From positions 1-38,461 of the forward strand of contig JABMRT010000131.1 of NCBI GenBank assembly GCA_013202295.1: a stretch of DNA of 38,461 bases, written 5' to 3'. The translations under genes and the position numbers were made by a program. Of this stretch, positions 1 to 38,461 are shown in pieces (position 1 is the stretch's first letter; each line of letters opens with the position of its first letter). Below the pieces are notes generated by a model, which worked only from the letters and a program-made list of their open reading frames with translations, was not told the DNA's origin and made no database searches. This DNA is from Candidatus Zhuqueibacterota bacterium. Its GTDB lineage: Bacteria > Zhuqueibacterota > QNDG01 > JABMRT01.

Positions 1-828
1 CTGAGCGGCCAAATCAGAGAGGATATCCCCGCACATGTTTTCCGCAACCAGCACGCCGTATTGTGTGGGATTTTTCACCAGCCACATACACTGCGCATCA
101 ATGTTCGTTTCCCATAATTCGATACCGGAATACTCTTTCGCAACAGATCTGGCCGTACGGATCATGAGCCCGCCGGTTTCGCGTAGCACATTGGGTTTAT
201 CCACCACGGTTACGGTATCTCGATGATTGGCTCGTGCATAGTCGAATCCGGATCGCAGAATCGTCTCGCATCCTTTTCGTGTCATGATACGGGTGGAGAG
301 AGCGATGTTGTCCAGCCCATGCGATTCGAACCGCGCCATTTTGGAATGATGCGCCTTGAGCACATCAAACACTTCCTGCGGAAGGGGGTGAAACTCCACA
401 CCGGAGTAGAGTCCTTCCGTGTTTTCACGAAAGATGATCAGATCGATATCCTCTTTATAGTTAAGGGGATTGCCGGGGTAAGATTTACAGGGCCGCATGT
501 TGGTATGCAGATGAAATTCTTGCCTGAGCCGAACAATGGGTGAAAAATAGACCAGCCCCTTATCCTGGAGAGACGGAATCAACTCCTTGGCCGCCTCCTG
601 TTTGGGCTTGGACGTAATCGCGCCGAACAGTCCGGCGTCTGTGGTTTTCATCATCTGTATAGTCCGGTCCGGCAGCCCATTCCCCTCCGTGCACCAGAAC
701 TCCCAACCGATGTCTCCGTGAATATACTCGGCATCGAATCCGAGCCTGTCCAAAACCAAGCGGGCAGCTTCCATTGTCTCTTTGCCAATCCCGTCTCCGG
801 GCAGCCATGCAATCCGGTATTTACTCAT
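1..828 (-). CDS. Isocitrate/homoisocitrate dehydrogenase family protein (partial, C-terminus outside window)
   Basis: This is a beta-decarboxylating NAD(P)-dependent dehydrogenase. The first 276 codons are in the window with no stop before position 1. The N-terminus carries the family start IAWLPGDGIG. The substrate region has LRQEFHLHTNMRPCKSYPG (about residues 100-120) and RENTEGLYSGVEF (about 139-151). The REN-TEG-YSG pattern is as in NAD-isocitrate and homoisocitrate dehydrogenases rather than isopropylmalate dehydrogenase. A lysine and aspartates of the metal site are visible in VDKPNV and NIDAQCMWLV. The ATG overlaps the end of the homoaconitase gene by 8 bp (ATGAGTAA), so the two are translationally coupled. 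With a Lys4-type homoaconitase next door, I infer that the substrate is homoisocitrate or 2-oxoadipate. Isocitrate remains possible, because motifs alone cannot separate the two. The enzyme class is sure; the substrate is not. Confidence 0.85.
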   Translation of the reverse strand, partial: MSKYRIAWLPGDGIGKETMEAARLVLDRLGFDAEYIHGDIGWEFWCTEGNGLPDRTIQMMKTTDAGLFGAITSKPKQEAAKELIPSLQDKGLVYFSPIVRLRQEFHLHTNMRPCKSYPGNPLNYKEDIDLIIFRENTEGLYSGVEFHPLPQEVFDVLKAHHSKMARFESHGLDNIALSTRIMTRKGCETILRSGFDYARANHRDTVTVVDKPNVLRETGGLMIRTARSVAKEYSGIELWETNIDAQCMWLVKNPTQYGVLVAENMCGDILSDLAAQ

Positions 829-2791
829 CCGTTAAATTCTCCTTGATCCATTGCGCCAATCCATCCAGTACAATGAGTTCCTGTGCGGCCCGACCCACGG
901 GCCGAAACGAGTAGGTCCAATCCTGAAACGTGACAGAGGACCGTATAAAATCAATCCTGACTTTCATGCCGGTACGAGCCGTCAGTCTTTCTGTCCCAAA
1001 ATCAAGTTTGATGACATCCACGAGTCTCGGAATCTCAAGCAGAAGAAATCCATTGTTCAATGCGTTCCGTTTGTATGTCTCACTGAATGATCCGGCAATG
1101 ACAAGCTGGATCCCCTTGTATTTCAAAGCTGTGGCTGCCTGCTCACGCGAACTGCCTGTGCCGAAATTGGTCCCGCCAATAAGGATATCCCCTTTCTTCA
1201 CGATCCGGCCAAACGCAGGATCGTAATTTTCCATCACGACCTTGGCCTGCTGTTCAAGCGTGAAATCATCCTGATACGTATATTTTCCCGGATAAATCGC
1301 ATCTGTATTCATATTATCAGCGGGACAATACACCAGCTCGCCGGTAATGGATTCAGGAAATCCTTCCATGATTTGAACAAGGGTGTCGTGGCTTTCCATT
1401 TGCGGTCGCACCGAACGATGCACCCTGATCGGTCCGTCATATTTGCACAGAGCGGGTGGACAATTAATATATCCCGAGAGCGCAGACTGAGCAACCACAG
1501 CCGGAGAGGCCAGGTACACCTCGGAGTTTTTGGATCCCATCCGCCCTTTAAAATTTCGGTTAGTGGCCGATATACCGGTTTCCCCATCCTCCATCAACCC
1601 TTCACCCAGGCCGATACAGGGTCCACATCCTGGGGGAAGCGGTTTGGCCCCGCTATGGATGAGTGTCTGCCAAGTACCCTGAGCTTCGCAGGTTTTTTGA
1701 ACAAGACTGGATGCAGCGGCGAAATAGAATTTAACATGCGGAGCTACTTTCTTCCGACCGATTATAACAGCTGCCGGAGTCAGATCTTCAACACGGGCGT
1801 TTACGCAGGATACGAGATAAGCCTTTTGAATCACAATCAGCATCTCCCGAATTTTACTGGCAGGCACCGCGGTTTTCAAATCATGCGGCCCGGCCACCAT
1901 GGGAATTACAGTGGAAAGATCCACTTTAATCTCGGAAGTATAACTTGAATCCGGGCCGGGCAAAAACAAACCATCCTGGATCTGCTGCTTCAGGATTTCG
2001 ATCCGTTTCGGTGTAATCCGAGGATGATAGTGTTTCGCTTTGAACGCCTGGATGGCTTCGAGTCGCTGCTCGAACCATTTCACAGTCATGGTATCCGCGG
2101 GAAACAATCCGGCCAGAGCGCCCCACTCGGTGCTCATATTGGCCATACTCAGCCGCTGATCAACGGACAGGGTTTCTACACCCGCACCATGAAACTCCAA
2201 CGCATGATTGAGCACCTCATCCTTGTTGAAATGGCTGCACAGAGCTAGCATCACATCCTTGCCGGTCACACCGAATCGGAGTTCGCCCGTCAGCGTGATC
2301 TTAACCACAGGCGGAATCTGCCACCAGGTTTTACCAGTCGCCCATATTCCAGCCGCATCTGTACGCACAATCGGAGTGCCGAGGCAGCCCAATCCACCAT
2401 ACATGTTCGCGTGACTGTCCGAGGCCACCACAAGCGTGCTGGGCCAGGCATATCCCTCTTCAACCATGATCTGATGTCCGATGCCCCGGCCAGCCGGGTA
2501 AAAATCCACCTGCTGGTCAATCGCGAAAGCGCGGATCGCTTCATACTTATTGCGGGTTGCCACACTGGTATCCTGAATGTTATGATCCAACGCGAACACG
2601 GGCTGACGTGGATCTAAAATTCGATCAACACCAATATTCTGGAACTTCGGTATAATCGCGCCCGTGTTGTCGTGCGTTAAAATATGTGCCGGATGGATGG
2701 AGACAAAATCTCCGCTTTGTACCTGCTCGTCCTCATGCAATCCCACAGCGAACATTTGGGCGATGCGTTCAATGAGGGTCTGATTGGTCAT
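821..2791 (-). CDS. Homoaconitase, fungal Lys4-like (aconitase superfamily)
   Basis: This enzyme would interconvert homocitrate, homoaconitate and homoisocitrate on a [4Fe-4S] cluster. It is a 656-residue single chain carrying both the large aconitase domain and the C-terminal swivel domain. The likely cluster ligands are Cys329 (VSCVNAR) and Cys389/Cys392 (GCGPCIGLG). The swivel motif FGTGSSREQAATAL is near 543-556. Long stretches look like yeast Lys4 and unlike mitochondrial or AcnA/AcnB aconitases: SGDFVSIHPAH, YPAGRGIGHQIM, GGLGCLGTPIVRTDAA and ATGKTWWQIPPV. Bacterial and archaeal lysine-pathway homoaconitases are usually two-subunit LeuCD-like enzymes, so a one-chain fungal type is notable. 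The motif usually read SCTNSR is SCVNAR here, a change close to the cluster. The ATG has AAGGA 5-6 bp upstream. The gene sits between the HD-domain gene (41 bp gap) and the dehydrogenase (8 bp overlap). The comparison with Lys4 is from memory, not from an alignment. Confidence 0.88.
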   Translation of the reverse strand: MTNQTLIERIAQMFAVGLHEDEQVQSGDFVSIHPAHILTHDNTGAIIPKFQNIGVDRILDPRQPVFALDHNIQDTSVATRNKYEAIRAFAIDQQVDFYPAGRGIGHQIMVEEGYAWPSTLVVASDSHANMYGGLGCLGTPIVRTDAAGIWATGKTWWQIPPVVKITLTGELRFGVTGKDVMLALCSHFNKDEVLNHALEFHGAGVETLSVDQRLSMANMSTEWGALAGLFPADTMTVKWFEQRLEAIQAFKAKHYHPRITPKRIEILKQQIQDGLFLPGPDSSYTSEIKVDLSTVIPMVAGPHDLKTAVPASKIREMLIVIQKAYLVSCVNARVEDLTPAAVIIGRKKVAPHVKFYFAAASSLVQKTCEAQGTWQTLIHSGAKPLPPGCGPCIGLGEGLMEDGETGISATNRNFKGRMGSKNSEVYLASPAVVAQSALSGYINCPPALCKYDGPIRVHRSVRPQMESHDTLVQIMEGFPESITGELVYCPADNMNTDAIYPGKYTYQDDFTLEQQAKVVMENYDPAFGRIVKKGDILIGGTNFGTGSSREQAATALKYKGIQLVIAGSFSETYKRNALNNGFLLLEIPRLVDVIKLDFGTERLTARTGMKVRIDFIRSSVTFQDWTYSFRPVGRAAQELIVLDGLAQWIKENLTDE

Positions 2792-2832
2792 AAATTTCCT
2801 TAGTTAATTGGGATGTGACGGATACAATCATC

Positions 2833-3366
2833 TTATTTTACCAGCTCAAAATCAATGAAATCAGCGTGATGAAAAATAGTGGCTTCCGGGGATCGCTTCT
2901 CCCCCTCACCCTCTTTGGAATGGGTCGCGATCACATGCATCACTTCCGGGGGCAACTCATGTTTGAAAGCCAAACCCACCCCGCTGAACGGATGCCGAAG
3001 ATACTTGCCAAACTCTGATTTGCTCACCTGAAGGTCCCGTATCTCATACTCATAAAGTTTGCCCACATCCGCAAGCAACGCTCCTGCAATAAGAACATCA
3101 CGGTTCACAGGGGTCTTGTTCTTGCCATGACTTTGCGTCAGCACATCATTTACGGCCATACAAATCCGGCACACAGCCCTGACATGATCAATAAAAGAAA
3201 TCTGAACATCTTCAGCCAATAGAGTGAACGGGATACTTCTCAGTAATTCCTCGGTCCATCCACGAAAAAGCATGGCTTCGGTCCAGCAGGCAATGACCTG
3301 CTCATGAAGCTCTTCATCCTGAATTTCTCTGATCTCGGGTAAAATATTTAGAATCAGCTCTCTCAT
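2833..3366 (-). CDS. HD-domain protein with degenerate HD motif
   Basis: A 177-residue soluble protein of the HD phosphohydrolase superfamily; its substrate is unknown. A conserved helix holds DHVRAVCRI (first His), followed by GALLADVGKLYEYE, HPFSGVGLA, ATHSKEGEGE and HHADFID. The motif normally reading L-H-D-I-G-K is L-A-D-V-G-K here, so one metal-ligand histidine is alanine; the codon is GCG. That suggests an altered metal site or a non-hydrolytic role. I chose the ATG at 3366 over the GTG three bases upstream because GGAGG stands 4 bp before it, and the start then shares one base with the stop of the lyase gene (TGATG). Its place inside a CoA-ester operon suggests a role as a thioesterase, regulator or maturation factor, but nothing in the sequence decides this. 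Confidence 0.75.
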   Translation of the reverse strand: MRELILNILPEIREIQDEELHEQVIACWTEAMLFRGWTEELLRSIPFTLLAEDVQISFIDHVRAVCRICMAVNDVLTQSHGKNKTPVNRDVLIAGALLADVGKLYEYEIRDLQVSKSEFGKYLRHPFSGVGLAFKHELPPEVMHVIATHSKEGEGEKRSPEATIFHHADFIDFELVK

Positions 3367-4148
3367 CACGCCTCCGTATTCAGCGGTTTCGGTTCGGGTC
3401 CGTCATAGTGGCAGCTATCCGGGATAAACTTCCGCATGGGCTTTTGACGGGTTTGCTCTTCATGAATATGCGCGATGAGACCAGGCACGCGCGACAGTAT
3501 AAAAAATTGATTTCCGAGCGCCTTGGGTACGCCTAATTCCAGTAGCACAGCCGCAATCGCACCATCCACATTTAAGGGCAGAACCTTGCCAGATTCTTCT
3601 TGAAGGGTGGATTCAATGGTGCGAGCCATCTCAACATAGCGGCCGTTCTTTCCAGTCTCATCTGCCAGTCGAATAAGCTGTGTCGAGCGAGGATCAGCCG
3701 TGTGCAGCCGATGGCCAAATCCGGGCAGCCGTTTCTTAGCTTCACGATATTTTCGGATAATCTCAAGAGCCGTAGGATCGGGGGATTCCTCCTCACCCTG
3801 CAACTGGACAGCTTCGTCAAGCAGGTGCATACAATTCTCAATCGCACCCCCGTGATGCTGATTGATCGAGAGGATGCCCGCAGCCAGAGCTGCATTCATC
3901 GGCGCACCAGTGGACGCGGAATGCAGAGCAGCCAGAACAGAAGGCGGCGTAACTCCGTGATCGATGGAGGAAACCAAAATTGCATTGACAAGTCGGGATT
4001 CTCCTTGATCCGGCAATCTGCCGATAAGCGTCAGGAAGACCGCATCGGCAAACGAGACCTGAGCCATCAAATCTTCGACTGCATACCCGCGAATCCGGAT
4101 CTTATTGGGTGCCACATCCGTGATCTCTGTTTTCCACTCCCCTTCCAT
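3366..4148 (-). CDS. Citryl-CoA lyase-type (short citrate synthase family) protein
   Basis: A 260-residue member of the citrate synthase superfamily, the length of stand-alone citryl-CoA lyase and of the C-terminal lyase domain of ATP-citrate lyase, not of a full citrate synthase (about 370-430). The catalytic set is visible: His98/99 in NQHHGGAIE, His146 in PGFGHRLHTADPR and Asp195 in LNVDGAIAAVL. The segment DHGVTPPSVLAALHSASTGA is typical of the family. The known reaction cleaves citryl-CoA to acetyl-CoA and oxaloacetate. Because the neighbours are a homoaconitase and an ALDH7 enzyme, I infer homocitryl-CoA cleavage to acetyl-CoA and 2-oxoglutarate, or the reverse condensation. GAGGTG lies 4-5 bp before the ATG. 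The upstream gap of 108 bp is the largest inside the operon and contains a short heptamer repeat. Confidence 0.85.
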   Translation of the reverse strand: MEGEWKTEITDVAPNKIRIRGYAVEDLMAQVSFADAVFLTLIGRLPDQGESRLVNAILVSSIDHGVTPPSVLAALHSASTGAPMNAALAAGILSINQHHGGAIENCMHLLDEAVQLQGEEESPDPTALEIIRKYREAKKRLPGFGHRLHTADPRSTQLIRLADETGKNGRYVEMARTIESTLQEESGKVLPLNVDGAIAAVLLELGVPKALGNQFFILSRVPGLIAHIHEEQTRQKPMRKFIPDSCHYDGPEPKPLNTEA

Positions 4149-4192
4149 ATGTCACCTCATTTTAAGCATTCATTTTTCTGTGTAAGAACTGC

Positions 4193-4220
4193 CTTACCTC
4201 TTGCCCCTCACCACTTACCC
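4193..4220. repeat. Four-unit degenerate heptamer repeat (CTYRCCN on + strand)
   Basis: Four consecutive 7-mers CTTACCT, CTTGCCC, CTCACCA, CTTACCC lie in the gap between the SucD-like and lyase genes. On the transcribed strand they read NGGYRAG. The same unit design occurs again at 37451-37478 before topA, which points to a dispersed repeat family in this genome. The units are purine-rich in the mRNA and each resembles a weak Shine-Dalgarno sequence. No function can be read off. Confidence 0.6.
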
Positions 4221-4256
4221 TTTTAATGGAATCCAGTACTGTAACTGTTATTTAAA

Positions 4257-5156
4257 TCATAGTCCATTCAACACCGTCTTCGTCACTTCCGGAATCTGGT
4301 CAAACGAATCCACAATATGAGCGCCTGCCTCTCTGAGCGCAGCGACTTTCCCAGCATGCGTACCCCGCCCCCCTTCAATGATCGCGCCGGCGTGTGAAAA
4401 TCGCGTACCCTCCTTGGCAGCCTTGCCCCCAATAAATGCGACGACTGGTTTAGTGATTTCGCCAGTTTGGATCATCTCGGCCACACGCTCTTCCTGACTC
4501 GTGCCAATTTCACCGAAAAGGACAATAACTTTCGTTTCCGGATCTTCCTCGAACATCAGCATAATCTCGGGATGCGGCAAACCCACCACACTGTCCCCAC
4601 CCACATGCACCTGTGTCGAAAGTCCTATATCCGCCTGACTTAAATAATAGGCAATGGAGGAAGTGATTCCTCCGCTTCTGGAACTCAGACCGACTGGCCC
4701 ACGCTTAAACCACTGTCTGGCATTCTCCGCCCTGCCGCCCATCATGCCCAACACCGCACGTTGCGGACTGAGCACACCCAACGTATTTGGCCCCAAAAAT
4801 TGAACTCCCTTTTCCTTTGCCGAATGCGAAATCTCAAGCACATCCCAGACAGGCACACGGTCAGGGACAATAACAAGCAAGGGAATGCCTGCATCGATGG
4901 ATTCGAGCGCTGCATTTTTGACCAGCGGAGCCGGCACAAAAAGAACCGACACGTCAATCGGACCGACTTGCTCAACCGCTTCCTCAACCGTATTGAAAAC
5001 CGGCACGTCGAGGACATCCTCACCACCCTTTCCCGGTGTGCACCCGGCCACGACCTGCGTGCCGAACTCTTTCATCAAGCGGGTCCGGGCCCGGCCCTCA
5101 CGGCCCGTGATGCCTTGCACGAGCACCCGTTTGGTTTCATCAATCAGAATCGCCAT
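4257..5156 (-). CDS. SucD-like acyl-CoA synthetase alpha subunit (succinyl-/citryl-CoA synthetase family)
   Basis: The alpha subunit of an NDP-forming acyl-CoA synthetase; length 299, normal for SucD (about 290). It has an N-terminal CoA-binding Rossmann domain (VLVQGITGREG, residues 12-22), FLGPNTLGVLSP (120-131) and SSRSGGITSSIAYYL (158-172). The phosphorylated active-site histidine is His255 in RFSHAGAIIEGGRGTHAGK. It starts with ATG 2 bp after the stop of the SucC-like gene, so the two are surely co-made subunits. SucD, the small subunit of citryl-CoA synthetase and part of ATP-citrate lyase share these motifs. The adjacent lyase gene argues for a citryl- or homocitryl-CoA synthetase. Plain succinyl-CoA synthetase is the fallback reading. 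Confidence 0.88.
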   Translation of the reverse strand: MAILIDETKRVLVQGITGREGRARTRLMKEFGTQVVAGCTPGKGGEDVLDVPVFNTVEEAVEQVGPIDVSVLFVPAPLVKNAALESIDAGIPLLVIVPDRVPVWDVLEISHSAKEKGVQFLGPNTLGVLSPQRAVLGMMGGRAENARQWFKRGPVGLSSRSGGITSSIAYYLSQADIGLSTQVHVGGDSVVGLPHPEIMLMFEEDPETKVIVLFGEIGTSQEERVAEMIQTGEITKPVVAFIGGKAAKEGTRFSHAGAIIEGGRGTHAGKVAALREAGAHIVDSFDQIPEVTKTVLNGL

Positions 5157-5158
5157 AA

Positions 5159-6670
5159 TTAATCCAGCCCCGGGATGGGCAGCGTAATTTGTGCCGCATC
5201 CTTACCATACCGCAAACACTCCTGCTCACATGCCAGACACTCTGTACACTTGCCTTTGGCCGCTTCTTCCTGAGAGATGGCAAGAACGGGAAGTCCTTCT
5301 TCCAGTTTTAGGATATTGGGTCCGCACGCCTCTACGCAGATTTTAGATTCACATTGTACACATAAAGCATGATCAAAAACCACAGTTCCTTTTGTCACGG
5401 TCCGGAATTGATAGGGCTTTTCTGGAAACATAGCGGATTTCGGTTCTTCTTTTATTTTGAATGGATGGTGCCCATCCACGAGTGCTCGCAATCTCTTAGC
5501 ACAGAAGGATGCGGGATCATCCCGCTTATATCCTTCAACCGGAGTGGACAAATCCTGTGTGAAATAGTACAGGATTTCAACTGCCTCATCCTCCATGTTG
5601 CCGCCAAGCCGGATGACCGCCGGAATATCCAGGCCAACCTCACGGAAGGCCTTGACCAGCCCGCGCGCCGAATGCACTTGCTCCTGACTTGCCACACCTG
5701 ATCCGGATGCGAAATATCCGTCAATCCCTGGCTGAGATAGAATGATCTTCGCGGCCCGGTACACTTTGCTTGCTGGAGGATTCCCGCTTGTATCACAGAA
5801 ATTTGCGATCCGGAATCCTTCAGCCAGAAGGGCGTCCATGGACATCATAGAACCGCCACCACCAGCGCCATGAAATCCGATCACGCTCTCTCCTTTGTGA
5901 AAATCCTGTTCAAGCTGAATGAAATAAAAGGTACCGCGATAATCATGAAACTCCACATCATGTGCAATTTTATCCAGCTGCGTCGGAGGGTTTGAGAGTT
6001 CACGTGCAATCTCAATTCCCAATTCGGGATGCCGGAACACCGCATAATCATCAATCGCGATCCGGCAGTCCGCCGCGTAAAGCTCACCATCTGTGGTCAG
6101 AATAATGGGATTAATCTCAGCAGATCTGGCTTCATGGACTCTGGCAGTTTGGTACAAACGGACGAGAAGATCTGATAATTTGGATTGGAGCGAATCAGAG
6201 ATACCCGCTTTCTGGAGAAGATCCGCCGCTTCGGAAGGACACAGCCCCTTGATCACATCGATGTCCATGGACAGGGCACCCGCCTGATCTTCCACACCGG
6301 ATCCACCCTGCACATTGAAGAGCAGCACCGGTCCGGGTACACGATCATGAATGAGGATGGACGCGTAGAATTCTTGCCTGATGGAGAGTTCTTCTTCCAC
6401 GAGCACCGTTTCCACAACAAACTGACCAATCTTCTGACCAAGGATTTTTTCCGCTTGCTTCTCAGTATCGTGCGGAGAATCCGCAAATGCGATCCCGCCG
6501 GATGCGGCCCGACTCGTGGACCAGACCTGTGCCTTGATGACCACCGGGCATCCGATCTGTTCTGCGGCCCGACGCGCTTCCGAAGGCGAGTTTGCGATCA
6601 TTCCTTTCGGGATAGGAATCCCCTTCTCCTTCAGCAAAGTCTTGCCCTGATGTTCAAATAGGCGTGCCAT
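5159..6670 (-). CDS. SucC-like ATP-grasp acyl-CoA synthetase beta subunit fused to a 2[4Fe-4S] ferredoxin domain
   Basis: This is the beta subunit of an ADP-forming acyl-CoA synthetase, extended to 503 residues against about 390 for ordinary SucC. Residues 1-230 form the ATP-grasp domain (EHQGKTLLKEKGIPIPKG; EINPIILTTDGELYAADCR). Residues 255-400 form the CoA-ligase domain (GFHGAGGGGSMMSMD; GNPPASKVYRAAKII; IRLGGNMEDEAVEIL). Residues 425-495 are a ferredoxin-like tail with eight cysteines: 437, 440, 445, 449 (CX2CX4CX3C) and 475, 478, 481, 485 (CX2CX2CX3C). The first motif is spaced one wider than the second and no proline follows the last cysteine. The known synthetase reaction has no redox step, so the clusters may be structural, regulatory or for docking with an electron carrier. 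The start ATG overlaps the ALDH stop by one base (TGATG). Confidence 0.87.
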   Translation of the reverse strand: MARLFEHQGKTLLKEKGIPIPKGMIANSPSEARRAAEQIGCPVVIKAQVWSTSRAASGGIAFADSPHDTEKQAEKILGQKIGQFVVETVLVEEELSIRQEFYASILIHDRVPGPVLLFNVQGGSGVEDQAGALSMDIDVIKGLCPSEAADLLQKAGISDSLQSKLSDLLVRLYQTARVHEARSAEINPIILTTDGELYAADCRIAIDDYAVFRHPELGIEIARELSNPPTQLDKIAHDVEFHDYRGTFYFIQLEQDFHKGESVIGFHGAGGGGSMMSMDALLAEGFRIANFCDTSGNPPASKVYRAAKIILSQPGIDGYFASGSGVASQEQVHSARGLVKAFREVGLDIPAVIRLGGNMEDEAVEILYYFTQDLSTPVEGYKRDDPASFCAKRLRALVDGHHPFKIKEEPKSAMFPEKPYQFRTVTKGTVVFDHALCVQCESKICVEACGPNILKLEEGLPVLAISQEEAAKGKCTECLACEQECLRYGKDAAQITLPIPGLD

Positions 6671-8214
6671 CAGTCGAATTCAATCCCCTGAGCCAGGATG
6701 GTTTCTCCACTCCAGTTGATGGTATTGGTTTGTCGCCTCATGTACGCTTTCCATGCATCCGAGCCACTTTCTCTGCCACCCCCCGTTTCTTTCTCACCGC
6801 CGAACGCCAATCCGATCTCTGCACCACTCGTCCCCACATTCACATTCGCGATCCCGCAATCACTGCCGGTTGCGCTCAAGAACTGCTCAGATTCCCGCAA
6901 ATCATTCGTGAATATCGCAGAACTCAATCCCTGCGGTACCCCGTTTTGGATGTCAATTACCTCCTGAATCCCGCCTGAGTATCGAATCAGATAAAGCAGC
7001 GGCGCGAAGGTCTCTTCACACACAATGGGTAAATTGTCATCCACTTCTGCAAGGGCGGGCGTGACATAGCAGTCTCCGGAGTAGGCATCCCCTTCAAGTC
7101 TTTCGGGTTTCTTAAGCAAACGTCCGCCCTGCTTTTCAACCGCTTCGATTGCCGTAAACAGATTGTTTACAGCTGTGGAATCCACGAGTGGCCCCATGAG
7201 ATTCGATTCATTGATAGGATTCCCGATTGTGACCTTGTCATAATATTTTTGGAGGAGATCGCTGAATTCATCATAAATGGAATCCTCAACAATCACACGC
7301 CGTGTTGTAGTACAACGCTGCCCGGCCGTACCAATTGCACCGAAGAGGACGTTCTTTGCAGCAAGCTTCAAATCCGCTTTGGCCGTAACAATAATCGCAT
7401 TGTTCCCGCCCAATTCGAGAATGGTCTTGCCGAGCCGTTTGCCCACGCGCTCTGAAATGCGTTTGCCAATATGCGTGGAACCCGTGTAACTGATCAACTT
7501 CACGCGGGGATCTTCTGTCAGTAAATCCCCGAGCTCAGAACCTTTTCCGGTGATCAATGTGGAAATGGCGCTGGGTAATCCATTCATTTTGAGAACGGAT
7601 TCGAATATTTTCTGACAAGCAATTGCGGTCAGCGGAACCGCACTCGCCGGTTTCCAGAGACACACATCGCCTGCGATCAGAGCGATTGCTAAATTCCAGG
7701 CCCAGACTGCGACGGGAAAGTTAAACGCCGATATAATGCCCACAATACCCAAAGGATGCCACTGCTCATACATACGATGATTCGGCCGTTCGCTGTGCGT
7801 CTGCACCCCGTACAACATGCGGGACTGCCCTACGGCCAGATCACAGATGTCGATCATCTCCTGCACTTCACCCCACCCTTCCTGAATCGACTTGCCCATC
7901 TCGATAGTGACCAGCTTTCCCAGCGCATCCTTTTTATCCCGGAGCGCGTGTCCGAGCTGCCGAACAATCTCGCCCCGCTTGGGTGCCGGAACAGAGCGCC
8001 AAACGCAAAACGCCTCTTCCATTTTTGGAATGAGGCGTTCATAATCTTCAGGACTACCCTGCATCACTTTCGCGATGACCTGCCCGTTAATCGGGCTGAT
8101 TGAGTCGATGGTTTTCCCTGTCCCGAACCACGATTCACCATCCGACACACCGGGATTTTCAGAATTCAAATTAAGGGCTTTCAATACAGCATCCAGCTCC
8201 TCAATCGGTTTCAT
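6670..8214 (-). CDS. ALDH7-family dehydrogenase (alpha-aminoadipate semialdehyde / piperideine-6-carboxylate dehydrogenase)
   Basis: An NAD(P)-dependent aldehyde dehydrogenase of the antiquitin (ALDH7A1/AmaB/Pcd) subfamily. The family oxidises alpha-aminoadipate semialdehyde, formed from lysine, to alpha-aminoadipate. The length of 514 fits. The catalytic residues are Asn165 (ISAFNFPVAVW), Glu267 (ILELGGNNA) and Cys301 (GTAGQRCTTTRR). The subfamily-specific C-terminal run is present: NVGTSGAEIGLAFGG, ETGGGRESGSDAWKAYMRRQ, then TNTINWSG and LAQGIEFD. It is the first gene of the metabolic operon, with AGAGG 6 bp before the ATG. This identity is the strongest clue that the operon deals with lysine and C6 intermediates rather than citrate. 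Other ALDH7 substrates such as betaine aldehyde are known for the animal enzyme, so the substrate is an inference. Confidence 0.92.
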   Translation of the reverse strand: MKPIEELDAVLKALNLNSENPGVSDGESWFGTGKTIDSISPINGQVIAKVMQGSPEDYERLIPKMEEAFCVWRSVPAPKRGEIVRQLGHALRDKKDALGKLVTIEMGKSIQEGWGEVQEMIDICDLAVGQSRMLYGVQTHSERPNHRMYEQWHPLGIVGIISAFNFPVAVWAWNLAIALIAGDVCLWKPASAVPLTAIACQKIFESVLKMNGLPSAISTLITGKGSELGDLLTEDPRVKLISYTGSTHIGKRISERVGKRLGKTILELGGNNAIIVTAKADLKLAAKNVLFGAIGTAGQRCTTTRRVIVEDSIYDEFSDLLQKYYDKVTIGNPINESNLMGPLVDSTAVNNLFTAIEAVEKQGGRLLKKPERLEGDAYSGDCYVTPALAEVDDNLPIVCEETFAPLLYLIRYSGGIQEVIDIQNGVPQGLSSAIFTNDLRESEQFLSATGSDCGIANVNVGTSGAEIGLAFGGEKETGGGRESGSDAWKAYMRRQTNTINWSGETILAQGIEFD

Positions 8215-8515
8215 AATATACCTCTATAGATTAAAAAATATGAATGGATATTAGAAATTTCAAAGTTACCAGGAACTTGCGTGATTCGCTGTCCTCTCCT
8301 TGAATAAATTGGATGACAATAAATCTGGATCATACGTGCAAACTCCCACATCTGAGGTGAGAAAATTCTTTTGGATTACCAATCGAAATATAAAGACCAA
8401 GGCAGGTAAAATCAATGGTAATGTTTTGCGTCTAAACCGATACTTTTCAGATCATTATTACAGCATAATTCATTTTATTAGCTTTTTAAACAATATTCCC
8501 AATTACCAACTTATC
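8215..8515 (-). promoter_or_regulatory. 301-bp leader/promoter region of the ALDH-homocitryl operon
   Basis: No convincing gene lies here. Two sigma70-like candidates face the operon. The distal one has TTGATT (8410-8415) and TATATT (8387-8392) spaced 17 bp, leaving about 165 nt of leader. The proximal one has TTGAAA (8258-8263) and TATTTT (8235-8240), also spaced 17 bp, leaving about 15 nt. The region is AT-rich, so chance matches are likely. An SD-like AGGAGAGG near 8293-8300 has no start codon at a usable distance. I see no match to the lysine riboswitch consensus and no clear terminator for the upstream DUF523 gene. Confidence 0.35.
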
Positions 8516-9073
8516 TCACCACAATAGTCCTTTGACAAAGTCTATCCCTTTCGCATTATAAGGATGTCCTCGCCACAGCTCCGAGACACTCTTTAAAAAC
8601 TTCTGACGTCGATCTGGATCTTTCATCCCCTCTTCATCCTCAATAGGGATGAGTGGGAATCGCCTCATGAACATGCCCGTAAAGATACCACTTTGGGATC
8701 CCACGGATTTCCCTTGTAGATTGTAAATGGGTATATCACGAATGCCACAACTCGGTGATCTGGCCTTAAACACAAATCCGGATAGAATTTCATTTTTAAG
8801 CACATCCAACCGTTTCTCCGCCCATTGCATCATCTGATCAGTATGATCGATTCGCGTCTCGCATGTGATCAAGTGAGGTGCATCTGGGTTGCCCTCAAGT
8901 TGCATGGGTTCCCTTGGAATCGAAAGACCGCAATCCACCTCAGGGCAAATCGACACCCACTCCACAAACAAACCAAGTGTGTCTCTTAAATATCGGTCAA
9001 GCTTGTGCCCGCCGTCATAGCGGACATTCTCACCTAAAAGACACGTGCTGATGCCGAGTTTGGGTTTGTTCAC
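8516..9073 (-). CDS. DUF523 / TudS-like protein
   Basis: A small cysteine-containing protein of the DUF523 family, some members of which (TudS) are [4Fe-4S] enzymes that remove sulfur from thiouracil. The family motifs are ISTCLLGENVRYDGGHK at the N-terminus, CPEVDCGLSIPREPMQL near residues 43-59 and FKARSPSCGI near 102-111. The Cys residues at about 11, 43/48 and 109 are the candidate cluster ligands. At 185 residues it is slightly longer than the usual 145-160, with a basic C-terminal tail. It lacks the DUF1722 half of the YbgA-type fusion. Two GTG codons compete. I prefer the one at 9073 because it overlaps the upstream stop as GTGA and stands 7 bp from AAGG. The one at 9076 adds one residue. 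Confidence 0.85.
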   Translation of the reverse strand: MNKPKLGISTCLLGENVRYDGGHKLDRYLRDTLGLFVEWVSICPEVDCGLSIPREPMQLEGNPDAPHLITCETRIDHTDQMMQWAEKRLDVLKNEILSGFVFKARSPSCGIRDIPIYNLQGKSVGSQSGIFTGMFMRRFPLIPIEDEEGMKDPDRRQKFLKSVSELWRGHPYNAKGIDFVKGLLW

Positions 9074-10569
9074 CACCCCACCTTAATCTGTGCAAAATAC
9101 GAATGCGCTTTTACCATCCGGTCATACGCCATGGCGCCATCCAGTCGTACACGGTTCAGGATATGCACACCCAGCCCGGCGGTCCAGTGCTCATCCGCCA
9201 TTCCGGTACGGAGAGCAATACTGAGTTTATCCTGCCACACACCAAATCGATATTCCGTACCCAGGCCAATCCGTTCTGTAGTCTCTCGATACCGGGTATC
9301 ATTTTCTGCAATGTCCACCCAGTCGAGTGCGATATCCCAGTTGGAAGTAATAGGATGGTTTATACCGATATTTGCGATGAATGGGGTATTCAGAGAAAAC
9401 GGACGAATCGTATTGATCCGGCGATAGGTACTGACAAGCGCAGTGTCGCCTTGTGCATTGGTAATGATATTGCCATCTTCATCCCGATCACGGACAATCT
9501 GCGGAAAACGGAAAGGCGTTACAATCTGATTATCCAAAGATTTCATGGGAAGAATATTTTGGAGAGATGCGCCGATCCGGGTACCAAAGGGCAGTGTGTA
9601 AAGCGCTCCAATATCCGCGGTCAAACCCGTCACATCTGTATTTAAACTGGACCAGGCATTACTCAGAATGGCCTCATAATCTGAAACCGGTACACGATCC
9701 GTGGAAAAGCGTCTGTTCACAAATTTCAGGTTCATGCCCAAGTGAAGATTTTCATTGATCTGAAATCCGCGGCCGACCGAAAGCACCATGTCCACATAGG
9801 CCAGATAAAAGGCCATAGGGAACACCTCATTGGCAAAGCTTTCAGATTCAAAGAGAAAGACATGTGCCAGTGTGCCGAAAATCTGGGCAGCGGCTTTAGC
9901 TGCTTGAAGCGGATTGTCCATATTCTCGGGAATTTCAATTTCCATCAACCGGTCAAGTGTCGGACTCTGCTGTACCATAAACACGGAATGTCCGTAACCA
10001 TAAAGCGAAACGCCCCATTGATCCCACTGCGCCTGAAAAGAGGGAAGCAGTGCAATTGCATGTTTCTGAGGATTTTCCGCGTCTCCGATCACTTCATCAA
10101 AAAGATCCAACGTAAACCGCATTCCCTTTTGAATCGTGTTTAATGCTTCGAACCGATCTTCCAGTGACGCACCCTCGACAAAGAATGCATTCACACCATC
10201 CCATACTTGGTTCAGAGAGAGAGCCTCTTCGAATTCGGTCATGTTATCTGCAAGAAAAAAAGCCGCATTATAGGTCTCTGGCGGCAGATTGGCCATGAAT
10301 CCGAATACCTCAAAAGAACGGTTTGGCTGAGCCAAAAAAGCAGGATTGGCCATCATGGCATTAGCTAAATTTTTACCTGCAACCTGTGTATTGCCCATGC
10401 CAATGGAACGAACATCTTCCAACTGAATCGGATAGCCCAGATCAATGGTTTTTGCCGTCGCTGTTTGTTCTGGCAAAGAGAGATGTCTCGAAAAATAATA
10501 ATTGCTTTGTGAATAAAGCGACGCTGTAACAATGAAAGAAAGTATTAAAACAACCAAGATATTCTTCAT
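9070..10569 (-). CDS. PorV/TraF-like outer-membrane beta-barrel protein
   Basis: A 499-residue exported protein with a signal peptide (MKNILVVLILSFIVTASLYSQ, cleavage near residue 21). The body is rich in alternating aromatic and polar strands and ends in ...YFAQIKVGW, a beta-barrel-like C-terminus. The stretch DVRSIGMGNTQVAGKNLANAMMANPAFLA resembles the N-terminal region of the FadL/PorV-type and TraF_2-type barrels common in FCB bacteria. The exact role (transport, secretion or lipoprotein shuttling) is not readable. I chose ATG 10569 over the GTG one codon earlier because AAGGAG is 7 bp from the ATG. The last four bases overlap the DUF523 start. Confidence 0.75.
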   Translation of the reverse strand: MKNILVVLILSFIVTASLYSQSNYYFSRHLSLPEQTATAKTIDLGYPIQLEDVRSIGMGNTQVAGKNLANAMMANPAFLAQPNRSFEVFGFMANLPPETYNAAFFLADNMTEFEEALSLNQVWDGVNAFFVEGASLEDRFEALNTIQKGMRFTLDLFDEVIGDAENPQKHAIALLPSFQAQWDQWGVSLYGYGHSVFMVQQSPTLDRLMEIEIPENMDNPLQAAKAAAQIFGTLAHVFLFESESFANEVFPMAFYLAYVDMVLSVGRGFQINENLHLGMNLKFVNRRFSTDRVPVSDYEAILSNAWSSLNTDVTGLTADIGALYTLPFGTRIGASLQNILPMKSLDNQIVTPFRFPQIVRDRDEDGNIITNAQGDTALVSTYRRINTIRPFSLNTPFIANIGINHPITSNWDIALDWVDIAENDTRYRETTERIGLGTEYRFGVWQDKLSIALRTGMADEHWTAGLGVHILNRVRLDGAMAYDRMVKAHSYFAQIKVGW

Positions 10570-10641
10570 CACGAGTCTCCTTGTTTATCACAAGTTGGCT
10601 TTTTAATGTATTGAAAATTCAAAAAGGTGTTGTTGTAAATG

Positions 10642-10676
10642 AATATAAACGGATCACATTGAAAATGCAATGTCAA
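10642..10676 (-). promoter_or_regulatory. Candidate promoter with embedded inverted repeat, upstream of the PorV-like gene
   Basis: On the minus strand TTGACA (10671-10676) is followed 23 bp later by TATATT (10642-10647), or 17 bp later by TCCGTTTA, a partial match to the FCB -7 element TAnnTTTG. A perfect inverted repeat ACATTG-n6-CAATGT (10656-10673) lies between the elements, where a repressor could sit. The distance to the ATG is about 70 bp. The same TTGAC-n23-TATATTC layout precedes rmlB. Confidence 0.45.
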
Positions 10677-10804
10677 AATTAGTAGAATTTATACCAACAG
10701 ATGGTCGAGAAGAGTTACTCTCAAAGCAAACGATCCGGCAACCCGGAGTTAATCGGAATGATATCTTTTAATCGTATTAAATGTCGTGTTGCGTGTGGAG
10801 AGTT

Positions 10805-12073
10805 TTACTTAATCACATCCAGCCCGACGTAGGGACGCAGGGGTTCCGGGATAATGATGGTGCCTTCGGCCGTCTGATAGGTTTCGATCAGCGCAATCAG
10901 AAGTCGCGGCAGGGCCAGTCCTGATCCGTTCAGTGTATGAACAAACTGGGGTTTGGCACTCTTGTCCGGCCGATAGCGAATATTCATACGGCGAGCCTGA
11001 AAATCTTCAAAGTTGGAGCAGGAGGATACTTCGAGCCAACGGTCGATACCCGGTGCATATACCTCAATATCATAACATTTGGCCGCCGCGAAAGAAAGAT
11101 CACCCGTAGCCAATGTCATCACACGATAAGGCAAGTTAAAGATTTGAAGGATTTCTTCAGCGTTCTGAACCAGCAATTCTAATTCGTCATAGGAAGTTTC
11201 GGCACGAACAAACTTGACCATTTCCACTTTGTCAAACTGATGGATGCGCATCAGACCGCGCGTATCCGCACCATAGCTGCCTGCTTCGCGGCGGAAACAG
11301 GGCGTATATCCCGTATATTTGATCGGGAGTTTTTCCACGTCAAAGATCTCATCCCTATGCAGATTGGTGATGGGCACTTCGGCCGTGGGGATCATGAAGA
11401 GATCATCTTTCTCAATCCGGTACATGTCTTCTTCAAGCTTCGGCAGCTGGCCCGTGCCTTCCATCATCTCGCGCCGTAAAATAATCGGCACCCAGACCTC
11501 TTTATACCCGTGCTTGCGGACATGGAGATCAATCATAAAATTTATCAGGCTGCGGACAAGCGTCGCGCCAGCCCCTGAAAAAGAAACAAAATTGGAGCCT
11601 GATAGGCGGCTGGCCCGTTCAAAATCAACCACCTCAAGTTCGGGACCCAGATCCCAATGGGCGCGTGGTTCGAAATCAAATGTCGGCTTTTTTCCCCATT
11701 CCCGAACCAGCACATTGTCCCTCTCACTCGTGCCAATGGGGACAGATTCATGCGGGATATTGGGAATCTGCATCTGAATTTCATGAATCCCGGATTCGGC
11801 TGAACGTAATCCTTCATCCAGTTGTTTGATCTGTTCGGAGACATCGCGCATTTTGAGTATATCCTCAGATGCATCCTGACCGGATTTCTTGAGCGTGGCT
11901 ATCTGATCTGAGACTCGATTGCGCTCCGCCTTAAGGTTATCCGCTTTCTGGACGAGTGCCCGGCGTTCTTCATCCAGCTTGAGCAGTTTGTCCAGATCAG
12001 CGTGATCCCGTTTTTGTTTTATTGCTTCTCTGACCTTATCGGAATTTTCGCGTATGAATTTAATATCCAGCAT
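10805..12073 (-). CDS. serS: Seryl-tRNA synthetase
   Basis: A cytoplasmic class II aminoacyl-tRNA synthetase charging tRNA-Ser; 422 residues, the usual length. Residues 1-105 form the charged antiparallel coiled-coil arm that binds the long variable arm of tRNA-Ser. The catalytic core follows with class II motifs. Motif 2 lies in PCFRREAGSYGADTRGLMRI with HQFDKVEM after it. Motif 3 lies in NGSGLALPRLLIALIE near 390-405. It is the last gene after the polysaccharide locus, 70 bp beyond the aminotransferase, and may have its own promoter. The identity is secure. Confidence 0.97.
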   Translation of the reverse strand: MLDIKFIRENSDKVREAIKQKRDHADLDKLLKLDEERRALVQKADNLKAERNRVSDQIATLKKSGQDASEDILKMRDVSEQIKQLDEGLRSAESGIHEIQMQIPNIPHESVPIGTSERDNVLVREWGKKPTFDFEPRAHWDLGPELEVVDFERASRLSGSNFVSFSGAGATLVRSLINFMIDLHVRKHGYKEVWVPIILRREMMEGTGQLPKLEEDMYRIEKDDLFMIPTAEVPITNLHRDEIFDVEKLPIKYTGYTPCFRREAGSYGADTRGLMRIHQFDKVEMVKFVRAETSYDELELLVQNAEEILQIFNLPYRVMTLATGDLSFAAAKCYDIEVYAPGIDRWLEVSSCSNFEDFQARRMNIRYRPDKSAKPQFVHTLNGSGLALPRLLIALIETYQTAEGTIIIPEPLRPYVGLDVIK

Positions 12074-12105
12074 AGTTCAACCTGTTTTACTTTCTAAATT
12101 TGTAC

Positions 12106-12134
12106 ATATTAAGTATAACTTATTTAAAATGCAA
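12106..12134 (-). promoter_or_regulatory. Weak candidate promoter for serS
   Basis: TTGCAT (12129-12134) and TAATAT (12106-12111) are spaced 17 bp in the 70-bp gap before serS. Both are partial matches in AT-rich sequence. It would let serS be expressed independently of the polysaccharide operon. Confidence 0.25.
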
Positions 12135-12143
12135 ATTGGGCTT

Positions 12144-13262
12144 TCAATCCGTCACTTCAAGAATCTTCTCCACAATCCATTCCTGATCCTCTTTCGGCAA
12201 TTCGGGATAAATGGGCAATGCAAATATTTCACGGGACATTCTCTCGGCAATCGGCAGGCTGCCCTCGCCAAATCCCATATCCCTGAAAGCAGGTTGAAGA
12301 TGGAGTGGGATCGGATAATAGACAGCGCATCCGATCTGATGCTTGCGAAGATTATCAAGAACCGCGTCTCGTTTCTCGGTACAGGCACAGTACTGATGAA
12401 ACACATGCGTGTTCGTTTCGGCTGTGATGGGAGTGATCACATTCGAAGATTTAAGGAGTGTATTATACTTCTCGGCACGTTCGCCACGCGCCTTTCCCCA
12501 ATCATCCAGATGACGAAGACGCACTCGTAGAATCGCGGCCTGAAGCGTATCAAGTCGGCTATTCACACCCAGAATGTCATGCTGATATTGTATACGTGAA
12601 CCGTGATTCCGGATCATGCGAAGCTTGTCGGCCAACTTCTCATCAGAGGTCATAATCATGCCGCCATCCCCATAAGCTCCGAGGTTCTTGGATGGGAAAA
12701 AGCTGAGGCATGCCATTTCACCCAGACCACATATCGGACGTCCCTTATAAGTTGCGCCAATTGCCTGCGCTGCATCCTCGATGACAGGGATTCCATGTTT
12801 GGCAGCAATCGCCTGAATGGGATCCATGTCTACAGACTGACCGAATAAATGCACGGGGATGATCGCCTTCGTCTTGTCCGTAATCGCTGCTTCTATCAAA
12901 TCAGGATTGATATTGTAGGTGTCGGGCAGGATATCGACAAACACACATTTCGCACCCAACAATCCGACCACTTCTGCGGTCGCTACAAATGTAAATGGGG
13001 TTGTGATAATCTCGTCACCTGGACCTACTTCCAGGGTCATGAGAGCCATCTGAAGTGCGTCTGTGCCGGAATTGCATCCAATTGCGAACTTGGATTCTGT
13101 GTAGACAGCAATCTCGTCTTCGAGGGCTCGGACATCCGGCCCCATAATAAATTGGCAACTGTCTAATACGGATTGGATGGCGCTGTTGATCTCATCCTTC
13201 ATGGATTGATATTGACCCTTCAGATCAAGCATCGGTATGGGCTTATGAGTTTCGTTTGACAT
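12144..13262 (-). CDS. DegT/DnrJ/EryC1/StrS-family nucleotide-sugar aminotransferase
   Basis: A PLP-dependent aminotransferase that places an amino group on a keto-sugar nucleotide for surface glycans; 372 residues, typical length. The Schiff-base lysine is Lys192 in FFPSKNLGAYGDGG. The PLP-binding Asp163 is in IEDAAQAIGA. The substrate region is FIMGPDVRALE, with GCNSGTDALQMAL (62-74). The start resembles WbpE/WlbC enzymes, which act on UDP-3-keto-GlcNAc uronate. That fits the UDP-HexNAc dehydrogenase in the same locus, but the exact sugar is inferred. AAGGA lies 6 bp before the ATG. It is the last sugar gene of the operon. Confidence 0.9.
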   Translation of the reverse strand: MSNETHKPIPMLDLKGQYQSMKDEINSAIQSVLDSCQFIMGPDVRALEDEIAVYTESKFAIGCNSGTDALQMALMTLEVGPGDEIITTPFTFVATAEVVGLLGAKCVFVDILPDTYNINPDLIEAAITDKTKAIIPVHLFGQSVDMDPIQAIAAKHGIPVIEDAAQAIGATYKGRPICGLGEMACLSFFPSKNLGAYGDGGMIMTSDEKLADKLRMIRNHGSRIQYQHDILGVNSRLDTLQAAILRVRLRHLDDWGKARGERAEKYNTLLKSSNVITPITAETNTHVFHQYCACTEKRDAVLDNLRKHQIGCAVYYPIPLHLQPAFRDMGFGEGSLPIAERMSREIFALPIYPELPKEDQEWIVEKILEVTD

Positions 13263-13328
13263 GTTATATCCTTAATGTTAATGAGTCTTCAAATGGAGCT
13301 TGTCCGCCATAGCTTTAGCGGCGGCAGA

Positions 13329-14729
13329 TTAATGTCCCTTTCCGGCGAGCATCACATAAAGCGTATTCAGAATTATTTTCAAATCCATGCGAAGGGACAT
13401 ATTCTCAAGATAAAAAAGATCGAACTCCAGCTTGTGTTTCACTTGCTCGAGGGATTGATCATACTCCCCCTTGACCTGCGCCCATCCTGTAATTCCGGGA
13501 CGAATACGAAGCCGCCGCGCGTAAAGTGGAAACATCTCCTTCAACTGTTCCACAAAGTAAGGCCGTTCCGGGCGGGGTCCCACAAGAGCCATATCACCCC
13601 GAAGAACATTTATGAGCTGCGGGAACTCATCCAGCCTGAGCTTGCGCATGATACGACCGATCGATGTGATTCGGGGATCGTTTTTACCTGCCCACACCGG
13701 GCCAGAATGTTTTTCCGCATCCTGAACCATAGTGCGGAACTTGATGACTTTAAAAAGTTTTCCGTTTAAACCTACACGCGTTTGTGTATAAAAAATTGGA
13801 CCTTTTGAGGTCAACTTGATGAGCAAGGCCAGTATAAGACCGAAAGGAAGGAAGACCGTTGTACCCAAAAAAGATAGAACAAAATCTCCGGCCCGCTTGA
13901 CTAGTCGCTCCCAAGGCACCATCAATTCCGGCAGGATCTCAATTAGTGGGAATCCATAAATCTGATTGGTGCGTACCTGACCAATAATTAAATCGTAAAG
14001 ATCCGGCACAATCTTGATGCCTACCCCTGTATTATTGCATTGACCGATGATTACTTCGAGCATTTTTTCAGAATGCCCAGGAAGCGCGACTACCACTTCC
14101 TGAACTTGATTGGATTCGATAACCTGATGCAGCAATTCCAGCTGCCCAAGCACGGGAATCTCTTTATAGACACTTCCCTCTTTTATTTCCTTGGATGTCA
14201 CAAATCCGATTACATTGTATCCAAGCGCGGGTGCACTCTGGGCCATGTCCAGCACATCACGGGCTTTCTTTCCCCAACCCACTATGACAGTACGCCGATG
14301 ACCTATACCCTTCTTCAACATCAATCTGTGAACCGATCTGAGGAAAACGCGTCCGCCGCTCACAAAAAAGATCATCATTGCCCAGTATAAAAATATAAAT
14401 ATACGGCTGGTCTGAATCGGAGTAGAGAGATCGTGAGAAATGTCCATGGTGAATACAAAAATCAGTAATGTGCCCACAGTCACCACTTTAATCACATCGA
14501 TGATTTCATCAATTCGGGAGTGAGTGAATTGAATGCGATGTAATCCAAAAAATACAAAAACCACATACCAGCACACAAACAGTATGAGAGAAAGCATTAT
14601 TTTCTCACTCATGTCCGGGATGGACATAAATCCTGCCCTTTGCCGCAACTGACACCACAGGATGAAAGTGAGGTTGATGGTAATGAAATCGATCAGAAGT
14701 AATAGAATTTTTTCGATGTGCTTGGACAT
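13329..14729 (-). CDS. Polyprenyl-phosphate hexose-1-phosphate transferase (WbaP-like)
   Basis: The initiating enzyme of repeat-unit assembly: it transfers a sugar-1-phosphate from a nucleotide sugar to undecaprenyl phosphate at the inner membrane. It has 466 residues. The N-terminal part has about four membrane helices within residues 8-125. A central Rossmann-like CoA_binding_3 region has [17 protein letters not shown] (145-161). A fifth hydrophobic segment (about 278-300) leads into the bacterial sugar transferase domain with [37 protein letters not shown] and [16 protein letters not shown]. The C-terminal motifs are diagnostic for PF02397. Which sugar is used cannot be read off. Confidence 0.93.
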
Positions 14730-14738
14730 AGTTAAAAT

Positions 14739-15833
14739 TTACTTGTACTTCATTAAAATCTGGATGATTCTTTCGGATACTTTATCATCCCAATACTTGG
14801 GAATATCACCGGGCTTTACATGCCCTGAAATAATCTCTTGACTCGCGGCTATTAATTTATTAGGATCAGTTCCAATTAACTGATTGGTACCGACCTCAGT
14901 TGTGATAGGCCGTTCTGTATTATTGCGAATAGTTAAACAGGGAACTCCGAAATATGTTGTCTCCTCCTGAATACCACCGGAATCTGTCATCACAAATTTG
15001 GCATTCTTCTGTAAATTTAGAAAATCATAATATCCAATTGGATTTAAAAGATACAAGCGATCATTGAAATCCTTCATGTTCAACTGAAATTTCTGAATTT
15101 GTTTCTGGGTCCGGGGGTGTGCTGGAAATATGACCGGTATGTTTTTACTGATTTTTACCACAGCATTAAGGATTGCTTCCAAAGATTGTGCATGATCAAC
15201 ATTCGAAGGACGATGCAATGTTAGAAGGGCGTATTGTTCATTCTTAAGAGGAAGGGTATAACGGATTGTGGACTGGTCAATTTGATCAATATGCTGTATC
15301 AGGGATTCGATCATCAAGTTTCCGACAAAATGGATTTTGGTTTGCTGTATCCCCTCTCGCATCAAATTCCCCTCTGCCTCAGGGGAGGTGATAAAAAGGA
15401 GATCTGAAATCTGATCCGTGAGAATCCGGTTGATTTCTTCCGGCATCTCCCGGTCATAACTTCTGAGACCAGCTTCGATGTGCGCAATAGGTGTTGATAG
15501 TTTGCTGGCAACCAACGCGCACGCAATCGTGGAATTCACATCACCGACCACAATGATCAAATCCGGTTTGGAAGAGAGTAAAACTTTCTCAAACTCTATC
15601 ATGATGTTAGCTGTTTGAACGGCATGGGATCCGGATCCGATGCCAAGAAAAACATCCGGATCAGGGAGTCCTAAACTCTCGATAAAGGAGTGTGACATAT
15701 TTTGATCATAATGCTGACCCGTATGCACAAAAATGGGTTGAAAAAAATTGGAATATTCCTGCATTCTCTTATACAGGGGAGCAATTTTCATGAAATTTGG
15801 TCGAGCGCCGGCGACCAATAGAGTTTTCAACAT
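14739..15833 (-). CDS. wecB: UDP-N-acetylglucosamine 2-epimerase (non-hydrolysing)
   Basis: Converts UDP-GlcNAc to UDP-ManNAc, or a related 2,3-diacetamido sugar, in the cytoplasm; 364 residues, standard length. The family motifs are GARPNFMKIAPL (9-20), FVHTGQHYDQNMS, GDVNSTIACALVASKL, HIEAGLRSYDREMPEEINR and TDSGGIQEE near the C-terminus. The ATG is clear. The gap to the heparinase-like gene (76 bp) is the longest within the polysaccharide locus. With the UDP-HexNAc dehydrogenase it suggests ManNAc or ManNAcA-type residues in the polymer. A WbpI-type 2,3-diacetamido epimerase is a possible alternative. Confidence 0.92.
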   Translation of the reverse strand: MLKTLLVAGARPNFMKIAPLYKRMQEYSNFFQPIFVHTGQHYDQNMSHSFIESLGLPDPDVFLGIGSGSHAVQTANIMIEFEKVLLSSKPDLIIVVGDVNSTIACALVASKLSTPIAHIEAGLRSYDREMPEEINRILTDQISDLLFITSPEAEGNLMREGIQQTKIHFVGNLMIESLIQHIDQIDQSTIRYTLPLKNEQYALLTLHRPSNVDHAQSLEAILNAVVKISKNIPVIFPAHPRTQKQIQKFQLNMKDFNDRLYLLNPIGYYDFLNLQKNAKFVMTDSGGIQEETTYFGVPCLTIRNNTERPITTEVGTNQLIGTDPNKLIAASQEIISGHVKPGDIPKYWDDKVSERIIQILMKYK

Positions 15834-15909
15834 AGCAGAACCGTTGTTTCAATGGTGAGTGCAACTGAACTTAAATATTAAAGATACTATTTAAAATGAA
15901 GAAAAGCAA

Positions 15910-17664
15910 TTAGATAGATTTAGAACTCAAAGCGATTTGTGCTTCTACGGATGAATCAGTTGATTGGGAGACAACATAGATGATTTGATCGTGGGAATTA
16001 TTTGGCTTTAGTACAATCATTTTTGAATCGACTTTTTCTCCATATGAGGGAATGTAAAACCATTCTCGTAATTCGGATTGAATATTAAATTGATCAAATA
16101 TTATATAGATCTCTGTTTCTCCCTGTATTATTTTATAAGTACCGGAACCGGTTACGACCCCACACAATGGATGAAGATGAATTAGACTCTCAATTGGAGC
16201 ATTTCCAATCACCTCAAAACGATCTGTTACTACGAACTGGGTCTTATTAAATTCGATTGAGCGATAATAGGTATGAGGGAGTTTTCGATTGATTTTACTA
16301 TGATAATCTCCCTCAAAGATAATTCTATCTGGATGATATGCAATCCTGACTTTCGGAGAGGAAATCCTTCTTCCCATTCGAAATGCGCCCCAGAAATCAG
16401 CCTGCTCAATTCTGCCTAAGATTGACACATTATGTGAATATACACTTCTTGCCTGATTTCGTAATGTCGAAGGAAGATACTCTCCGATGCCACTATCAAC
16501 AATAAATCGATTTTTTCCAATTGAATATTCAAAACTGAACATATCGCAATGTGCATGGCCCGGCTGATAACGGACACCCAGTTCGCCACCGTCAATTATA
16601 ATTGTATGATTCGGTGATTGAAAAACAAAGTATCCACTTTCCGGCAGGGCGCGGACTTGTAATGTCTGATTTTGCACCATAGCGGAGGGTTTAATGTCAA
16701 TCAGCTTATTAAAATAATCCTTTATCTGTTTTAGTGGAACACATTCGCCTATTGAGGAATCTCCGAAGAGTGCGATTTTCCCATCGGGATGAATCATGGT
16801 CTCAAGCCATTGCATCATTGTAGCGGATGTCTGCTTTAGTTTTGAATAAAGTTGTAATTCATCGTTTCCAAGTGATGTGGATTGAAATATTTGAATGAGA
16901 TCCAGCAAATCGATGAGGAAATATCCGTGATACATCGGAGATCTTTCATAATGTCCCCCATCCAATAAAACTTGCTCGGCAAGTTCATGCTTTAATAAGA
17001 AAATCCCTCGTTTGAGCCATTTTTCATTGTTATAAAAAGCTCCAGCCCAGATAAGCGCCTTCAAATTCGAGAAAAGATGGTTCGCCAGGATATTGTATTC
17101 AATAAAGTACGTTAAATAATGACATTGCTGGTAAATTGATTGAATTACTTGAGAATGAAATGGTTCGTCATGGTGGATGGAATCCTCGAATTTACAATAA
17201 AAATAGATCCAGTTGACAATCCTCAAAGAGAGAGGATAGGGCTCCCACCCAATCCCATAACCAATGGGATTGCTATTTATCCAATCCTCAATAACGTTTT
17301 TTGCTTCTGAATAGTCACCTTCAGTTTGGTTATCTTGTTGAAGTAGATAGTTAAAATAATGCAGATTATAAAGCCATAATTTTGAACAGGCTTTTTTGTT
17401 CCATTCAATATGCGTATCAAACTGGATTGGCTGATTGAGAAATGTAAATGAATTGATTTTTAGATTAACTTGTCGATGAGCAGTGGGTTTATCAATGAAT
17501 GAAAAGACTTGGGTGAAAAAATCTGTATTCGATTGTTTATTTATTTTGGATGCAATAATTTTATTTAATAAAATCTTTTTAACATATAGTGTAATGCGGC
17601 TCCAGACTTGGACCGCCTTTAAGTATCGGATCGTATTTAGGTATAAATCAAGCCGTGAGCGCAT
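15910..17664 (-). CDS. Heparinase II/III-family protein, apparently cytoplasmic
   Basis: A 584-residue protein with an (alpha/alpha) toroid N-terminal half and a beta-sandwich C-terminal half, as in heparinase II/III and alginate lyases. The motifs are GIGWEPYPLSLRIVNW, NHLFSNLKALIWAG and GGHYERSPMYHGYFLIDLLD (candidate catalytic Tyr and His), then PGHAHCDMFSFEY and RNQARSVYSHNV. Catabolic family members are secreted, but no signal peptide is present here: the N-terminus MRSRLDLYLNTIRYLKAVQ is charged. Proteins of this type recur in polysaccharide clusters next to the bi-domain oxidoreductase, as here (6 bp gap). That fits a part in glycan assembly or modification rather than degradation. Its substrate is unknown. 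Confidence 0.87.
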   Translation of the reverse strand: MRSRLDLYLNTIRYLKAVQVWSRITLYVKKILLNKIIASKINKQSNTDFFTQVFSFIDKPTAHRQVNLKINSFTFLNQPIQFDTHIEWNKKACSKLWLYNLHYFNYLLQQDNQTEGDYSEAKNVIEDWINSNPIGYGIGWEPYPLSLRIVNWIYFYCKFEDSIHHDEPFHSQVIQSIYQQCHYLTYFIEYNILANHLFSNLKALIWAGAFYNNEKWLKRGIFLLKHELAEQVLLDGGHYERSPMYHGYFLIDLLDLIQIFQSTSLGNDELQLYSKLKQTSATMMQWLETMIHPDGKIALFGDSSIGECVPLKQIKDYFNKLIDIKPSAMVQNQTLQVRALPESGYFVFQSPNHTIIIDGGELGVRYQPGHAHCDMFSFEYSIGKNRFIVDSGIGEYLPSTLRNQARSVYSHNVSILGRIEQADFWGAFRMGRRISSPKVRIAYHPDRIIFEGDYHSKINRKLPHTYYRSIEFNKTQFVVTDRFEVIGNAPIESLIHLHPLCGVVTGSGTYKIIQGETEIYIIFDQFNIQSELREWFYIPSYGEKVDSKMIVLKPNNSHDQIIYVVSQSTDSSVEAQIALSSKSI

Positions 17665-17670
17665 ACTGCC

Positions 17671-19842
17671 TCATTCATATGGATGAAAAGTAATTACATC
17701 GCCTTTGGCCAGAGATTCTTGAACAAGCAAAGTCAGTTTTGTCGCATTACAAGCATCCTGAAATGAGATGGTTGAGGCTGCGCCATCTGATATCGACTGC
17801 AAAAATGAAGCGACACTCTGATTGTGCCCTTTATCCTGTTTCCCTGTTTTAAACTGGGTGGTCTTCCCTTTTTTAATCACGTTGCTTTTTCTAAAATCAT
17901 CAAGAATTGCAACATAGTCTTTGGCGAGGATTTCGATTCGCTCCTTCGGTAATGCTTTGTCACCAACCGCTGAATAGGTAATTGTACCTACAGAACCATT
18001 GCTATATTTCAGAATGATGGATACTGAATCATTAAGACCCGTATAGGAATCCATGGATTCTGCATAGAGTTTAATGGGATACGATTTAGTGAAAAAATTG
18101 ATCAAATCAATAAAATGACAAACTTCACCAATAATTCGCCCTCCACCCTGCTCAAGATCCTGTGTCCAATGATCTTTCGGAATGAATCCTGCATTCACTC
18201 TGTAATGAATCATCTTCGGAGAATTGGGAGAAAAGCTGGATATGATCCATTCCACATGAGGTGAAAATCTTCGATTGAAACCCGTCATAACATGCCCGGG
18301 TTGGGCATTATATTCCTGTACCAAAGAATCAAGTTCATCCTGAAGTATTGCCAGTGGTTTCTCAACATACACTGCTTTATTCTTCTTAAGACAATCAGAA
18401 ACCAACTTGGCATGTAAATGATGACGCGTTGCAATAAAAACAGCATGTACATCAGGGTCGTTCAGCACCGCGTCATTATTTGTGGTTGCCACGGTAAATC
18501 CGAATTTCTTGGCCGCACCCTGACTGGTGATGCCCCTTGTTGTGGATACATATTGCAACTTTACATTCTTTACATTTTTTACGGCCGGAATTAAAAACCT
18601 TTGCGCAAAGTTGCCTGCGCCGATAAATCCAACATGGACCTTGTCATGGGACGATACATTTGACTGATCGATATCATTTATAACGATCTGATCCTTCGCA
18701 TCAGTTGTTTTATTTTCGGAATATTCAAACAGAATTCCCTGAAAATAGGTTTTTATTTTGTTTTTTCCTGTAACCAAATCATAGGCCTCTTCAGCCTGAT
18801 CAATGAGAAAAGTGTGCGTAATGAAAGGCCTAATTTGGATTTTTTTCTGTGAAACAAGCTGAAGAAATGAATGCATATTTCTTTGTTCTGTCCATCGCAC
18901 ATAACTGAATGGATAATCGAAACCTTTCTCCTCATACAGTGGATCATATCGTCCGGGGCCATATGAACATGAATATCGAAAATCAATCTCTTTCTCATAA
19001 AACGGGCTTCTTGGTAAATTCGCGGGAACCAAGCCGACCAGAACAACGACACCTTTTCTCTTGAGAATTTCTCCAGCATTAACAATTGGCGCGTTGTCAT
19101 TTGTTGAGGCAGTGATAATTACTTTGTCTATTCCAAGGCCCATTGTAATGGATTCTGATATATGGACAAGGTCACGGTCGCTTATGGTCGCATGGTCTGC
19201 CCCCATACTTATAGCGCTGTCACAGGAGGACTCTCGGATATCCATCCCAACGACAATGCACCCCGCTGCTTTGAGAATTTGTACGGTCAGTAATCCAAGA
19301 AGCCCCAAACCAATCACTGCAACCGTCTCGCCGACCGTGATATCCGCTTGACGAACCCCTTGCATGGCAATCGCACCCAATGTGGCAAATGCGGCCTCAT
19401 CCAAACCCACATCTTTCGGGACTTTAACCGCCAGATTTTTCGGTACGAATATTTGCTCTGCGTGCGAGGCATAGCCTTGACCGGCGCATGCGACAGAATC
19501 TCCTACTTTAATTCCTTCAACATCATCTGCAACTGCGAGAACTTTACCTGCAGAGCTATAACCAAGAGCGATGGGAGCATCCAACTTGTTACGCACCACA
19601 TCAATTGTATGCAGGAGGCCGTCTCTCTTGATGGATTGTTTTACTTTATCAACCAGATCTGGTCGGCTCTGGGCCTTACCCACAATATTCTTTTGCGCAG
19701 TGGCTACAGTCAGTCGTTCAGTGCCCGCGCTGATCACTGAGTAGCGATTCGCAACAATAATTCCACCGGGTTGTAACGCTGGTGCAGGAACATCCTGAAT
19801 GCTCAGTTCACCCGATTTGAAATTCTGTATTACTTGCCTCAC
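17671..19842 (-). CDS. Bi-domain oxidoreductase (zinc-ADH-like + Gfo/Idh/MocA)
   Basis: A 723-residue fusion. Residues 1-375 are an MDR/alcohol-dehydrogenase-like domain (VQILKAAG after the nucleotide loop VAVIGLGLLGLLT near 170-182). Residues about 400-723 are a Gfo/Idh/MocA domain starting HVGFIGAGNFAQRFLIP and carrying the YVEKPLA motif. Two dinucleotide sites on one chain suggest sequential or coupled oxidation and reduction of a sugar, with NAD(H) recycled between the domains. The start is GTG, chosen because AGGAG lies 7 bp upstream and MRQVIQNFKSGEL matches the usual start of the family. The pairing with the heparinase-like gene is a recurrent theme in surface-glycan loci; the reaction is not known to me. 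Confidence 0.9.
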   Translation of the reverse strand: MRQVIQNFKSGELSIQDVPAPALQPGGIIVANRYSVISAGTERLTVATAQKNIVGKAQSRPDLVDKVKQSIKRDGLLHTIDVVRNKLDAPIALGYSSAGKVLAVADDVEGIKVGDSVACAGQGYASHAEQIFVPKNLAVKVPKDVGLDEAAFATLGAIAMQGVRQADITVGETVAVIGLGLLGLLTVQILKAAGCIVVGMDIRESSCDSAISMGADHATISDRDLVHISESITMGLGIDKVIITASTNDNAPIVNAGEILKRKGVVVLVGLVPANLPRSPFYEKEIDFRYSCSYGPGRYDPLYEEKGFDYPFSYVRWTEQRNMHSFLQLVSQKKIQIRPFITHTFLIDQAEEAYDLVTGKNKIKTYFQGILFEYSENKTTDAKDQIVINDIDQSNVSSHDKVHVGFIGAGNFAQRFLIPAVKNVKNVKLQYVSTTRGITSQGAAKKFGFTVATTNNDAVLNDPDVHAVFIATRHHLHAKLVSDCLKKNKAVYVEKPLAILQDELDSLVQEYNAQPGHVMTGFNRRFSPHVEWIISSFSPNSPKMIHYRVNAGFIPKDHWTQDLEQGGGRIIGEVCHFIDLINFFTKSYPIKLYAESMDSYTGLNDSVSIILKYSNGSVGTITYSAVGDKALPKERIEILAKDYVAILDDFRKSNVIKKGKTTQFKTGKQDKGHNQSVASFLQSISDGAASTISFQDACNATKLTLLVQESLAKGDVITFHPYE

Positions 19843-19855
19843 TCAAATGCTCCTT

Positions 19856-20893
19856 TTATTGATATGATGATGAAATGTCGGAATAAAGTGAACAAATCGT
19901 ATCATAGCTATCTTTTATTACCACAGTTTTTAATTTTTCTATCTCTTGAGAATAATTATTAATAACGTAAGCAAGCGCATCTTTAAGCGACTTGCTCTTT
20001 CTGCATTGATACAGAATCGAGCCGTTGGGCCGATCTGTGACATCCGTGGCAAGAGCCGGAACACCCATAGTTAAGGCTTCCGCGACAGCAAGACCATATG
20101 AATCAGCATCTGTATTTCTGACATAAACATCATGATCAGCTAATAATTGTGAAAACTGATCTAAGGACATGGATTGATGAACCGTTACAAAATCCTCATT
20201 GAAATCAGCTTTGATTTGTTTTTTATATCCTTCATCCTGATCGCCATAAAGTACAATTGAAAGTTGTATGTTGTATCCAGAACGATTTAGGTCTTTTATA
20301 ACATGGATGAGTCCATCATAATTGTAGATCGGTTTTAGATAGCCACTTGTAATCACTTTAATATTATTTTTATCAAACATGGATCGTTTTAGTGTCTGAT
20401 CATATGCGATATATGAATGAGCTCGAATGATTGAACCGCGATAATGATTTACTCGTAAATGTTCCTCAATTTGTTTGTTTATTGCAATGATAGTCCCAAA
20501 TTTGGATAGAAATCGATCAATTATTTTTTGTTTAAAACCGCGATGGTTATCATACGTTACTGGGTATTGGCCGCTATGAATTGTTAATAAGGTTGTACTT
20601 CTTTTATAAATAAAAAGGCTTAATAGAATGAATGGTGCAATCTTATAAATTTTATTCAAATTCGATACATGGATATGATTGATACTGTGTAATGACAGTA
20701 CGCATATTTTAAAAAAGTGACTCCTCAAATCATAGACAAAAAAACGGGTCGGGTATTTCACTCCTGATCGGATTGTATCCACCACCACCACACCATAGCC
20801 ATCCGCCTCTAACCTTGATGCGAGATGGAAGATATGGTTTGTTTGTCCTCCAATCGGTTCAGGAATACCCCCCCATATTAAAATTTGTTTCAT
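19856..20893 (-). CDS. Glycosyltransferase family 4
   Basis: A retaining GT-B glycosyltransferase, 345 residues. The N-terminal acceptor domain begins ILIWGGIPEPIGGQTNHIFHLASRLEADGY. The C-terminal donor site carries VRNTDADSYGLAVAEALTMG, the E-x7-E type motif of GT4. It would add one sugar to the lipid-linked repeat unit on the cytoplasmic face. At 345 residues it is on the short side for GT4. It lies 9 bp after the stop of the next transferase gene. Donor and acceptor are unknown. Confidence 0.86.
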   Translation of the reverse strand: MKQILIWGGIPEPIGGQTNHIFHLASRLEADGYGVVVVDTIRSGVKYPTRFFVYDLRSHFFKICVLSLHSINHIHVSNLNKIYKIAPFILLSLFIYKRSTTLLTIHSGQYPVTYDNHRGFKQKIIDRFLSKFGTIIAINKQIEEHLRVNHYRGSIIRAHSYIAYDQTLKRSMFDKNNIKVITSGYLKPIYNYDGLIHVIKDLNRSGYNIQLSIVLYGDQDEGYKKQIKADFNEDFVTVHQSMSLDQFSQLLADHDVYVRNTDADSYGLAVAEALTMGVPALATDVTDRPNGSILYQCRKSKSLKDALAYVINNYSQEIEKLKTVVIKDSYDTICSLYSDISSSYQ

Positions 20894-20901
20894 TATAAAA
20901 T

Positions 20902-22158
20902 CTACTTTCCGATCACATCCATTAAAATATCCCTGTATTGTTTTGCAAGGATTTCTCTTGAAAAATACTTTAACACAAAATCTCTACCGCGCCTGCCCAT
21001 TTCATTACATTTGGAAGGATCATGATATAACTGAAGAATCGCTTCCTTCATCGCGGCTGGATTTCCACGCTCTACTACAAGACCCGAATCCGATTCAGTG
21101 ATGATCTTCGCCGCCTCTCCTTTTAGTGCGGCCAATATAGGTCGTTCGCATGCCATTCCTTCGAACATCTTGGAGGGAATAAATGTATCGAAAATCGGTG
21201 CGTTTACATGCGATACGACACTCACATTAGAAATGCTTAGCAATAATGGCATGGTCTCACGGGGCTGATTTCTCCAGATATCCACATTAAATAATCTTTT
21301 TTCTTCCTTTAATGAAATTAGCTTCTCCCGCAATGCACCCTCACCTGCTATTAAAAAATGAATCTGCGGATTACTGTCTAAAACCATTTCGGCAACCAAC
21401 AACAATTCCTCAACACCATGAGAAATACCAATGGTCCCAAAATAGGATACGATAAATTTATCCATAAAGCCATATTCAGTTTTTCTTTCTTCATAATTTA
21501 AAACAGGCTTAAAAACTTCAGGATCAACACCATTTTTAATAACACATAGCTTTGATTGAAGCATCTCATCCTTAGATATCAGCTCAGCTTTAAATCCATC
21601 CGTGACAACAACAAGTCTTTTGCATCCCCTATATAATCTTCCTGAAATTTTATCTAAAATAAGATAGAAGATGGATCCTTTATAGGCATCATTTGCGACC
21701 ACTAAACTCTCAGGCCAGAGATCTCTCACATCAAAAACCAAGGGAATACGTTTACAGAGACTTATCCAATATCCAACAAGCCCAACCAGTAGCGGTGGAG
21801 ATGTGGCAACAACGATATCCGGCTTCTTAATAAAAACACCACTAAAACTAGCTGAGACTAGAAAGGAAATATAGTTAAAAATCCTTCGAAAAGAATTCTT
21901 ATATGCAGTTGGATAAATTGGAGTTCTTATTACTTGAATACCATCAATTTTCTCATTATCCCATATTCTCAAAGCCCTTTGAAAGTAACCTGGGTATAGT
22001 TTTCCTGTAGGATAATTTGGAAAACCGGTCAGCACTTCAACATGATCACCAAATTTAACCCAGTATTTTGAAAGTTCATGTGAGCGAATTGCCCCAGCAC
22101 CAATCTCAGGAGAAAAATATTGGGTAATAAATAATATGTTAAGTCTTGTATTGTTCAC
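20902..22158 (-). CDS. Glycosyltransferase family 4, WbuB-like
   Basis: A 418-residue GT-B transferase. The N-terminus ILFITQYFSPEIGAGAIRSH, then LTGFPNYPTGKLYPGY and FDVRDLWPESLVV, is the pattern of WbuB-type (L-fucosamine or similar) transferases. The C-terminal donor site is IPSKMFEGMACERPILAA. It probably extends the repeat unit; the sugar is inferred only from resemblance. The start codon is GTG with a weak upstream SD. Hydrophobic residues 86-108 and 128-142 suggest membrane association. The 46-bp upstream gap is one of the larger ones in this part of the operon. Confidence 0.89.
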   Translation of the reverse strand: MNNTRLNILFITQYFSPEIGAGAIRSHELSKYWVKFGDHVEVLTGFPNYPTGKLYPGYFQRALRIWDNEKIDGIQVIRTPIYPTAYKNSFRRIFNYISFLVSASFSGVFIKKPDIVVATSPPLLVGLVGYWISLCKRIPLVFDVRDLWPESLVVANDAYKGSIFYLILDKISGRLYRGCKRLVVVTDGFKAELISKDEMLQSKLCVIKNGVDPEVFKPVLNYEERKTEYGFMDKFIVSYFGTIGISHGVEELLLVAEMVLDSNPQIHFLIAGEGALREKLISLKEEKRLFNVDIWRNQPRETMPLLLSISNVSVVSHVNAPIFDTFIPSKMFEGMACERPILAALKGEAAKIITESDSGLVVERGNPAAMKEAILQLYHDPSKCNEMGRRGRDFVLKYFSREILAKQYRDILMDVIGK

Positions 22159-22204
22159 AATATTGTTCTCATAAATGAATAATGTTTTAAAAATTGTTGA
22201 TTAA

Positions 22205-23512
22205 TTAAATAGCCTCATTTGTCTGACGGATACTTAAAGCTGCATAATTCAACATCCTCTTTCCAATATTAAAAAGCAATGGAACTATTAACATATATGC
22301 GGATGCTTCATAAAATGTCAATTTGTTAAAATAGAGATCAAAGAAGCCAACTGTTAGGTAACACATCATAAAAGCGTATACCAGCTGTATTCCTACCCAT
22401 CGTTTAAATTTGATTGCTAAAATCCAAATTGAATAAAATAGAAAACCTGATAAAAATAAGTAAATAATCGCACCATATGTTCCAAGATACATATACAACA
22501 TTCCAATCATACCAAAAACATTTGAACTGTGAAAGATCTCATTATGTTCGGAAACCGGAATCCAGTTATGTATAATAATATCCACTAAATTTATATCTTT
22601 TACTAAAAACCGATATAAGTTAATCGGTACAGCAAAGATTTCGTTACTGCTGTATAATGGGTATAAATTGTTACTTAATATTTCGCTAAAACCAATGGGT
22701 CCACCGAATAAATATGTAAAGAACAAGTTTATTACCCAAAACCGTGTTTTTTCAGATAGAGCATAATCAGTTCCAACCGCAAAGAAACCAATATAATATG
22801 TGCTTAAAAACAGAACAACAATAATTATTACGTACTTTAAAATTCTTTTTATTGAGAATTGCAAGGCATGATGTAATAGAGCAAAAAAGTATCCACCTAA
22901 AATTAATCCAAAGATATGATACTTCACTTGTCTTGCAAAAACGATGAAGAACAGTAGAATCAATAGGATAAGTAAAGACTTCTTCTTTGAAATTATATAG
23001 TCTGCGAACAAGAAAATAAATGCTGGTCTACTTAAGATCATGAAGTGAGATAACACCCCTGTACCATAATCCGAACGAAACTCCGATTGCCATATACTCT
23101 CTACTCCATGTATTTGAACGTTTTGATAAAGATGAATTAATCCCGTAATTATTGCAATAACGCCAATACCAATAAAAAGAGAACGAAATATAGGTATGAT
23201 TGATAGAATCTCTGTATCTCGATTGAGAAAAAAATCATTTTTATAATCAGACCTTCTCATTTGATAGTTTATACAAATGTGTCCACCCAAAGCAAAAAAA
23301 CCAGCAAACATTGTAAACATAAGAATACTTTTAAGGCTGATCGGGAAGAATCCAAAATGCTGGCCGATTAAATTCACTAAGAGCACAATAACAATATATG
23401 GCCAAATCAACACCCCTAAAGGAGTAATGGCCGTTCCAATTCGGTATCTTTCAAAACTACTTATTGCATAACCGAATAATATAAGCAATAGTGATCCTAA
23501 GAGCGCATCCAT
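22205..23512 (-). CDS. Oligosaccharide repeat-unit polymerase (Wzy-like)
   Basis: A very hydrophobic 435-residue inner-membrane protein with about ten or eleven predicted helices and a larger periplasmic loop around residues 245-330. It has no soluble domain. Length, topology and position among Wzx, Wzz and Wza support a Wzy-type polymerase joining repeat units in the periplasm. Sequence conservation in this family is too low for motif proof. The coding sequence is strongly AT-rich. It starts one base after the stop of the GT2 gene. Confidence 0.75.
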   Translation of the reverse strand: MDALLGSLLLILFGYAISSFERYRIGTAITPLGVLIWPYIVIVLLVNLIGQHFGFFPISLKSILMFTMFAGFFALGGHICINYQMRRSDYKNDFFLNRDTEILSIIPIFRSLFIGIGVIAIITGLIHLYQNVQIHGVESIWQSEFRSDYGTGVLSHFMILSRPAFIFLFADYIISKKKSLLILLILLFFIVFARQVKYHIFGLILGGYFFALLHHALQFSIKRILKYVIIIVVLFLSTYYIGFFAVGTDYALSEKTRFWVINLFFTYLFGGPIGFSEILSNNLYPLYSSNEIFAVPINLYRFLVKDINLVDIIIHNWIPVSEHNEIFHSSNVFGMIGMLYMYLGTYGAIIYLFLSGFLFYSIWILAIKFKRWVGIQLVYAFMMCYLTVGFFDLYFNKLTFYEASAYMLIVPLLFNIGKRMLNYAALSIRQTNEAI

Positions 23513-23513
23513 T

Positions 23514-24590
23514 TCATTTGAATCCCTGTTCTAATATTTCTCTTGCTCTTGTAAACTCGTAATCTGTTACTTGATCTTGACAATCTGTGATTCGAATCAA
23601 ATTATACACAAACCGCATACTCTTTTTCCATGATGCATGATATTTGATCTTAATCATATATAATATAAAAAATAATGTAATAAATCGCCAAATATACCAA
23701 TGGAGTCGATGATAAAATATCTTTAAGTTGATGATTCTATTTAGATAAAAAACGAATGCCTTGCTTAACTTATCACCCTCAAGAGCCAAATCACTTGAAA
23801 CCCCAATTTTATGATATACTTTTGCAGATAATATAGCTGCCATTCTAATGTTGTTTTTTCTCATCCTAAGACTAAATTCATAATCTTCTTCACCAAAAAA
23901 GAATCTCTCAGTTAATCGCCCATATTTTATGAAGATACCTGCTCTTGCTATCAGTGCACATCCTGTTATAAAAGAAATATCTCGATATTGTCTTGAATCA
24001 TCTATATAACTTTTCTTAAAATATTTCCTGCTCCCAGTGAATGTTAACTTTCCTCCATAATTCCAAATAGTATCAGGATAATAATAATGCAATATCTTTG
24101 GCGTGACCACATCATATTCTGCATTGTCCATAAACTTCATACATAAGTTAATACAATTTTTATCAACTGTAGTATCATTGTTTAACAACATGATATAATC
24201 ATATGTCAGATCAAGCGCATATCTGATTCCAATATTGCATCCTTTTGCAAATCCAAGATTTTTATCTGATTTAATAAAAATGAAATTCGTCGATTTACTT
24301 TGTGATACCTTTGTCTCAGCAAGCTGAATTTTATTTGCATTGTTGCTATAGGAGAGCTCGTTGAATATTATTTTATCTTTATCGATAATACTATTATATG
24401 GGCCATAATCAGACTTTCCTGTTTTTCCTGCCCAATGTCTGATTTCATTAATTGAATTATCAGTAGATCCATTATCAATTAAAATAATCGATAATTGTTG
24501 TCCAACACTATCTAAAAGAGAATTTAGACATTCAATTGTGTCTTTCCAGCCATTCCAATTAATAATGATAATTGCTAATTTTTTTTTCAT
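23514..24590 (-). CDS. Glycosyltransferase family 2
   Basis: An inverting GT-A transferase, 358 residues. The nucleotide-sugar region is LAIIIINWNGWKDTIECLNSL with IDNGSTDNS; the DXD-like site is in LLNNDTTVDKN near 135-145. FITGCALIARAGIF and the catalytic-base motif FFGEEDYEFSLRMRK follow. A hydrophobic segment near 295-312 may anchor it to the membrane. It resembles rhamnosyltransferase-type GT2 enzymes, which would fit the dTDP-sugar gene rmlB, but the donor is not proven. About 40 residues between the two N-terminal motifs look like a lineage insertion. Confidence 0.88.
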   Translation of the reverse strand: MKKKLAIIIINWNGWKDTIECLNSLLDSVGQQLSIILIDNGSTDNSINEIRHWAGKTGKSDYGPYNSIIDKDKIIFNELSYSNNANKIQLAETKVSQSKSTNFIFIKSDKNLGFAKGCNIGIRYALDLTYDYIMLLNNDTTVDKNCINLCMKFMDNAEYDVVTPKILHYYYPDTIWNYGGKLTFTGSRKYFKKSYIDDSRQYRDISFITGCALIARAGIFIKYGRLTERFFFGEEDYEFSLRMRKNNIRMAAILSAKVYHKIGVSSDLALEGDKLSKAFVFYLNRIINLKIFYHRLHWYIWRFITLFFILYMIKIKYHASWKKSMRFVYNLIRITDCQDQVTDYEFTRAREILEQGFK

Positions 24591-24596
24591 TCGTCT

Positions 24597-26108
24597 TCAA
24601 TTTCTGTTAAATATCTTGCGTAACAATATCTTCTCTTGTTGATCAAATAATAAAAACCAAGTGATTATACTGAGAATGAGTAGTACACAAAATGAAAAGG
24701 ATATCTGTATAATAATACTTCTCGAATTAATTATGGAATTCATCCATTGCATCAAGACAAGAAATACCAACATCAAAACTGCAAAATTAATTTTTTTAAT
24801 TTTAAATATGCTCTTTAATTTTGGCTCATATTTAAATAATCCAATAAAAAGCAGGATAAAATCAAGGAAAGTTCTTATCAACCAGGCAAATGCCACACCA
24901 TTTATTTGAAATCGGTGAATTAAGATGAATAACATCGATATATATATCGGAAGTTCAAGTAAATGAAATTTTGCAGGAATATCTGGCCTGCCAATGCCTT
25001 GAAAATAATTAAACGGAAGATAGGCCAATGAATTCACAAAAACACCTATTGAAACAAGCCGAAAAACAATAATACTTTTTTCCATAAACGCTTCACCCAA
25101 CCAAATCCCGAGCAAATTGGGAGCATAAGAAAATAGAAGGATACAGGCTATACCAGTTAGAATAAGTATATATTTAAAGGATTGTTCAAACAGTTTTCGA
25201 TTTATATGAGAATCATTATTTGAGTTAGCACTAAATTCAGGGAAGATCGTCGTCATGAATGCTATAGGTAGTATCCGAATTCTATTCAGCATATCATAGG
25301 GTATCGTATAGTAAGTGACAATCCCTAACGTTAAAAAATGACTGATAAAGAAACGATCAACATAGACCAGAAGCGGACTTATGATACTTGTGATAGAGAT
25401 CCAACCTCCAAATCGCAATAACTTGGGTGCCACATGAAAATCAATTTTTGGACGATGACGAATTCCCGGAAATATTTTATAACAAAAATATGCATAAATA
25501 AATAAACCAATAACACGTGTAATAACGATTAATAATACAACTGTGGATACTTTTATTTTTAATGGCAGGGATAGGGCGGGTATGATAAAATTCAAAGTGT
25601 TCAATGGGATTAATATAATGTTTACAAGATCGAATCTTTGAACGGCGCCAATCATTCCCCTTAGATTTGTGGACAATAAAACAAAAGGTAACGAAATACC
25701 AAAAAAGATAAATGTTCGGTTGGATTCAACAAGCAAATGTTCTGGGATGTTTAACAAAGAATTTATACAGTATGGAGTGAAAACAAGAACGAAGATTGCA
25801 CCAATTATTCCAAAAACTAGATTGATTAATGTGGACACCCAAAATATTTGCTGAATTTCAACATTGCTCCTATTTCTTGCCTCAGCAATAAATTTGGCAG
25901 AGGCTCTTGACAGACCGAAATCAAGCATGGCAAGATAGCCAAGTACAATCCATGCAATTGAAAGTAAACCAAATCCCTCCTCTCCAAGTCCCCTAACAGC
26001 ATAGGGTATTGTGAACACACCAACGATTAGAGGTATTAGCATGCCCGCAAGATTTAATCCTGTATTCTTTGCGAGCAGCATTCCTGATACAGGAATATTT
26101 CTTTGCAT
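24597..26108 (-). CDS. Polysaccharide flippase (Wzx/MATE-like)
   Basis: A 503-residue membrane protein with about 12-14 hydrophobic helices and an N-terminal pattern typical of PST-family flippases: AGMLIPLIVGVFTIPYAVRG, then GLGEEGFGLLSIAWIVLGY and LDFGLSRASAKFIAE. It would move the undecaprenyl-linked repeat unit across the inner membrane. It starts with ATG directly next to the stop of the Wzz gene. It is AT-rich like its neighbours. Confidence 0.9.
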   Translation of the reverse strand: MQRNIPVSGMLLAKNTGLNLAGMLIPLIVGVFTIPYAVRGLGEEGFGLLSIAWIVLGYLAMLDFGLSRASAKFIAEARNRSNVEIQQIFWVSTLINLVFGIIGAIFVLVFTPYCINSLLNIPEHLLVESNRTFIFFGISLPFVLLSTNLRGMIGAVQRFDLVNIILIPLNTLNFIIPALSLPLKIKVSTVVLLIVITRVIGLFIYAYFCYKIFPGIRHRPKIDFHVAPKLLRFGGWISITSIISPLLVYVDRFFISHFLTLGIVTYYTIPYDMLNRIRILPIAFMTTIFPEFSANSNNDSHINRKLFEQSFKYILILTGIACILLFSYAPNLLGIWLGEAFMEKSIIVFRLVSIGVFVNSLAYLPFNYFQGIGRPDIPAKFHLLELPIYISMLFILIHRFQINGVAFAWLIRTFLDFILLFIGLFKYEPKLKSIFKIKKINFAVLMLVFLVLMQWMNSIINSRSIIIQISFSFCVLLILSIITWFLLFDQQEKILLRKIFNRN

Positions 26109-27290
26109 TTAAGAACTTTTAAGAATTTGAAGATACTGTTTTAATGTGGGTTTTGAGTAATAATATGTGATGCTGAATATCATTGAAAAAAGACTGTAAA
26201 ACGCCACAATAATAGCACGTTTTGGTCGATGCTTTCTCTCTGGTTTTACTGCTGGATCAAGAACCTGAAGCGTTGGTGTGTCTTTTGTCTCTTGAATTTT
26301 CGCCTGTTCATATTGAGGGAGTAAAAATTCCATTATTTTTTCTTGAATTAAAACTTCGCGTAATAATCTTGCATATTGTAGTCCCAGGTAAGGCATATCC
26401 TTCAAAGGTAGGAATAAATTATCTTGGCTATCTTTATTTTTTGAGAAAGGATCTCCTTCATATATATCCTTATACATTTTTGATAACTCTATCAATTCTA
26501 TTTCATTTTTCAGGTATTCTAAATGTGATACTCCGTATATATTTCGAACAACTCCTATTTCGACTTCTTTGGCAACAATTTGTGCTTTCAACTCTGCTGC
26601 TGCAGAGAGTGTCGCTGTCATTTGCTCTGGAATAGCAATAGCCCCATGATCTATCTGAAACTTCTTTAAGGAATCTTCAGCTTCTGATAGATCATCACTA
26701 TTTCTTAGATATCTCTTTTCAACAAAAATGCGTACATTTCGCGCACGATCAGTTTTTAAATTTTTATTAATTTTATCAACTTCCTGAATAAAGTAATTGG
26801 TCATATCTCTGGCTAATAACCTGGCATTTTCACGGTTATTTGGTAGAAAGATAGGAAACCAAGAACTTTTTGCTTCAACAAAAAATGTGAGTGTTCCCTC
26901 CTCATCCGCTCTGATAGCTACATGCTTTCGTAGTTCCTTCACCGTCTCTTCTAAGTTTTTTGTTTTATACCGTTGTTGAAGGTTATACTCTTTTGATGCG
27001 ACTTCCATGACTGATCGACTCTTTAACATAGCAATGATTAAATCTAGTTCTCCTGAACCGCTTCCCAAGCCCAAAGCCTTCAAGGGTAAATCATTCATTA
27101 AAGAACTAAAATTGAACATGTCTACTTCATCACTAGGCGGCAATATTGTTGTTTGAGCACGGTACCATTCGGGCATAGACAAGGTGATGCCGAGGGTAAT
27201 CACTACAACGATCATAAAGACAGTAAAAATGACTTTAAAATTTCTTTTAACAATTAATACAAGTTCAAGAAAGGGAATTTGTGATTCCAT
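26109..27290 (-). CDS. Wzz-family chain-length regulator
   Basis: An inner-membrane polysaccharide co-polymerase that sets polymer length; 393 residues. A helix at about 18-37 (VIFTVFMIVVVITLGITLSM) and a second near 365-385 flank a periplasmic domain rich in charged coiled-coil helices. The proline-containing stretch LQVLDPAVKPERKHRPKRA just before the second helix is characteristic. It lacks a C-terminal tyrosine-kinase domain, and no separate kinase or phosphatase is found in the window, so control by BY-kinase would have to come from elsewhere. Confidence 0.88.
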   Translation of the reverse strand: MESQIPFLELVLIVKRNFKVIFTVFMIVVVITLGITLSMPEWYRAQTTILPPSDEVDMFNFSSLMNDLPLKALGLGSGSGELDLIIAMLKSRSVMEVASKEYNLQQRYKTKNLEETVKELRKHVAIRADEEGTLTFFVEAKSSWFPIFLPNNRENARLLARDMTNYFIQEVDKINKNLKTDRARNVRIFVEKRYLRNSDDLSEAEDSLKKFQIDHGAIAIPEQMTATLSAAAELKAQIVAKEVEIGVVRNIYGVSHLEYLKNEIELIELSKMYKDIYEGDPFSKNKDSQDNLFLPLKDMPYLGLQYARLLREVLIQEKIMEFLLPQYEQAKIQETKDTPTLQVLDPAVKPERKHRPKRAIIVAFYSLFSMIFSITYYYSKPTLKQYLQILKSS

Positions 27291-27334
27291 TATGATATAT
27301 TACCCTAAATAATTGACAAATTTTCGCTGAACAA

Positions 27335-28639
27335 CTATTTCTCGAGCAATCCAATCGCTTTTGCTGCTAAAAATACAGATGCTATAGCTGATACTACCTG
27401 GGCCAGATCTCTGACCCGATTTCCCCAAGACTGCGGTAGATCCACCACATCCCCTGCTTCAATCAATGTCTCGGGTCCTTTTCGGGTCTTTCCTGTATAG
27501 CGATTATATACCTTGACACCTTTAATGTTCGTGGATTGATACGATCCGCCAGCCATTCCCGCATAGTCTCGCGCGGTAAGATTTGCCACGAATGGATAGG
27601 CTCCGGGATTCTGCACCGCGCCCTTTACATATACAAATTCCGAAGGTATCACCACCCGGTCGTCATTCTCCAACAGCATCTTTTCCTGACCGGAAGCAAA
27701 TGGCTTTTTAATTTGGACCTTACCTTCGACGCGGCGAATCACGGAGATTTCGGACAGATTTGCACTTCGGCTGAAAGGGCCGATACGCAACAGAAAATCG
27801 TATATATTTTCATTTTCAAGAATGGGATATCGACCGCCCTTTTTAAAATCCCCTTCAACGATAACAGTGCGCGAAGCCAAATCAATCGGTGGCACAAAAA
27901 TAACATCTCCGCCATGAACGAATAAATCGGAGGATAAATCTCCAGTCGCTTTAAATATCGATAAATTAAAATAGGCCGTATCACCATTTTCTTTGCGCAG
28001 TTCTATCAAGGATGTATTCGCCCATCCGGAAATACCACCTGCCTCTTCGATCAACTCAGAAATCCGGGAAGTCGGATTAGCCACATAGGTTCCCGGATAC
28101 TGCACAGCTCCCACTACATGCACCCGAAAATATCGCAACATCTCCAGGGAAAGAGAGATCTCACTCTTTTCATAAAAGGGCTTTGCTTGTTCAAGCACGA
28201 TGGATTTCACCTTTGACAGGGACAGGCCATCCACATCCACTTCACCCACAGACGGAATGGAGAGTTTGCCTTCCGGAGAAACCACGACCGGAATCTGCAT
28301 TTCCATTGCACCCCAGATATTGAAGGAAAAAACATCTCCAGGGCCTACGATATAGTTATCCGGATCAATCGCCTTTTCAAGCGCAGCCGGCTTTGACATG
28401 AGAGTTTGAATATCGGATTCGCGCTTTCGCTTGGCATCCTCGAAGTCTTCCTTGGCTGTTTCCTCAGATTCAAACAACTTTGAAAAATCCACGGCAGTAG
28501 GCAGTGAAGACTGCTTTCTCCATTCAGTCTCATCATCAAATCCCTGTGCAAAACTTTTCCCGGCGAATGCCATCAGAAGAACCAATAAAATCGGAAATAG
28601 TCTCTGACTGTCTATAAAATAATGATTTTGGATTTTCAT
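27335..28639 (-). CDS. Polysaccharide export protein (Wza-like, SLBB domains)
   Basis: An outer-membrane or periplasmic export protein of 434 residues. The Poly_export domain starts YIVGPGDVFSFNIWGAME. Three SLBB-like units follow: VHVVGAVQYPGTYVAN, VIVEGDFKKGGRYPIL and VYVKGAVQNPGAYPFV. A C-terminal hydrophobic segment ends LAAKAIGLLEK. I start at ATG 28639, 20 codons inside the longest frame, because it gives a clean signal peptide (LFPILLVLLMAFAGKSFAQG) and avoids overlap with the dehydrogenase gene. Canonical Wza is a lipoprotein with a cysteine at the cleavage site; none is seen here, so the signal looks like type I. Confidence 0.9.
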   Translation of the reverse strand: MKIQNHYFIDSQRLFPILLVLLMAFAGKSFAQGFDDETEWRKQSSLPTAVDFSKLFESEETAKEDFEDAKRKRESDIQTLMSKPAALEKAIDPDNYIVGPGDVFSFNIWGAMEMQIPVVVSPEGKLSIPSVGEVDVDGLSLSKVKSIVLEQAKPFYEKSEISLSLEMLRYFRVHVVGAVQYPGTYVANPTSRISELIEEAGGISGWANTSLIELRKENGDTAYFNLSIFKATGDLSSDLFVHGGDVIFVPPIDLASRTVIVEGDFKKGGRYPILENENIYDFLLRIGPFSRSANLSEISVIRRVEGKVQIKKPFASGQEKMLLENDDRVVIPSEFVYVKGAVQNPGAYPFVANLTARDYAGMAGGSYQSTNIKGVKVYNRYTGKTRKGPETLIEAGDVVDLPQSWGNRVRDLAQVVSAIASVFLAAKAIGLLEK

Positions 28640-28646
28640 TTTTGAA

Positions 28647-29948
28647 TCAAGCCTTAATAATATTCTTACCAGATTTTTTAACCGCGTTCCGCGTATCAAT
28701 CAACAGCTGCGCATGGTTGGCAATCATATCATAATCAAAATCACTGTGATCTGTTGAGATCAGTACCGCATCGTAGGAAGCGATATTTTCAGGCGTCAAG
28801 TCCACGCTCTTCATCTCATATTTGTATTTACGTACATGCGGCATTTCCGGAATGTAAGGATCATGATAATCCACAATAGCCCCGTGCGCGGTCAAAATTT
28901 GGATTAATTTAAGCGTGGGACTCTCACGCATGTCATCCACATCCTTCTTATATGCAAGACCCAGGAGGAGGATTTTTGAACTTTTAATGGGCTTGCATTG
29001 ATCATTCAGCGCATGAATCACCTTTTCAACCACCCAGTAGGGCATAGCTGTGTTAATCTCTCCCGCCAGTTCGATAAACCGGGTCGGGATTTCAAATTCC
29101 TTGGCTTTCCATGTGAGGTAGAACGGATCAATCGGAATGCAATGTCCGCCCAGACCGGGTCCGGGATAAAAAGGCATGTACCCGAACGGCTTGGTGGAGG
29201 CCGCCTCAATGACTTCCCATACATTAATACCCATCCGATCGAGGATCATTTTCATCTCATTGACCAGCGCGATGTTCACACTTCGAAAAATGTTTTCAAG
29301 CAGCTTCGTCGCTTCCGCGGCCTGGCTGGTGGAAACCGGAACGGTTTGCACAATCACCTGATCATAAAGCGCAACCGCGCATTCCCGGCTGACTGGATCG
29401 TTCGCACCGACCACTTTCGGGATGCTCTTGGTGGTATATTTGGGATTATTGGGATCTTCACGCTCGGGAGAGAAAGCCAGATAGAAATCCTCGCTGTATT
29501 TCAGGCCGGATTCTTCCAGAATCGGTTTCATCACTTCCATGGTTGTGCCGGGCCAAGTAGAACTTTCAAGAACCACCAGCTGATTTTTTCTGAGTGTCTT
29601 TGATATCGCTTGAGATGTATTTATAATATAACTTAGATCCGGCTGTTGATGCTTGTCAAGCGGAGTGGGCACAGCCACAATAATGCAATCCATTTCGGAG
29701 AGTTTGGAAAAATCGGTGGTGGGTTCAAACAATCCGCTATCCAACATCGTTTTGATTTTTTCATCAGAGATATGCCGAATATAGGATTTCTTCTGATTCA
29801 AAGTATCGACTTTCTTCTCGTCGATATCAAATCCGGTACATTGAAATCCCACATCCACAAATTCGAGTAGAAGGGGAAGCCCGACATACCCGAGACCGAG
29901 TACACCAATTTTTGCTTCTTTGGATTCAATTTTACGCTTCAGATCCAT
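28647..29948 (-). CDS. UDP-N-acetyl-hexosamine 6-dehydrogenase (WbpA/WecC-type)
   Basis: A nucleotide-sugar dehydrogenase oxidising the C6 of UDP-GlcNAc or UDP-ManNAc twice to the uronic acid with NAD. It has 433 residues. The Rossmann site is IGVLGLGYVGLPLLLEF (14-30). The active-site region with Cys is GPGLGGHCIPIDPFYLTWKA (about 267-286). PVSTSQAAEATKLLENIFR and LLLGLAYKKDVDDMRESPT are family signatures. The HCIPIDPFYL form is typical of the WbpA branch. With WecB and the WbpE-like aminotransferase it points to an aminouronic acid in the polymer, though no WbpD acetyltransferase gene is present. Confidence 0.92.
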   Translation of the reverse strand: MDLKRKIESKEAKIGVLGLGYVGLPLLLEFVDVGFQCTGFDIDEKKVDTLNQKKSYIRHISDEKIKTMLDSGLFEPTTDFSKLSEMDCIIVAVPTPLDKHQQPDLSYIINTSQAISKTLRKNQLVVLESSTWPGTTMEVMKPILEESGLKYSEDFYLAFSPEREDPNNPKYTTKSIPKVVGANDPVSRECAVALYDQVIVQTVPVSTSQAAEATKLLENIFRSVNIALVNEMKMILDRMGINVWEVIEAASTKPFGYMPFYPGPGLGGHCIPIDPFYLTWKAKEFEIPTRFIELAGEINTAMPYWVVEKVIHALNDQCKPIKSSKILLLGLAYKKDVDDMRESPTLKLIQILTAHGAIVDYHDPYIPEMPHVRKYKYEMKSVDLTPENIASYDAVLISTDHSDFDYDMIANHAQLLIDTRNAVKKSGKNIIKA

Positions 29949-29962
29949 TTCAATCCTTCTTC

Positions 29963-30967
29963 TTATAAATCCTGATTGTAATGTGATTTATAGTAATCCA
30001 GGTATTCGCCATTTTTCAGTTTCTCCCACCATTCGCGGTTTTCCTGATACCAAGTAATCGTCTCAATGATCGCGTCTTCAAAAATGTACTCAGGCTGCCA
30101 TCCCAATTCTTTGATTTTCTGGATGGAGAGGGCGTATCTTCGATCATGGCCTTCTCTGTCCTTGATAAAGGTTTTCAGGGTATCAGGTTTGTTGAGTGTT
30201 TTAAGGATAAGGTCTGTGATCTCAAGATTGGTTTTTTCATTGCCGCCGCCTACATTGTACACCTCACCGATCTTTCCATTATCGAGGACAAAATCAATGG
30301 CAGAACAGTGGTCCGCTACATAGAGCCAATCGCGGACATTGAGGCCGTCTCCATAGATGGGGAGTGGTTTGCCCTCAATCGCATTGGTGACAAACAGTGA
30401 AATCAGTTTTTCAGGATATTGATACGGCCCATAATTGTTAGATGCCCGTGTGATGAGTATAGGCAAATCATAGGTGACATAATAGGAATAGACCAATCGG
30501 TCAGCGCCAGTTTTAGAGGCCGAATAGGGACTCGACGGCATCAGCGGATCGGTTTCTTCAAACAACCCTTTATCAATGCTGCCATAGACTTCGTCCGTGC
30601 TGATTTGAATAAAGCGGTCAACCCCATGTTTGCGAGATGCTTCGAGCAGTTGGAACGTACCAAAGATGTCGGTTTGAATGAAATCGTCCGGTTTGCCGAT
30701 GGAGCGATCGACGTGGCTCTCAGCTGCGAAATTGACTACGACATCGGATTCCTGAACCAAGCTATCCACAAGGGATCCATCACAAATATCACCCTTCACA
30801 AACCGGTATCGCGAATCGGATTCGACATCCTTCAAGTTTTCTAAATTTCCGGCATAAGTCAATTTATCAAGATTGATAATTTTAATATCGGAATGTTTAT
30901 CTAGCATATAGCGGATAAAATTACTGCCAATAAATCCGGCACCGCCTGTAATCAAAAATTGCTTCAT
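29963..30967 (-). CDS. rfbB: dTDP-glucose 4,6-dehydratase
   Basis: An extended short-chain dehydrogenase forming dTDP-4-keto-6-deoxyglucose; 334 residues, standard length. Motifs: FLITGGAGFIGSNFIRY (NAD site), INLDKLTYAGNLENL, NFAAESHVDRSI, STDEVYGS, the catalytic YSASK (as SSPYSASKTGADRL) and RASNNYGPYQYPEKLI. No rmlA, rmlC or rmlD is in the window, so the later steps must be encoded elsewhere or the keto-sugar goes to another 6-deoxy sugar. It is the first gene of the polysaccharide operon, with a good promoter candidate 30-60 bp upstream. Confidence 0.95.
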   Translation of the reverse strand: MKQFLITGGAGFIGSNFIRYMLDKHSDIKIINLDKLTYAGNLENLKDVESDSRYRFVKGDICDGSLVDSLVQESDVVVNFAAESHVDRSIGKPDDFIQTDIFGTFQLLEASRKHGVDRFIQISTDEVYGSIDKGLFEETDPLMPSSPYSASKTGADRLVYSYYVTYDLPILITRASNNYGPYQYPEKLISLFVTNAIEGKPLPIYGDGLNVRDWLYVADHCSAIDFVLDNGKIGEVYNVGGGNEKTNLEITDLILKTLNKPDTLKTFIKDREGHDRRYALSIQKIKELGWQPEYIFEDAIIETITWYQENREWWEKLKNGEYLDYYKSHYNQDL

Positions 30968-30994
30968 GAACGCCTTTGTTCTAATCTAATAAGG

Positions 30995-31029
30995 AATATA
31001 AAGGTAAAAAAAACATAGAAAAAAGTCAA
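30995..31029 (-). promoter_or_regulatory. Candidate promoter of the polysaccharide operon
   Basis: TTGACT (31024-31029) is followed by TACCTT at 17 bp (31001-31006) and TATATT at 23 bp (30995-31000). TACCTTTA matches seven of eight positions of the FCB -7 element TAnnTTTG. The ATG of rmlB is about 28 bp downstream of TATATT. The spacing and the TTTATATTC ending repeat what is seen before the PorV-like gene. Confidence 0.5.
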
Positions 31030-31116
31030 TCACTTTTAAATGGTCCGCGATGAAGATTTCTGTCTCTAACTAACAACCACTCATCTCGAACAAGCAAGAG
31101 GTTTATCCATAATATT

Positions 31117-31132
31117 TAATTCTGGAGAATTA
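31117..31132. repeat. 16-bp inverted repeat between the MCE gene and rmlB
   Basis: TAATTCT-GG-AGAATTA is a perfect 7-bp inverted repeat about 90 bp upstream of the polysaccharide promoter and about 20 bp beyond the MCE stop. It is too tight for a strong RNA hairpin and has no T-run, so a protein-binding site is more likely than a terminator. Confidence 0.35.
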
Positions 31133-31154
31133 TAACAGAAACAACCGCAATGAC

Positions 31155-31994
31155 TCAAAACACTGAAACATTGATATACCGCTTTGGATTTGCCTTGATA
31201 TCCGTGACCAGTGAATCCATCTCACGGGTGGTTTGAAGCAGCTCCTGATAAAGTGTAGGATCGCGAACCAGCTTGCCCATCGTACCTTCTTGGTTCTCGA
31301 TGCGCCTGGCAAGCCTGGAGGCAAGCTGAACCGTGGTATCCATGCGTTGTACGAGGAAACCCAAATTCGCTAGCGTGGAATCCGCCTCGAATTGTCGGCT
31401 TGCTTTCTCGAACCGATCCAGGATGTCATCAAATTTTTGTGTATTTCTGGACAACAAACCGCGTAAATCACGTGTGGTGTTTTCGAGGTGATCCAGCGTT
31501 TGATCGAGCTTGCCGGATTTCACCGCAGGCAGAAATCCACTCAGCAGGGAATCCATGCGCGCAACCACCCCGTCGGCCTGCACCAGAAGGTGATTGATAT
31601 CCCCCTTCGAAGTGCCCCAGACGATATCCGCTTCCCGGAGTGTGTGCCCGGAAGTACCCGGCTCCACAAGGACCTGCTTGCCACCCATCAAATCACTGTT
31701 TAAAATGCAAACCTGCATATCTGATAGAAACGTGATCTCTTTTTCCAACTGGAGTATGACTTCGGCGTAATCCGGCATCAGCGTGATCTTTTCAGTCTGC
31801 CCCACGGATATGCCCCGAATCAAAACAGGGTCTCCCGCTTCCAATCCCTGAACATCTTGAAAACGAACCGAAAGTCGTGTTTGCGAAGAGAAAAAAGGAT
31901 GGCCCTGTCCCCAAAGAATACCCAGCAACAGGCACAGGATCGCAATGAGCACAAAAAAACCGACTGCGATTTCAATCGTTCGATGTGTGGACAT
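31155..31994 (-). CDS. MlaD-like MCE-domain protein
   Basis: A 279-residue inner-membrane-anchored substrate-binding protein of lipid ABC transport systems of the Mla type. It has a short N-terminus, one helix (about 9-29, VGFFVLIAILCLLLGILWGQ), an MCE domain at about 37-115 (LSVRFQDVQGLEAGDPVLIR; GISVGQTEKI) and a long helical, coiled-coil tail from about 140 to the end. The ATG at 31994 is preferred to the TTG two codons upstream because AGAGG is 6 bp away. No MlaE permease or MlaF ATPase is adjacent. The 26-bp gap to hprK suggests co-transcription. Confidence 0.88.
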   Translation of the reverse strand: MSTHRTIEIAVGFFVLIAILCLLLGILWGQGHPFFSSQTRLSVRFQDVQGLEAGDPVLIRGISVGQTEKITLMPDYAEVILQLEKEITFLSDMQVCILNSDLMGGKQVLVEPGTSGHTLREADIVWGTSKGDINHLLVQADGVVARMDSLLSGFLPAVKSGKLDQTLDHLENTTRDLRGLLSRNTQKFDDILDRFEKASRQFEADSTLANLGFLVQRMDTTVQLASRLARRIENQEGTMGKLVRDPTLYQELLQTTREMDSLVTDIKANPKRYINVSVF

Positions 31995-32020
31995 CAACAA
32001 CCTCTTTAATCATCGGATGT

Positions 32021-33010
32021 TTATTCAAAAAAGGGTTCAAGTGGTTTGATTTCGGATTTACCATGTGTCATTCGCCTGTTCATTTGTTTTTCAAACTCGA
32101 TAGCTGCATGATAACCAAAACTTTTCAACCTTTGATTCAGAGCGATCACCTCCACAATCATGGAAATATTTTTTCCGGGATATATCGGCAAGCGAACCAG
32201 TGTAATCGCTTCGTCAAGGATCTTACAGGTCATCTCCTTCAATCCGAGCCGTTCATATTTCTCAGTACTGTCCCAATCCACCAATTCAACCTGTACCTCG
32301 AGACGCTTCTGTTTTCGAATCCCCCGAATGCCGAACATGGATTGAATATCGATAATACCCAGGCCTCGAATTTCCATGTTGTATCTCAACTGATCATTGA
32401 CCTGCGCGATCAGAGCGCCGCCCGCCCTTCTGGATACAGTAACGATATCATCGGCAATCATTTGGTGCCCACGTGCGATGAGATCAAGCGCAACCTCGCT
32501 CTTTCCGATTCCGCTACGGCCGCCAATTAGCACACCAATCCCGTAAACATCCACCATGGATCCGTGCAGAAACACCTGTGGAGCAAATTTTTCATCCAGA
32601 TATTCACCGAGAAGCTGAACCAGTTTGGTGGTCGCAAAAGGTGTGCGGAACACGCTGACATGACCGGCATCTGCCTGTTCAACGATCTCGGGCGGGATTT
32701 CCTCTTCGCTCGTTACAATAAAGCAGGGAATTTCAAAATGAAAAACCCGTTTCAGACTTTCTACACGCTGTTGCTTCGTCAAATTTTTAAGATATTGATT
32801 CTCGGTATTTCCGCATACTTGAACACGGTGGAAGGTAAACAGATCGGTGAATCCGGCAAGGGCCAGCCCGGGTCGATGAATCTCCTTCTCCGTGATTTTC
32901 CGGTCGAATCCAACTTTTTTTGTCAATAAGGACAATTTGAGCCGTTTCTTGTTTTCAGTAAAAAGCGCCTCAACCGTTATGAATTCATGTTGGGGTTTAC
33001 CCTCACTCAC
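32021..33010 (-). CDS. hprK: HPr kinase/phosphorylase
   Basis: A bifunctional enzyme that phosphorylates and dephosphorylates a serine of HPr (or a related protein); 329 residues, typical length. The N-terminal domain spans about 1-140. The kinase core has the P-loop GGRSGIGKS (about 166-174), HGSMVDVYGIGVLI with the active His, IADDIV, and the family signature EIRGLGIIDIQSMFGIRGIR (about 230-249). It starts with GTG immediately after the hpf stop; GAGGAG lies 6 bp upstream, which fixes the start. No HPr or PTS gene is in the window. Confidence 0.95.
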   Translation of the reverse strand: MSEGKPQHEFITVEALFTENKKRLKLSLLTKKVGFDRKITEKEIHRPGLALAGFTDLFTFHRVQVCGNTENQYLKNLTKQQRVESLKRVFHFEIPCFIVTSEEEIPPEIVEQADAGHVSVFRTPFATTKLVQLLGEYLDEKFAPQVFLHGSMVDVYGIGVLIGGRSGIGKSEVALDLIARGHQMIADDIVTVSRRAGGALIAQVNDQLRYNMEIRGLGIIDIQSMFGIRGIRKQKRLEVQVELVDWDSTEKYERLGLKEMTCKILDEAITLVRLPIYPGKNISMIVEVIALNQRLKSFGYHAAIEFEKQMNRRMTHGKSEIKPLEPFFE

Positions 33011-33367
33011 TTAAAACTCCTCTAAATAGGGCTCATCTTCTTCAGTAACAGGTGCGGGAATCTCGCCTGGTTTTTCATGGTCAAAATCACGGAGCTTCCC
33101 TTTATATTTTATCAACTGCCTTTCCAGTTTTTCAATCGCATTGATGATCGCTTTGTGCATCTCATCGGCTTGAGCCTGTGCCGTAAGTAAGTTTCCGTAG
33201 ACGGACACTTTAATTTCAGCGGACCGATGGATCTTTTGCCATTCAAGGATCACATCCACATCAATGATTTGATCAAAGTATTTCTTTAAACGCTGAATCT
33301 CTTTTTCTGTGAAAGTTCTCAGATCGTCACTTAACTTAAAATGTCTGGCAGTAATATTGATTCGCAT
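33011..33367 (-). CDS. hpf: Ribosome hibernation-promoting factor (short HPF/YfiA)
   Basis: A 118-residue protein of the HPF/RaiA family that binds the 30S decoding region and silences ribosomes in stationary phase. It has MRINITARHFKLSDDLRTFTEKEIQRLKKYFDQI-type start motifs (in pieces: NITARHFKLSDDL, TFTEKEIQRLKKYF) and AQADEMHKAIINAIEKLERQL, the conserved helix. It lacks the long-form dimerisation domain and ends in an acidic tail. AAGGAG is 6 bp before the ATG, a strong SD. It abuts hprK, an arrangement seen in other non-firmicutes. Confidence 0.94.
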   Translation of the reverse strand: MRINITARHFKLSDDLRTFTEKEIQRLKKYFDQIIDVDVILEWQKIHRSAEIKVSVYGNLLTAQAQADEMHKAIINAIEKLERQLIKYKGKLRDFDHEKPGEIPAPVTEEDEPYLEEF

Positions 33368-33441
33368 GGATTTCTCCTTATAGTGACTTGCGGAATGATG
33401 TGGACTTTAATCTCTCAGCCTTTTTGATACAAAAATAATGC

Positions 33442-34368
33442 CTATCTGCTTCGGCCCTGTGACCGTGGAAAAGCCTGTTGATACACTTTTTTTAAATGAT
33501 CCATGGTTAAATGCGTATAAATCTGAGTTGTGGATAAACTCGCATGGCCAAGCAGCTCTTTGACGGCTTGAAGATCTGCCCCGCGATCGAGCAAATGCGT
33601 TGCGAATGAATGGCGCAGCAAGTGGGGGCTCAGCTTCTTTTTTTCAGAGACAGTGCCCAAAATCCGGCCAACCAGTTTCTGGATACTTCGCGTGGAAAGC
33701 CGGTCACTGCTACGATTCAAAAACAGCGCGTCCGAAACCTTCTCACTCAAAATCGCCCGTCTCTCGGCTAAATAGGTTTGGAGAATGGATGCCAGCCTGG
33801 CCCCGACCGGCAGGATTCGTTCTTTGCCGCCTTTGCCCAAAACGCGCACGATACGGCTGTTCGGATCATAATCCAGCATGTTTAATCCTGCCAATTCGGA
33901 AAGCCTCATACCCGTGCCGTAAAAAAGTTCAATAATTGCCCGGTCCCTGCTGGATTGAAATGTGCTTGAATCAAGACCATCGAAAGCGATCTGGATTTCG
34001 TTTTCGAACAGGAATTCCGGCAGCCGTTTCTCTACTTTGGGCGTGACAAGCGTGGCCGCAGGATTGACTGAAACACAATCGGTTTGAACCAGATATCGGA
34101 AAAATGCGCGAATGGATGCCAGCTTTCGCCCCACACTTTTTTTACTGAAACCGTGACGAATCAAATCCCCCATGAAAAACTGAATGTCTTTCTTGGCGAT
34201 TTCGTGGACTGAGATCTGATCCGACCCTGTATGGTAAACTTGAAATTCAAGAAACTGTTCCAGGTCACGCCGATATGCTTCGGAGGTGTGTTTCGAATAC
34301 CGCCGCTCTTTGGAGAGATACTCTTCAAAAGCCTCTATCGCTTGAGTCATGTCTGTCAGGTTGGACAT
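33442..34368 (-). CDS. XerC/XerD-type tyrosine recombinase
   Basis: A site-specific recombinase of 308 residues; with its partner it would resolve chromosome dimers at dif. It has an N-terminal SAM-like core-binding domain (1-100) and a catalytic domain with the full set Arg155 (GTGMRLSEL), Lys179 (GKGGKERILP), His249 and Arg252 (SPHLLRHSFATHLL), His275 (LLGHASLST) and Tyr284 (IYTHL). Neighbours are housekeeping genes, not phage or integron genes, so a Xer role is far more likely than an integrase. XerC and XerD cannot be separated from sequence alone. Confidence 0.92.
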   Translation of the reverse strand: MSNLTDMTQAIEAFEEYLSKERRYSKHTSEAYRRDLEQFLEFQVYHTGSDQISVHEIAKKDIQFFMGDLIRHGFSKKSVGRKLASIRAFFRYLVQTDCVSVNPAATLVTPKVEKRLPEFLFENEIQIAFDGLDSSTFQSSRDRAIIELFYGTGMRLSELAGLNMLDYDPNSRIVRVLGKGGKERILPVGARLASILQTYLAERRAILSEKVSDALFLNRSSDRLSTRSIQKLVGRILGTVSEKKKLSPHLLRHSFATHLLDRGADLQAVKELLGHASLSTTQIYTHLTMDHLKKVYQQAFPRSQGRSR

Positions 34369-34460
34369 AATTGATTATTCTGGGAAACAGTTTTTATTTA
34401 AAATATAACGGCTGATTCAGATCCTTGTTCTTGCATAAAATAGGTGATCGATTATCTACA

Positions 34461-34814
34461 TTACTTATTTGAACACCATGTGCTTTTTACAGTATCTCGT
34501 ACAATGACTAATCTGTTCTCCCATTCACTTTCAGAATATTCTTTGAGAGCAGTTAAAACTCTTTGATGTATTTTACTCAGGGTAGGATGTTTAAGAAGAA
34601 TTATAATGATGCCATTATGTTTCTGATATCTATATCTTGAGAATCCTTTATCTGTTGTAACAAGAAGGCGCTTCTCAGATTTGACGATATCCCATATTTT
34701 TTCATCCTCAAGCCCTTCGTCCTTCGTACCCCGTATATCTTTTGTGTCCTGAAATCTATTCTGAATCTCAGACACTGTCATTTTCGGAATATTTTCATCA
34801 ACGAAAATTTTCAT
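34461..34814 (-). CDS. DUF5615 PIN-like toxin candidate
   Basis: A 117-residue PIN-like protein, predicted ribonuclease toxin. Acidic residues sit at the start (MKIFVDENIP), in DEGLEDEKIWDIV and in LLVTTDKGFSRYR, matching the Asp-rich metal site of PIN-like folds. It begins 3 bp after the stop of the DUF433 gene. DUF433 with DUF5615 is a known type II toxin-antitoxin pairing by genome context. No terminator is seen in the 92 bp downstream to xerC/D. Confidence 0.85.
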   Translation of the reverse strand: MKIFVDENIPKMTVSEIQNRFQDTKDIRGTKDEGLEDEKIWDIVKSEKRLLVTTDKGFSRYRYQKHNGIIIILLKHPTLSKIHQRVLTALKEYSESEWENRLVIVRDTVKSTWCSNK

Positions 34815-34817
34815 ATG

Positions 34818-35033
34818 TTATATTGGCGTTACAAGTTCTTCAGCCAATTCAGCCGCATAATCCAGGCATGCTAAAATATCCTCTCGTTTTACAATGGGAT
34901 ATGATTCGAGTAAAGCCTCAATCGTATCTCCATTGGCGAGCATATGAACAATTTGATGTACGGGGATTCTAGTACCTTGAATGCAGGCCTGGCCATGACA
35001 AATGTTTGGATCAATTGATATGCGGTTATTCAT
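34818..35033 (-). CDS. DUF433 antitoxin candidate
   Basis: A 71-residue DUF433 protein with an N-terminal beta-region and C-terminal helix-turn-helix-like part: RISIDPNICHGQACIQGTRI and DILACLDYAAELAEEL are family-typical. It would neutralise the DUF5615 protein. I chose ATG 35033 over a TTG four codons upstream (35045) because GGAG lies 6 bp before the ATG. A strong promoter-like sequence is about 80 bp upstream. Confidence 0.85.
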   Translation of the reverse strand: MNNRISIDPNICHGQACIQGTRIPVHQIVHMLANGDTIEALLESYPIVKREDILACLDYAAELAEELVTPI

Positions 35034-35111
35034 ATTAAACTCCAACGCATGTTATGAACACATCAATTTAAAAATAATTTAACAGAAATTCAAACAATCT
35101 AACTTTATGCA

Positions 35112-35141
35112 TTTATAACATCTATATACCAAACCTGTCGA
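35112..35141 (-). promoter_or_regulatory. Candidate promoter of the DUF433/DUF5615 pair
   Basis: TCGACA (35136-35141) and TATAAA (35112-35117) are spaced 18 bp and each match the consensus at five of six positions. It starts just after the topA terminator hairpin and leaves about 72 nt of leader. Confidence 0.5.
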
Positions 35142-35143
35142 AT

Positions 35144-35177
35144 CTAAAAACTTCAGTGTCTCTAATCATCCTGAAGT
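35144..35177 (-). terminator. Rho-independent terminator after topA
   Basis: On the transcribed strand ACTTCAG pairs with CTGAAGT (7 bp, 14-nt loop) and is followed by TTTTTAG. It starts 20 bp after the topA stop. The loop is somewhat long, so efficiency is uncertain. Confidence 0.6.
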
Positions 35178-35197
35178 AAAGCCCTTGGACGATCAAA

Positions 35198-37402
35198 TCA
35201 TTCCTCAATCGCAATCTCATGTTTGCATTTCGGACACGACATGAATTGCCCCTTGGCCTTGGTGCTGCGCATCTCCACATACCCGTTACCGCATGAGGGG
35301 CACGCTTGAGGAATCGGCTTGTACCATGTCGCAAACTTGCATTTGGGATAACTCGAACATCCATAAAAAATCTTGCCGCGTCCGCTGCGCCGCTCAACAA
35401 TATTACCGGTGCAACCCTCTTCGGGACAGGGGATGCCAGTCGAAAAAGGTTTGGTAAATTTACAGTCGGGATATTTGCTGCAAGCCAGAAATCGGCCAAA
35501 TCGCCCTGTTTTTACCACCATTGAGGAGCCGCATGTATCACACTTATCCAGAACCGTCTCTTCGGTTTCTTCCACAGGTTTCGTGAACCGGCAATCCGGA
35601 TACCCGGTACATGCGATGAATTTACCGTTCCGTCCCCATTTAATCACAAGACCGTTGCCGCATTTCGGGCACTTGTCTTCCGCATCTTCTTGCAGCGCTT
35701 CGCGGATTTCCTCTTTCTTCTCCAGGGCCTGTTCGACCGCTTTCAGGAACGGATGATAGAATCCATTCAATACAGTCTTGCGGTCTCTTCCGCCGGATTC
35801 GATGAGATCAAGCATTTCTTCCATCTCGGCCGTGAATCTCACATTAAAAAGATCAGGGAATTGCTTTACCAGAATGCCCTTCACCGTCATGCCAAGATCA
35901 GTAGGCAGGAGGGCGCGGCCCTCTTTTTCCACATATTTTCTGTCAAGCAGCGTGGATATAATGAGCGAATAAGTAGATGGCCGTCCAATGTTGAGATTGT
36001 CCAGTTCGCGCACGAGGGAACTCTCATTATATCGGGCGGGCGGCTTGGTGAAATGCTGCCCGGGAATGAGTTCATTCAGATTGAGCGAATCGCCCTTTTT
36101 CAGGGATTTGGGAAAGCTATCCTGGATTTCTTCATCGCTGTCCGGCATGTAAATCTGCATGAATCCTTTGAATTCAATAGTGGAACCTGTGCTGCGGAAA
36201 AGGTATTCACCGGCAGAGACATCCAATGTGGATTGCTTGATTCGAGCCGATTCCATTTGGCTGGCCACAAAGCGATTCCAGATCATTTCATAAAGCTTCT
36301 TCTGGCTCGCGTTCAGACTGGATGCCACTTTCTTGGGCAACCGCTTTAAAGAAGTCGGACGAATCGCCTCATGCGCATCCTGTGCAGATTTTTTGTTCTT
36401 ATATTTTCTGACGGTTTTCGGCACATATTCCAAACCATAATCCTCGGCGATATACTGCCGGACCTCCTCTATGGCCGTTTCCGAAACGCGCGTGGAATCG
36501 GTTCTCATATACGAGATCAATCCGACGCGACCTTCCGGGAGATCCACACCCTCATACAACTGCTGCGCCACAGCCATGATCTGCTTGGTGGTCATACTCA
36601 GCTTGCGAGTGGCCTCTTGCTGAAGTGTACTTGTGGTATAGGGTGCAACGGGTTTGCGCTCAATCATTTTTGTGCTTAAGGTGGCGACCTGAAACTCTTC
36701 CTTTTTGATGGCCTTAAGGTGGCGGTTGGCCTCTGCTTCAGAAGGAATATCCACATCCTCGCCATGCAGTTTAAATAAACGGGAATGTACCAACTCACCA
36801 CCGGATGTCTTCAGATTGGCCTCAATGCTCCAGTATTCCCGCGCTGTGAATCCGCTGACTTCATCTTCACGTTCACAGATCAGACGCAACGCCACAGACT
36901 GCACACGGCCGGCCGAAAGTCCTCGGTAAATGGTTTTCCATAAAAAGGGACTCACATTGTATCCGACAAGACGATCCATCACACGCCGTGCTATCTGCGC
37001 TTCGACTCTCGTTGTGTTGATTTCATGGGCCTGCTCAATGGCTTGCTGCACGGCCTTCTCTGTAATTTCATGAAACAGAACGCGCTGTATATTCGGATTG
37101 GATTTGATGATCTCGTCACTGAGATGCTGTGCGATCGCTTCGCCTTCCCGATCCGGATCTGTAGCCAGATACACGTGGTCGGAGGTGGAGGCCAGTTTCT
37201 TTAATTCGGCAAGCAGCTTGCCCCTTCCGCGAATAGTAATGTATTCCGGTTCAAATCCATTTTCAATATCCACACCGATACGGTTCTTCGGAAGATTCTT
37301 GATATGTCCCACTGATGCACGGACTACATAATTCTTACCGAGGAACCGATTGATCGTCTTGGCCTTGGCATCTGATTCTACAATTACAAGCGATTTTGCC
37401 AT
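35198..37402 (-). CDS. topA: DNA topoisomerase I (type IA)
   Basis: Relaxes negatively supercoiled DNA; 734 residues. The Toprim domain has Glu9 (LVIVES) and the acidic TDPDREGEA (81-89). The catalytic tyrosine is Tyr298 in GLISYMRTDSTR. The C-terminus carries four zinc-ribbon repeats: CPKCGNG, CDTCGSS, CPEEGCTGN and CPSCGNG, each closed by a second cysteine pair (CTGYPDC, CSKYPDC, CSSYPKC, CPKC). AAGGA is 6 bp before the ATG. It sits 163 bp from secA beyond a terminator, so it is probably transcribed on its own. The identity is secure. Confidence 0.97.
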   Translation of the reverse strand: MAKSLVIVESDAKAKTINRFLGKNYVVRASVGHIKNLPKNRIGVDIENGFEPEYITIRGRGKLLAELKKLASTSDHVYLATDPDREGEAIAQHLSDEIIKSNPNIQRVLFHEITEKAVQQAIEQAHEINTTRVEAQIARRVMDRLVGYNVSPFLWKTIYRGLSAGRVQSVALRLICEREDEVSGFTAREYWSIEANLKTSGGELVHSRLFKLHGEDVDIPSEAEANRHLKAIKKEEFQVATLSTKMIERKPVAPYTTSTLQQEATRKLSMTTKQIMAVAQQLYEGVDLPEGRVGLISYMRTDSTRVSETAIEEVRQYIAEDYGLEYVPKTVRKYKNKKSAQDAHEAIRPTSLKRLPKKVASSLNASQKKLYEMIWNRFVASQMESARIKQSTLDVSAGEYLFRSTGSTIEFKGFMQIYMPDSDEEIQDSFPKSLKKGDSLNLNELIPGQHFTKPPARYNESSLVRELDNLNIGRPSTYSLIISTLLDRKYVEKEGRALLPTDLGMTVKGILVKQFPDLFNVRFTAEMEEMLDLIESGGRDRKTVLNGFYHPFLKAVEQALEKKEEIREALQEDAEDKCPKCGNGLVIKWGRNGKFIACTGYPDCRFTKPVEETEETVLDKCDTCGSSMVVKTGRFGRFLACSKYPDCKFTKPFSTGIPCPEEGCTGNIVERRSGRGKIFYGCSSYPKCKFATWYKPIPQACPSCGNGYVEMRSTKAKGQFMSCPKCKHEIAIEE

Positions 37403-37435
37403 TCTATATCCTTCTCTATCATATATAGTTTAAAA

Positions 37436-37459
37436 TTAAAAAGGAGGGTTCTTGCCTCC
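37436..37459 (-). terminator. Rho-independent terminator after secA
   Basis: GGAGG pairs with CCTCC (37443-37447 with 37455-37459) around a 7-nt loop, followed on the transcribed strand by TTTTTAATTTT. The stem's upstream arm overlaps the heptamer repeat. It lies between secA and topA. Confidence 0.6.
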
Positions 37460-37478
37460 GGCCCCTTACCTCTCGCCG
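37451..37478. repeat. Second heptamer repeat, upstream of topA
   Basis: Units CTTGCCT, CCGGCCC, CTTACCT, CTCGCCG on the plus strand have the CTYRCCN pattern of 4193-4220, with one divergent unit. The repeat partly overlaps the secA terminator. An additional short inverted repeat GGACA-n8-TGTCC (37499-37516) lies nearby with no T-run. Confidence 0.5.
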
Positions 37479-37565
37479 TTATTTATAATATTGAATATGG
37501 ACAAAAAAGTGTGTCCCATTCTTGAATTTGTTTCCTTTTAAACTGGACGACCAATCCATTTGCTT

Positions 37566-38461
37566 TTATCCCGCCTGAGAGCGTCCGTGACAATGTTTGT
37601 ATTTCTTTCCGCTGCCGCAAGTGCAGGGATCATTGCGTCCTACTTTATGATCCACATGTACGGGCTGTCGCTTGCCCGCAGTTCGGGGGTGTCGAGACTC
37701 TTGCCCTTCCGCCTGATCTGGTGATCCGGCAAAGCCCATACCCGCTGTCTCTTCGTGAACCATGGCCATCGCGGCCGAAGCGCCACGCTCACGTTCATAC
37801 CCGCGATTGCCTTGCTCAACCTGAATCTGGGCCTTGAAAACAACTTCGAGAATCTCTTGATTGACGCGGCCCAGCATCTCCCTGAACGTGCGGAATCCTT
37901 CCTGCTTGTACTCCATGAGTGGATCTTTCTGACCGTATGCCCGCAGTCCGATGCCCTCACGAAGCCGATCCATTTCATAGAGATGTTCTTTCCAACGCTC
38001 ATCAATCGTTCTTAATGTAGCAAACCGTTCCAGCTGAGCCATCAAGTCATCGCCAATCACACTGCGCTTGCGCTCATACCCTTCAAGTGCGGTTTGCACA
38101 ATTTTTTCGGATAAGTCTTCCGATTTGATGTTTTCCTTCTCTTCATTGGAGATCGGCAAAGGCAGCAGCATGGTTTTAAGTAAGGATTCCTGCAAAGCAT
38201 CCCAATCCCAGCTGTCGCCGAAATCGCTTTGGATTGCCATCTGCTCTACCAAATTATATCCATAATCTTCAATCATATTCCGGATTTCATCCTGGAGATT
38301 TTCTCCTACCAGCGCCCTCCGTCTGCGTGTATAAATCACCTCACGCTGTTTTGTCATCACATCATCATATTCGAGCAGATGCTTGCGAATATCAAAGTTT
38401 CGCATTTCCACCCGCTTTTGTGCACGTTCAATGGATTTTGAAATCATAGGGTGCGTGATCA
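37566..38461 (-). CDS. secA: Preprotein translocase ATPase SecA (C-terminal part)
   Basis: The last 297 residues of SecA; the N-terminus lies beyond the right edge. The frame runs open to the edge through ITHPMISKSIERAQKRVE, then RNFDIRKHLLEYDDVMTKQ and RFATLRTIDERWKEHLYEMD, which is the helical scaffold and wing region. The C-terminal tail is linker-like and ends in the zinc-binding motif VGRNDPCTCGSGKKYKHCHG. The internal ATG at 38447 is not the start. A terminator follows the gene. Confidence 0.97.
   Translation of the reverse strand, partial: ITHPMISKSIERAQKRVEMRNFDIRKHLLEYDDVMTKQREVIYTRRRRALVGENLQDEIRNMIEDYGYNLVEQMAIQSDFGDSWDWDALQESLLKTMLLPLPISNEEKENIKSEDLSEKIVQTALEGYERKRSVIGDDLMAQLERFATLRTIDERWKEHLYEMDRLREGIGLRAYGQKDPLMEYKQEGFRTFREMLGRVNQEILEVVFKAQIQVEQGNRGYERERGASAAMAMVHEETAGMGFAGSPDQAEGQESRHPRTAGKRQPVHVDHKVGRNDPCTCGSGKKYKHCHGRSQAG

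Follow-up and report, generated by a model that had tools for sequence, protein, structure and literature searches.

The closest described relatives of the locus are the citryl-CoA synthetase CcsAB (6HXQ) and the citryl-CoA lyase Ccl (HtCcl; 6HXP) of Hydrogenobacter thermophilus. Like them, our operon divides the work between two enzymes, with the same fold and catalytic residues and a lyase of one module, but its neighbours are lysine and homocitrate genes and the beta subunit of its ligase bears a ferredoxin-like tail. A second comparison is with lysine biosynthesis by the alpha-aminoadipate (AAA) pathway of fungi (LYS4, LYS12), where the same intermediates are expected and where, as in the operon, there are two dehydratases. 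Fungal homoaconitase acts only between homoaconitate and homoisocitrate, homocitrate being left to another dehydratase (Fazius et al. 2012, PMC3556520). The operon differs from the fungal pathway in having a ligase and a lyase instead of homocitrate synthase, L-piperideine-6-carboxylate (2-aminoadipate semialdehyde) dehydrogenase (P6CDH) in place of aminoadipate reductase, and a second dehydratase that is PrpD-like rather than an aconitase; the direction proposed for it is also the opposite. Finally, bacterial lysine catabolism through P6CDH and 2-aminoadipate has the same entry, an omega-transamination followed by P6CDH, but leads to decarboxylation of 2-oxoadipate to glutaryl-CoA, whereas the operon is proposed to carboxylate 2-oxoadipate on the way to homocitrate.

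The window, meaning the whole stretch of 38,461 nucleotides that was analysed, holds the greater part of this operon on its minus strand. Nine co-directional genes, separated by gaps of -8 to +108 nt, run off the end of the contig onto contig C123. In order of transcription, these are P6CDH (6670..8214, 514 aa), the ATP-grasp acyl-CoA synthetase beta-like SUCC (5159..6670, 503 aa), the acyl-CoA synthetase alpha-like SUCD (4257..5156, 299 aa), the citryl-CoA-lyase-family protein CCL (3366..4148, 260 aa), an HD-domain protein (2833..3369, 178 aa) that overlaps CCL by 4 nt, a fused fungal-type homoaconitase, HAC (821..2791, 656 aa), a homoisocitrate-dehydrogenase-like protein, HICDH, an MmgE/PrpD dehydratase, and a class III aminotransferase. 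The gaps from P6CDH through HICDH are -1, +2, +108, -4, +41, and -8 nt, and the P6CDH stop and SUCC start overlap as TGATG. Only the first 276 aa of HICDH lie in the window (1..828), where the gene is cut by the contig end. A search of the organism's own genome with the Iso_dh family found the other half at the opening of C123 (L109:1-360). We infer the junction from the ends of the two contigs, which share a 66-bp overlap containing one mismatch. On C123, the MmgE/PrpD gene (L109:357-1730) follows after a gap of -4 nt and the aminotransferase gene (L109:1759-3093) after +28 nt. Elsewhere in the window, 12144-30967 is an exopolysaccharide cluster with glycosyltransferases, a flippase, Wzz, polysaccharide export, UDP-sugar enzymes, a heparinase-like protein, and DUF6337.

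CCL is a protein of ordinary fold and family inside an unusual, coherent operon. Its ATG at 4148 is immediately preceded by GAGGTG as a ribosome-binding sequence. Two NCBIfam citryl-CoA lyase models are matched above their cut-offs (NF004866, 266.7 bits against 245; NF004869, 265 against 212). The closest solved structure in a sequence search was 6HXP (E 1e-57), which was also the best fold match of the AlphaFold model (pLDDT 91; 41% identity). In Pfam, CCL matches citrate synthase over the C-terminal part only, the match expected of the lyase module by itself, in agreement with the first-pass annotation, which had given it the length of the lyase and an intact catalytic His/His/Asp set. That set is His99, His146, and Asp195, and these residues, together with Arg154 and Arg220, were invariant in an alignment of 40 homologues. 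The same annotation had described the lyase as stand-alone, which must be revised, since it is the fourth gene of an operon that continues past the left edge of the window. The family name would imply cleavage of citryl-CoA to acetyl-CoA and oxaloacetate (EC 4.1.3.34), but the context argues instead for homocitryl-CoA.

Several of the other operon products could be assigned with curated models. P6CDH scored above the equivalog cut-off of NF050084 (750.8 bits against 730), and HAC was far above that of the homoaconitase model TIGR00139 (764.4 bits against 529.9). The best NCBIfam model for HICDH was the homoisocitrate dehydrogenase AksF2 (NF040626), with 329.3 bits against a cut-off of 540, so it is classed not as AksF but only as working like a homoisocitrate dehydrogenase. 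Its best solved relative was the homoisocitrate dehydrogenase of T. thermophilus (230 bits, compared to 216 for the best isocitrate dehydrogenase). The substrate loop of HICDH, SPIVRLRQ, matches SPIVALRK of the S. pombe enzyme (3TY3), a Lys12-type SPIV motif, and does not have the S-x-N motif of isocitrate dehydrogenase (IDH), as in SLNVALRQ. 2-Methylisocitrate was rejected as a substrate of HICDH on chemical grounds because it is a tertiary alcohol. The PrpD-like protein matched PF03972 (240 bits) and PF19305 (165 bits) and fell far below the cut-off of the 2-methylcitrate dehydratase equivalogs (97 against 950). The aminotransferase passed the cut-off of PRK05769 (643 bits against 552) and is of the Lys/Orn omega-aminotransferase type. 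Its nearest PDB entry was 7VNO, a 454-aa 'hypothetical 4-aminobutyrate aminotransferase', which we take to be Pyrococcus horikoshii PH1423. PH1423 and TK2101 are Orn/Lys omega-aminotransferases that accept L-Lys, and the acceptors of TK2101 include 2-oxoadipate (PMC9986279).

The putative homocitrate-CoA ligase consists of SUCC (beta; PF08442, PF16114) and SUCD (alpha; CoA_binding and Ligase_CoA domains). The PDB relatives of SUCC were succinyl-CoA synthetase and citryl-CoA synthetase 6HXQ, and SUCD scored 300 bits with the succinate-CoA ligase alpha model, under its cut-off of 336. The C-terminal ~60 aa of SUCC are the ferredoxin-like tail, with eight Cys, which is unusual for an acyl-CoA synthetase. 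The Cys pattern is kept in most homologues; three Planctomycetota copies (L040, L055, and L061) retain the tail with most Cys gone, and L013 has no tail. The HD protein (PF01966, 4e-09) has ALLADVGK in place of the ALLHDVGK of archaeal relatives, and its HD motif thus seems to have lost the metal-binding His. Despite this altered motif, the HD gene recurs beside CCL elsewhere.

We propose that CCL acts as a homocitryl-CoA lyase in the direction of cleavage, as the last step of a lysine catabolism that reverses the first half of the AAA pathway, and we give this reading a probability of roughly 0.6. Each substrate, catalytic step, and direction is predicted from gene content and order, families, motifs, and co-occurrence. 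The class III aminotransferase would convert L-lysine and 2-oxoglutarate to aminoadipate semialdehyde/P6C and glutamate, and P6CDH would oxidize P6C to 2-aminoadipate, producing NADH. The same or another aminotransferase could then form 2-oxoadipate, a step for which none of the nine operon genes is dedicated. HICDH, running in reverse, would use CO2 and NAD(P)H to turn 2-oxoadipate into homoisocitrate, which HAC would dehydrate to homoaconitate. The PrpD-like protein would next yield homocitrate, and we propose that it is just such a second dehydratase as fungal homoaconitase needs. The equilibrium between homoaconitate and homocitrate lies far towards homocitrate, thus favouring this direction (Fazius et al. 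2012, PMC3556520). SUCC and SUCD would spend ATP and CoA to make homocitryl-CoA, and CCL would release acetyl-CoA and 2-oxoglutarate by retro-Claisen cleavage. By arithmetic, the net conversion would be lysine + 2-oxoglutarate + CO2 + ATP + CoA to acetyl-CoA + 2 glutamate, and this would be redox neutral provided that P6CDH and HICDH draw on one cofactor.

The best-placed alternative, though an unlikely one, is a true citryl-CoA synthetase and lyase, a two-enzyme ATP-citrate lyase as in Aquificales. It would cleave citrate for a reductive TCA cycle or act as a reversible bypass of citrate synthase, with HAC and HICDH as an odd aconitase and isocitrate dehydrogenase. This reading is consistent with the family assignment and the nearest structures. 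Also, genes for a pyruvate-dehydrogenase-type E1, lipB, and nuo adjoin the cluster in several Calditrichota; they flank it in some Calditrichota and Fidelibacterota that do not have P6CDH (L117/L021, 10112-12170; L015, 4485-6533). However, the operon's aconitase- and IDH-type enzymes are not the only ones of the genome, which speaks against a role in a reductive TCA cycle. A citrate synthase of 379 aa is encoded on contig C35, and contig C100 encodes a canonical aconitase (983 bits against 612) and, after it, a monomeric NADP-IDH (1298 bits against 950). There is also a separate leucine cluster on contig C186. With these TCA and leucine enzymes located elsewhere, the operon homologues are extra copies. 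Most cluster genomes likewise hold another Iso_dh protein and a full-length citrate synthase. Citrate cleavage is further at odds with a TIGR00139 homoaconitase in the operon, an HICDH that does not have the S-x-N motif, and the translational coupling of P6CDH to SUCC. Lysine synthesis in this genome appears to proceed by diaminopimelate, since DapF, the member of that pathway that was searched for, was found (232 bits), as it was in 12 of the 13 other genomes tested. Together, DapF and the separate citrate synthase, aconitase, and IDH indicate that the operon is not accounted for by the TCA cycle or by lysine synthesis.

The lyase sequence itself was compared with citryl-CoA lyase. The active sites are alike, which speaks against a different substrate, and the positions at which copies linked to SUCC and SUCD differ from HtCcl are correlated with context only. 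In a tree of CCL homologues, HtCcl clusters with Zixibacteria and Thermoplasmatota copies on a well-supported branch, apart from the ligase-linked ones. The window branch is long, and the ligase-linked copies do not form one clade. These copies differ from the HtCcl group at T80, N96, [HFYW]98, and N213, where HtCcl has G, G, A, and K, and in CCL, the Lys, Gly, and Ala found in HtCcl at 213, 96, and 98 are replaced. We regard the four positions as candidate specificity residues. CCL also reads GHRxHxxDPR where HtCcl has GHRYYKDFDPR, with one residue deleted between the catalytic His146 and Arg154. This deletion was rejected as a signature for homocitrate because it is present in copies of other contexts, namely solitary copies and Thermoplasmatota copies linked to a CitF-type CoA-transferase. 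The latter loci, including L087 (2907-7510), have the order HD, CitF-type CoA-transferase, CCL, and a fused aconitase/homoaconitase-like gene. It is possible that they represent a CoA-transfer version of the same cleavage.

A second alternative, which we consider improbable, concerns direction: CCL and the ligase would make homocitrate from 2-oxoglutarate and acetyl-CoA with a gain of ATP, supplying 2-oxoadipate and 2-aminoadipate. The first-pass annotation had leaned this way, suggesting a homocitryl-CoA lyase that might run backwards with the ligase and replace homocitrate synthase. The substrate it named is favoured by the homoaconitase, the homoisocitrate-dehydrogenase-like enzyme, P6CDH, and the separate TCA enzymes, while the direction is not. 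The chemistry is reversible in principle, and the cluster lies by pyruvate-dehydrogenase-type E1 genes in some relatives. No PF00682 protein among those scanned, a set without the copy in the leu cluster, reached a homocitrate synthase cut-off (241 against 463 for nifV; 194 against 414 for LysS). Neither a 4-hydroxy-2-oxovalerate-aldolase-like protein on C87 nor a CimA-like protein on C1 was supported as a homocitrate synthase. On the other side, the presence of DapF in this genome and nearly all others tested argues against this direction, and so does the equilibrium on the homocitrate side (PMC3556520). P6CDH would turn lysine-derived P6C into aminoadipate and would not be expected to catalyse the reverse reaction. 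P6CDH and a Lys-type aminotransferase point to lysine breakdown as the likely role of CCL, rather than the synthesis of homocitrate.

The distribution of the cluster was followed in a set of 80 relatives obtained from one profile scan of genome contigs. The block SUCC-SUCD-CCL-(HD)-(hydro-lyase)-HICDH-(PrpD-like) recurs in Calditrichota, Fidelibacterota, Chloroflexota, Acidobacteriota, and Planctomycetota. Within the organism's own phylum, TIGR00139 proteins were found in 8/10 genomes with the CCL cluster and 2/49 others (Fisher p 8.5e-7, uncorrected for kinship). None of 14 control genomes had a match to this model. The two relatives of the same taxonomic family have neither CCL nor the TIGR00139 gene, and acquisition of the operon is therefore possible. 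In Planctomycetota, 16/392 genomes have TIGR00139. Among 15 further TIGR00139 loci of Planctomycetota, HICDH lies within ~10 kb in 11 and the SUCC-SUCD-CCL-HD block in three. At the planctomycete locus L182, HAC, HICDH, and P6CDH stand together with a divergent PrpD-like gene; the P6CDH (4704-6815), directly after HICDH, is fused to an N-terminal macro domain and scores 728 bits against the cut-off of 730. L182 and the window operon are the only two cases seen in which lysine genes are linked to the core cluster. In Spirochaetota (L032-L036), SUCC-SUCD-CCL lies beside ABC-transporter-like genes and a recurrent gene of 610-724 aa; this is a different context, and the stretch has neither HICDH nor HAC.

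P6CDH was present in 6/22 cluster genomes tested, compared to 1/14 controls, and the substrates that enter the cluster in most relatives may thus come from a source other than lysine. In the four Acidobacteria, P6CDH sits on a contig other than that of the cluster. Most relatives have LeuC/LeuD-type hydro-lyases or an HAC located elsewhere, and no further lysine genes were found around the unlinked HAC of Calditrichota or the unlinked P6CDH of Acidobacteria. The 16 genomes without P6CDH and the permissive Iso_dh and LeuC/LeuD-like families would allow another pair of 2-oxo acid and malate derivative (of isopropylmalate or citramalate type, for example), with the lysine genes of the window an unrelated addition, but this is very improbable given the TIGR00139 score, the SPIV motif, the HAC-HICDH linkage in a second phylum, the independent P6CDH linkage in L182, and the separate leucine cluster on C186.

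In the open-licence PMC literature, a scope that leaves subscription papers and preprints outside and so makes any novelty provisional, there was no mention of 'homocitryl-CoA' and nothing relevant on lysine degradation via homocitrate or homoisocitrate or on a homocitrate lyase or cleavage. The published term 'reverse alpha-aminoadipate' was rejected as a precedent, since it denotes only the conversion of saccharopine to aminoadipate. We put at about even odds the broader proposal of a previously undescribed, full lysine catabolic pathway, in which the upper AAA route would be reversed, 2-oxoadipate reductively carboxylated, and homocitrate cleaved at the expense of ATP by homocitrate-CoA ligase and homocitryl-CoA lyase, with the lower half, from 2-oxoadipate to acetyl-CoA and 2-oxoglutarate, in at least five bacterial phyla. 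If true, genes would be gained for the synthesis and cleavage of homocitryl-CoA, activities with no assignment in the literature searched. The lysine-making AAA route would prove reversible, in the way that the TCA cycle has its reductive counterpart. This would also account for the recurrent clusters of uncultured phyla whose current annotation is citrate cleavage or succinyl-CoA synthetase, and carbon-fixation surveys that use Ccs/Ccl homologues as markers of the reductive TCA cycle may miscount.
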